From assembly GCA_963680875.1 (NCBI GenBank), contig OY804577.1:106341906-106405905 (forward strand): DNA of 64,000 nt. Direction: 5' to 3'. Below, one piece after another: positions 1 to 64,000 of the stretch. Both the position numbers and the translations under genes were made by a program. Every line of letters begins with the position of its first letter. Position 1 is the first letter of the stretch. The notes below the pieces were generated by a model, which was given only the letters and a program-made list of their open reading frames with translations, ran no database searches and was not told the DNA's origin. Origin of the DNA: Bathymodiolus brooksi. Taxonomy: Eukaryota; Mollusca; Bivalvia; Mytilida; Modiolidae.

Positions 1-3000
1 GAAGCGAAATGAACATTTAAGGTTGATTAACATGTCGCTGTATATTGCATGATAATAGATCCGATAAATAATTAAGAGAGTTAATTTGCTAATCCATAAA
101 CACATGATTTACATTTGTTCTTGCCTGCCAATTTAGCAGTCATATATATTCAGGATACTTTGACTCTTCAAACAAAGTGCTGACCAAGATAAATACCGGT
201 AAATGACCAGAAGATTGCTGTTCCAGTACAAATGTGAGTCAACCAACTGTTAAATGTGACCAAACCAATATTGGTAGATACCATTTATAAATCGCAACGC
301 ACTGTTCTTTTTTTAATTTTTATTAATCGATGGTAATTCGATGTCCTTGATGCAAAATTACCCAAATCTGTGCACACAAGAAATCAACTAAAATATTGCT
401 GAGGCTGACACTGTAGAACAGTGAATCATTCAATCGAAAGGCAAAATTGATGTTACAGGGAAAATAATGATAATTCTTGAACTTGTATTAAACATAATAC
501 AATATTGAACTATCTCTGTTATTTCGTATCAGATATTACAATGATACTCCCTTGAGAAGATGTTGTGTTTTTGTTTTTCTTCGTCTTGTGTACTCTATGT
601 TGCCAGTTTTTCTGGATTGTCCTTTTTTGATTGTCCCCTTCGGTATTCTCTAACGTTTATTTAATGATAACAATGGGGAAGATTTCAGTCAGAGTAAGGC
701 TATGATTGAAGCAATCTGCATTGATCTAAAGTGAAGTGGTCTTAGCAATATCACTCACAAGCCAGTTATTACTGAAGATGCTATTACAGATTGAAAAGTT
801 ACTTTTCTGGATGGGAAGCAAATTATATTATTATACAGGAAGTATTTGAAGATACCAAAGGGGTAAATGTCTGGTTTGAAATCATGATTTATTGTTGTCA
901 CAGAGTATATGAAGCATTACGTGAAATATCAAAGAATTGTGAAAGAAGATGGTGGTTGAAATAAATACATAGGGAAAAATGATAGTTGAAATCAAAGACA
1001 GCGCATTGTGTCCAGTAAAGTTTTTTTTCTCAATTATATACATTGTAAAGTTGAATACAAAATGTGGTGCTTTATTTCAATGACACAGAAACAACTTTAG
1101 TTCTTATGAATGGTCAGCCTTAAGCAAATTGGACCAATTGCACACAATTGAGGTCCGTGCTAGAGTTATCTATTATCGGCTGTTCAAGTACACATAGCAA
1201 CACACTGAAGGTTTAACAGAGAACAGCACCTTCTAGGGCCCCGTCCCTGTTCTTATGATGATGTGTGGTATGAAGTTATTCCATTACAAAAAAAACAGAC
1301 TAGGAGAATTAATGCCAAACGTATCTACTAGAGTAGCTGGCTTCTCTCACATATACCAAAACCACTCCAATTACTTGATTAAGTGATGCACGGTACAATG
1401 ACCGACAAATTAAAAGCGCATCAAAACATATGTGCATTCAAATCGTTGAGAGCTACACTAATGCATCTATGCCACAAAAAGGAGAATGTCAAAAGCTTTA
1501 TCTGATCCATTTAACGTCAGTAATATATCCGAAAATGTTGACAACGTTTGTTTGTATTGCAGTTCCAGAACGTCAATTGACAACTACTGCAACATGTTCG
1601 AAGACTACGGACGTTGACTTTCTTAATTATTCGTATTTACTTGCTCCCGAGGTCGATACTTTTGAGTGACATATCTTCTCAAGTGAATATGGAAAGTAAT
1701 TATTCCACAGAATCAACAAACACTATGGCGCCAAATATTCAAATATCCAATGTTTCTGGTGGTGCATTCAACCTTTATGTCAGCAAATATAAAATAAATG
1801 ACGATTAAATATTAGCATATTACGTTATCTTTTGAATACGTTTTTCATGGATTTTTCGGAACATGTTTTAAAAAAAAATGTTGTTCAAGGTAGCCAATGG
1901 CTGCTATTTTAATCATTGAATAAAAATTATATGATAAACATGTTTTTGTTTCATCACATAAAGAAAACAACAAAGAAAAACAACATGTTTCAGCTTAGGA
2001 CAGACAACAAAAAAATAGACAGGGTATAATCCAAACTGTACTCAAAATGAGACATTCTTGATGTATAATATGTCAGAGAAACAATATGAACACAGCTTTT
2101 TATATAATTTATATCAAATAGTAAATATTAAAGCAATGCATAGTGCACCCGCCTTTTTGTTTTAGCGAATGGTGAATACTAGTATATATTACATATGGTG
2201 TGGTTTTCGTACAATTTCATTGGCTAAATCAGTCACGTGATATACAGAATATTTAATGTATTTTTTCCACTGTGAAGGAACCAGACGTCTTGTTTCTATT
2301 TTAAAAAAATATTGACGCTATGTTTCTATTTTTAAGTATATTGACGCTATGTTACTAAATTTAGATCCGGATATTGTCCGTTCCGGACCGCGTTTACACT
2401 CCACCTGTAGTAAACAATTTTCTAGTTTTATTGTGTTCTTAAACAATAAAATAATGATGTGTTAATATTTTATTTTCAATGACACGAGTAATACATTACG
2501 TAATATGCAATATAAAAATTAAGGACTTTTTACTCTGTCAATATGTTATATATGGACCTCGTAAAAAGTCCATAATTGATAAATATAAAGCAACATAGTA
2601 TCAATATATTAAATCAAGTTATAGTACCTTCCACCCTTTTCCAACAAAGAGTGAATCCTGCAAATCAGAAAAAAAAATCAGATATATAAATATAATATAA
2701 GAAAAATACGTCATTGTAAGTTTGAAGTTTTCATTGCAATAAAAGCAATAGTTACTTATTAAGAGGTCAATATCAATATCTATTGACTGCCCAATGCCGA
2801 GACAAGAACTGAAATTTAAGGTCCATATCAAAATTTCAGTTCATATCCAGGCCAGTGGGCAGTCCTTAAATCTTGATATTTTCCCCTTTAAATAAGTAAC
2901 TATTATATATTGGTGTTCTAGTTTTCAAATTTTGAGCATTCTCGATTAAGGTTATTCTAAAAAAGGCGTCGTGCACACTGATTTTGATATCTACGTTTTT

Positions 3001-4929
3001 ATTTATATAAATATATACCATGTAATAGGAATTTACCAACAGTGATAATCATTTTTCTATTACAAGATTAGTATATAATATTTCATCTAATGGTCTCAAT
3101 CATGTATTAGTATATTTTAATTGTTTGTGGGCGTCTTGACTGACAATAAAGTATATACATTTTCTTCTTCTTATCATAATGGCTTTGATTATTCTGTTAC
3201 AAAGGAATACTCCCGATTCTGTCAAATCAATTAACATACTAAGTACCAGAAAGTCGTCGATTTAGACATTCTATTACGTTGATACGTTCGAATTGACAAG
3301 GGTAAGAATGATAAACAAAATCACAATTTATCCGTCTTTGAATTAGTATCAATTAAGGCAGAACAATTCCTATAAATTAGCATTGATTGATTGATTGATG
3401 ATCGTTACACTTAATAAGATCACTATTTCAGCTATATACATGACGGGAGAGACAGAGAGAGAGCTTTCATATAGATGAAACAAATGAATACTTAGATAAA
3501 AGGCGGGGTTGTGATGCTGCTATTTGAGGAAGTGTTACTTGTCACGGGTTAAAGATGGTGTATTGCATAGAATCAGAAATATATTATTTGCTAAAAGTCC
3601 GTTTCTTATTAATAATCTGTTTAAGTAATTTGTTGCTATGAAAGTTGAAATCTTGACTGACTGACAAGTGATTTTGTTTATCCACATGCAATCAATAAAT
3701 ATGTGTTAATAAAGATAACTGGGGAGTCAAGATTTGAATTTTCTTATAATAGCAACAATGTTTTTGAGCGGAAGCGAATGTGTGCAGGATTTTTATCATT
3801 TGAATAGATATGCATTGCCCTTTGAGATCCAATCATCAAACGGCAGGGTTGAGATCCAATTAACCGGTTTAAACCCGCCACATATTTGTGCCCGTCCGAT
3901 GCCAAAATCGGGATTTCCAACGTAATATATCGTGGTCTGTCATGTGTATGCGTGTGTTTTCAGTGAGTTTAGATGGGAGGCGATTGTTCGTTTTGTTGAT
4001 ATTGGTGGAATTTCTCATCATCATTGTTTTAACTTTCTTTTCTTAATTTAAAGAAAGTATTATGAAGTAAAGAATCTGTTTCAAATCTACATTCCAACAA
4101 CCACTACTTGTAATGCGGTGGTATGCGCTAACTGAGGCTAATAACGTATTTAGCATGCCTTGTCTAAATAGCATATCTATTTTCTTATTAACAGACGTGC
4201 AACTATAATACATACCATAGCTGGCTTTATTTCATTGAATTTGAATAATTTTAACAAAAAAATCACTTCCAGATTAATTTTAGACTACATGTTGTTTTTA
4301 CCTGCGAATTAAACTTTAGTAACAATTATGATTAATAGCAAAATGTTATTACCACTAAGTTCTAAGGAACACTTATTTCTCGAATTATCTCTCCTAAAAT
4401 GGAAAACCATCATCGTAAAGACATCCACAAATAACTAACATCTTACGAAAACTTAGCAGTAATCAGTATTTGTCAAAACTGAAAACAAAGTCACAGACAT
4501 GGTGTCAATTTGACGTTAGAACAAGATCGCTTATTAAAAGCAGTAGTAGGAAAATTTTAATGGTGAAAATGGACAAAACAATTTAGGTCGGAGACCAAGG
4601 ATTTTTGCAACGGTAATAGCATCAATGTCTAGGTGACGTCAAAAATTAGGATCATAATAAGTCTGGAAATAGATATAAAAATAAATGGAATACAATTTGG
4701 TACATACCGAAACTTGCTTTGTATTGATCGAAAACATTTGGGGGATTAAATCCTTAAGTTAACTTGACGGTTGCCGTTTTTGTCATCACTGTAAGCAAGT
4801 CATCGACTGTCATATACATTAGTGGGTAATACATCCTGTAGTTATCGTTGTTTACAAGCAACATTTTACGGGGAATTTTATTTGTAAATAAAGCTCGAAA
4901 AACAAGCTCTAGTAATTCATGATATATTA
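1..4929. other. intergenic, no recognisable gene
   Basis: AT-rich sequence with only short random open frames. Within it I see a fragment of a dispersed repeat near 555-655, a 27-bp imperfect tandem duplication around 2,296-2,355 containing TTGACGCTATGTT twice, a hairpin at 2,785-2,864, and at about 2,935-2,995 a short piece of the same dispersed repeat that recurs at 49.0 and 50.1 kb. Nothing else in it is supported as a gene. Confidence 0.6.
2785..2864. repeat. two-stem inverted repeat
   Basis: GACTGCCCA at 2,785-2,793 pairs with TGGGCAGTC at 2,856-2,864, and GAACTGAAATTT at 2,806-2,817 pairs with AAATTTCAGTTC at 2,831-2,842. The inner loop is 13 nt. It could be a remnant of a small foldback element; no flanking duplication was identified. 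Confidence 0.6.
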
Positions 4930-5094
4930 CAGTAAAACCTGTCTTAACCGAACTTACTTGGGACCAATTTATATTTTCGCAATAGAGAGTTGTTAAGTTC
5001 TTACAGGTTAAATCAACATATAATTACTTGATTTAAAGTTTGGTTTAGACGGGATTCCAGTTTATTCACGGTTCGGTTTAGACAGGTTTTACTA
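4930..5094. mobile_element. pogo/Tc1-mariner-like MITE, 165 bp
   Basis: The left end reads AGTAAAACCTGTCTTAACC and the right end is its near-perfect inverse (GGTTTAGACAGGTTTTACT). A TA dinucleotide flanks both sides (4,928-4,929 and 5,095-5,096). There is no coding capacity. TA duplication and CAGT-type termini are typical of pogo/mariner MITEs. Similar terminal motifs occur singly near 32,752 (CAGTCAAACCTGCCTTAA) and 60,600 (CAGTGAAAACCTGTCTAAG), so the family has diverged relatives in the window. Confidence 0.65.
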
Positions 5095-5700
5095 TACAAC
5101 TAAAATTGAGTAAATCGAATTTTCAACGAATTAAATAAACTGACTACAATGTATCTCATATTGTGTTTTTTTTTCGTGTAATAATTTCTATCATTACACA
5201 TACATCTGGCAAAATGTAGAATAACTCTGAATTAATGTATTATTTATTTATCGAGGGATGACAAAACAATATCTTCAGTGGTATATAAATACACAACCAT
5301 GGAATTACACAAATATTCTTCTTAGGAGGTGCAAATCAAAACAAAACAAAAACAAAAACAAACAATACACGAAGCGTAATATTTTATAACAGTAGTCACA
5401 CTACCAGCCAGTTAAAGCTGCTGTAGGGTTAGGGGTACGGGTGTTGAACGCCATTCAACAATATTTCCACCAATATGCCGCACGTCACAGACAAATTATA
5501 ACACATCATATTGTATCAATTTCACAATTTTAGCGGTGAGGTAAATTGATTGCATACGTAGATGTAAATCCAACTACCATGCAAATACGACTATGACGGT
5601 TCGAAGATAAGCCATATTTATATTGTAATTATGTTGCACATGTTTCCCTTAATTGACCTATTCAACTGGCAACAAGTTTACGAGGCTTGTTTTGCGTCCC
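5095..5700. other. intergenic, no recognisable feature
   Basis: AT-rich, with an A/C-rich simple stretch near 5,336-5,370. No gene, RNA or defined repeat was recognised. Confidence 0.5.
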
Positions 5701-5956
5701 TGCGTACCAGTCAAACGACCAATCACACACATCGAAACAAATTTTACTAAATTGGTTATCAATATAACTTTCGGATTTTCATACGTTGTAATATATGATG
5801 TTCAACGATTGGACGCCAGTTGTACACATAGTGTTTAAGGTATCGACGGAAGGCTCAAGTGACAAAATGTCAAATATGGACCCGATTATTTTATTACTTA
5901 TTTTCGATATCGCTATCAATCAAAATCGTGGCTTCCCCCTTTTAAAGTTTTTTTTT

Positions 5957-6262
5957 TATAATATGCTTACAATATAAACTCGGACCTATTATTCTGATTC
6001 CGATGCAACGAGTCTTTCTTGCGTGCTAAGCGGAGAAACAACAAATAGTCTTTGGTTTGTCAAGACCGGGGCACGAACCCACTATCTACAGTGCTCTATG
6101 CGAGCTTTTCATAATATGCTCACAATATAAACATATTATTCTGATACCGATACAACGAGTCTTTGTTGCGTGCTAAGCGGAGAAACAACAAATAGTCTGG
6201 TTTGTCAAGACCGGGGCTCGAACACACTATCTACAGCGCTCTAGGCGAGCTTTTCATAATAT
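5957..6262 (-). repeat. doubled SINE-derived segment
   Basis: Two tandem copies, about 148 bp apart, each hold a minus-strand piece of the SINE family seen complete at 7,527-7,888 (antisense of the tRNA-like head and following body). Each is bounded by ATAATATGCTCACAATATAAA-like sequence (about 5,957, 6,108 and 6,254). The paralogous segment at about 8,455-8,610 has one copy, so the doubling followed the larger duplication or was lost from copy 2. Confidence 0.6.
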
Positions 6263-7526
6263 GCTCACAATATAAACGCTTAAGATCATTTACATTCATT
6301 GTATGTTCCAGTAAAACATATTTAATATCAATGTGCTTGAATGCATTAAACTTCTGTTTTGTTCATTGACCGACCAGTTACAAAATTGGATAATTTCTGG
6401 ATCTTGATTTTCAATCTTTTCCCACGATTTTATCTCTCCAGTGAGTGTATTCTGTTGGAAATATGAAGTTTAACAAATAAGTTTTGAATTTTCTGACCGA
6501 ATTTTAAAATCTAAAAGTAACTTGAAGAAAAAACGCAAACTCGTAGTCTACAAATAAACCAGTTGGTGTGGATTTTAAAATGATTACCCATAAAAGCAGT
6601 TACAATGCCGTTCCTTTACTTTAATTTGCGTCTAAGTGTCATGCTAGATAGTCTCACGTGTTAATAAACGCTCATACCCTTTCTATTTAATTGCATCTAT
6701 CGCTCTCACAGAGGTTACAAACTACTTTAAATCTAATAACGGTTTGCATTTGAAGGATTACATAATAAAAGTTACACATGATACATGATTACCATGCTAA
6801 GGCAGTCATGTAAGTAAATAATGCGGAAATGGGAAAAACTTCAATTAGTCTGGTGGCCGCGAAATAGCTGCTAACGGGGACGATTGATTATTTGAGGTTC
6901 AGTCACCCCATTGGACAAAATATGGTTTAATGTTAGAGTTTGTACAGTAAAGACGTACAAAGAAGTAGAGGCGATGATAAAAGTAACTTAACCTTCTCAT
7001 TTTTAAAGCAGAGAAGATGATCTTGTGATTCAAGCTGTATGACAAAACTGTAGGGGATACTTACTGGGTGCACTGGATTACGATCTTGCTTGTGGTTTTT
7101 TTAATGAACAAGTATCTGGGAAATACATGTATTAATTCTTATTTTTTTAAAAAAGCAAATCCTTTAATCAAGAAGAAAATTCTTGAGTAAAATTTTGATT
7201 TAGATTTGCTCTCAACGTCATGATTGGACATCTTTGCTATCTGTGGCTTGGTCCTACGTCTATAGGAACTTGTATTGTCATTTATGAACAGAAATAAATC
7301 GCTCCTATTTACTTTTACATGCTATATTTATTGTATTTTACAGGCCATGATTAATGATTTGCTCAATCTAATATAAAATTGATATCTAGCATGTCTATCA
7401 ATTGATCTGTTTTAATATGACCAGTTTCATGAGGTAGTTAAATTAAATATTACATGTGTTTGGATGTAAACCAGTATATGCTTTAACATAGGTATTCTAT
7501 AGTCAACGTGAATTGTTCTTTCGAGA

Positions 7527-7888
7527 ACCCCATCGGTGGTGTAATGGTTAACGTACTCGCTTCGAGTGCTGTAGATCGTGGATTCGAACCCCAGTCGGAT
7601 CAAAACAAAGACTATAGAATTGATATTTGTTGCTTCTCTGCTGAAGACGCAGCATTAAGGGGAAAGAGCAAAGACTGGCTATCTCGGAATCAGGATAATG
7701 TGTCCGAGTTGGGTGACAACGTTTATCCACGGACTGTTGTGTCAGTGAGCTAGCACTATGAAATTCCAATTAAGCGTGTTGGTCTAGTACAAAACAGACA
7801 TCATTATCACCTTATTGCCCTGTTGTCGCCTTGATATAGCTGAACATTTCCTGAGTTGGCAGTAAACAACAAGTACTCACTCACTAAA
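7527..7888 (+). mobile_element. tRNA-derived SINE, full length
   Basis: The head (about 7,533-7,600) has pol III A-box-like TGGTGTAATGG and B-box GGATTCGAACCC, but no acceptor stem good enough for a functional tRNA. The body runs to a short ACTCACTCACT tail. It is flanked by imperfect 13-bp direct repeats, TGTTCTTTCGAGA (7,514-7,526) and TGTTCGTTCCAGA (7,889-7,901), consistent with LINE-driven insertion. The paralogous copy 2 at about 9,844-9,860 lacks the SINE, giving an empty site. Confidence 0.75.
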
Positions 7889-8399
7889 TGTTCGTTCCAG
7901 ATAAATGTGTTGCATTTTAATTCATTTGTAAGATTTATTTCATTACTTTGTTAGTTCTGTATATAGCAAGACACGTGTCATCGTAAATATCTTTGTATCT
8001 TGTACATTCTTAACAAAACAAATCAAACTGACCAATCACGTACATCAAAACAGATTATACCAAATTGGTCATCAATATAACTATATTTTATTTTCCTACG
8101 TTGTAATAATTGATGTTCAACGATTGGTCGTTGGCTGTACATATAGTGTTTAAGTTATCGACGGAAGGCTCAAGTGACAAAATGGCATATGTGTACTTTG
8201 TTATTATATTAGTTATTTCAGATATAGCTATCAATCAATACGGTGACCCCCTCTTTAAACCTTTTGATAATATGATTATTGTGCAACGCCAACGCAACAA
8301 GTTGTCAGCTATATCATGGCGAGAACATGCTACATTTTAATGAGACGATGATGATGATGATGTCTCCTTTGTACTAAACAAAAAAACCGAGTTGGATTT

Positions 8400-8576
8400 T
8401 CATAGTGCTAGCTCACTGAAGCAATAGTCCGCGGGTATACATGTCGTTCCACTCGGACATATTATTCTGATTCCGATATAACCAGTCTTTGCTGCGTGCT
8501 AAGCAGAGAGAAACAACTAATAGTCTTTGGCTTGTCAAGACCGCGGCTTGAACCCACCATCTACCGCACTCGAAGC
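8400..8576 (-). mobile_element. SINE fragment
   Basis: Antisense to the SINE at 7,527-7,888: CATAGTGCTAGCTCACTGA matches the reverse complement of 7,742-7,760, and the far end contains the reversed tRNA-like head with its B box (GGCTTGAACCCACC). It is part of the duplicated unit, so this insertion predates the segmental duplication. Confidence 0.6.
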
Positions 8577-9859
8577 AAGTTTTTTTTTAATATGCTCACA
8601 ATATAAATGTTTAAAATTGTGATAAATTCATTGTATTTTCCAGTAAAACGTATCTCATATAAATGTGTTTGAATGCATTTAACTTTTTTTTGTTCATTGG
8701 CTTATCATTTTAAAAATTGGGTAATTTGTAGATTTTTAGTTTCAATCTTTCATCCACGATTTGATCGTCCAGTAGATGCTTTCTGTTAGAAAATATAAAG
8801 CTTAATGAAAACAAACTTTGAATTGTGTAACTGAATTTATAACTATATTACGTATCTTGAAGAAAAAACTCAAACTCGTAGTCTACAAATAAATAACAAT
8901 CCATCAAAGCAATAAAAGCGCTGTTCCTTTACAGTAATTTGTGTCTAAGTGCAATGTTGGATAGTCTCTCATGTTAATTAACACCCGTATCCTTTCATTT
9001 TAATTGCATGTCTGTCGCTCTCACAGAGGCTACACACTACTTTGAATATATCGGTCTCACAGAGGATACATATTACTTTAAATCAAATAATGGTCTGCTT
9101 TTGAAAAATTACACCATAAACGTTAAACTGATTACCATGCTAAGGCAGTCATGTAAGTAAATAATGTGGAAATGGGAAAAACTTCAATTAGTCTGGTAGC
9201 CGCGATATAGCTGCTAACGGGGACGATTAATAATTTGAGGTTCAGTTGGACAAAATATGGTTTAATGTTTGAGTTTGTACAGTAAGGACGTACAGAAGTA
9301 GAGGCGATGATAAAAGTGATTTAACCTTCTCATTTTTAAAGCAGAGAAGATGATCTTGTGATTCAAGTTGTTGTAACATATGACAAAACTGTAGAGGAGA
9401 TTTACTTGGTGCACTGGATTACGATCTTGCTCGTGTATTTGTTAATGAACAAGTATCTGGGAAATACATGTATTTGTTCTTATTTATTTTACAAGCAATT
9501 CTTTTAACCAAGACAATTCTTAAGCAAAATGTAGATTTTGATTTGCTTTCAAGACCATGCATGGAAATCTTTGCTCTCTGTGGTTTGGTCCTAAATCTAT
9601 ATGAACTTGTCGTATTATCATTGATGAACAGAAATATACCCCCCTAATTTATATTTACACACTATTTATTGTATTTTACAGACCATGATTAATGATATGC
9701 TAAATCTAATATACATTTGATATCTGGCATGTCAGTTTTTAATATGACCTGTTTTATTAGATAGTTAAATTCGTTATTACATATGTTGTGTTCGGATGAA
9801 AAGCAGTATAGGCTTTTATATAAGTAGTCAATAGTCCTCGTGAATTTGTCCTTCAAGAT

Positions 9860-10200
9860 AAATATGTAGAAGTGTTTGAAGATACCAAATGGGTAAACAG
9901 AATCCGCGAATCGAAGAACAGACAACAAAATGACCAAAAGAAAAAAAGACAAACAACGATCTACAAAACACTACACAGAAACCGGGGTGAACTGAGGTAC
10001 TCCGGAAGGGTAGCAATTCCTACACCACTAGTGGTACCAGTCGTGTTACTCTAGTTACAAACCCGGTGTTGAGTCATGACTAAGAAAAGGACAGGGAAGT
10101 GCTTACAAGTGGAACATATTAGTGGTCATTTATGGTCAGATATTCAGCAACAGTTAACCACTTCCTGGTGGTGGCCGTAAAAATGTGATGACTTCAACTT
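9860..10200 (-). repeat. dispersed bivalve-type repeat (family R1)
   Basis: Shared landmarks on the element strand are GTCACTAGTGGAGCAGGA-like, GAGCACCTGAGTTCACC-like and a terminal CCTTTGGTATCTTCAAAC-like motif. Related copies lie at about 14,985-15,395, 34,030-34,300, 36,425-36,755, 60,690-60,985 and, reversed, 61,372-61,620. I recall close relatives as very abundant in bivalve sequences; the superfamily is unknown to me. No coding potential. Confidence 0.6.
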
Positions 10201-10545
10201 AACCAATAGGAACCCTTTTTAGCAGCAACCCTCTATCATGGAAATCATGATAGGAACAACAAGTTCTGTAATATAGGATCAACTGAGAGATATATACTCC
10301 ATATGCAGATGCTGCTTGAATGTTGCTACAAATGAATGGAATGTACACAATGGAAAAATTGAAATCATCTCTTTTGTCTTAAAGTGTCGTCGTTTACCGG
10401 TCCTGACTGTCAATTTCGAGGTGTAGCATTTTTAATTCATTTGTAAGATGTATGTCATTGTTTTGTTAGTACTGTATATAGGAAGACACCTGTTATCGTA
10501 AATAACTTTGTATCTTGTACATTCTTAACAAAACAAACCATAGAT

Positions 10546-11393
10546 ACACAGTATCAGCTGTCTTTTCCAATTATATGCAAAATTGATTCCATAAACCCTG
10601 GGTTCATTTTTTGGTTAAAACAACATTATTATAAAAGAAAAACAAATTCAGTTATGTTGAGTTCTTCTTGTCATTGAGTGAATAATCGTTAATGTACCAG
10701 GAGAAAGCATGTACCCATTTTAAGCATTACGCACTCACGTTTTCTTGATTTCTACATTTTGAATCCATCTCAAGCGATAGTGTCTTGAATTAGATAATTA
10801 ACTCATAACTTCTATATGTAACAAAGGTTAAACGGATCTTTATATAACCATTATCCTTCTTATAATATTATTAATATATAAAAAAAAAAAAAAATATAAT
10901 CAGGACGATAATAACCAACATCACCAATGTAAAAAAAAATACATATAATAAAATGACTCTCGGCTAGTAGAGTCTGTTGATTGTAGAAAATTAATAAAAA
11001 AAAAAACCCAGTTTGTCAATGACATGCGTCGGGGTCGTTAGTTTTCTGCGAGTACTCCTGGTGTTCTCCACTATACAAACTGACTACCAAGATATAACTG
11101 AAATAGTGTCACAAGTTGTATTAAACTCTCTAATCGAACTCAACCTTCAATGTCATAAATATCACTCGCATGTAATTCTTATCTAATTAGTATATGCTTA
11201 GAAAATTCGATTAGATAAATGGATAAAGTTGCTGTGAGATATATACATTTATCATAAATAAATTCTCCTACATTTCAAAGGTAGCCTACTACAGATAAGG
11301 TATTTCCTTTTGTTCAATATAATTTATAAATATCTAACGAGAGAAAATCCGATTAGAAAAATAATGAGAGAAAAAGATGCTATGATGTATGAT
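10546..11393. other. intergenic with degenerate SINE tail
   Basis: AT-rich, with poly-A-rich runs at 10,880-10,895 and 10,990-11,006. A strongly diverged SINE tail is recognisable at about 11,015-11,120 (a CTACCAAGATATAACTGAAAT-like tail core). No gene seen. Confidence 0.45.
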
Positions 11394-11537
11394 GTCTTTA
11401 GAAATGTCTGTACCAAGTCAGGGTCATTACGGTTTTCACAGTTTTCCGGTTGTTGACTGATTTTGTCTGTTTATATAATTATGAGTTTTACTTTCCCTTT
11501 GTAAGATTGTTCGGAGTTCGGTAATTTTGTTATTACC
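11394..11537 (+). mobile_element. Penelope-like element 3' fragment
   Basis: 144 bp nearly identical in reverse complement to 15,510-15,650, the 3' UTR of the Penelope-like element at 15,510-17,963. Landmarks are TGTACCAAGTCAGGGTCATT and the terminal hairpin GGTAAT...ATTACC (11,520-11,537). It is a severely 5'-truncated copy of the same family in opposite orientation, showing that the 3' end of the family is defined at this hairpin. Confidence 0.8.
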
Positions 11538-11696
11538 CTTATTTATTATTCATGGACTCTGCTTCTGACTAGTATCACAAACAAAAACATATACAATTAA
11601 CTTTAACTTAAAATTATTCATTTGTATTGTGCCCATTACTGATATGATGTATACTGTTATCATATATGCATGCATTCATGGTGTATGGGGGAGGGG

Positions 11697-11905
11697 GGCG
11701 ACAATCGTCGCCGCGATCATATGGTAGCTGACATTACATGTACCTATGCAAGTTCTCATCGCTACTGAAATTGATTTCCGGCGTTAACATATTTTATATG
11801 ATGGTAACATTACTGCACTGTATAAGCTTGATTGTTTCCACTGCGTATTCTGGTTTCTGTCACTAACAATACTGACAGCGACGATATAACTGACATAGTT
11901 ATCCG
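11697..11905 (+). mobile_element. degenerate SINE
   Basis: The head resembles the SINE family at 12,103 (CGATCATATGGTAGCTG, then ACCTATGCAA) after a short G-rich run, and the tail (CTGACAGCGACGATATAACTG) follows at about 11,870. The central B-box part is not recognisable, so this is an old copy with internal loss. Confidence 0.45.
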
Positions 11906-12080
11906 AACCAACAATGTAAAGTAAACAGTATAATGTATAGAATAGCTATACAGAAAACAACAAATTTGTATATAAGTTAGCAGTAACATTTTTTCTCGGT
12001 GTTATTAACATCAAGATATAAATATTACCATTTAAAATTGCAACAGGTATTATGGGACACCCTGTATTACACGGTAGTTC

Positions 12081-12102
12081 GGGGGGGGGGGGGGGGGGGG
12101 GG
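12081..12102 (+). repeat. 22-G homopolymer at SINE 5' end
   Basis: An uninterrupted run of 22 G directly precedes the SINE at 12,103. Other copies of this SINE start with 3-5 G (for example 32,051, 34,764 and 56,029), so the run looks like expansion of the SINE's own 5' G tract. Assembly length may be uncertain. Confidence 0.8.
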
Positions 12103-12358
12103 TATCGTGGTCGTGATCGTATAGCAGTTGGATTTACAACCACCTATGCAATCAGTGCCAATCACCACTAAAGTTGTGAGTTCGAATCCCGCTCATGGCG
12201 AGGTGTACTCGATACAACATTATGTGTTAAAGTTTGTCAATGACTTGTGGCAGGTCGGTGTTTTTCTCCAGGTACTCCACTTTCATCCACCAATAAAACT
12301 GACCGCCACGAAATAGCTTAAATATTGTTGAAAGTGGCGTATAACACCATAACCCTAC
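12103..12358 (+). mobile_element. tRNA-derived SINE (family S1)
   Basis: A-box region GTGGTCGTGATCGTATAGCA and B box GAGTTCGAATCCCGC in the head, then a conserved body (GGCGAGGTGTACTCGATACA) and a tail with CCACCAATAAAACTGACCGCC-like sequence ending GTGGCGTATAACACC. The conserved tail core and the pol III boxes match SINEs reported from molluscs. No clear target duplication could be assigned. Confidence 0.8.
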
Positions 12359-12359
12359 C

Positions 12360-13600
12360 CCCTTGAGAAAACCACAACATAATAAGTAGATGAGAATTGC
12401 AATATCAAATTGTATTCTGGGTAAAAATATGGACAAGAGATATACCAAATAAAATGAAGGATTAAGTAGATGTGAAATGCAACTGATCATGTTTTTTTCT
12501 TCTTTGTAATAAACTCGTATTTCAAAAATCCAGTGACAGATTTCATTTGTAGCAAATGCATCAAATGTGCCTCAATGATGTCTGAAATGAGAATAGTGAT
12601 ATACATCGTTGTCCATAAAACTGTATCAGAAATTAATCTCATGATAAAATACCCAAACGCAATATGTCAATATATCTGGAAACAAAATTGTCATGCACAT
12701 GACAAAATAATGTATACTTAATGTTGATGTAGTATTTTTTCATACATGTTACGTAAAATGAAGAAAATATCAATTTCATTTATAGTGTAAGCATTTTTGT
12801 ATGTAATGAATATTCATTTAATAAATATACAATATGAATATTCATTTAATAAATATACAATACAAAACAGTATTAGAAAACAAGTGTACAACACTTTTAT
12901 AAATTCTTCTCTCCAGTTTTACTTACTATGATAGTATTCGTTGAAGAAATTATTACGAAATATTAAAATTCCGTTTATTTCGAAATTGCGTTGCTTTTAG
13001 CAATACTATGGAATAAAGAAATTAATTTCTGATTTTCACAATTTTCTGTCTTTCCATAATTAAAACATTATATACGGGACCGCTCTCACGGTGATAGTTT
13101 GCTAGTTGGTTTCCTCTATGATACATTTGTATCAACGCCTATAACAAAAACATCAAGAGATAAAAATTCGTCAGTGGCTGGAGGAAAGTTTGTGGGGTTT
13201 TTTTTTCTTCTGATATCCAGTCCCAATCATATAATTTTTACGGTCACGGTATATTGGTGAATGTGTAGTTAAATAAAATTATCCCATAACATTTTCTAAT
13301 GAAACCATAATTTTTTAATCCCTATATGACACACTATAGGATACCTTTCGCTGTAAAGATTTGTTGATTATTTCCATTCAATGATTAAAACTAATTTGTA
13401 GTTTATCCAAGGTCAAACCTTCAAATTGCAGGACATCATTAGATGCCAATAAAATGCTCGTTAAGGGATTAATTTGGTGCCGTCTATTTTAAGCAGTCTT
13501 TTTTAGTTATTTAAGTCTAAAGTTATGAAAAAAACAATATCTAGCAATACCAGGTCAATATAATATAAAGCTAACAGTGCAATGTACTGAATATTTATAC
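12360..13600. repeat. about 1.2-1.4 kb tandem repeat, copy A
   Basis: Collinear with copy B (13,770-14,975) and copy C (15,440-31,450 with insertions). Landmarks are the TTTGTAATAAACT block (12,505, 13,912, 15,472), GTAGCAAATGCATC (12,549, 13,957, 17,980), TAGAAAACAAGTGTACAACA (12,873, 14,310) and GATGCCAATAAAATGCTCGT near 13,441. Copy A alone has a 29-bp tandem doubling of ATGAATATTCATTTAATAAA at about 12,806-12,861. The TTAA at 13,385-13,388 marks the empty Kolobok target site. Confidence 0.8.
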
Positions 13601-13769
13601 AGAAAACAAAATATGGTTCATGTATTACACGGTAGTTCATATACTTTTTGTTTTGTTTTCAGAGACTTGAAAATTAAAAAAAGGGGAAAAAAAGCTATTT
13701 ATAATTTTGTCTGTTTTTCGTTTCCTTTGGACGCAAACAGAACGTCATGTGTGCTATTTGTTTAATTCT

Positions 13770-14975
13770 TGAGAAAACCATAACATAATACGTAGATGAA
13801 AATTGAAATATCAAATAGCATTCTGGGTAAAAATATGAACAAGATATATACCAAATAAAATGAAGGATTGAGTAGATGTGAAATGCAACTAATCATGTTT
13901 TTGTTTTTTTTGTAATAAACTGATATTTCAAAAAGCCAGTGACAAATCGCCTTTGTAGCAAATGCATCTAATGTGTCCCAATGATGTCTGGAATCAGATT
14001 TATAACCATCTAGTAGCAATGGCAACAGTAATCTTTCGTTACATGTAGAACTTATCAATAGCGATAGACATCAATATATATAAAATGGTATTAAAAATTA
14101 ATCTCATGAAAAAATACCCAAACGCAATATGTCAATATATCTGGAAACAAAATTGTCATGTACATGACAAAATAATGTATTCTTAATGTTGATGTAGTAT
14201 TTTTTCATACATGTTACGTAAAATGACGACAATATCAATATCACTTATAGTGTCAGCATTTTTGTATTTAATGAATATTGATTTAATAAATATACAATAC
14301 AAAACAGGATTAGAAAACAAGTGTACAACACTTTTATAAATTCTTCTCTCCAGTTTTACTTACTATGATAGTATTCGTTGAACAAAATAATATGACATAT
14401 TAAAATTCCGCTTATTTCGAAATTACGTTGCTTTTAGCAATATTATGGAAAAAGAAATTAATTTCTGATGTTCACAATTTTTCATCTTTTCATAGTTAAA
14501 ACATTATAGTGGACCGCTTTCACCGTGATAGCTTGATAGTTGGATTTCTCTATGATACATTTGTATCAGCGCCTATAAAATTCGTCAGAGACTAATGGAA
14601 AGTTTGTGACTTTTTATTCGGATATTCTGGGCCAATCATATAATTTTTACTGCCAGGGTATATTGGTGGAATGCTTAGTTTAATAAAATTATTCCATAAA
14701 ATGTTTTAATGACACCAGTATTTGCCTTTCTCTTTATATGGCACAGCATAGGATACCTTTCGCTATACAAATTTGTTGATTATTTTCATTCAATGCTAAA
14801 ACTAATTGTTAGCTTACCCAAGGTTAAACCTTCGATTTGCTGGACATCGTTAGATGCCAATAAAATCCTCGTTAAGGGATTAATTTTGTGCCGTCTATTT
14901 AAAGCACTCAGTTATTTTAGTCTAAATTATAAAAAAATTAAGAATATCAGCCCAATATAATATGTTACATACAAA
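13770..14975. repeat. tandem repeat, copy B
   Basis: The second copy of the unit, without the transposon insertions found in copy C. At 13,941-13,965 it shows the uninterrupted sequence corresponding to the Penelope target (CCAGTGACAAATCGCC). At about 14,793-14,800 the Kolobok target reads CTAA instead of TTAA. It provides the pre-insertion structure for both elements. Confidence 0.8.
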
Positions 14976-14984
14976 CAAAGGATT

Positions 14985-15395
14985 CCTATTGGTAAAGTTG
15001 AAATCATCACTTCGAAATTTTGATGGTTGTCACCATGACTTGGTTGACCGCTATGGAATATCTGTGTCACAAATGACCACGGATATGTTCCACTTGTCGT
15101 AAAAACTTCACGGATCTTTCCCCATTCATGACTTATCACCGGGTTTGTAACTAGAGTAACACGACGGGTGTCACTACGGGAGCAGGAACTACTTGCTGTT
15201 TCTGAGCACCTGAGTTCACCACTTCTGTTTTTAGTGGGGTTCGTGTTGCTCGATCTTTAGCTTTATGTGTATGTTTGTCGGTCGTTGTTTGTTCTTTTGT
15301 CCTTTTGTCCTTTTTCTTTTAGCCATTGTGTTGTCTTTCCTTCTTCGATTTACGGATTCTGATTACCCCTTTGGTATCTTCAAACTTTTTTTTCA
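14985..15395 (+). repeat. dispersed repeat R1
   Basis: Same family as at 9,860-10,200 (here plus strand): CACCATGACTTGGTTGACCG, a GGAGCAGGAAC motif, GAGCACCTGAGTTCACC, and the end CCCCTTTGGTATCTTCAAAC. It separates tandem-repeat copies B and C. No coding capacity. Confidence 0.6.
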
Positions 15396-15509
15396 AAAGA
15401 TTATGTTTAAATACGATATTTAAAATGTCATATATTTTAAAATAATACTAAGAATAAAGACATATTCTGCTTTGTAATAAACTCGTATTTCATAAAAGCC
15501 AGTGATAAA

Positions 15510-17963
15510 GGTAATAACAAAATTACCGAACTCCGAACAATCTTACAAAGGGAAAGTCAAAACTCATAATTATATAAACAGACAAAATCAGTCAACAACC
15601 GGAAAACTGTGAAAACCGTAATGACCCTGACTTGGTACAGGCATTTCTAAAGAAATGGTGGGTTGAATCAGATTTTAAGGCGCCAAACCTCCCGCTCTCA
15701 TTACGGTTCAAAGGTTCCGGCTGTCACTGTAACAGTATTTAAATACAGGAACAAAATAGGTAAAATAGTTGTCAAAGCAGTACCATATTCGGTGACGTAA
15801 ATGTCAAAAATATTTTTACGTCACACATTGACAAAAAAAAATTCTTGACATATTTGACTCTTTATCTTTATACATTTTTACTATATGAAAATGCATCGCT
15901 TATAATTTTTTCTGCAGAGACGGAATATATTTCGACAAGATATTGGTATCGGAATATAAACTTTTTAAGAGATCGAATAAGGCGAATCTTTTTATAGCCC
16001 TGGTCCAGTAGCCTGTTTCTCAGATGAAGATGACGTTTCAGGAAATCAGAATAATTGCTACTGCCCCTTGCATAGCGAATCAATTGCGAGATGTAAACAC
16101 CATATGCAGGAGAAGCTGGTATATTGCTGCACATATTTGGAAAATTTATGATTTTAAAATTGAAGTCGTCCCGCTTATCATAAATTTTAGTACTGAGTTG
16201 ACCACTGTCGTCAAATTCGAGGTACAAGTCCAAAAATGATGCGGACGAAGCTGTATCGGTGGTCTCTTTAACTTCCAGCTCTGGAGGATATATCAATGGA
16301 AGAAATTCTGCAAATCTAGAATTATTGATAGATAAAACGTCATCAATATACCTGTATGTGAAATTAAAGGCTCTAGCCTCATGAATCTTCTTATCTTTTA
16401 CAAGCTTTTGAAGAAACTCCGACTCATATGAGTATAAAAATAAATCGGCTAGAAGAGGGGCACAATTCGTACCCATTGGTATGCCGACGACCTGCTGAAA
16501 CAGTGTCCCTCCAAAGGAGACAAATATGTTATCGATGAGGAACTCCAGCATACTGATCACTTGTTCCTCGGAGTAGCATGTTTTACCTTTATGAATTTTG
16601 TTTGAAAAATATGTGGAATTGTAGCCTAACACAACAAATTTTGAGCCATAGTTTCTATGACTAAAAGCTTTATGAATTGTTTCTTTTAAGCGGGTTTTTA
16701 ATTTGTCATGCGGTAGGGTGGTATATAGAGTTGAAAAATCAAAGGTTTTGATGGAGGATACCTGAGAGAAAGATCTTGATTTCAGGTTATCCAAAAGATC
16801 TTTAGAGTTTTTCAAAATCCACATGTGATTTATGCCACTACGCGAGTAAACAGTTTCACAATATTTCTGTTGTCCCTCTTTTACTGCAGACAGAATCTTT
16901 GTTAGGTGAATAGACAATTCTTTCGTCGAACAAGTTGATGATCCCGCTATGTACCTTTCTTTGTATGGTGTCTTATGGAGTTTAGGTATCCAATATAAAT
17001 AGGGTAAATCCTCAGACTTTTTACCAGAGGGAATGTTTAAAGAGGTCATGAATGATCTGTGGTTAGCTAGGATTTCATCTTTGTCGAACGAAGTTGGTTT
17101 GTATGTGGTATTACTAGAGGTGTTGCTATTTATACCTAATTCCTTGATTAGGCATTCGAAGTAATATGATTTACATACAAACACGATATTGTTGGAAGCC
17201 TTGTCCGCAGGAACGATAACATATTTGTCATGAAGAGAGGAAAGACACTTAACAGCTTCTTGGTCTTTAAATACAGACTTAGGTCGACTATTAACACAAT
17301 TTTTGAGTTTGTGAATCCGACCTTGTACTAGAGACCTAATTGTTCTAACCCAGTCTGACAAGGACTCTAACTCAGGATCTTGGTCTACTTCTCTCTTTAT
17401 CCACCTTCTGGCATAATCTTCAACAGCATCCATAATTATCTTGAAATTATGTTTCCAATTGATGTGTTGAGGTTCTCTGAATTTAGGACCATGAGAAATC
17501 ACCTTTCGGAGACTCTCATGTTGAATGATATTCAGATCACCAGTGATTACATGTCCAGATGGGTTGTATTGAAAAGGAGAGTGGGAGCAGTCACAAGTCA
17601 GAGGGTTCTTAAGGTACTCTTCTATGTTAATATCTTGCAATGCTTCTTTGTAGTTGAAAATTTTACGGCCAATGCTGTTAGTGTAACTATAGGAGACAAT
17701 GGGAACAGATTGATTTTTGAAATATGGTGGAATTTCTTTTACGACCTCTTTTCTATTAAGAATGTTGCTGATGTTAATAGCATCGATTCCTTTGTTAGCA
17801 AACGGAATATGGAGGAATTTTCTGTTGTTATCATGAAGAGGTTCAGATCGAACTGGTTTAAAAAGACGAAAGGACGCCACGTCACATATAATACTAGACA
17901 ATCTGTACTTAGGAGAAAAAGGATCTACGCCTCCTTTGTCAAGTCCAAAATCCCTAAGATCTT
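15510..17963 (-). mobile_element. 5'-truncated Penelope-like retroelement
   Basis: 2,454 bp, minus strand, with 7-bp direct repeats TGATAAA on both sides (15,503-15,509 and 17,964-17,970). The 3' UTR (about 355 bp) ends in a hairpin GGTAAT...ATTACC and is shared with the fragment at 11,394-11,537. The 5' end falls inside the reverse-transcriptase ORF, so the element was truncated during insertion. Copies A and B of the tandem repeat give the empty site. I recall relatives of this 3' UTR as common in bivalves. Confidence 0.8.
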
Positions 17964-17991
17964 TGATAAATCGACTTTGTAGCAAATGCAT
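15868..17991 (-). CDS. Penelope-like reverse transcriptase, N-terminally truncated
   Basis: A 707-residue open frame. The first about 9 residues are read from flanking repeat DNA and the target duplication, so the methionine at 17,991 is not the element's own start. Seen motifs: a DKASNN motif near residue 263 (the Penelope 'DKG' block), WIPKLHK near 334 (like the PKIHK block of Penelope RTs), DFSTLYT near 418, GIPMGTNCAPLLADLF near 503 and the catalytic YIDD near 548-551, then FLDLYL and a KIYDKRDDF block. A CxC plus H cluster near residues 133-147 precedes the RT. No GIY-YIG endonuclease is present downstream; it may lie N-terminal in full-length copies, as in the Naiad/Chlamys lineages, but this is inference. 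The frame has no internal stop, so the insertion may be fairly young. Retrotransposition needs the missing 5' part. Confidence 0.8.
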   Translation of the reverse strand: MHLLQSRFIKDLRDFGLDKGGVDPFSPKYRLSSIICDVASFRLFKPVRSEPLHDNNRKFLHIPFANKGIDAINISNILNRKEVVKEIPPYFKNQSVPIVSYSYTNSIGRKIFNYKEALQDINIEEYLKNPLTCDCSHSPFQYNPSGHVITGDLNIIQHESLRKVISHGPKFREPQHINWKHNFKIIMDAVEDYARRWIKREVDQDPELESLSDWVRTIRSLVQGRIHKLKNCVNSRPKSVFKDQEAVKCLSSLHDKYVIVPADKASNNIVFVCKSYYFECLIKELGINSNTSSNTTYKPTSFDKDEILANHRSFMTSLNIPSGKKSEDLPYLYWIPKLHKTPYKERYIAGSSTCSTKELSIHLTKILSAVKEGQQKYCETVYSRSGINHMWILKNSKDLLDNLKSRSFSQVSSIKTFDFSTLYTTLPHDKLKTRLKETIHKAFSHRNYGSKFVVLGYNSTYFSNKIHKGKTCYSEEQVISMLEFLIDNIFVSFGGTLFQQVVGIPMGTNCAPLLADLFLYSYESEFLQKLVKDKKIHEARAFNFTYRYIDDVLSINNSRFAEFLPLIYPPELEVKETTDTASSASFLDLYLEFDDSGQLSTKIYDKRDDFNFKIINFPNMCSNIPASPAYGVYISQLIRYARGSSNYSDFLKRHLHLRNRLLDQGYKKIRLIRSLKKFIFRYQYLVEIYSVSAEKIISDAFSYSKNV

Positions 17992-18815
17992 CTAATGTGT
18001 CTCAATGAAGTCTAGGATCAGATTGATAACAATCTAGTAACAATAGCAATAAGTAATATTTCGTTACATGTAGAACTTATCAATAGTGATAGACATCAAA
18101 TTAATTGGAAATTAATCTCATGATAAAATACCCAAACGCAATTTGTCAATACATCTGGAAACAAAAAAATTGTCATGTGTATGTTTAATGTTGATGCAGT
18201 GTTTCTTCATACATGTTACGTAAAATGAAGAAAAAATCAATTTAACTCTATAATATATGCATTATTTTATTAATAAATATGGATTCAATAAATATACAAT
18301 GCAAATCATGATTAGAAAACAAGTGCACAGCACTTTTATAATTTTTTCTCTTCAATTTCACTTACAAAGATAGTATTCACTGAACAATATATTACGAATT
18401 TTTTTAATTCCGCTTATTTTCGAAATTGCGTTTCCATTAGCAATATAATGGAACTAATTGATGATTTTCACAAATTTCTATCTTTCCATAGTTGGGACAT
18501 TACAAGGCGCCATTTTCGCCGTGCCAGTTTTTCCAGTTGGATTTCTCTATGATACATTTGTATCAGCGCCTATAAAAAAAACCATCAAGAGATAAAAATT
18601 CGTCAGTGGCTGGAGGAAAGTTTGTGGGTTTGCTTACGGATATTCAGTGCCAATCGTATAATATTTACTGTCACGGTATATTTCCGGAATGTGTAGTTAG
18701 ATAAAATTATTCCATAAATTTTTTTAATGAAACCATATTTTTTAATCTTTATATGGCACAGTATAGGATACCTTTCGCTATAAAGATTTGTTGATTATTT
18801 CCATTCAAGGCTTAA

Positions 18816-18831
18816 AGGTGACAGGAAGCGA
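18816..18831 (+). repeat. Kolobok left terminal inverted repeat
   Basis: AGGTGACAGGAAGCGA, directly after the TTAA at 18,812-18,815. It matches the reverse complement of 31,213-31,228 at 15 of 16 positions, and similarity fades inward. Confidence 0.9.
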
Positions 18832-19001
18832 TTTTTTGATTCCGTTTTTTCGACTTCTTTATGAAATCTATTTCAAAATAAAACAGAAAATATTATTCCC
18901 TTTCGGGAAAATCTTAAATATGTACCCGTATCCACCCGTTAAAGTGTGGTCACAGCGAACGATATACAATGATTACTTCCCCCTGAAAGAACTCTTCACC
19001 T

Positions 19002-19017
19002 ACGTCACACGTGCCCA
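19002..19017 (+). promoter_or_regulatory. 16-bp subterminal inverted motif, left
   Basis: ACGTCACACGTGCCCA, beginning 186 bp from the left terminus. Its exact reverse complement lies at 31,027-31,042, also 186 bp from the right terminus. It contains the E-box CACGTG and a CRE-like ACGTCA. It lies 66 bp upstream of the passenger-gene ATG. Candidate roles are transposase (THAP) binding site or promoter element; both are inference. Confidence 0.7.
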
Positions 19018-19414
19018 AGTCTACACAGGTAAACCAAACAGCTGATAGCGTGGGTAAAAAAAAATACATCAAAATAATTGAAATGGATAACGATTTTGAG
19101 GAAAGTGATTGTGAAGAAATGCCAGATTTAAATTTAACAGCATCTGCAGTTCAACCGTATATGTTTGAACCCACAAAAGGAACTGAAGCCGAAAAGTCAG
19201 CATGAGGAAGTGAAGAAAATTCAGATTCCGACGACGATCTAGAAATATCACATGGATCTGATACCATAGGATACCATAGGAACTACAGTGGACGCTGGCT
19301 TGTTGCCACTATGTCCGCCTCTAAATCCACATCATTGATGCGCGACTTTACGTCACTTCCGGAATTTGATCTTATGTTTATGTTTGCCGTAAAGTCATAT
19401 TTGCACTCTTGGTG

Positions 19415-22265
19415 CTACCAGTGCTCATCTAGGCCGATTTCAAAATTTTTAACTGTTTTTGCCTGTATAACTGATTCTGGGAGGCTATTCCATATTTCGA
19501 CAATTCTAACGACGAAGGTATATTTTCTCACAGCCTACTTGTTTTATCTTCATCTTCTTGCTATGTCCCCTTGTGTTTGAAGTTGTGTTTAGTTCAAACA
19601 TATCCACTGTTGTTAGAGGATCATAAATATCATATATTATTTTAAATACTTCTATCATATCTCCTCGCATTCTTCTATACTTCAGAGTGGGCATCTTGAG
19701 TTTCTTTAGTCTTTCGTTATATTCCATGTTTTTTAAAGTAGGTACTTGTTTGGTAGCTCTTCTTTGTACGTTTTCTATTTTTTCAATATCCCCCACTTTA
19801 AATGGAGACCAGACTGCTTCGGCGTATTCAATATGAGGTCTAACCAAAGCTTGGAATAAATATTTGAAGCTTTGTTCATCTAAATATGTATAAGTTCTTC
19901 TGATTAATCCCATGATGCTGTTTGCTTTGTTCACCTGATTTTGTATGTGCTTATTAAAGGACAAATTTTCATCTACAAATACTCCTATGTCTTTTTCTCC
20001 GTCAGATTGTTTTAACTCAATTATGTTGCCATCGTTATTATATAGGTGATAGTGTTTTGTTCCTTTGTCCACGCTTTTATTGGCAACTGACATCACTTTG
20101 CATTTGTTAGGGTGGAATTTTAATAGCCATGTATCTGACCAGCTTTGTAAGTTATCTAAATCTGCTTGAAGCATTTTCTCATCTTTTTCCTCTCTAATTT
20201 CTCTGAAAATTTTTGTATCATCAGCAAACAGATAGGTGGATGACTCTACCATCTCTGGCATGTCGTTGATATATATAACGAAGAGCATAGGGCCCATGAC
20301 ACTACCTTGTGGTATCCCACTTGTGACATGATGGCATTTGGACTCAGTGCCATTTACAATTACTTTTTGTGTTCTGTTGTTAAGAAAACTTTCTACCCAC
20401 TTAATTACTTTCTCACTTATTTTATACCTATGCATCTTATGCAGAAGTCTTCTATGTGGTACTTTGTCAAAAGCTTTCATAAAATCCATATATACTGAGT
20501 CAATTTTCCCACCCTTGTCAAGAATTTTGGTCCACTCATCCATAACTTTTAGGAGTTGTAGGGTTGTTGATCTCCCAGAGATGAAGCCAAACTGCTTGTT
20601 GCTGAAGAGCTTATTAGTTGACATGTGCTTTACTATAGTTTCCCTTACTAGTTTTTCCATGGTTTTGCAGATTACACTGGTCAGACTGACTGGTCTATAA
20701 TTTCCTGGTTCTGTCTTGTCTCCTTTTTTGAATAGTGTAGTGATGTTCCCTTCTTTCTAGAGTTTAGGAACCAAACCTTGGCACATAGACGAATTGAATA
20801 TAGTTGTTATAGGCTTTGATATTGTTGCACTAAGCTCCTTTAGCATTTTAGGGTGAAGACCATCTGGGCCACATGATTTGTTTACATCCAGATTTTGTAG
20901 TAATTTTAATATTTCACTTTCTTTGTAAGTTTTCTCTATGCATTCCTGTTTGACCTCTATAGGATGCATCAATGGTAGATCGCCCTCTGGTTCAATTGTG
21001 AATACGCTACTGAAGAAACTAGCCAGGACTTCCGCTTTTTCCTTATCTGTTGTCGTTTTCCTTTCTTCCCCTTCTTCTGACTTAAATTTTAGCTCTGATA
21101 TACCAGTGTTAGTTTTTCTTTTGGAGTTAGCATATTTCCAAAAAATCTTGGGATTGCTTTTAGCATTTTGTGCAATTTCTTTCTCCATATTAGCTTTTGC
21201 TTTTCTGATTGCGCTTTTAACTTGATTTCTTGTTTTGGCGTATTCCTGGTACTTTTTTTTGTCCCCAGTTTCTCTGTATCTAGTCCAACATCTATGTTTC
21301 TTTTTAATCTTCTGTACGGTTTTAGCATCCAGAGGAATATAGTTGTGTTTCTTAGCTTTGTTGTTGGCTTTTGTATTCATATGTGGTATATATTTGTTTT
21401 TTGCCTCATTGAACTTGGTTATAAAAATGTCAAACTGTTGCCCAGCATTTTTTCCTTTTAATATATCATTCCAGTCACACTGAAGAAAGGTATTCATATT
21501 AGTGTAATCCCCTTTGAAGTAGTTCCATCTCTCCGTTTTACATGATTTTTCCTCACAATAGCGTTTGAGTATAAATTCAAGGCTACAATGATCACTGTTT
21601 CCAAGTGGGCTAGTGTAATTTAGCTCTTCTATCATATTCTCATCATTTGTCAGTATTAGGTCCAGTGTGCTTGGTTCACAATTTTCTCTCATTCTAGTGT
21701 TTTCCGTAACATGTTGGAACATATAGCTATCTCTGATACTTTCTACGAAGTGTTCACTAATTTTGTCACCCTTGGTTAACCAGTTTTTCCAGTCAATTTT
21801 AGGGAAGTTAAAGTCCCCCATTACCATGATATGTGAGAACTTCTTTTCCTTTGATACCGTAATTAATAGTTTGTTAAGTTCATCTAGGTTCTCTGGACTA
21901 CTACTTGGACTTTTATATATACATCCCAGTAACAACATATCGTTGTTGTTTAGCTTAATCTGTGCCCATACACTTTCTTCAAATTTCTCCTTGAATTTTA
22001 TTTCTTCTGATTTCAGCTTCTTATTAATATATAATGCTGCACCTCGTTTGCTAAAACTTGTGGATTCACTTAGGAATAGTTCATAACCTTCTATTTGTAA
22101 TTCTGCTTTCCCCGGCATATATCTGCAATTCTTGGGGTAAACTTCTGTTATCCCAATCACTTCGTAGCTATTTTTTCTATCCTGTATTCTTGTCATCAAT
22201 TCACCCAGTTTGTTTGGCAAACTGTCTGCATTTGTATAAAAACATTGTATGCCATTAAAATCCAT
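19415..22265 (-). pseudogene. CR1-like ORF2 (endonuclease and reverse transcriptase), two lesions
   Basis: ATG at 22,265 (MDFNGIQCFYTNADSLPNK). The N-terminal part is an apurinic-type endonuclease with GITEVYPKN, MGDFNFPKIDW and NSDHCSLEF. The RT follows with CGPDGLHPKML, FMKAFDKVPH, GIPQGSVMGPMLF and the catalytic ADDTKIF. TAG at 20,757-20,759 replaces a tryptophan codon (after VPKL), with the same frame continuing on both sides. Near 19,540 a frameshift moves the conserved C-terminal block (VRKYTFVVRIVEIWNSLPES) into another frame, which ends at TAG 19,415-19,417. Without the lesions it would be about 950 residues, normal for CR1. The product would nick DNA and prime cDNA synthesis at the target. 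The two lesions suggest a recently dead copy. Confidence 0.85.
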
Positions 22266-22324
22266 CACCTTATTTACATTGGTTTCTGTTAAAATTTGAC
22301 TATTTACAGTGTTTTTGGAGCGTC

Positions 22325-23224
22325 TTACTCCTTCTTTTTGACCTTTACCACCCTCCTGTCTCCGGGGGGTCCTTTTACCAGGTATTTGTAGTTTACCGAC
22401 TGGTTATCATCCTCCAATACCTCATTTTTTTTCTTAGCTTCTGTAAGTTTTTCTTTATTTTGTAACCTTTCTTTTTTTGTCATGTCATGGGTTATACTTA
22501 GCTGCTTGAACTTATCTTCTGCGGTTGCTAAATTCTTCATATTAGCCATGAGTGACACCTTTGCCTTTTCATCCTCAAAAATGGCCCTCATTGGTCTTGG
22601 ATTATCAGAATCTACATCCTTTTTGCCTAGTCTCGTTACATTCTTTACCGTCTGTTTATTTGTACCAGTTATTTTACATAATTCATTTACTATTGCTATA
22701 TCTTCTACTTTTCTCTCTTTTGGTTCAGTTTTCGTTGACTCCTCTGCTCTAAATATTATAATATTACTTTTCCGAGCCATACTTTCTTTAAATTCTTCCA
22801 GCTGGCTTGTCAGTGTCCCATCCTGGTCGTTTCCACCTGTGTCGGCACTCTCTTTGTTTTCCTGGATCAAGGCTTTAACTTCATCTAGTTCAACCTTTTT
22901 GTCTAGTTTATTCTCCATCTCATCTAGCCTTTTTTCATACTTACTGAAGTATTTATTGCATCTCTCCTCTACTTCCTTCTCAATTTTGAGATTCTTCATT
23001 GCTTTTTCCTCACAAGGGGGGCAATACCAATGTAGGTCAGATCGTTTAGTTAGTAGTTTATACTCTGTGCTGCTTAATTTGACACAAGAACGACAAAAAT
23101 GTTTTCACAATATTCACACTCTAGCACCTCTGCTTTATCCTCGGTGAATTTGACCGAACAAACCTTACATGTCTGTGCTTAATGCATTCCCCTTGGTTGA
23201 GGTTACTGAGCCCTTGCGTGACAT
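22325..23224 (-). pseudogene. CR1-like ORF1 with PHD finger and coiled coil, frameshifted
   Basis: The likely start is the ATG at 23,222-23,224 (MSRKGSVTSTKGNAL). A PHD-type zinc finger follows: CKVC, CEYC, CRSC and WYCPPC. The pieces lie in different frames: a 1-nt shift near 23,168 and another near 23,100 break it. After the finger, the intact part starting at 22,999 has a Lys/Glu-rich coiled coil, an RRM-like segment (KSNIIIFRAEES onward) and a basic tail. PHD fingers in ORF1 of CR1-like elements are established knowledge. ORF1 binds the element RNA in related families. The PHD finger may steer integration to chromatin, which is inference. Confidence 0.75.
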
Positions 23225-23830
23225 GGTTCAAATATCAACAGGGCTTCCCTATTTCACAATCTAAGATCCAATGCCTTAGTTCAAACCCAGCAAGGCTTCC
23301 TTGCTAATAGTATGTTAATATATGATATTTTTATTTGTTGTTCTTGTAATATATCTTATGTGCAAGGCTTCCTTGCATAAAGCTGCTCTAGAAATTTTAT
23401 CTTGTATAAAACAAGGCTTCCTTGTTTTGGTATTTTTATTTGTTCTTGTATGATATTTTATGTGCAAGGCTTCCTTGCATAAGCTGCGGTTCAAATATCA
23501 ACAGGGCTTCCCTATTGCACAATCTAAAATCTAATGCCTTAGTTCAAACCCAGCAAGGCTTCCTTGCTAATAGTATGTTAATATATGATATTTTTATTTG
23601 TTGTCCTTGTAATATATCTTATGTGCAAGGCTTCCCTGCATAAGCTGCTCTAGAAATTTTATCTTGTGTAAAACAAGGCTTCCTTGTTTTGGTATTTTTA
23701 TTTGTTCTTGTATTGTATTTTATGTGCAAGGCTTCCTTGCATAAGCTGCGTTAGAAATTTTTATTTTGTGCAAAACAAGGCTTCCTTGTTTTGGTATTTT
23801 TATTTGTTCTTGTATGATATAATTTTGTTT
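23225..23830 (-). promoter_or_regulatory. CR1 5' region: tandem 263-bp monomers
   Basis: Two full monomers begin at 23,225 and 23,488 (GGTTCAAATATCAACAGG), and about 80 bp of a third (from about 23,748) follow. They abut the ORF1 ATG exactly. Each monomer holds five short palindromes with the core GGCTTCC: AGGGCTTCCCT, AGCAAGGCTTCCTTGCT, TGCAAGGCTTCCTTGCA twice and AACAAGGCTTCCTTGTT. By analogy with monomeric L1 promoters these are probably promoter units; this is inference. Confidence 0.65.
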
Positions 23831-24473
23831 ATTTTGTGCAAATCTTCCTTATTTTAATCAATATATGTTTCTAATGTTGAGTTCCTTGTATTAGATTTTT
23901 AAGTAAGCCTACTGAAGCAGTCTGGTCTTTGTGTATTTAGTGACAGGGTATTTAGTGATGCTAATGAATTTGACGAGGACGAAGAAACTGAACATGTTAG
24001 TCATTGGTAAGTTTCCAATTATTTTACAATTTTTCTTTCTTGTAAGAAAGAGTTTGGAGTAATTAAAATATTGATATGAATTTGTGGGGGGTCTATACTT
24101 TTTGCGTGTGTATTTTTTTTTCTGTATCTCAACCTTCATATCCTACATGTAGTTATATGTAATATTTCAGATTGATTTAATTGATTAATATGGAGTAGCT
24201 GTTTTAAGTTTAAGATATACAATGTCTATGTAGAGACTCTATCTGGTTTTTAACAAAAAACACTTTTTTCATCTATAGCATAGATCCTTGCATTTTGTGA
24301 AGTATTTCGAATCTGGTTCCATTCGATATTAGTTTGGTATACTTTAATTGTTAATTCAAATAATTGTAGATTGTATGTGTGTAGGTAAATTATTTTAAGA
24401 ATGGGCCATGCTTAATTAAAAACTTATCATGACTCAATTTCAAATAAAGTTTTGTAATAAGAATAATGTCAGA

Positions 24474-25492
24474 GGTTGTTAGTAAAAGTGGTAACCCGGG
24501 CCCGGGTCCGGTTCCAAAATCGTATTTTCTTTATTACATCTTTATTAATGCATTAATTTTAATAAAATTTGAACATAATGCATAAAATTATGTATTTTAT
24601 CACATTTTTTAAACAAATATAAACAAAAATAGTCTTTATACAAAATATCGGCAATACAAGTTTTCAAAGTTAGTAAAAGTTGTAACCCAGGCCAAGGCAA
24701 AATTTTCAATTAATCGATGATTACACCTTTATTTCTCGCTAAAACTTCACAATATTCAGAATGAACATTTTTCAGTATTAAAGAAATGTAAAAAATATTT
24801 TAAATTCAATGGTAATGTTCTCTTTTGTCATTATGGGGCCATTTTAGATTCTGATAAAAGTTGTAACCCGGGCCGGAAGTCATGCATTGTTTTGAGGGTA
24901 CTTGAAAATTGACCTGAAAAGATTATGATCGTCTATATCTTTTTTACTACTCAATATAATCGATTCAAATTTTGGTCAGCTTGAGATATCAGTATATACT
25001 TTACAAAAATATAAAAAAATATTGTGTATTAGTATCAATATTTACCTGTACACCCAGTTACCTGTACACCCACGTGACCAGTCTTTGTTTACAAATCTTA
25101 ATATATTAATATTGCATCGTGGAGAAAAAAGAAAACTTTTTTTTTTAAATTGATCAAATAAATTTGTTGTTGTTGTATTGAAGTATGTTTTTACAAAATT
25201 TCAAGAATTTTAAAAAAGTAATAAAGGTGCAATCATTGATTAACTGAAAATTTCGTCTTGGCCCGGGTTACAACTTTTACTAACTTGGAAAACTTATATT
25301 GCCGATATTTCGTATAAAAACTTTTTTTTTTATATTTGTTTAAAAAATGTGATAAAATACATAATTTTATGCATTATGTTCAAATTTTATTAAGATTAAT
25401 GCCTTAACAAAGATGTAATAAAGAAAATACGAATTTGGGCCCGGGTTTTTGGAAACGGACCCGGGCCCGGGTTACCACTTTTACTAACTGCC
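24474..25492. mobile_element. foldback transposon with 8-bp target duplication
   Basis: 1,019 bp flanked by perfect ATGTCAGA direct repeats (24,466-24,473 and 25,493-25,500). The inverted arms are about 280 bp each, beginning GTTAGTAAAAGTGGTAACCC next to a CCCGGGCCCGGG-type block. The motif AAAAGTTGTAACCC followed by GGGCC-like sequence recurs at about 24,672 and 24,857 and in reverse at about 25,262. No ORF. An 8-bp duplication suggests a hAT-like transposase in trans. It sits in the first preserved intron of the P2X7-like gene. Confidence 0.85.
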
Positions 25493-26309
25493 ATGTCAGA
25501 CAATCATTGTTGTTTATGCGATGTGTATCGGCCTACACCAGCAGCCTGAACTGCATAACTTGCAAATAAAACAACTTGTACTACACCATTCATATCTTGC
25601 TCTTGTACATGTACAACTAGTACTGTACTACCTCTATGACGGTATACATTATTTATGTAAATATGCACCTTTGTGGTATTCATATTGTAAGAAGTAATTG
25701 CTTTGTACTTTTCCTTTATGTAGGTGTAAATGTAACCATTGCACTACTATGTCAACAAATAGAGAATCAAAATGTTGCAAAGATACACACATTGTTGATG
25801 ATAAAATATTGGAAGCTGAAATTGAATGTATTACTCTCCATGAAGGCTTTCAAGCAAACTGTTTAAACCAGTATGTTTTAGAAACATCATACTATGAATA
25901 TGTACAAGAAAATGGACCACTTGAGGAAGATCAGTTGATTCACAAGTAAGTGTTTTACATGTAACCAAAATAAGATGAAGGTAAACGATTAAATAATTGA
26001 ATGTATATTTTATTAACTTTTAAAGGTAATAATTGACAAAAACTGTTAATTTGAATGAATTATATACTCTAAAGTAATTGAAGTAATTGTTTGACTTTTA
26101 ACCAAGACAATTTTTTTCAACAATTGGAGGAACTAGAAGGATGCAAATTTTATTTTAGTGTCTTTTTTTCAAATGTACAAATAATACATGTGTATGTCCT
26201 AAACAAATATATGTTATCACCACAAACAAGGAAACATTTCCATAGTCCCTACTCATCATGAACATTCATAATTTGTTTATATATATAAATCTTCACATTC
26301 ACAAACTCG

Positions 26310-26455
26310 ACTCACAGCTGCAAGTGATAAAGTTTACCAGTGGCTTGTCCATGGTCGGTGGTTCTCGCCGTGCACTCCGGCTTCTTTCACCACTAAAACT
26401 GGTCGCCATGATATAGTTGAAATATTGCTGAAAGTGGCATTAAAACACCAAAAAT
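26310..26455 (+). mobile_element. SINE S1 tail fragment
   Basis: The body and tail match S1 (TGATAAAGTTTACCAGTGGCTTG, split by small changes, then CACTAAAACTGGTCGCCATGA and GAAAGTGGCATTAAAACACC). The tRNA-like head is missing. It lies in the last intron of the P2X7-like gene. Confidence 0.7.
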
Positions 26456-26712
26456 TAAAAAAAAATCTATCATATTCACAAAGTAGTTATTCTTAATATT
26501 TCAGAGTGTACAGATATATTGCCTATAGAAGATTTGTTCAATGGATTTACCACTGACTAGGAAAAAGAAACCGTAAAGTGTTGCCTTCATGTGTAATTAA
26601 AACAATAAGAGACCAGTTTCCTTCTCAGCAGTATTGTGGATTTAAATATCCAAATTAAAAAAAAACAATTAACAACTTTAGACTAAATATAATATACTAT
26701 TATTATTATTAT

Positions 26713-29700
26713 TCATTCTCTCTGAAATCTAGAGACATGGCTTTGAATGACATCTTCTTTGGGTCGCCTTGGTGTGCTGTGGGAGAGGGGTGGTGGTCTT
26801 CTCTTGTCATCACGTCGTCTAGCTTCATATGCTTCAGCAAATGTTCCATGAAGTTCCCTTCTAAATAACAGGTCTTCAAAGAGATCATCAACATAACCTG
26901 ATAAAAAAAAAATCCTTATAGGAATAATATAAATTATAACAATAACTTTGCAAGCTAATAATATTTCCTGTATTTCCAGTAAATCAAAGAACCGACAATA
27001 CAATGGTCCACAATACACTACACAAAATTATCTTCTTTTGCAGACAAAAGATTAACTATATATCTCCTAAATCAACTAATTATACAGAATTAGTATAATA
27101 TCATTTCTTTAACAACACCTTCTCCTTTTCGACCCTTTGGATATGAAATCCTGTATTGTCGTGTTCCATCCATAGTGACGGCCTGAGTTCGTTTCGAGTT
27201 TTCAGAGAAGTGTAAGGCAGCCAAAAACAGTCTAAAAACATAATAAATCATTTATGTAAATGTCATCAGCAACATGAACAATTAATGCAAAAATTGTCAT
27301 GTCTGGTTTGAATGTATTCAATATATATTATACAAAAACTTTAAAAAAATGTCTGCAACTACAAGATGAAGTATTATATATTCCTGTGTATATATATATA
27401 TATATTTTTTTTTTACAGTAATTGTTCCCTTCTATTTCATTTTTAACAATGAAGTACTAGTATAATGTTAGCTTTGCAAAATAAAATATATTTACCTTGC
27501 TTCCATCTGAACATGGAAGAAATGTAGAGATTTAGGGGCAAAAAAGCACACAATTCTATGGTAGGACTCGAGACTTGAAGTCTGTTCTCCTGGTGATAAT
27601 TTCTTTATGTCGTTCCATAAAATTCTTTGCTTGATGATCTTTTCAATTTCTTGGTGTGCCTTGCAACCTGTAATAAATACTGATAATTTAATTTACAGTG
27701 AAAAGCTTATTTTGTAGCTGTAAAGTTGGAGAAATATCAAATACCAAACTGGGCAACCAAACATAATTTTCTAAAACACTTTGTTAATACTCAAAAAAGA
27801 ATTTGCTTCTGTCAGTTGTCATAGACAAAGTCACTTTCTTTGTAGATAAAACTTAACTATTTTAATAGACAAACAGTTTTAGTACCTTGTTTTATCCATT
27901 CCCTATCTTCAGAAACATCATGAGCACACTGAGGAAACATTTCTCCATGACCTTCATGTATATTGGAAATATGGTTTAGAATTGAAGCATATTTCTGTTG
28001 GACCATCTCCCCATCACCATTACTGCTAGCAGCACACCAATAAATATGGTTACTTATTGACCGTGCCCATCTACCAACAATTGTAAATCCTTTTCTTTTC
28101 CTTTTTCCAATTTTCTCCAGTTTCTTGTAAACTTCTAAAATGTAAAATAAATACATATGTACATTTTCGTATATTCCCAGATATGTTATTTGTTTTTTTT
28201 ATACAAATATTGCACATTTCTCAAATCATTGTATTTAGTTGTCAACAAACTGAAGAAAAAAAACAGCGGCACAAGATGTTTCCTTAATGAAAAATATAAT
28301 AACTCTTTATGAAAAGAAAGTTTAAACAGCAATGGTGAACAATTCCACCAATATCAACAAAACAAACAATCACCTTTCACCTGAACTCACAAAAGACCAC
28401 AGCATATGATGTTGGAAATCCAGGTCCTGGCTTGGGACAGCCACAAACATGTGGCAGGGTTAAACCAGTTGATGGGATCCCAAATCTTTCCTTTTGATAA
28501 TTGGGTTTCAATGTTGACAATTTTATTTAACTTTTAATTACCCTTACAGCACATACCTTTAGCTACATGCCAAACATCAAACATATGATTTACGTCTGGA
28601 TGTTCGTCTCTCATATATCTTTTGACGGATGAATGTCTATCGGTTATCAAGGAACTGACAACAACTTCATTTTCATGCAAGTAGGACAGACATCTTTTCA
28701 AACCCTCCAACTCCATAGCATTGGAACTTGTTACTTCATTACTCTAAAAGAAGAAAGAAATAGATCAAATTAATCCATATAACATGTACATTTGAATTCA
28801 GTTAAATGTACATAAAGGATTTTTTTTTGTGCAGCATCAGTCTCGGTTAAAACAATTTTCTTAAAATATAATAATTAATACTTTAGTATTGTTCATTTAA
28901 ATATCAAATTTGTTACTATGGGTAAATATAATAATGAAAACAATATTCACCTGTACAAGCTGAACATCAACAACTTTATTATTGTCCAGGTTCATAATGC
29001 TGTATGCACCATACTTGGCTGTATGCCCTGGAGAACAACATCTTGCATCCCCACCAAGCTTCACCTTGTTCCCATTTCTCCTTATCTCATCAATAATGTC
29101 GGACTGTTTCATCTGCCATACATCGGTAATTGTTGGAACTATGTATGCATTCTGTATTGACGAATATGTCCTCTCACTAAAACATTGTATAGATGCATGT
29201 CTGAAAAATGTGAGAATTTTAGATATGCTGCATCCAGCAAACATCACTGCACCTGCAATTATCAAATTGCCCAATGGCATTGTTCCAGTAAATGGCTGGC
29301 TACTCCATTTAAATGGCTGATTGCAATTGCAGTCTATAACAACTGAAATTGCAGTACCAATAATGTGCTGTTTTGTCATTTTCCCTTTCTCCCCACAAAC
29401 AGAACATTCCTTTTGAAAAAGTTCAATCAGTTTGCTCTCAAATACAACAAACTTTCTCTCTTTTGCTGGAACAATGTTATTAGGCATTTGTTCTGGTGAT
29501 GCATTATCTGCACATTTTTCTGTTGATGGAGTCCAGTCTGCATCAGTTTCATCATCCTTATTTGTGTCAACCTCAAATTCTTCAGGTTCAGATGAGGAGC
29601 AGTGATAATGTCCTGTAGTTTGTGTTGCAGCATTTGACATTTCAGTCTGAAATACATATTGGCTTCCAAAATTTTTCTTTTCCTGAAATGATACAAGGAA

Positions 29701-30946
29701 AAAAAGATGGAGGGACTGGAAAAAAAACATGTTATATCTATGTACATATATTTAGTGTAAACATTTACTTTAAATAAATTGTTTAAAATATATTAATGTT
29801 TCAACCATTATTTTGGTTATTATTGAAGTAAAACTGAAGTATACATGTATCATTTAAATTGCTACATACACACACAAAAGATCAAGACAATTACCGTGCT
29901 TTTTGTTTGTATATAAGCATTGTATCGTTCTGGCATTCCAATAGATGTCACTACTCTATCTCGCTGCACTTCACATGTTTCATTTTCAGCCTCCTGGATA
30001 CATGTACTGTCATCTGTGTAGTTTGGTTCAGTATCATCAGCCTTATCCAATATGTTTGACAAAGTCTTAAAAGGGAAATAAATGGACCAAATGATTAACT
30101 ATATTTGTACTTATGTCTGTGCATATTTTTTAGTATTAAGAGTTAAAAATTATACTAAGAAATTCTAATATTTGTTCAAAATAATTATGTTATCAAAAAT
30201 TATGTTTTGATATTAATTTACAACATAATGGATAAAATTGTAATAAAAAAACCAACCTAAAAATGTATCATTTTTATTGAAATTTATATTCATATCTTCA
30301 GGATGACAAATACAGATAATCTTTGTTAGTATTGACAAGTTGCAGATCATGTTAATCCGATACGAAGATTATTGGTTATTATGGTTGATTAGTAACCACT
30401 AGGGGGTTGACATGAAACATATTCACATCTGGTGCGTAAACAAAGACATCATTATCTTATAAAATGATAATAATTCATATATACGACCAACTTTTATTTA
30501 TATTGCGATATTTGAAAAAATCGAGTTTTTTTCACAACACGTTAAACAAAATAAAATAGAAATAAAAAGTTAAATTATATTACCTCAATGCGTCTTCGTT
30601 TTGTGACAGCTAGAGATTTACGGCAAACTTTTCTTTTTCCAATTTCTTCCGTACTGACTTCTTTGTTGATAGGTTTCGAAAAGTCAAATAAAGTCGGTTC
30701 AGCGTCAGGCTTTAAAATCAATTTCTTCATTTTGTACCCATTGGAAGCGGCAAATAAGGGATTTACTACAAACTGTTCATTGGTAAAGTGCTTTGCACAA
30801 AGCCTAGAGCTCTTCGATGGAACGAAATCCTTCCTTTTCACCCTTATTGTCCATAACTTGCGGCGTTTGTCATCTTTAGGAAATTCAAACATTCCTATCC
30901 CTTGGCCTGACCTAGTTTTACAGTTATATGCGACACACTGCACCAT
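26713..30946 (-). CDS. Kolobok THAP-domain transposase, 8 exons, 723 aa
   Basis: Exons, from the conserved frame and GT/AG borders: 30,946-30,584; 30,065-29,895; 29,682-28,951; 28,743-28,557; 28,134-27,886; 27,667-27,496; 27,231-27,119; 26,897-26,713. They sum to 2,172 nt with consistent phases and no stop. Exon 1 is a THAP zinc finger (MVQCVAYNC, LCAKHF, conserved W and FPKDD), the sequence-specific DNA-binding part. The catalytic region has CSVC and CNC ligands (near 271-298), GGDARCCSPGHTAKYG (Asp about 390), ITDRHSSVKRYMRDEHP (Asp about 457) and TSSLESYHR (Glu about 601), a plausible DDE set as in Kolobok. HVAKG, MFPQCAH and RTQAVT blocks also fit the family. It would bind and cut the element ends and insert at TTAA. 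Its stop lies 54 bp from that of the convergent passenger gene. Expression was not shown; splicing is inferred. Confidence 0.88.
28380..28490. repeat. dispersed repeat fragment in transposase intron
   Basis: About 100 bp including CAGGTCCTGGCTTGGGACAG and GTGGCAGGGTTAAACC, resembling a repeat I recall as common in bivalve sequences. It lies in intron 4 of the Kolobok transposase and does not affect the exons. The superfamily is not known to me. Confidence 0.4.
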
Positions 30947-31026
30947 ACTAAATATAGTAGAAAAGTTTCGCTCCGATAAATTTGTAAGATGCTCGGGTAG
31001 TTAGCAGTGTATTTACATCAACTGAC

Positions 31027-31042
31027 TGGGCACGTGTGACGT
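31027..31042 (-). promoter_or_regulatory. 16-bp subterminal inverted motif, right
   Basis: TGGGCACGTGTGACGT, the exact reverse complement of 19,002-19,017, and 186 bp from the right terminus. It lies 81 bp upstream of the transposase ATG (30,946), so both genes start just inside one copy. Confidence 0.7.
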
Positions 31043-31212
31043 ATACTTGAAAGGTAGATAACTGTGTTAGTAAATTGCGCGCGGAATAATTATTGATTTT
31101 CAATATCGATTTTATAAGGGTAGGACGTGATTTTTTTTTATAAAAAATATTCTGTGACCTATTCTAAGATATAACGTAACGTTTTATCGTTTATTTGTAC
31201 TTTACACAAAAT

Positions 31213-31228
31213 TCACTTCCTGTCACCT
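31213..31228 (-). repeat. Kolobok right terminal inverted repeat
   Basis: TCACTTCCTGTCACCT, followed by the TTAA duplication at 31,229-31,232. It pairs with the left end with one mismatch. Confidence 0.9.
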
Positions 31229-31552
31229 TTAAAGCTAATTTGTAGTTTACCCAAGGTTAAATCTTCGATTTGTTGGACAACAATAGATGCCAATAAAATG
31301 CTCGTTAAAGGACTAATTTGGTGCCGTCTACTTTAAACAGTCAATTATTTTAGTCGAAATTATTGGAAAAAATCTAAGAATACCAGCTCAATATTATATG
31401 TTATATATATATATATATAAACAATTCTTTCAATAGCTGATTTTAAATGCGACATTTAAAATGTCATATAAATTAAAATAGTACTAAAATAAAGACAGAT
31501 TCTAAAATAGGAAGAAATTAAGATACTACCATTTTGCTAAGACAAATATATA

Positions 31553-31745
31553 TAATATTATACATAGCAAATTATAGTTCATGGCACTGAGGGTAATATG
31601 GCAGTATATGGACCGGTCCGTCACCAAAAAAATATTATATGGACCGAAGCTTCTGAGGTCCATATACTATTTGTTTGGTGACGGACCGGTCCATATACTG
31701 CCATATGACCCGAAGTGACATGAACTATTTGCTATATTATATTTT
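31553..31745. repeat. long imperfect palindrome
   Basis: The arms include ATGGCAGTATATGGACCGG on the left (about 31,598) and its inverse on the right (about 31,686), extended outward by TAGCAAAT...AGTTCATG and inward by GTCACC and ATGGACC...GGTCCAT. Arms are about 70-80 bp. The CCGGTCCATATAC motif appears again just outside (about 31,770-31,800). It is probably a non-coding foldback element. Confidence 0.75.
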
Positions 31746-32050
31746 TTATCTAAAATAATGCAGGTACCTAGCCGGTCCATATACTACCGGTCCATATACG
31801 AAAATAGTGACAGGCTGCGTTAACAAAGACAAATAGGGAAAATCAAAACGTAAAGTGTAATATATATTAATAACAATCAAATGTCTTTAATTGTTGTTTT
31901 ATACGTTTCAAAGAAAATTTTTCTAGAAAAAACATCAACATTATTCATCAGTTATACAGTTAAGCAATAATCCATCTTAGTAAAAGAAAATGTTTTTTTT
32001 TAATTTAATATTCATCATTCAATATATACTCCACATACTTACATTTCTAT

Positions 32051-32300
32051 GGGCCGTCGTGGTCGTGGTTGTATGGTAGTTGGATTTACAACTATCTGTG
32101 CAATCAGTATCTATCATAACTAACGTTGTGAGTTCGAGTCCGCTCATGACGAGATGTACTCGATACAACATTATGTGATAAAGTTTGCCAGTAACTTGCG
32201 GCAGGTCGGTGGCTTTCTCAGGGTACTCCGGTTTCCTCCACAAATAAAACGAAATAACTGAAATATTGTTAAAATGGCGTTAAACACCTTAATCCCAACC
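32051..32300 (+). mobile_element. SINE S1, full length
   Basis: It starts GGGCCGTCGTGGTCGTGG, has the B box GTGAGTTCGAGTCC and the body ACTCGATACAACATTATGTG, and ends TGGCGTTAAACACC. It lacks the short segment CTGACCGCCA before the tail core. Confidence 0.8.
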
Positions 32301-34029
32301 CATTATTATAAAACATTAGCAATTTTCGGTATCATTTTTTAAAAGTTTGGTTTTGTGTACCATGTGTTGAAATTCACCCCAGATGCATAAATTTAAGATT
32401 TGTTTGATATATGGGAAGGTGTTGTTTAACTTTGACAACAACTGTTCCTAAGGCATCACCTGATGGAATTATAATGAGAACACGTGTCATATTATAATAA
32501 AATACAAAATGTATACCTGCATTGACTTGACAGATGATTTATCTCTCCACGTACCAATTTACGTCTTTTTGACTATATGTAATTTGCTTACCCATCTAAA
32601 TATTGACCGCCTTTTAACTCATTTATGTTCTGCTAACATCTGACTCAACAATCTTTTCTCATTGTATGACATGTGCATATAACCGAATTACAGAACATTA
32701 TGACTTTTCTTTCATTGGTAGGAATAAGTCTTTACTATTAATATATATACAGTCAAACCTGCCTTAAAGGACACCTCTATTTAGCAAATCACTGTCTATT
32801 AGAGGCAGTCTCATTTCCCCCATTAATGAATATAATTTTATTCCGTATATTGTATATAATGGCCACATTTTCAGGTTCCCCTGAGTGCATGTCATTTATT
32901 TTTCCGGTGTTGGCTTCGTGTACACAGTTGTGTTTGTGTGTACTCGTGTACACAGCAACTAATGTTCCCAAATGACAGATCGGTGAAATGTGGATGATTG
33001 AAGAATTATCACAAATTCTTGACAACTGACGGATAAACGCTGAAAGATCACGCTTAACTAATTAATCGTGACTAATAACTGGCACAGGGAATGGCTAAGA
33101 AGAATTGACAGATGTCGCGTGACGGATAAGCGGTTACTCTGAGAGGCAAATTAAGAAATCTTGACTGAAACGAATTCCGATATTTTTGGTCATATAAAGA
33201 AGGTAATTAACTATTTATTTTGTATTAATTGTTAATCGGAATAATTCAATTTTTTCGTTAGCGTTATTCTTCCTTTGTAGAATACGGGACGATAAAATTC
33301 CCATCATGCTTTGCAGATGTGGTCTCTTTCTTGTTCCTTGTATATATTTACACTTATTTATTCTTAAAGATCTATAAATAATTTATAGATATTATACCTA
33401 TATGAAATTGTGACACTAGACATGTGTATATAACGGTTTAAGACAATACCTGATTAATTGGTATTTTGACAATACATTCATGAAGCCCCCAAAGCCCCCC
33501 CTTGAATCCGCCACTGAAATTATCTGTTTTTTATATACTCATGTTATCATTTGTCTGGTGTATGAATTAATAGTTAGTGCACATTGCTAGTAGTTATTTA
33601 TCATAATGCTAGTTCAACATCTTTGAGCCGAAACTTATTTATTACAATATAAATACACTATAATAAATACCTTTTAGCGATTGCCAATAAATAAATATCA
33701 TTAAATTGTTTTTTTAACATTTCAGCGTGTGATCTTAGAATAACGTTATGTAATGCAGATGTCATCAAAAACGGTTTATGTTCGTTTCATTTACTATTTG
33801 CATGTGGTTTGTGTTATTTCAGGGTTTGCTTACATTAAAAGTACCCTCAAAGGACTGTACGAGATAAATATTGAAGAAATATGTTATCAAATATTCCTCC
33901 GCTAATGTATCTCTAGTACACAATACACGACTTTCATAAAACAACAATTCGGTAATGTACATTTACGTTTGATATTTTCATATAGGTACCACGGAGTCAA
34001 CATTGAGGCTTAACCAACTATCAGGAGAT
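32301..34029. other. intergenic
   Basis: No gene recognised. A pogo-like terminal motif (CAGTCAAACCTGCCTTAAAGG) occurs at 32,752, and a simple C-rich patch at about 33,486-33,510. The remainder is AT-rich unique-looking sequence. Confidence 0.5.
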
Positions 34030-34303
34030 AACATTTGGGCTGGTCATTTCTGATATTTTGTGCCACTTCCTGTACAACGTGTCCATTTTCCAGAGCATCT
34101 GAGTTCACCCCAGTTATTAGTGGGGTTCATGTGTTTCGATCTTTAGATGTTTGTGTAGTGTTTTGTAGATTGTCCCTGTTCTTTTCGCAATTGCATTGTA
34201 TTGTCCTTCTTCTATTTACGGATTCTGAATTACTCCTTTGATATCTATTAACTTCTTCTATTTACGGATTCTGAATTACTCCTTTGATATCTATTAACTT
34301 CTC
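34030..34303 (+). repeat. dispersed repeat R1 with local doubling
   Basis: R1 landmarks are GAGCATCTGAGTTCACCCC and AGTGGGGTTCATGTG. The last part, with TTTACGGATTCTGAATTACT, is repeated in tandem (period about 47 bp, 34,210-34,303). Confidence 0.6.
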
Positions 34304-34763
34304 TTACTTGTCCAGTTTAAATAGCGGGAATAATCCTTATTATTCTTTCCCTCGCGATGTGACAGTGTATCAAAAAATATTTTCCCATTTTATTTTGAAA
34401 AAATATAAATAAATAACAAGTGCATTACAGATATTAACCAATCGGTAGCCACCATTTAGTATTTGTCAGCCTCCTCGACGTACAACATATTATATTGCAT
34501 ATTTATTAATCGCATATACTGTACAATAGACCATACACCAGGTTCTATCATTCCTATGAATCAAACTACATACACATGTACCTGCCCAGAACGACCGCCG
34601 TTGGCCGATAGATGACGCCCTTTTTCAGGAGGATTTGCAGGTCATACAACGGAAGGATTGTGTGTGGATTATAGTGAGTTCTTTGTTTCTATAGAACCAC
34701 ACTCCTTTCATGTCATAAATGACCTTTGTATATTTCGAAAAATATCCCATTCCATCAGACAAA

Positions 34764-34995
34764 GGGGGTGTCGTGGTTGTGATCGTATGTTAGTTGGATT
34801 TACAACTACCTATGCAATCAGTGCTTATCACCACTAAAGTTGTGAATTCTAACCCCGCTCATGGCGAGATGTACTATATACAACATTATGTGATAAAAGT
34901 TTGTCAGTGACTTGCGACAGATCGGTGGGTTTCTCCGGGTACTCCGGTTTCTGAAATATTGTTGAAAGTGGCTTTAAACACCATATCCCTAACCC
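34764..34995 (+). mobile_element. SINE S1
   Basis: It begins GGGGGTGTCGTGGTTGTG, with the S1 body CTATGCAATCAGTGCTTATC and GACTTGCGACAGATCGG, and a tail TTGAAAGTGGCTTTAAACACC. The segment with CCACCAATAAAACTGACC is deleted. Confidence 0.75.
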
Positions 34996-36424
34996 CGAAC
35001 CCAAGAGACCAAACAAGTACTAAAGAACCTTTAGGTTAACTTGAATCCAATCAAATGTATTATATATAACGGTTGACCATTTATAGTGACTTAAATATAT
35101 TGTAAATAAAATGTCTGGCTACTTAAGTGAGTACTATAAATGATTTTGACAAGTTAAATAAAGAACCTTTTACTCAATGAACATTTATGTCACATTCTAA
35201 TAGTACTTATGACGTATTATTAGGTCATGACCCGAGATACGTCAAGTCAATCAAACATATACACTCCAGAGTCCAACTATTTTCCTATTGACTAATTAGT
35301 TTCAAAATCAATTTGACATGCAATGTGTCACAGTTGTTGTTATGTTACAAATTGAAACATGGAAGGAAGTATTTTGCAACAGTACATTCAGCCGGCTACG
35401 ACATTTACCACAGACTAATTAACCCCTAAATCAATTTCGCATGTAATGTGACATTTGTTGTTATGCTACAAATTGAAGCATGGAAGAATTTCGCAACAGG
35501 ACATTTAGCAATATATTTCTGTAGCATATCGACAGCCAGCAAACTAAGACACTCCATAAGTTACACAGGTCAGTTTTATAATAACTAGTAACATTCATTG
35601 CTGTTCAGAACAAACACATACAATATCACAACTTCTAATATGACGGCCTATATATCGTCAACCAGTATATGTCGGTATATATCTACATTTAGCACCTGCG
35701 CACTCAAATTATCGATTGGAAACAAAAAACATAATTTAAAAAGTTTCTGTAATGAATAAAAGCCTACAAGGCCGTTTCCGTGAGGTCAAATACAACAACT
35801 ACACATTACATTACTTTGTTTACATGTATACACAAATATGCGATGAAAACGCACTCATCTGGGGTTGTCCCCGACGAATGTTCCGGCCACCTCCGACGTG
35901 AAATTTTGACGACGTAAACAATCAATGTTCGTATTCATATGTGAAGGGGGCTAAATGGAAGAGTCGTTGTGTGGCGGATTCTAAGGTCGCCTAGGGTCAT
36001 AATAATTACCGTGTTTGTCATATTAGAAAAGAAATAATTCATGGCAGCCGTAGATTTGTGTACATTTAACCATGGGTTGGGCATTTATATTCGTATTTTA
36101 TCCCTCGATAGCGCTCGGAAAAAATAATCTAATATAAACAGTGGTAATAATGAGCCTTAAAACTGAAGAACAGACAATATAATTTCCCAAAGGATATGGA
36201 CATCCAGGTAATATTGAAATGGGTAATTAGAAAGCAAGGATGTTGATAAATAAAGCAATTAAATTACAATAAAATATAATTAAAAAATATGTGATGAGTT
36301 TTGTAAGCCAATTGATTGACCACATTTTATTTCAAAACCTTACGAAAATATTCGTGTCTGTTAAAATTGTTCACACTAATACAACGGTCATTATTTAAAG
36401 ATAACAATAATAAGTTGAGGTCAT
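34996..36424. other. intergenic with a 124-bp tandem pair
   Basis: A direct pair at about 35,292-35,390 and 35,412-35,510 shares AATCAATTT, CAATGTG/TAATGTG, TTGTTGTTATG and ACAAATTGAA(A/G)CATGGAAG. No genes. An A-rich stretch follows at 36,260-36,290. Confidence 0.55.
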
Positions 36425-36755
36425 TTACGGTCGACACCATGACTTAACCGTTACCGAATATATGTGTCACAAAGGACCACGGATTTGTTCCGTTTGTCCT
36501 GTTCCTCATTCATGACTTATCAGCGGGTTTAACAACAGTAACATGACAGGTGTCACTATTGGAGCAGGAACTGTCTACCCTTCCGGAGCACCTGTGTTCA
36601 TTCCTTGTTTTAGTGGAGTACATGTTGATCAATCATTAGTTTTATCTGTAATGTTTTGCAGACCATTGTTTTCTTTTGGTCATTATATTGTTTCTTCAAT
36701 TTGCGGTTTCTGAATACCCCTTTAGTATCTTCAATGTGTTTTTTATGACAAAAGG
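36425..36755 (+). repeat. dispersed repeat R1
   Basis: CACCATGACTTAACCG, then GTGTCACTATTGGAGCAGGA, CTTCCGGAGCACCTGTGTTC and an end ACCCCTTTAGTATCTTCAA. Close to the copies at 14,985 and 60,690. Confidence 0.6.
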
Positions 36756-38110
36756 GTAATTAACATGTTTGTTGACTTATCCATTGTTTGACATTGTTTC
36801 TATATTGTTGTTTCCGTTACATTATTTGCATTGCATTGGTACGTTCTTAATTGGTATAGCACGTGACATTGTAAATCATACCTTTACAAATGTCAAATTT
36901 TGATGATATTGCAGGTATGTATATCAAGTGCTAGCTTAATGCCTACAAGTACAAAACTCTGAGTATCTTCTTGACATCCTATCGTGCAAAGGATTGTAAA
37001 TAAATCATATAAACATGCTACTTTTGAAAAATACGCAATCACTTCATGTTTAATAAATCAAACTGTTGAAAAGTTATAAAACACGCGTTTTTGTAGATTA
37101 TATTAACCTTCCTGTATATATATGACTCTGTGCAATACATCATTATTATCTAATATAATGTTGTCTTAAAATATCTACCCCCTGAGGGAACACTAAGATG
37201 TAAAAATCGAACCTAGTTTCGCCGTTACGGGGCACACACTCCGAGGAAGGGGTGACCAAATCAAAATACTCAACTCGTCCACAGAGAGACGAACATGTTG
37301 TTATTTTAAAGCCGTAGCTATTTGTGGCTACTTTAGTTTTTTGTTGTTTTTTTTTTAATATAACACATAATACTTTATTGTGTGACTCGCCTGTTAACAA
37401 AACACCTTAGACGTGCAGGTAAGCAAAAAATAATCTAAGGTTCCCTGTTTTACAATAGATCTCTTACCCAGGGTTAATAAGATTTGTTCCCATTTCAACA
37501 ATACCACTAAATTTATCAATTTTAAAACCAACATTAGTTATGTATTCGGTGTTGTTCACACGTTTTAGTCGTTTATATATTATTTTTAATTTGGGAATTA
37601 TCGGCATGTTAATTGACGATCCAACAACCTGTTACGATCGATTATTGACTAGCTTCTAGACGAAGTATATATTGTTAATTATTATGCTTTCTGTAAATTT
37701 CTTCTGTAATATAAGTTCAACGATATTTTGGCATATATCACACAGAATTATATAGCGTTGATATACTATGAGAAAATAGTACATCTACTATGCCAGTTTC
37801 ACGCGTGGAAGGTTGGGTTTTCAGCTGTCTGTCAAGCTATATATAGCTAGTCCACGTGCGGATCCAATCTGTCAATCTATCATAGTCGTCTATTATTCAT
37901 GTTAGTGTTTTTTGATACTTGTTATTGTTCTTAATTAAATTTTAAACTTCAAAAATCTTTATATTTTTAAAGCCTTAAATGAAGCAAAGAATATTCTCAC
38001 ACTTTCAAGACTATCTGATCCAATATATTAGTCACCAATATCAGGATCTCCTTTATTGTAATAGTTCTCAATATATTTTGTCTACATATAACAGTCAGCA
38101 TAATAATAAT
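36756..38110. other. intergenic, no recognisable gene
   Basis: AT-rich. Short open frames only, none with recognisable motifs. Confidence 0.5.
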
Positions 38111-38111
38111 A

Positions 38112-38217
38112 ATAATAATGTTGTGTTAGCAATGACTATGCCATATAGTGGTCAGGGTTGAAGACATAGTGCACTCCCCTTCGGGTCGCATAGTCATTGC
38201 TAACACAACATTATTAT
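38112..38217. repeat. 29-bp perfect-arm inverted repeat
   Basis: AATAATGTTGTGTTAGCAAT continuing to GACTATG (38,112-38,140) is exactly inverted at 38,189-38,217, with a 48-nt spacer. It directly precedes the 84-bp satellite and is itself preceded by an (AAT)n microsatellite. Confidence 0.85.
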
Positions 38218-39300
38218 ATAAGTATTGTGTCCTGTTCTGTGATAGATGTTGTAAAACCGTGTATTGTGTCTAGGTCTGTAACATATGGTATTTAAATGTT
38301 GTTAAGTATTGTGCCCTGTCCTGCAATAGATGTTGTAAAATCCTGTATTGTGTCCTGTCCTGTAACATATGGTATACAAATGCTGTTAAGTATTATGTCC
38401 TATCCTGTAACATATGTTGTAAAACAGTGTATTGTGTTCAGTCTTCTAATATATTGTTGTAAAACCGTGTATTGTGTCCTGTATTGTAATAGATATTGTA
38501 AAACTGTATATTGTGTCTAGTTCTGTAACATATGCTATTCAAAAGTTGCTAAGTATTGTACCCTGTCCAGTAATAGATGTTGTAAAACCATGTGTTGTGT
38601 ACTTTCCTGTACCATATGGTATACAAATGTTGTTAAGTATGGTGTCATGTCCTGTAATAGATGTTGTATAACTATGTGTTGTGTCCTGTCCTGTAACATA
38701 TGGTATACAAATGCTGTTAAGTATGGTGTCATGTCCTGTAATAGATGTTATAAAACTATGTGTTGTGTCCTGTCCTGTAACATATGGTATACAAATGTTG
38801 TTAAGTATGGTCTCATGTCCTGTAATAGATGTTGTAAAACCATGTGTTGTGTCCTGTCCTGTAACATATGGTATACAAATGTTGCTAAGTATGGTCTCAT
38901 GTCCTGTAATAGATGTTGTAAAACCGTGTATTGTGTCCTGTCTTGTAATATATATTGTAGCGCTGTGTAATGTGTCTAGTTCTGTAACATGTGGTATACA
39001 AATGATGTTGTTACGTATGGTGTCATGTCCTGTAATAGATGTTGTAAAGCCATGTTTTGTCCTGTCATGTAACATATGGTTTGCACATTTTGTTAAATAT
39101 TGTGCCCTGTCCAGTAATATATGTTGTAAAACCAAGTATTGTGTCCTGTCCTGTAAAATGTGGTATTCAAATGCTGTTAAGTATGGTGTCATGTCCTGTA
39201 ATAGATGTTGTAAAACCATGTGTTGTGTCCTGTCCTGCAACATATGGTATACACATGTTGTTAAGTATGGTGTCATGTCCTGTAATGGATGTAGTAATGA
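38218..39300. repeat. 84-bp satellite, about 13 units
   Basis: The period is 84 bp, measured between GTTGTAAAAC-type landmarks at 38,747, 38,831 and 38,915. Each unit consists of two related halves of about 42 bp (TGTCCTGTCCTGTAACATATG and TGTCATGTCCTGTAATAGATG types). Because 84 is divisible by 3, long open frames exist on both strands, but they are artefacts of the repeat. Units near 38,218-38,540 are more diverged than the middle ones. Confidence 0.9.
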
Positions 39301-39742
39301 ATGTATCTTTTCCTATAATATAAACCAATAAATTATGTAATAAATTAATCAATGATGAATATAAATAGTCATCGAACATTACTTGTTCAGACACTTGATT
39401 AATTATATTTATTTTCCGGTCTGTAATTCCTATAAAGACAGATTATGTAGCCTGGTCATGGAACGACCAATTAATCTCTCTTTAATAAGCTAAAAGACAT
39501 GTAGTTTTCAGACATTCAATTATTGCAGCATTACGTTTATTCTCTGTGGAATCAATGACATTAAATTTACCTTTTAATATTCCTTAATGACCTTTTATTC
39601 AAGATTTGCCAAAGATTGCATATAAAATTTGCTGAAAATGTAGCTATCCACATTCCTTAGATATAAAACAAAAGTATCTTTATAAGTAAAATTTAAATCT
39701 ATCGTATTTGCAATAATTGGCTGTGTTCTATGAACTAAAAAA

Positions 39743-39955
39743 CAGGGTTTCGTGATCGTATGGTACTTGGATTTACAATAACCTATGCAATCAGTGAATA
39801 TCACCAATAACGTTGTGAGTTCGGATCCCGTTCATGGCGAGGTGCACTCGATACACCACTATGTGATAGTTTGTCAGTGACTTGCGGCAGGTCGGAGGTT
39901 TTCTGCGGGTATTCCGGTTTCCTCCACCAATAAAACTGACCGCTGTAGAATGTAG
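39743..39955 (+). mobile_element. SINE S1
   Basis: The head TCGTGATCGTATGGTACTTGG, B box TGAGTTCGGATCCCG and body GGCGAGGTGCACTCGATACA are present, up to CCACCAATAAAACTGACCGC. The terminal GTGGCGTTAAACACC part is missing. Confidence 0.75.
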
Positions 39956-41260
39956 GTAGCTTAAGGATAATGTATTCGCCAAGAACGAGACAACGAATCT
40001 GGCAGACGTCTGTGAAGACTTCCCTAGAGCTACAACATTTTACATTTTATAATTAAGATGAGTCATGCAATAAAACCTATAAAATGCATACAGATGAGTG
40101 TAAATGTGTTTGAGTTTATGGTAATCCAAAACATCTTAAGCTTCCATGTTGTACGTCTTATAAAACACAATCTTTTGATTGTATTCTTTGCTGTTTGCGG
40201 TGTGTGCTTAATACCGACATGTGCTTTACAATACAATAAGGAATATGCTTAGTATTTCAATATGATCAGTACAATTAAATATATGTTTGCTAATAATCTG
40301 ATTAAATTCACATCTCCCACTGGTTCTCCTTACTGATATTTCGCGGCCTGTGAAATTTGAGGAAACTTCATTGTGTTTGACCCTATTAGTATCGTCCAAT
40401 GCAAATGGGGATCATATATGGCAAAATCAGGCCGTTTTCCTCATTTGCATACGTCGTCAATTAGAAAAAAATGGCATCGATGCGCTTGTCAATTTCAATG
40501 GCAATTTTTCAAACATTTGTTATTTTAGAAATAATAGAATTGCTGGTCAATTTGGGATGTGCGAAAATTTACCGTGCCACCGTTTTCAGTTCAATTCCCA
40601 AATTTCAATTTATTTTGATATAAAACAGTGGTTCCTGAGTTGCTAACAGCAAAAAAATCACCAGAGAAAACGTTGAAAGAGACACTATAAACCACCTGTT
40701 ACTGTTGATGCGATGCAAAATTATAATACTTCTGGTCATAAAGTTCCGGGCAAAACGAGTAAAAACTTCCATAAATAAAGAACAAAGGTTCCCAGCAGCT
40801 TCAAATTTCAATGAGTTTGATACCCTGATAAGGAATATATGTCTAGGGTCACGCAAGATATGCAAAGCTTACTGGAAACATATATATTTCATATAGAATT
40901 CTGTCTGCATTTTGACAAAAGTTGAAATAAAAATAACTAATAAGGTAATCAAAAAGGAATTTGAGATGCCTAAAGGGGATACAAGCACAACAATATGGAT
41001 TTTATTGTGATGAATATATTTTTAAAAAATAAGTCACGTGACAATCGTCTCATGAATAATCATGACCTCATGAATAAAAAAAGTAGCCGTGATTTTGCCA
41101 TACGAGGAGACTATGAAAGAGTTAAAACTTCAAAAATTAGACTGCTTTATTTACTACGAGCAATCCGATTGGTCGAAAAAGATCATAACCCGTATTTATC
41201 ATATCATATTTATCATATCATTAAATATTAATGACATGGGGTATACACAGTCATGTGACC
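39956..41260. other. intergenic, no recognised gene
   Basis: Contains a 98-codon open frame at 40,350-40,646 (plus) with no motif I recognise and an overlapping minus-strand frame; neither is supported as a gene. Confidence 0.45.
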
Positions 41261-42200
41261 CGTAATGTGGTTTATTCATGGACAAGATAGACAAACACCA
41301 CCGCAAAGACAATATAGCGACGCCGCTCAAGGACACCATGCCGTGGGCCAATCAAATTTGTTAGGTAGACCAGCCACGAAGAGAAGGCGACCGCTATCTA
41401 CACCCTCGCAGGGTGAATAGGGGTGTCAGGGAGAACAAGACGTTTCTCAAGGTGACGAATCGAGCAGTATTAACGATGTAAATATAGATGATTTAAATGT
41501 TGATTGTTCTTTTTTAACTGTACAAAATAAATTGAAGCTATTGTGTTTAAATTGTTGTGGTCTGAATTTAAGATTGAATTATCCTGAATTTGGTGAATTA
41601 ATCTGTCAACATGATTTTATATGCTTACAAGAAACAAAAACTGATGACACTGATCAAATTAATTTTCCGGGGTATATATTTAAAACAAAAAACAGACAAA
41701 AGTTTTCACATAGAAAATCGGGCGGGATTGCTTTTGGATATAAGGAAAAGTTAGATAAATTTATAACTATTATAAAAAATGACAATAAATTTGTATTTTG
41801 GGTAAAAGTGTCATCCACATTATTTAAATTAGATGAAGATGTTTTAATTGGTGTTGTGTATATACCACCAGAATTCACCTCGTACTCGTCTCAAGAAGCA
41901 TTCAATGACATAGATTTCGATATAAGAAAATTTTCGAGGTCGTATAAATATATATCTTTGGCGGGAGATTTCAATGCAAGAACGGCTGAGCTTAAAGATT
42001 TTTCGGTATTTACAGAAAATGATTTTCCAAACGGAGGCGAATATTTACTAGAAAATTATATATCTTTTTTAACTGATTCAAATTTACCACTAAATAGAAA
42101 AAATATAGATAAAGGAAAAAATAACTTTGGAAAATTACTAATAAATCTTTGCAAAGGACAAAACTTGTTTATCATGAACGGACGAGTAGGAAGTGATATA

Positions 42201-42348
42201 TACAATATTGGTCTGTTGACGGTAAATATAGAATTTATTTCACAAGGCTGAGAAACGGGGTGAAAGACGAGCTTCTAGCGAGTCTTTCTCCCCGTTTCGC
42301 GCCGAGTCAAATAAATTCTATATTTACCGTCAACAGACCAATATTGTA
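42201..42348. repeat. 148-bp palindrome at the insertion edge
   Basis: TACAATATTGGTCTGTTGAC on the left is exactly inverted on the right (42,329-42,348), with the arm continuing through GGTAAATATAGAATTTATTT. The centre holds a second inverted pair, GAAACGGGG and CCCCGTTTC, around CTTCTAGCGAG. The left arm begins inside the retrotransposon ORF, so the palindrome copied about 15 bp of target sequence into its right arm. Confidence 0.85.
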
Positions 42349-42645
42349 TTTATCCTGCAATCCACGATGTCCTAAAAAATAATCTTAACTCGTAAAAATG
42401 CATTTTTTAATGCAACGGAATCCTCACTATTTGGCGTAGTAAAATACCAGATTTTTTTTGCTGACAAAAATTCGCGAACAAATAGTTCTCAAAAGGAAGT
42501 GAAATAACTTTATTTAAGTGAAGATTTATTGATTAAGGTGAAAATCTATATAGAAAATTGATAGTTTAGAACCTGAAATATATATATTTAATATGTTTTT
42601 CATAGATATGAAAACACATTAATTTAGCGATCATACGTCACATGC

Positions 42646-42906
42646 GGTCATTCTTAAATACGCCTGCAGTAGTAACCAGGTAAATATATACGCCTGTGTG
42701 AAAAGATATACGCCTGCAACTATATGGTTCACTTTTATTTTTATTTTTTTATATCAAATAATAAACATCCGATATATTCCTTTTACTAGTTTATATTAAA
42801 AAAAATAAATAAAAAAGAACCATATAGTTGCAGGCGTCCACCTTTGTATGACACACAGGCGTATATATTTGCCTGGTTACTACTGCAGGCGTATTTAAGT
42901 ATGACC
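42646..42906. repeat. long palindrome with ACGCCTG repeats
   Basis: The arms are about 110 bp. The left arm carries TACGCCTGCAGTAG, TACGCCTGTGTG and TACGCCTGCAAC, each with an inverse in the right arm, ending in AACTATATGGTTC/GAACCATATAGTT and an A/T-rich spacer of about 40 nt. A 3-fold GCCTG motif within each arm is notable. Confidence 0.85.
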
Positions 42907-43098
42907 CACACAGTTTGTAAACATGTGAAAGCAATACACACATACATGTATAGACGATTCGAGCATGTTTTAAGTAAACTAGGTAGAGTAGAGAAAACAG
43001 AAAGATTAATCATTTATCTCAACAAACTGAACTGATTCACGGAAATGTATTTAACAACGATGTCAAACACTCAAATGCTCAGTTATTGGGATATTTAG

Positions 43099-43440
43099 TC
43101 ATTTGTGAAAATTGTGTACACATTCACCATTTGTTATGGATGACCACGCCGTAAAACATAGAACTAATTTGACTTGACATATTTGTATTGGAACTGTAAA
43201 AAGGAACATCGGGATTGCTTCGACACGAAACATCAGAAGTGCTACTGGCTGTAGAATTTGTGGAGGTTTTACGAGGTAAGTTTGCTGAAAAGCATTTCTG
43301 TTAGTTTCACCTTCAGTGTTGCTGAGGATGTTTGATATTTTCTTGTGTCTTTCCTCACTCAATGTTGAGTAATTATTAATAAATGCCACATTGTTATGCC
43401 CCGATATTTGCATAATATCTATCCCCTTCACATTGTTTTC
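43099..43440 (-). pseudogene. tyrosine-recombinase C-terminal remnant
   Basis: The translated minus strand contains MQISGHNNVAFINNYSTLSE, resembling the GH...INNYS block of Crypton-like or other transposon tyrosine recombinases, in which the final Tyr is the nucleophile. The Arg and His residues that should lie upstream are not recognisable in frame. The downstream tail is Ser/Asn-rich. It may be the passenger or former driver of the surrounding insertion. Identification rests on one motif. Confidence 0.45.
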
Positions 43441-45267
43441 TCTTAACTTCTGGACGGGATAAGATATTTTCTGGCACTGATTGATTAATGTCTAATTTGC
43501 AACTATCCTTCATTTTTTTCATGAGACTGGAAAGTTTTCTTTCATGCACTTTTCTACCTGTTTCTAAAGCTCGTACAAATAAATTATGTATTTTGCGACA
43601 ATGCAAGTATATAAAGGAGGAGAAGCTAATACCAATCTTCTGGACTTTACATAGGTTTCAATAGAAAATTGGAATTTATTTTTATAGAATAAAATAAAAC
43701 TTTCATATATACATGGTAAATTGAAGAAAATCAAAATAGAGATCTGATTTAGTGTCAACAAGCACCAGATATGATTTTAATTACTATATTTAACGTCTGT
43801 TTGTATATCATAATTAAATGAATTAATATGCATTGAAGTCTACATGTATGTAGAATCCCCACCAACTATTTTCTTCATATCAAATTTGCTATTATTAAAC
43901 CATAATCCATTGATTGGTAAATTACATAATGCGATGTCACTAAGGAACCAAGAATATTATGGACATAGGTGTTGTGACCAGAAAAATATTAGAGTGAAGG
44001 ATATATTTTTCTGGAATGAACAATATTTACATGATAATGTTGGTTGTTGCGAGTAATGACTAATGTGCGAATATATTTTCTGAGTCGGATCATACAAAAA
44101 TGCATTTTGTTCCTTTTTTCTTGTTATTTTATTAGTAAATATATAATAACATGTATTTTAATTATAATCAATGCTATATTAATGTCTTTCAGATGAATGG
44201 CTGGATTAATGGTTTAACAGTGTACAATGTACATGTGATGTTTGAAATAAGTGCAAAGACTATATATGAAAGAAATAATTGCATAAAAACCTATGAACGT
44301 TTTATAAAGATCTGATTAAACAAAGGACATTTTTCAAGAACTATCACTCAGTTGTTGCATACAGGCCAGGGGTATGTGAATCAGTTTCAAATGGAATTGC
44401 ACAAAATAAAAAATGTACTGTAATCCTGATCAACAGTGAGTAGAATTCCAGCAGATAAAACACTAGTTTCAACTGACAAATCATACAACTTTGTTGGAAT
44501 TTTGCAAAAGAAAAAAATGTTTTAAAAAAAGATGCAAAATGATTGGAGGAAGTGACTGAATACAATTATTCCAAATGGTTAAAACAAATTATATAGATAT
44601 TTTGTGGTGTCATAAAGAATTCAGAATATAAAAAATTATCTATAATTTTAAAGTGACTTGATGCAATAGCAGGAATATGTGTTATTTTCACCTTGAAGAA
44701 ATCTACTATCTGATATGTTGAAGTAATTGGTGTGAATTAATTGAACATTTAATATGAAGAAATTTTATAATAAAATATATGTAGTAATCTTAGAGTTTGA
44801 TGTTCAAACTGTACTGAGTTATTTAACCATATACCGTAAGTGTGTTTAGTAAAGATTGTGGTGTGTGACTTCCCAGAACGTTTCTGTTATAAAGGATGTT
44901 AATTTCCTCATCTGTTGGAGGGCATGCCCTCTTTGGTTTATTCCCTTTGTCCTGTAGTTTTAGTTGCTTTTGTTTTGTTTTCAAAGCTTCCCTGTCAAGT
45001 TATAAATGATTCGGATTTGTTTAAGATTTTTGTTTTGATTTTTATTGACTTCTAGGATTTTTTTATCGTAAAATATGTATAAAAAATATGAAATTTTAGA
45101 ATTATTAGTTTCATTTTGTCGGTTTGTAAATTTACAAATAGTGAGAACGAAAACATTTATTAGAAAAAGACGACGTCGATTATTGACATTGGTTACGGTT
45201 AATATTTTAACTCCTTCACAGGAGAGCAAAAACACAAAAAAGTAGTTCCGGAATCTATGGGCGGGTC

Positions 45268-45345
45268 TTAAAAGTTTATTCGTAGGTTTAAAAGTTTATT
45301 CGTAGGCTTCAAAAGTGTATTCGTAGGCTACGAATAAAGCAAAAA
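45268..45345. repeat. TTTATTCGTAGG repeat cluster
   Basis: Three direct copies of TTATTCGTAGG or TGTATTCGTAGG and one inverted CCTACGAATAAA, then TTTATTCGTGTGG. They sit within 130 bp of the right edge of the 3.2-kb insertion and may be terminal binding sites. Confidence 0.6.
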
Positions 45346-48300
45346 TTTATTCGTGTGGTATATTTGTACAGCAAATGTACTGATTGCAGGATAAAGTAAT
45401 ATAGGTGAACTTACTTGCAGGAATGCAAGTGCTGTAGATTATTTCATTTGTTCTCCAAATTTTATAAAATGTATTGGTGATTTGACTGTACTTGATTTTA
45501 GTAAATGTTTTTCTGATGTTCACACGCCACTCAGTATCACGTTTGAAAGCAATGTTTTTGAAGATAGTGATAGTGATATAAATGCTTTAGAAAATACAGA
45601 ACACATTGTAAAAATAAAAAAATGGGAAAATGAAAAATTACACGAGTTCAGAGGTAATTTTAACAGACAGGCTATTTCTGATCTTCGTAATAAATTACGT
45701 GATTTGGATGCCTCTAGTGTAACACAGGAGCAGGTGAATATTGTGGTAAATGAATTTGGTAAAATACACATTAATTCTGCGAAAGAAACATTTGGAACTA
45801 TTACTAAGTCTAATAACAGAAAGAAAAAAAAAGAAATACTAAAATTAAAAAACCATGGTTCGATTTAGATTGTAAATTTGAGCGTCAATATTATAGAAAA
45901 ATGAAGCGTAAGCACAAATTTAGAAATTCAGATAATTCTAGAAAAGAACTCAAAGAGGCCGAGAAAAAATATAAAAAGCAGATGGACGCTTCTATTAGAA
46001 AATATAGACAAAAAATGAAGAAAGAATTGAAAACTTTGAGATCGAAAAATCCAAAGGAATATTGGAAAATATTAAACAAGGGCCAAAAGAAAAAACAACC
46101 AAATATTTCTATTGATGTATTGTACGAATTTTTTAAAAATCTAAATGGAGCTCTGGATCATGATGATGTTGAGTTAAGTGTTTTATCGGAAAGTTTACAA
46201 GAAAACCTAAATTTTGATAATTTAAATATACACTTAAACGACAGTATTACTCGTGACGAGATTTTACATGTATTAAGAAATTGAAAAATGATAAGGCGTC
46301 TGGGGACGATATGATAAGAAATGAATTCATAAAATCAACTCCAGATATGTTTTTAGCATTATACGTCGATCTATTTAATCTTATTTTTAATTCTGGTAAA
46401 ATTCCAAATACTTGGCTCGCAGGCAATATTGTACCTTTTTATAAAAAAAAGGGGCAAAAACTGATCCTAAAAACTTTCGACCTATTACCATTTTGAGTTG
46501 TTTTTGAAAATTATTTACATCGGTGTTAAATAATAGATTAAATACTTTTTCAGACGAATTTCTCCTCTTAAATGAAAACCAGACAGGTTTTAGGAAAAAA
46601 TATTCAACTCTAGATAACACTTTTGTTATATATGGCCTTTTTGAGCTACTAAAATTAAAGAAAAAGAAACTTTTCTGTGCATTTATAGACTTCGAAAAGG
46701 CTTTCGATACTGTGTGGCGTGATGGTTTGTGGTACAAGTTACTTATGTGTAATATAAAGGGTAAAATGTACAATATAATTTTAAACCTGTATAATAATAT
46801 AAAATCAAGAATTGTTTATAACGATTCTGTTTCAAATGTTTTCCCATGTTTAAACGGTGTTAGACAAGGCGAAAATGTATCTCCGTTTCTGTTCGCATTA
46901 TATCTTAATGATTTGGATACTTTTTTGACTAGTAAAAATACGCAAGGGGTTAAAAGCATTTCCGAAGACTTCGAAAACGATTTACAAATTTATGTGAAAT
47001 TATTTACTATTCTTTATGCCGACGATACAGTACTTTTGGCAGAGTCTGCTGAAGAATTGCAGTCGGAGTTAAATTATTTTTATGAATATTGTGAGAAATG
47101 GAACTTAAAAGTAAACACAAACAAATCCAAAGTAATGGTTTTTTCAAAGGGGAGGTTACCTATAAATTTAAATCTTAAAATGAATAATATGGAATTAGAA
47201 ATAGTAAGTGAATTCATACACTTGGGTACAATGTTTCAAAGAACAGGATCTTTCAAGAAAAATAAAGTTAATCTTGCAGAGAAAGCATCTAAAGCTATGT
47301 ATGACATTTTAAACAAGGGAAGAGTACATAATTTATCTGTAAGTTGTCATTTGGATTTGTTTGATAAAATAATTATACCTATGTTAACCTATGGATCAGA
47401 GATATGGGGTTACGAAAATATTGACATATTAGAAAAAGTACATGTAAAATTTTGTAAGCTGTTGCTTAATTTAAAAACTTCAACACCAAATTTTATGTTA
47501 TATGGCGAACTTGGTAGATACCCTCTGAATATAACAGTTAAGTTGAACATTTTGTCATTCTGGTCGAAATTAATTGACGGAAAGCAATCAAAACTATCAT
47601 CTCTGATCTATAGATTATTGTATTTGAAAACTCATGGAAATAATACTTTTTCATGGATTAATTTTGTTAAATCAATACTTGATGACTGTGGTTATTCAAA
47701 CGTTTGGCATACTCAAAATTTTATAAGCCATACATGGCTAATTGAAAGCATTAAACTGAGATTAACCCACCAGTTCAAACAAAATTGGCATTCTACTTTG
47801 CAAATATCTCCAAAAGCATTGAGCTATAGATTATTCAAGTCGGATTTTAGATTTGAAAAAGATTTAGACGTCCTAAATGACAAAAATAGATTTACTTTTT
47901 GTAGATTTAGAACATCCAATCATAGATTACCGATTGAAGTAGGGCGCTGGACAAATGTAGAAAGACACAATAGACTGTGTCAGCTATGTCAATCTCGCGA
48001 GATTGGTGACGAATTGCACTATGTATTACAGTGTCCAAATTTTGTAACTGATAGAAAAAATCTAATTCCAAAATACTTTTTTAACAGACCAAACACATTA
48101 AAACTGTCATCATTATTTAACAAAAAGAAACCTGAAATTGTTCGCAAATTATGTAAGCTTATTGATATAATAAATAAGAAAATTAGTTCTCCTTGATAAA
48201 AATAAATCACACCTCTGTTAGTATTTGTATCATTTGTATGTAACGTTTAAACATTTTTTTCCCCATAATTTGAATTCAATGTACACCCATAATCTTGATA

Positions 48301-48392
48301 ATTGATGTAATGATATGTATTTACTTTGTATTGATTTGAACACTCTCACTCTGTAACCTTTGTAACATTGGTTTAGAGAATAAAGTTAGTAT

Positions 48393-49014
48393 TCAGATCT
48401 CCCAAGCCCCGACATTTCAGTCGAGGGGGGCAAGTGAGAGATGCGACTTTAATGACATTGGTTTATATATATTTCATAGGTACACAATCTGTCACTAGGT
48501 TCACTTATTATAAGATATGAATTACAGTAGTTAGCAAGGTAATATATTTTGTTTAAATACTGAAGCATTTTGTAACGAAGATATACTAAAATACAAAACA
48601 AATAACACAACCGTATAAAAACTTGAGGTACACCAGACTGTGATTTTATCAAGGAATTAAAAATTAATATGAAATGCGAATAGAATAATGTCCACAATAC
48701 CAAATATCCAAACCATAAAACAAACTGGAGGCATATCAGTCAGTGATGTTGACAAAGAAATGAAACGTTGGATAACATTTGAATAGAATAATCTCCAAAG
48801 TACAAAATTACCAAAACCATATAAAAACATGAAGTAGAAGGAAATTGAAAGTAAAGATGAACAGAATAATTGGCAGTTGCACAAAGAACCCTTATTGTTG
48901 ATATGTAATTGATAAATTAGAGTAGCAAGGTCTTCCTGGAAAAAGTATCTCCTTGATTATAATATAAAGAATTCCCACAAGTGTTGTACTTCAATTTTAT
49001 ACCGATATTATTCC
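48393..49014. other. intergenic
   Basis: No genes. An approximate repeat within it concerns ACAATACCAAATATCCAAACCATA (48,692) and ACAAAATTACCAAAACCATA (48,803). Confidence 0.45.
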
Positions 49015-49390
49015 AGAAAGAAGTCATGAGCATTGAATTTGATATCTACGTATTTTATTTTACTATCACTGGGTCAATACCGTTGCTGGTGAACTATTAG
49101 TCCCCGATGGTATCATCCGCCGAGTAATAAGTGCTTTTAAGCTGACATGATTCTTTAGATACATTTTTATCGAAATTGACAATTCCTAAATCATGTGAAT
49201 ATTTTTTCAAAGCTAAGGTTATCCTCCCTCATGCATAGGTGACACTAGCCGATTTTCGCTATCCTATTAAGGACCCATGGTGTTCTTGCTCCTAAATACC
49301 TTTTAGATTATTTGGCTTAAACTATGTTGGCTTTGAGCATACCAGATGGTTATTCCAGAAAGACCTCGTGTACACAAAAGTTGATATCTA
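49015..49390 (+). repeat. dispersed bivalve-type repeat (family R2)
   Basis: TGGGTCAATACCGTTGCTGG, TTAGTCCCCGATGGTATCAT, then TGACATGATTC and, further on, AGCTAAGGTTATCC. A second copy lies at 50,125-50,260 and a fragment at 2,935-2,995. I recall a close relative as extremely abundant in mussel sequences, which supports the bivalve assignment. Confidence 0.6.
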
Positions 49391-50124
49391 CGTTTTTATC
49401 TCTCTGATGACAAATACACAATTCACCTTTTGATGGGTCGTAAATAAGTATATCCTCTATCGTAGAACAATGTACTATGAGTGATCGATTCTATGAAATA
49501 TATCTCTATTGGTACTGTGACAATCTAATATTCCGTATTCATATACATCGTTTATTGTATACAAGCTTATTCGTATCATGAATATAGTGTTGAAATTCAA
49601 CTCATTTGACGTTAAGCAACAATCAATCATACATGTATGATATACAATAACCCAAATGCCAGCACGTGTAAAGGAAAGCATCACATATCAAATGGACAAG
49701 ATGGCACGATCACTGACGGAACAATTCAAAAACCAAATATCAAAATCGTAGAAAGAGGTAAAATCAGTACCCTTAGCGCGGAAATACACGACCGCTCACT
49801 TTTCTGACTTGGTACAGTGACTTCAATAAAAAGTGGCGGGGTCCAAAGGTATATTATCAAGACGTGGAAAATGTATGATGGCAAAATTAAAGCCATCTCT
49901 TTTATATATATTGCATTGATAGATGCGCCTTGCGACTAATAAAACCTCTACAATAGGTTAAGCATGCGGTCAATTTTATAATTGTACCTCGAACAGTGGA
50001 CATTCCCTTTTACGTCAGCCGTTAATATTGAGGTAGGAAACATGCAATGGTCAAGTCAGACATATTATTCAACATTAATATGTACAGTAGTTTGTCATTA
50101 GGCAAGATTCATGCGTCATGTGTC

Positions 50125-50260
50125 TACGAAGGTTATCCCAGAAACGCTTCGTGCGCACATAATTAGATATCTACGTTGTATTGCTATTACTGAGTCGATA
50201 CCTCTACTTGTGGAGTTTTAGTCCCCGAGTGTATCATCCACCCATTAGTCAATTATTCGG
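50125..50260 (+). repeat. dispersed repeat R2, partial
   Basis: GAAGGTTATCCCAGAAACGC, then GAGTCGATACCTCTACTTG and TTAGTCCCCGAGTGTATCAT, as in the copy at 49,015. The arrangement is partly permuted relative to that copy, suggesting head-to-tail organisation of the family. Confidence 0.55.
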
Positions 50261-51229
50261 CATTGAAATGGTTTATGATATAAAATTATGTTTGAAATTT
50301 CAGTTCGTAAATAATATACAATTATTGCCTCCACATGAGGTCAATATCGAAAGTTGTAAACACGATGGTGGTTGTTTTCCCGGAATGATTTATACCGAAA
50401 CTAATCTAAAAAGGGCATGTTTAACATTTGTCAATTCATCTGAATTTGCCTTGTGATATAATTTTCATTTCTGAAAAAAAAAATAATTCCGGCATAGAAA
50501 TATAATTATGGAACCGGAAGGAAAAAAAACGATTTTCAACACACTTCCGATTGTCAGGCGCTGTAGACCCTGGACAAACCTACTGTTGGAATTGTCCACC
50601 AGATTGTCTTCCTCGTCAGCAAATTTTCAGTAAAACATCCAAATTGTCTTATTACTTTATAGTCAAAAATGTATGTAAAGCATCATAAACATTTATTATT
50701 CCATTTATATTAGTATTATTGCAAACGGTTTTACCCAGCAGACGCAATGTACATACATAATTAATCTGAACTGAGATATATTTCCATGAAAAGGCTTACT
50801 TATCCTAATGTCTATTAATGAATTCAATAAATCTCCATTAGTAAACCACGGACTACCAAGGATCTATTTTTGGAGTTACCAATTATGTAAAGACGACGTG
50901 AAAAATACATATAAAAGACATATCTCGTCAAATAGATGTCTAAACTGTTTTGTCCAAATTCGAATAATTTATTAAATGTATTGCAAATGTATTTGAGCAA
51001 TATTGTTAAATTATTGGTTATGGGAAATTGATAAACATCATGACTAAGGAAAAGTTCTGAGAAATAATTAAATGAATAATGAGGTATAATAATTGTAGAT
51101 GTGATTACCTTCTTTACCTTAAAAAAATAACAAATAATTTGTTTTATTATTTCTTGTGATTTTGTAAAATGGACATGCGTAAGAAAAGAATGATAGCCAC
51201 TGTTCTATAGATTCAAATAAAAAGGTCAC
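50261..51229. other. intergenic, no recognised gene
   Basis: AT-rich. A 91-codon open frame (50,181-50,456, plus) overlaps repeat R2 and has no known motif. Confidence 0.45.
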
Positions 51230-51598
51230 CACGCTGAAATTTTCAATCGTAACTACTCGGCCATTCTCGCTACCCTACAAATAACCTCGTACGTAGATAG
51301 TAGAAATTCTTCTTAAATTGTTTGCCGGAAGTTAAGTTAAGTTAAGCCGCACAAAAATATAGACCACGAAAATCCAATATGGAAGACATACTAAGTAAAA
51401 TCTAATCATGCAAAGCTAATTAAAACTTTAACTTTTATCCATGAAAATAATTGAAATATAGAAAATTGCTTAAAATATAACTTTGTCAAACTTTCATGTA
51501 ACTGACATGTGAACAGTAGTGCGATTTATACGCCTAATGCATACGAGTTATTTGTAGGGTAGCGAGAATGACCGAGTAGTTACGATTGTGAAATTTGT
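51230..51598. mobile_element. MITE-like foldback, 54-bp inverted arms
   Basis: TCGTAACTACTCGGCCATTC and CTCGCTACCCTACAAATAAC in the left arm (51,237-51,292) are inverted at 51,541-51,595 with few mismatches. AAAGGTCA occurs at 51,222-51,229 and 51,599-51,606, a possible 8-bp duplication, though the termini immediately inside it do not match as inverted repeats. No coding capacity. Confidence 0.55.
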
Positions 51599-51606
51599 AA
51601 AGGTCA

Positions 51607-53864
51607 TGAGTTTCAATTTCAGTACCAGATTTGATATTCGTTAAATCAAGTATGAACATAGTTTTAAACCTGAAAATAATGATAGAGTACTGCCATTTGA
51701 CTGATAAATATAGTGTCAATAATAATCCACTGGACTTAAAGCAACAACCGGTCAATACATTCATCTACAGACTACATAAATGTACTACTATTCTGATTGA
51801 GGTGTTAATAATCGCTAGAGAAAACCGAATGCAGGATTCAAGAATGGGCAATCTAGAGGTACAAGACACACAACGTAGACCAAAAAAACAAAACAAAAAA
51901 CAACATAGAACACTAAAACTAAAAAGAAAAGCTTACCGAACCCATGGGGATGCGCTCGCCAGGGGTAGGCAGTTATGATCATCAATGTAGAAATAAACGT
52001 GATATAAGGACCAGCATTGACTGTATATATATGGATTTTCTAAAACGTTCGTTAACATTCATATTCTCTTAATGTTAAAGGAATGTATTGATTATTCACA
52101 ATCATATCACTAAGCACAATAAAGACAAGGTCAGAGGTCAGATGTACATTGGCGGTAAGAAAGCGTCTTGCTAAGGACATTTTGAATTAGATATATTGCC
52201 TTCAGCATGATCAAAATCGTCTTTTTGGTGTTTGCTATACGCTTCTTGACTATCAAGCGAAATAAGCGAGAAATACATTTCTCCTTGATTAATTTTCTTG
52301 GCGAACTAATGAATAAATGCACAATGAAGATTCACGATTCATTTAATTCACCCCATAATTGAAAATATGATTACTCAAAGGGTTTTATAAATCGCTTAGT
52401 ATAAAAAATTACCATGTCAAATTTCCAAGATTGAAATATGTTTGATAGAATTAAATATTATTGGTGAACGAGATTGATATAAATGGACAGTTCAATAAAC
52501 TTTCTACAATACATTTTCTGTACTGCCTTTACACAGCAATTACTTCTATTCTAGTTTGACCTAACACACGAAATTGTTTCCAGTAATTGAAACAGCAATA
52601 AAGGATTTTTTTTTTGTTGACTCAGCATTGCCATTTACACAGTTTAAAGCACAAAGCAACCGTTGATATGCCATTTTGTTATAATAGAACTAATTATTTC
52701 CATTTCATAAGGTACATTTAGTTTTCATGACAACCGGTGAACTTTTAACTTGTTTAATCATTATGATGTGTTAATCATTGTCTTTATATGTAAATGAGGA
52801 ACCCTTGGTTGAACCTGGGCGACCAAGGAGTAGTGTTAGCACGTGATGATGAATAAAGCTATATGATTGGTAAAACATGTAATTTCTTATCCCCTTGGTT
52901 GTTGTTCAGACAAATAAAAACAGGTCGGTCCGAATATCGATTAAAATTACTAAATGTAATCTTTTTCAATTGTTTGCAATTTATCTCGGTCAAGTCATGA
53001 TAACTTCCTTTAAACCTTTTTTTTTGTTCAATATCCAAAATAACCGTTAAGACTTGAACGGCATCATCAACCAAATAATCTTGATATTGGCGAAAGCTCA
53101 CAGGGCTCAATCCCACATAGCGGCTCAGCAGGTGCACGGGTGACGGATTGGGTAAGCCTTAACGATTTTTTTGGAGGGGGCGGTTGTCAGGTTATAATAC
53201 GGAAAACCTGATCGTGGACCACAGTGGGTAACGTGATTGGAAAGTGCCTCTTAGTTTGAAAAAATGCATCATTGAAAATTTCAGTAATAAATATATGTAA
53301 TAAATAATGTCAAAGCCGAAACACGAACTACTAGACGAATGATACACTAGTGGACTAATAGTCAGACTTTGCTTTTACAAATGTACAACATTAAATGTAA
53401 TGCATCAAATGATCATAAAAACTAAATACCAGTAAATCCGGCAACCAGAAAAAAGGATTTATGATAAGCTACATGTAGTTTTTAAAAATAAATATGAATT
53501 CCTAAACGAAGAAACCAGACAATACTGGACACAAATCTTCAATGTAAGCTGATATTATAAGCATATATGTGATAATCTATGGATTTTAATTAATAAAACA
53601 AAATCCACTTGCATTCGAAAGTAACAACATGAATTTATATAAAAGCAAGATTCTGCCATGTTGACAAATCCATCAGATCGTTTATTGTTACATTGGCACC
53701 ACAATGTAGGATGATTTTCAGATTAGCTACCACTTCCATTAAATATGAATGTTACTAAATATAATTTAAATAACAGAAAAAAAAACATATTTACAAAAGT
53801 ATAATAGGGGTGATAGGATGGAAATATCCCCTGCGTTCTATTATTTAATGCCTATTAACCCTGC
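51607..53864. other. intergenic with a minor dispersed repeat
   Basis: The stretch 53,180-53,245 (GTTATAATACGGAAAACCTGA and GTGGGTAACGTGATTGG) is related to 63,065-63,125. No gene seen. Confidence 0.45.
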
Positions 53865-54240
53865 AATGTCATTTTTATTTAAATCTACGTCATGTAAGGC
53901 ACATATGCGATTTTTCTCCTCAGCAGTCATTGTTGACATTTCTCGCAAGCAGTAATTTCTTGTCTTGCTGACATTACCTTAATTACAGAATGACAATGCA
54001 ATGACCTGATTTATCACCAATCATTCGTTTGTTGAGTAAACAATGTCAGTTTCACGTCAGAAGGCAGGAAGAAGGCAATGCAACTATAGACATACCTTGC
54101 TATTTTAGCGAATATGTATGGCGTGATGCTGTACAAACAGATACGGAAACATCTCATTGTACAATATCTTATTAATATTTTCTAACGTCCGTTACTATCG
54201 CAGTAGTTTGACCTATCCATATAAAATAAACGCAGACCTT
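53865..54240. repeat. dispersed direct repeat, copy 1
   Basis: About 370 bp highly similar to 58,015-58,345: AAATCTACGTCATGTAAGGC, GATTTTTCTCCTCAGCAGTC, ACAATGCAATGACCTGATTT, ACATCTCATTGTACAATATC. The two copies differ by a 30-bp gap after CAGCAGTCA. No ORF. Confidence 0.75.
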
Positions 54241-54250
54241 TACAATTAAG

Positions 54251-54405
54251 AAATAATTCATACCGGCCATACTTTATTGTTATTCAAATATGGGTAGGCA
54301 TTATATTCATGAGATTTAACCCCTCGCCGCTCGGGGTTAAATCTCATGAATATAATGCCTACCCATATTTGAATAACAATAAAGTATGGCCGGCATGAAT
54401 TATTT
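54251..54405. repeat. 155-bp near-perfect palindrome
   Basis: The arms are about 73 bp, from AAATAATTCATACCGGCCAT to GAGATTTAACCCC, then a loop of 8 nt (TCGCCGCT), then the inverse. Only about one mismatch was seen (ATACCGG against CCGGCAT). Confidence 0.9.
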
Positions 54406-55099
54406 CGATTCTAATAGGACAAATACGGTAATTTTAAAATTCGAGGCGGTCAAGGTGATACGCTGGTAGTGGCTATTCCATCAATCTCCTACGGAATTTT
54501 AAAAATGGTAAAATTGGGAATTAAGAGATGGAAAGCGAAATTGTGGTTGAAACTGTGGCTTAAAATACCGAAAAGAATTTTATTGACAAGGTTCAATATA
54601 AATTTTATTACAAATAAACAACTTTAAATGATTAACAACGAAATTACCTGTTGAGCGCAGCCAGTCGGATCGGAGATAAAGGGAGATAAACATGGAGACA
54701 GTGAACGAAAGGTAAGTAAGTAAAATGTTTATTCCTGGTTTACGATGTTAAATGTGAAGGTTCCTCCCGAAATATTAGCATACTGTAAGAGATTCATAAT
54801 AGAAAATCGCTAGCCATGAATAATGTTCTGAAAACAGCCAGTGTTTATGTAGGTGGTTTTTATTTTTAGCTCAGCGCGCATATGTTGTTATTCAAATATG
54901 CTTTTATTTGTATACCGAATACGGGACGCCATATTAGAACTGGCGTTATTAATTTTTTTGGGAACGTCACAATGTACTTGACATTATTAGTTTTATTATG
55001 AACGTCATAACGTCATACTGACCGATAACTTTCGGTATCAGACAGTTCGATGAAACTGACAATGAGATCAAACTGAAAAGATTTATATTACTTACAGAT

Positions 55100-55340
55100 T
55101 AATACCTGGGCATTTCCATATTAGCCTGGTTATCACCCCGAGACCCCAATATGGGTCGAGGGATGATAGCCAGGCCAATATGGAAATGCCCATGTATTAA
55201 ACTATTTATTACATACTTCCGACATCTAGAAAAGAGACACCCATATTGGCCTGAGACAAAGTCGAGGCCCATATTGGCCCGGGCCAATATGGGCCTCGAT
55301 ATGGAAATGATCTTGTAGTAATCCAATAACCGGTTATTTT
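55100..55340. repeat. palindrome cluster with GGCCAATATGG motifs
   Basis: An imperfect hairpin at 55,100-55,199 (46-bp arms: GGGCATTTCCATATTAGCCT and inverse) is followed by a perfect loopless 38-bp palindrome at 55,262-55,299 (half-site TCGAGGCCCATATTGGCCC). The motif CCATATTGGCC or its inverse occurs at least five times in 240 bp. Confidence 0.85.
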
Positions 55341-55681
55341 CCCGGGGTGTGAAAATATGGACAGTTTACTTTCGGTCATATTGGTCATACAAAAATGCCT
55401 TTATTTGAACTAAGTATGTAATAAATGTAAATAATTACATTACTTCCGTTTTTCATTGAAATGTTACAATATGATTGGCTATGAAGTGGTCACATGATTA
55501 TAAAAGAGATGTTTTACATCCCAATAAAACTCAAACCCGAACTTGCACGTGCCTCCATGACAACGTCAGATGTAAACAATCAATGGTGTAGTAATTTCCA
55601 ACAGCAAATAATCTAACACAAATAAAACTCACAACAAAAAATTCAACTATATTAAATTTTGGTGTGATTTAAATGTAATTA

Positions 55682-55849
55682 TAAGAATTGAATGCATTTT
55701 TTGTAGTTTTATAGGCGTGTAAAAGCGTGGACCGAGGCACATTTTTTTATGAAGCGCTAGCACTTTTACAGCGCGCTTCATAAAAAAATGTGTCTCGGTC
55801 CACGCTTTTACACGCCAATAAAACTACCAAAAAATGCATTCAATTCTTA
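55682..55849. repeat. 168-bp palindrome
   Basis: The arms are about 77 bp, with TAAGAATTGAATGCATTTTT, AGGCGTGTAAAAGCGTGGAC and ATTTTTTTATGAAGCGC on the left and their inverses on the right. The loop contains TAGCACTTTTACA. Confidence 0.9.
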
Positions 55850-56028
55850 AATAATATAGTGTTTATGTCAAGCTGTAAAGAGTTATAATAGTATTATAAT
55901 GTGTACGGCCAAGACCACAACATTTTCTTACATCTATTGCTAGTATTGCATAAGCCCTAATTTCGGAAAATAATAGAAAATTGTTGTTTATCACTATATG
56001 TGCAATTTCACAGATACATGACGAATCA

Positions 56029-56270
56029 GGGGCCGTCTTGGTCGTGATCGTATGGTAGTTGGCCATACAACTACCTATGTGGTCAGTGCCTATTACCACT
56101 AAAGTTGTGAGTTCGAATCCCGCCCCATGGCGAGGTGTACTCGATACAACAGTATGTGATAAAGTTTGTCAGTGACTTGCGGCAGGTCGGTGGTTTTCTC
56201 CAGGTACTCCGGTTTCTTCCTCCACGATATACCTGAAATAATATTGAAAGTGGTGTTAAACACAATCAAC
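56029..56270 (+). mobile_element. SINE S1
   Basis: It begins GGGGCCGTCTTGGTCGTGA, with B box GAGTTCGAATCCCGCCCC, body ACTCGATACAACAGTATGTG and tail GAAAGTGGTGTTAAACAC. The internal CCACCAATAAAACTGACC segment is deleted. Confidence 0.8.
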
Positions 56271-56379
56271 CCTATTAATGAAAACTGAATCTAACTCTCT
56301 CATGACGAATCTAAGTTGATTTTATGAGATACTGATCATGCATACTTTATAATAGATCAGCAAGCTAAATTATGTTTTA

Positions 56380-56590
56380 TAGCGCTAGCGTACTGAAACA
56401 ACGTTAACATTATTCTGACCTTCCCAAGTCAACAAATCTTTATTAATACGCATTAATGGAACGCGTTTGATGAATAAAGAAGCAAAATCATTTTTGTTTA
56501 TTTTTAAAACTGACCGGTGAGATTGAACCAACGAACTTCTAATCTCGAGGCTAACAAAATAACCAGCAGCAGTCTATTAAGAAGAGGAAA
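56380..56590 (-). mobile_element. degenerate tRNA-like SINE
   Basis: It begins with a short match to the SINE of 7,527 in reverse (GCGCTAGCGTACTGAAACAA) and ends with a reversed tRNA-like head whose B box reads AGATTGAACCAACGAAC. Too diverged to assign firmly. Confidence 0.4.
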
Positions 56591-57384
56591 TAAGCAGGAA
56601 ACTGGAGATTGAGAACATATATTGAAATGGGTAAGTGGTACCTGGTGTGTTGCTTTGTTATAGAGATGTCAATTTTTGCAGTTCTGTCATGGATTGGCAT
56701 GCTACGTCTTTACTTGTTTATCCGTACTATTTCAATGATAACAACAACAAAAAAAGGGGATTTTTTTTCGCAATTGAGGATAAAAAAGATTTATTTTTGC
56801 TTTCCGTTTGTCTTCAGAATCGGGTTGCACCAAAATCACTGAAGACTTTATTAATTGCTAATAATTTAATCTATCTAAAGTTCATAATTTTTTTAAACAT
56901 CTACATGCAACTGAATCATATTAATTTGAAAATATAAAGAATGCGTTTTCAACATGTGAAAATATGCAGACGAGTGGGAAAAAAACTTTTGGACATGGAT
57001 CAGAGTTACAGTTAAGATACACTAACCCAAAATAGTTTTTCCTCTCATCTATGTATTTTCCAATCAATATAATAATAAAAAGAAAAGCAAAAAATACCAC
57101 ACTGGCCGAAAAGTTCCACAATCTAACAAATACATAACAAATACATAACAAATGCACAGAAACAATACTACTAAGCGTAATGTTATCTTTGTTTTAATAT
57201 AAACATATATACATATATTGTTTTTCAAATATTGGCAGATTTTGACTAGAGAAATAAGTTTATCCAGCATTTGTTTTATTTGAGCAATGAAGGTTATATT
57301 GTTAACCATTTCTACAGCAAACATATTACACATCTGGAGTTATGGTCCTTGTTTATAACTATATTACAACCATCTGTTGGGATG

Positions 57385-57404
57385 GGGGGGGGGGGGGGGG
57401 GGGG
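57385..57404 (+). repeat. poly-G run
   Basis: About 20 G in a row after TTGGGAT and before CGGTATTAC. Its exact length is unreliable in any assembly. It is not next to a recognisable SINE head. Confidence 0.7.
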
Positions 57405-57419
57405 CGGTATTACTAACAG

Positions 57420-57605
57420 CTTTCAAATAATTACATATTTCGTTTCAGTTTCAATTGCGCCAATAAATATTAGAAATTGAAACACCAATTCAGTTAGAAA
57501 GTTTACGATTTCCTGACGATAATAGAGAGTCATTAATGCAACTTCTGTGGTGATGCATTTCCACTTTCAAAGCACAAAATCGTTTTCATGTGGTGTGTTT
57601 CTTAA
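57420..57605. repeat. dispersed repeat shared with 61,085-61,305
   Basis: AAATAATTACATATTTCGTT and, later, GATGCATTTCCACTTTCAAA and ACAAAATCGTT match 61,091-61,120 and 61,252-61,281. Diverged and without coding capacity. Confidence 0.55.
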
Positions 57606-58014
57606 CCAATTATATTCCTTCATTTGTATGTAGTAATTTCAGTGTTATTCTTCGTGTTCTTTATTATAATGCTGTTCGCTGGTTATAGGTGAGGATTGGC
57701 GTTTTGCTTACACCTGGAAAGCACTTGCATGCCCTTATCAGTTCACTAAGAAGGAAGGTTTAGGCCCACATAAAACTAGTTTAACCCCGCCACTTTTTAT
57801 TGAACTACATGTATTAAGCTAGGAAAGTCAGCGATCATGATTTTTGTGTGTCAGGGGTATCTATTTTGCTTCTGTTTATATTTTTTTCTATTAGATTTTG
57901 GAACATTCTGACAGTGTGGTTTATTTTGTTTTCCACTATTATCCACAGATTGCTTTAGTTTATATTTTGAAAGTATCGATCTTCTGATCATGACCAATCT
58001 CCGATAAACATATT
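57606..58014. other. intergenic
   Basis: AT-rich sequence. Nothing recognised. Confidence 0.45.
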
Positions 58015-58350
58015 TTTATTATTTAAATCTACGTCATGTAAGGCCTAGATGCGATTTTTCTCCTCAGCAGTCAATTTTTGTCTTACTGACATTATCTTAA
58101 TTACAGAAGGACAATGCAATGACCTGATTTATCACTAATCATTCGGTTGTTGGGGAAACGATGTCAGTTTCACCTCAGAAGCCAGGAAGAAGGCAATGTA
58201 AATACATTGCTATTTTAACGAATACCTATGGCGGGATGCTGTACAAACAGATGCGAAAACATCTCATTGTACAATATCTTATTAATATTTTCTAACCACC
58301 GTTTCTATCGCAGTAATTTGACCTATGCATATAAAATAACCTCAGACATA
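58015..58350. repeat. dispersed direct repeat, copy 2
   Basis: Collinear with 53,865-54,240. Right after it a minus-strand SINE S1 head begins (58,375). Confidence 0.75.
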
Positions 58351-58374
58351 ATCACCAGTATCACTTACAAAATT

Positions 58375-58499
58375 TATCACATACCTTTGTATCGAGTACA
58401 CCTCGCCATCAGCGAGATTCCAACTCTAGAGGAATTAGGTGATAGGCACTGATTGCAAACGTAAATCAAATTACCATACGATCACGACCACGACGGCTC
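58375..58499 (-). mobile_element. SINE S1 head fragment
   Basis: The reverse complement has GCCGTCGTGGTCGTGATCG, the TTGCAATCAGTGCCTATCAC region and CTCGATACAAAGGTATGTGA, then stops. The tail is absent (truncated inside the body). Confidence 0.75.
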
Positions 58500-58825
58500 T
58501 TTTCTATATGATAGATTAATATAGTTATTGCTTGTAATAATCTTGAACCAACTGATACTTTCTTTTGGATTATAATCAGTTAACATGTTAACTACAAGCA
58601 TTCATTAACCATTCTATTGCATTTCCCATGAAAACGTCGTTCAATTATGTAATAGTGTGTGGTCTTTTTGGTGGACGCGGATTTGTGCCGGTGTTTATAT
58701 ATGCATTGCCATTGGATACCCATTTATCACGAGGTGGAGGTTACCCCCCCCCCCCACCCACCCACATTTTTGTGTCCACTGCAAGCACGGACTTGGGTCT
58801 CGATTGACATATGTCAATGTGATCG

Positions 58826-60265
58826 TTTTGTGTTGAATGATTTTGAGGTGAGAGGTTTCTTTTTGTGTTGAATGATTTTGAGGAGACAGGTTTCTGTTTG
58901 TGTTGAATGATTTTGAGGAGACAGGTTTCTGTTTGTGTTGAATGATTTTGAGGAGAGAGGTTTCTTTTTGTGTTGAATGATTTTGAGGTGAGAGGTTTCT
59001 TTTTGTGTTGAATGATTTTGAGGTGAGAGGTTTCTTTTTGTGTTGAATGATTTTGAGGAGAGAGGTTTCTTTTTGTGTGGAATGATTTTGAGGAGAGAGG
59101 TTTCTTTTCGTGTGGAATGATTTTGAGGAGAGAGGTTTCTTTTTGTGTGGAAAGATTTTGAGGTGAGAGGTTTCTTTTTGTGTGGAAAGATTTTGAGGTG
59201 AGAGGTTTCTTTTTGTGTGGAATGATTTTGAGGAGAGAGGTTTCTTTTTGTGTGGAATGATTTTGAGGAGAGAGGTTTCTTTTCGTGTGGAATGATTTTG
59301 AGGAGAGAGGTTTCTTTTGTGTGGAAAGATTTTGAGGTGAGAGGTTTCTTTTTGTGTGGAAAGATTTTGAGGTGAGAGGTTTCTTTTTGTGTGGAATGAT
59401 TTTGAGGAGAGAGGTTTCTTTTTGTGTGGAATGATTTTGAGGAGAGAGGTTTCTTTTCGTGTGGAATGATTTTGAGGAGAGAGGTTTCTTTTTGTGTGGA
59501 AAGATTTTGAGGTGAGAGGTTTCTTTTTGTGTGGAAAGATTTTGAGGTGAGAGGTTTCTTTTTGTGTGGAATGATTTTGAGGAGAGAGGTTTCTTTTTGT
59601 GTGGAAAGATTTTGAGGAGAGAGGTTTCTTTTTGTGTGGAATGATTTTGAGGAGAGAAGTTTCTTTTTGTGTAGAATGATTTTGAGGAGAGAGGTTTCTT
59701 TTTGTGATGAATGATTTTGAGGAGAGAGGTTTCTTTTTGTGTGGAAAGATTTTGAGGTGAGAGGTTTCTTTTTGTGTGGAATGATTTTGAGGTGAGAGGT
59801 TTCTTTTTGTGTGGAATGATTTTGAGGTGAGAGGTTTCTTTTTGTGTGGAATGATTTTGAGGAGAGAGGTTTCTGTTTGTGTTGAATGATTTTGAGGTGA
59901 GAGGTTTCTTTTTGTGTTGAATGATTTTGAGGAGAGAGGTTTCTTTTTGTGTGGAATGATTTTGAGGAGAGAGGTTTCTTTTCGTGTGGAATGATTTTGA
60001 GGAGAGAGGTTTCTTTTTGTGTGGAAAGATTTTGAGGTAAGAGGTTTCTTTTTGTGTGGAAAGATTTTGAGGTGAGAGGTTTCTTTTTGTGTGGAATGAT
60101 TTTGAGGAGAGAGGTTTCTTTTTGTGTGGAATGATTTTGAGGAGAGAGGTTTCTTTTTGTGTAGAATGATTTTGAGGAGAGAAGTTTCTTTTTGTGTAGA
60201 ATGATTTTGAGGAGAGAGGTTTCTTTTTGTGATGAATGATTTTGAGAAGAGAGGTTTCTTTTTGC
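58826..60265. repeat. 35-bp minisatellite, about 41 units
   Basis: The unit is TGTGTGGAATGATTTTGAGG plus AGAGAGGTTTCTTTT. The period is exactly 35 (for example 58,831 to 58,866). Variants TTTTCGTG recur at 59,109, 59,284, 59,458 and 59,983, spaced 175, 174 and 525 bp, which points to a 5-unit (175-bp) higher-order repeat. One unit near 59,325 lacks a T. Because 35 is not a multiple of 3, the minus strand reads through all three frames in turn and still lacks stops over 494 codons. Confidence 0.9.
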
Positions 60266-60689
60266 GTTGTTGATATTAATATATTTATTGACCATCACTG
60301 TTTACACTTTCATTTCATACATTGTGGGTAGCTGATTTGTTTTGAAATTGAGTCAGCGCATATTAGTTTAAGTGTAAATCTCCAAGTTTCGGAAATGCTT
60401 AGCGCTAAAAACAAATCCCAATTGTCATGTCATAACATAGCTTTAGTGTGAGGCAAAAGTCAAAATCAATATATATGATCTACAAGTTACAACATTTGTC
60501 AGTTGTCACAAACCAGACGTCTGAGTCTTTCCACATCAAGAGATAACATATTAACAATTTCTTTTATATAAGATGACACTTCTGAAGTTTATTGCTATAC
60601 AGTGAAAACCTGTCTAAGCCGAACCTTGGATAAAGAGGAATTCTGTTTAATCTGAAAATTAGATAAAGTCGCAATTCAGGAAATCGTTG

Positions 60690-60985
60690 TCCATTTAACC
60701 TGTAAACACTTCCCGGTCTTTCGCTCGTTCATGACTTGTCACAAGGTATGCAATTAGATTAACACGATGGGTGTCACTAGTGGAGCAGGAACTGTTGACC
60801 CTTCCACAGCACCTGAGTTCACCTCGCGGTTTTTAGTGGGGTTTGATCTTTAGTTTTATATGTATGCTTTGTAGATCGTTGTTTTTCCTTTTGTTTTTTT
60901 TTATTTTGGCCATTGTGTTGTCTGTCCTTCAATTTACGGATTCTTATTACCCTTTTGGTATCTTCAAACTCTTCTGTATACACCT
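60690..60985 (+). repeat. dispersed repeat R1
   Basis: GGTGTCACTAGTGGAGCAGG, CTTCCACAGCACCTGAGTTC, TTTTTAGTGGGGTTTGATC and an end CCCTTTTGGTATCTTCAAAC. Confidence 0.65.
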
Positions 60986-61371
60986 ACACTTATCTGGTCT
61001 GTTCCGAATACAAAAGTTGATCCGAAGGAGCTTCAAGTTTGACAGGTTTCACTGTGTTACTTTTACCCTTTGGGTTATAACAACCTGCATTTAAATAATT
61101 ATATATTTCGTTTCAGTTTCCATGACAATAAAACTAGGAATAGCTACACAATTTTGCAATTTCCTTTAGATAAATTGAAATCGTTAAGTTTTCTTAATAA
61201 TTCTATATCTGGTTTATGCTAATCCTTTCCCTTGTTATGAAACTTTATGATGATACATTTCTACTCCCAAAATACAAAATCGTTCTTACATTGCATGTAG
61301 TAAGAAACGATTGAAGATATCAAAAGGGTAATCATATGATATTTTAGATGTATAAGCATAAGCTTTTGAAA

Positions 61372-61620
61372 GAAGAGTTGGAAGATCCCAAAGGCATAAT
61401 CAGAATCCGACAACAAAGACAGACAATTCAATGACAAAAAGAAAAAGAACAAGAGCAAAAAGACAATCAATGATTTACAAAACTCTAGGGAGAACCCATG
61501 TGTTCCGGAAGAGCAAACAATGATTTACAAAACTCTAGGGAGGACCCATGTGTTCCGGAAAAGCAAACAATGATTTACAAAACTCTAGGGAGAACCCATG
61601 TGTTCCGGAAGAGCAAACAG
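61372..61620 (-). repeat. dispersed repeat R1 with 50-bp triplication
   Basis: The reverse strand matches R1's end (GGAAGATCCCAAAGGCATAA in plus sense). Near the middle, a 50-bp unit with TGTTCCGGAAGAGCAAACAA occurs at 61,501, 61,551 and 61,601. Confidence 0.65.
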
Positions 61621-62106
61621 TCTCGGCTTCCCTAGTGATAACGGTACAAATGTAATTCCAGCGTTACGTGTATGCTTTGGTTTATATTTAGAAAGGGTGA
61701 GTGATCGTACAAATCTCCAGAGACAAAAATATTATTTCTAAACAACTAACGAGTACAGAAAATATGAACGTCACATGTCGTTGTCTCACCACCCCCCATT
61801 TTTGTGTTCAGTGAGTTAATGTTGATATTGGTGAAATTGTTGACAATCACTGTGCATTCATTATTTTTCTGCGATTTCAGTGCAGTGATGCAATGTTGTG
61901 TCTCAAGATAAGTAAAAATAGTAATAACGATGCACTTTATACACATAATTTGTTCCTATGACACGTAATTGTAGATATGAAAGAGGGGAATGAGATTAGA
62001 TTACCAGACAAAGGTCAAATACGACGTTAGTTGATCACTTGATGTCAGATTGATTAGACAGAGTATTCTAGTATTCTACCAAAACGTCTGACACATTTCC
62101 TTGTTA

Positions 62107-62460
62107 AACATCAAACATCAATTCTAGGGCTTGCTTATGGAAATACGGACAAGCATAGTCTCCACCAAGATGGTTAGTTGATATATGAATTTCTATTTAT
62201 CCAAAATTTGATGTTCATCTTTATATGTTTGTTGTGTTCGAAACGAGGCAACTTGTGGTGTTGAGGTCGAATTGACTTCATAATATCAAACATCAATTCT
62301 AGAGGTTATTTATGGAAATGCGGATGACCATAGTATCCACCAAGATGGTTAATTGTTATATGAATTTTCATTTATCCAGAATGTGTTGTTCTTTTATTTG
62401 CGTTTGTTTTTATGTTCACAACGAGACAAGTAGTGTTGTTGAGGTCGTTCTGTTTTTATA
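62107..62460. repeat. tandem duplication, period about 176 bp
   Basis: Two copies (62,107-62,282 and 62,283-62,460) share ATCAAACATCAATTCTAG, TCCACCAAGATGGTTA and TTGTTGAGGTCG-like sequence, with about 80 percent identity by eye. Confidence 0.75.
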
Positions 62461-62489
62461 GTATCATATATTTTGTTAGTTTGTTTGTT

Positions 62490-62860
62490 TGTTTGATGGT
62501 GTTTAACGCCACTTTCAATGATATTTCAGTTATAACGTGGCGGTAAATTTTCATGGTGGAGGAAAGCGGAGGACCCGGCGAAAACCACCGACCATGGGCA
62601 AGTAACTAGTAAACGGTATCGCTTGTGGCTGCGAGTCGGGTGCACCCCTTTTTTTAATTAATAAAGTCGGGCGCGAACCCACGCCGTATTGGTGATAGGC
62701 TTGTATGAGTTGTTAGGTAAATCAACTACCTAGCTCATTGTGGAACCCCGGCCCCCGCCATGATCAAGATTCGAACTCACAACATCAATGGTGATAGACA
62801 CTGATTGCATAGAGAGCTGTAAATCCAACTCCCATACGATCACTGCCACGACCGCCCCTA
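62490..62860 (-). mobile_element. composite SINE
   Basis: On the minus strand an S1 head (62,755-62,860; AGTTCGAATCTTGATC B box) is followed by unrelated sequence holding a second tRNA-like B box (62,668-62,690, GGGTTCGCGCCC) and then a SINE tail ending GTGGCGTTAAACACC (62,497-62,515). It may be two SINEs, one inserted in the other, or a dimer. Confidence 0.6.
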
Positions 62861-64000
62861 TATATATTTTGTTAGAATATAGGAAACTCGATATAACTAA
62901 TTAGTAGTGTGCACCAAACTAAAATTTAAATAATTAATGAACTACAAGGTGTTTTGTTTCCAGCAAAGATGTCTGTGTACTGGAGAAGGTTCCTAGGGCT
63001 TAATCCATAGAACTGATCAGCGCGTTCCCTGGTAGTGGATAGGTGGTGCCCTATCGACGGGGGGTTGTAAGATTATAATACGGGAAACCTGACCGGGGAC
63101 TTAGTGGATAACGTGTTTGGAGAGAGCCACGCACCATATACGTGAAATTCCTCGTTTTTAGATTTCGAAAATGAGCAGGCGTATTGTAGCAGCTACAAGA
63201 GATTAAATAATTGTCTGTCACTATCCAGCTCTCCATACTTTACCAGTAGCAGTCAAAGGTCATTGACGCGGTTGATCCATCCCTCTCCAATTTCTATATA
63301 GTCTCTATATATTGTTGAACTTGTTATATACATACTTAAAATACTGCTTGCTGGACATTAAGCAATAATCAATCAATAAACAGGTGTGATCGTGCTGTTT
63401 CAAATAACATTGCAATACTTTCAGACGCATACTTGTTTGCTTGACTGATTTGTTTAATTTACTATGAAAAACGTATCTTAAGAAATTAACTTGTCGGATT
63501 TGGTCGTCAGAACTAATTAACAGTCAAGACGCTAGTGAAATGCACTTCAAATGGGCTGTATCTGATTAAAGCAAGACATTACCACCACAAAAACACTGAA
63601 GAAGTGTACCCGGGTGAACGTCCAAGTAATTGACATGTCATGAACAATAGCATTAATACAAACAACGATATTTTTATTTCAAATATTTCTGGGGTTGTTG
63701 TGAAAAGAGTTTACTTTATAGGACATATGCTCTGATAAAGGGTACATAATACATTGTGACATGTACAGCTTCTTTTGAAGGGAGTGTACACATGCTCTGG
63801 GGGAAGTATAGAATCACTTGTGACATATACATGTATTCTTCATGCTTATAGGTACTCATTTGAATCCGAACATGTATTGATATACTGCTGACCATAACTG
63901 TCCCAATACCAGAATAAAAAGTCATTTAATATCCAACTAATTCCTTATTGATGTTTGTGTCCATACGAATTTCTTACTTGATAACACACATGTCCAGAAA
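62861..64000. other. intergenic to window end
   Basis: Apart from the minor repeat at 63,065-63,125 shared with 53,180-53,245, no feature is recognised. Confidence 0.45.

Follow-up and report, generated by a model that had tools for sequence, protein, structure and literature searches.

The closest described relatives of the locus analysed here are the Kolobok DNA transposons, whose ends carry 5'-RR and YY-3' (PMC9587614) and for which the THAP domain has been given as a superfamily feature (PMC6004289). Within this superfamily, the Kol0 lineage was reported to encode KolX, a protein that resembles the C-terminus of P2X7 and has its cytoplasmic ballast fold, and the same study concluded that P2X7 arose when KolX was fused to a P2X4-like gene, and that nanor originated by domestication of a KolX (Kojima and Bao, 2022; PMC9587614). 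The KolobokP elements treated there have long direct repeats, of about 450 or 660 bp, at their termini (PMC9587614). Ballast (ZCD) genes have also been described as host genes of ancient origin whose neighbours are conserved (Rump et al., 2020; PMC7016195). The ballast cysteines act as zinc ligands (PMC7016195; PMC9587614), and the GDP-site residues of P2X7 are R546, H547, R574, R578 and K583, with R546 and R578 alone being found in invertebrates (Rump et al., 2020; PMC7016195). Here we compare with these systems an element from the bivalve Bathymodiolus brooksi, lying in a stretch of 64,000 nucleotides that is referred to below as the window.

The element and its transposase

The element occupies positions 18816-31228 of the window (Table 1), with perfect 13 bp inverted ends and TTAA on both flanks, and its terminal arms of 25 nt, TTAA included, show 92% identity. 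An exact inverted pair of TTAA plus 13 bp at a spacing of 2-20 kb was found once in the window and never in 20 two-base-block shuffles. A sequence-only reading of this DNA had described a Kolobok-type element bounded by TTAA, with inverted termini enclosing an intact THAP transposase and a convergent second gene whose stop lies 54 bp away, and each of these structural claims was borne out: the transposase is on the minus strand, the passenger is on the plus strand and both lie between the inverted ends. The TTAA target-site duplication of the Kolobok superfamily is present, the termini read 5'-AG...CT-3' and so follow the 5'-RR/YY-3' rule, and the transposase has a THAP domain (Pfam PF05485, E 2.8e-15) together with, as judged by motif, a DDE core that contains C/DxxH and in which a zinc finger precedes the E. 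Long terminal direct repeats were sought at the element ends and none was found, both direct-repeat families of at least 40 nt being located at 23225-23860; an identity as KolobokP was rejected on this ground. The length of 12.4 kb is inflated, because nested insertions sit inside the element. When the right-hand 173 bases were compared with the 2.0 Gb genome of the same species, 40 scored matches of 47 candidates were obtained at 79-100% identity, the window included.

Table 1. Positions of the features of the element, numbered from the first letter of the window.
Feature	Position	Strand	Basis or remark
Left TTAA target-site copy	18812..18815	.	Read from sequence
Left terminal inverted repeat	18816..18828	+	13 bp, exact
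Passenger (KolX) exon 1, left piece	19083..19260 (right edge approximate)	+	Frame; comparison with L037 exon 1; TGA at 19203-19205
Nested non-LTR retrotransposon	19260..23935 (edges approximate)	-	Exo_endo_phos_2 E 1.1e-14, RVT_1 E 6.2e-38
Passenger exon 1, right piece	23935..24006 (left edge approximate)	+	Frame; comparison with L037; ends in split Trp codon TG/G
Nested inverted-repeat element (~1 kb) in passenger intron 1	24474..25492	.	Inverted arms; 8 bp flanking duplication ATGTCAGA, read by eye
Passenger exon 2	25724..25946	+	Pfam, PDB, alignment; ballast WCxCxxC, CC, CIT
Passenger exon 3	26505..26658	+	Pfam, PDB; AYRRFxxW, PSC, IR, QYxGF; TGA 26554-26556; end codon TAA 26656-26658
THAP/DDE transposase gene, 723 aa, eight exons	26713..30946	-	Splice sites and open frame; predicted splice model
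Transposase exon 8	26897-26713	-	
Transposase exon 7	27231-27119	-	
Transposase exon 6 (E)	27667-27496	-	
Transposase exon 5	28134-27886	-	
Transposase exon 4 (second D, DVWH)	28743-28557	-	
Transposase exon 3 (first D)	29682-28951	-	
Transposase exon 2	30065-29895	-	
Transposase exon 1 (THAP)	30946-30584	-	
Right terminal inverted repeat	31216..31228	-	13 bp, exact
Right TTAA target-site copy	31229..31232	.	Read from sequence

All seven predicted transposase introns have AG acceptors and GT donors, and the joined frame contains no stop; "intact" is used here in this sense of an open reading frame. The translation carries C2CH, AEPTLF, GGDAR, ITDRH, DVWH, a histidine/cysteine zinc-finger pattern and LESYH. 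In the THAP domain, C2CH and AEPTLF were found, and the fixed-spacing P-W-F pattern was unmatched, with the P and the W visible by eye. The putative catalytic residues are assigned by motif, and no Pfam model scored above its cut-off on the DDE exon. A scan of viral contigs found no relatives of exon 3.

The passenger gene and its decay

The two ballast-bearing exons of the passenger, joined with the stop read as X, match Pfam P2RX7_C (PF20478) at E 1e-14, and comparison with PDB returned P2X7 (E 1.2e-6, residues 476-594). All seven zinc cysteines align with those of rat P2X7 (477, 479, 482, 498, 499, 506 and 572). In the P element a guanine nucleotide plays a cofactor role, and a similar role for KolX was considered here and dropped, since two of the five GDP residues of P2X7 are kept (R546 and R578), with Y at 547, I at 574 and S at 583. 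The passenger had been taken for a P2X7-ballast-like gene; the domain holds, whereas an intact gene had to be rejected, given two in-frame TGA codons that break the reading frame and a split exon 1.

Comparison with L037, one of the diverged transposase families of this genome, indicates how the split came about. KolX exon 1 of L037 is one open frame that ends at a split tryptophan codon (TG/GTAAG) and is followed by an exon beginning AG/G TGC, and the window junction 24006/25724 is the same. Because exon 1 of L037 is unbroken and has this junction, the retrotransposon most likely sits inside the coding exon, so passenger exon 1 was probably split by the insertion, and the window copy probably no longer makes a full KolX.

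The frames of the retrotransposon fall within 19506-23104 and contain an in-frame stop of their own, between 19506-20756 and 20757-22403; a target-site duplication was looked for and not found. Direct repeats of about 117-156 nt lie on its 5' side, at window 23225-23860. Intron 2 of the passenger contains a dispersed repeat (window 26305-26459) with matches of 78-90% in L030, L031, L032 and L037. Elsewhere in the window, a 707 aa open frame at 15871-17991 (-) gave a sub-threshold reverse-transcriptase match (RVT_1, E 0.00089), a second retrotransposon is present at 41421-48193 (+; Exo_endo_phos E 1e-6, RVT_1 E 2e-30), and about 1.6 kb at 58698-60301 (-), where three minus-strand frames are open and their peptides are repetitive, is likely a tandem array.

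Ballast genes elsewhere in the genome

A genome search with transposase exon 3, in which the best 150 of 198 candidates were scored, provided three further transposase families that, like the window, could be read to exon 7 or 8, namely L031, L032 and L037, with DDE-exon identities to the window transposase of 49%, 39% and 33-35%, respectively. Convergent KolX exons lie directly downstream of the transposase in all four families. In L031 and L032 the last KolX exon was recognised, split over two frames in L031, and L037 has three KolX exons. The expectation that the ballast gene would always be found inside the element is therefore upheld across the readable families, but not within the window's own family, where the two copies examined (8 kb each, from 39 other scored terminus matches) lack KolX: L029 matches window 27389-31232 at 96-97% and then ends, and L030 is internally deleted, retaining the terminus together with parts of exons 1-2. 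Divergence of the transposase and divergence of KolX did not correlate (Spearman -0.2, Pearson 0.12) in a comparison of little power (six pairs from four families, 37-48 KolX residues).

On the evidence of the TTAA copies, the AG...CT termini, the open THAP/DDE frame, the convergent ballast gene and the pairing in three other diverged families, we regard the locus as very probably a Kolobok DNA transposon of the Kol0 type, inserted at TTAA, with a second gene that has since decayed. The putative Kol0 assignment is made from sequence features: KolX is recognisable by sequence as the second protein with the ballast fold, in a broken state in the window copy. That the ballast exons belong to a host gene, into or beside which a Kolobok element inserted, would agree with the account of ballast genes in Rump et al. 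(2020; PMC7016195); it is, however, scarcely credible here, as the inverted ends enclose both genes and the three other transposase families show this convergent arrangement as well.

Two related repeats were observed in the same searches. A THAP-bearing repeated family (L001-L003, L005-L008) is 38-40% identical to the window THAP over residues 1-86, and four of its seven members also have a piece resembling transposase exon 7; in L002 and L003 this piece follows after about 0.9 kb, as would be expected had the DDE exons been deleted. At G000:C15:15476199-15486949, own-family pieces are arranged in tandem with a period of 2829 bases, each with the right end and a stop-bearing transposase exon 3.

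The new lead is a set of ballast genes in TTAA elements that have no detectable DDE core, beside an otherwise known pairing. The genome contains 1801 candidate places for P2RX7_C, of which the best 150 were scored; all 150 are above the curated cut-off, and the passenger of the window falls outside this set. None of these 150 lies within 15 kb of the best 150 of the 198 transposase matches, the nearest being 36 kb away, a result that covers the best-scoring ballast matches because the best 150 of each list were compared. Real neighbours are missed in such comparisons: the THAP exon of family B (see below), 2-3 kb from KolX, is absent from the THAP matches that were compared (82 of the 150 listed).

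We examined 24 of the best 150 ballast loci (L009-L028, L033-L036), chosen by score and class and not at random, and they fell into three TTAA-ended families, A (10 loci), B (10) and C (4). Family A has the ends TTAA-AGTCCCACTGGC and GCCAGTGGGGCT-TTAA, both present in 7 of 10 copies, and measures 3.8-5.9 kb; family B has TTAA-AGGGAAACTTCGCGATTT and TTTGCGAAGTTTCCCT-TTAA, both present in 4 of 10 copies, at 4.35-5.39 kb; and family C has the left end TTAA-AGGGATATTGTCTACCAG in 4/4 copies, with the sequence examined stopping short of the right end. A THAP exon convergent to KolX was found in at least 4 of the 10 family B copies (L017, L016, L010 and L011; profile E 2.4e-9 to 4.4e-4), with a Pfam THAP match of E 2e-8. 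A Pfam search of 69 frames, drawn from a single copy of each of the families A, B and C (35 of 35, 17 of 28 and 17 of 23 listed frames), found P2RX7_C in three and THAP in one; one frame matched DUF6679 (E 0.0016) and one Metallothio_Pro (E 0.0095), both weakly. Three ballast matches at G000:C2:62043448-62057783, about 7047 bases apart, form a tandem array.

Transposase exons 2-8 gave no profile match below E 0.06 in any of the three families, and these elements are most simply read as deletion derivatives moved in trans. It is conceivable, though unlikely, that they are autonomous, with a transposase too diverged for the profiles or, in family C, situated beyond the sequence examined, where its right end lies; the profiles were built from few sequences, and even the DDE exon of the window has no Pfam model above cut-off. 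Nevertheless, the same profiles, built without L037, detect the L037 DDE exon at E 3.7e-85, whereas in A, B and C they return THAP alone below E 0.06. Likewise, tblastn with the whole transposase reaches E 1.9e-34 on L037, compared with best values of 4.8 or 7.0 (depending on the database) in A and B and nothing up to E 10 in C.

The role of KolX and comparison with known systems

In the Kol0-type reading preferred here, the THAP domain would bind the element ends, the DDE core would cut and join at TTAA in a cut-and-paste manner, and KolX, a small protein built around zinc, may serve the transposase as an accessory factor, a helper role suggested by the recurrence of the pairing and the retention of the zinc cysteines. 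Two observations speak against such a role: family A has spread with a damaged-looking frame, and family B shows near-neutral substitutions. Seven of 10 family A copies have a stop as the codon preceding the first KolX cysteine; barring an intron at this point, their KolX is probably damaged. The single-exon KolX of family B has an uninterrupted frame of 199-206 aa in 5 of 10 copies. A comparison of 5 of the 10 family B copies gave 23 nonsynonymous and 11 synonymous differences (neutral expectation about 3.1 to 1), a count from which the other five copies were dropped as missing the core pattern and for which copies had been picked by profile score, favouring conserved ones. Among the differences common to at least two copies, none is synonymous and one is nonsynonymous. 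A claim of selection on KolX within family B was accordingly dropped.

These features, along with a broken passenger beside an open transposase frame in the window, would fit KolX as passive cargo, such that ballast genes hitch-hike in Kolobok elements and in deletion derivatives moved in trans. We hold this to be a serious though tentative alternative to a helper role; against it, both the pairing and the zinc cysteines have been kept in families that share only 33-44% transposase identity over the DDE exon, and an intact KolX frame of about 200 aa survives in family B in 5 of the 10 copies, which were picked by score. More speculatively, KolX might be a mobility factor that acts apart from its own transposase, family B (THAP and an unbroken intronless KolX, with DDE lost) might be a separate kind of parasite, and the DDE-less elements might be the main ballast carriers of this genome, a combination that we consider quite improbable.

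The P2X7 tail may have been gained by fusion with a KolX-like gene, as Kojima and Bao proposed, and a transposon as the route for this acquisition, also put forward in the sequence-only reading, is supported here. It is not new, because it was published by Kojima and Bao (2022; PMC9587614); what our analysis adds to the proposal are examples from one large genome and several diverged families. If the 24 examined loci typify the rest, host genes would have a plentiful source of free-standing ballast genes to capture, and the job of KolX could be tested by comparing elements with and without it. No description of DDE-less ballast elements was met in the portions of Kojima and Bao (2022; PMC9587614) on which we draw, which does not establish their absence from print.

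Compared with KolobokP, the element belongs to the same superfamily and likewise has its second gene on the opposite strand, but it lacks long terminal direct repeats and its second gene matches P2RX7_C rather than a His-Me nuclease (PMC9587614). With the C-terminal ballast domain of P2X7 the passenger shares the PF20478 match and the seven aligned zinc cysteines; unlike P2X7, it has no channel part and retains only R546 and R578 from the set of five GDP residues. As in nanor and the stand-alone ZCD proteins of Rump et al. (2020; PMC7016195), a C-terminal ballast domain belongs to a small, channel-less protein; however, fewer than ten ballast genes per species were given there, in contrast to at least 150 above the cut-off here (best 150 of 1801). 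The closest likeness is to Kol0 with KolX, which has the TTAA duplication, the 5'-RR/YY-3' ends and a transposase accompanied by a second, ballast-domain protein (PMC9587614); the present case differs from it in a window KolX that is broken and split by nested insertions, and in a genome where TTAA elements that lack a detectable DDE core carry ballast genes as well.
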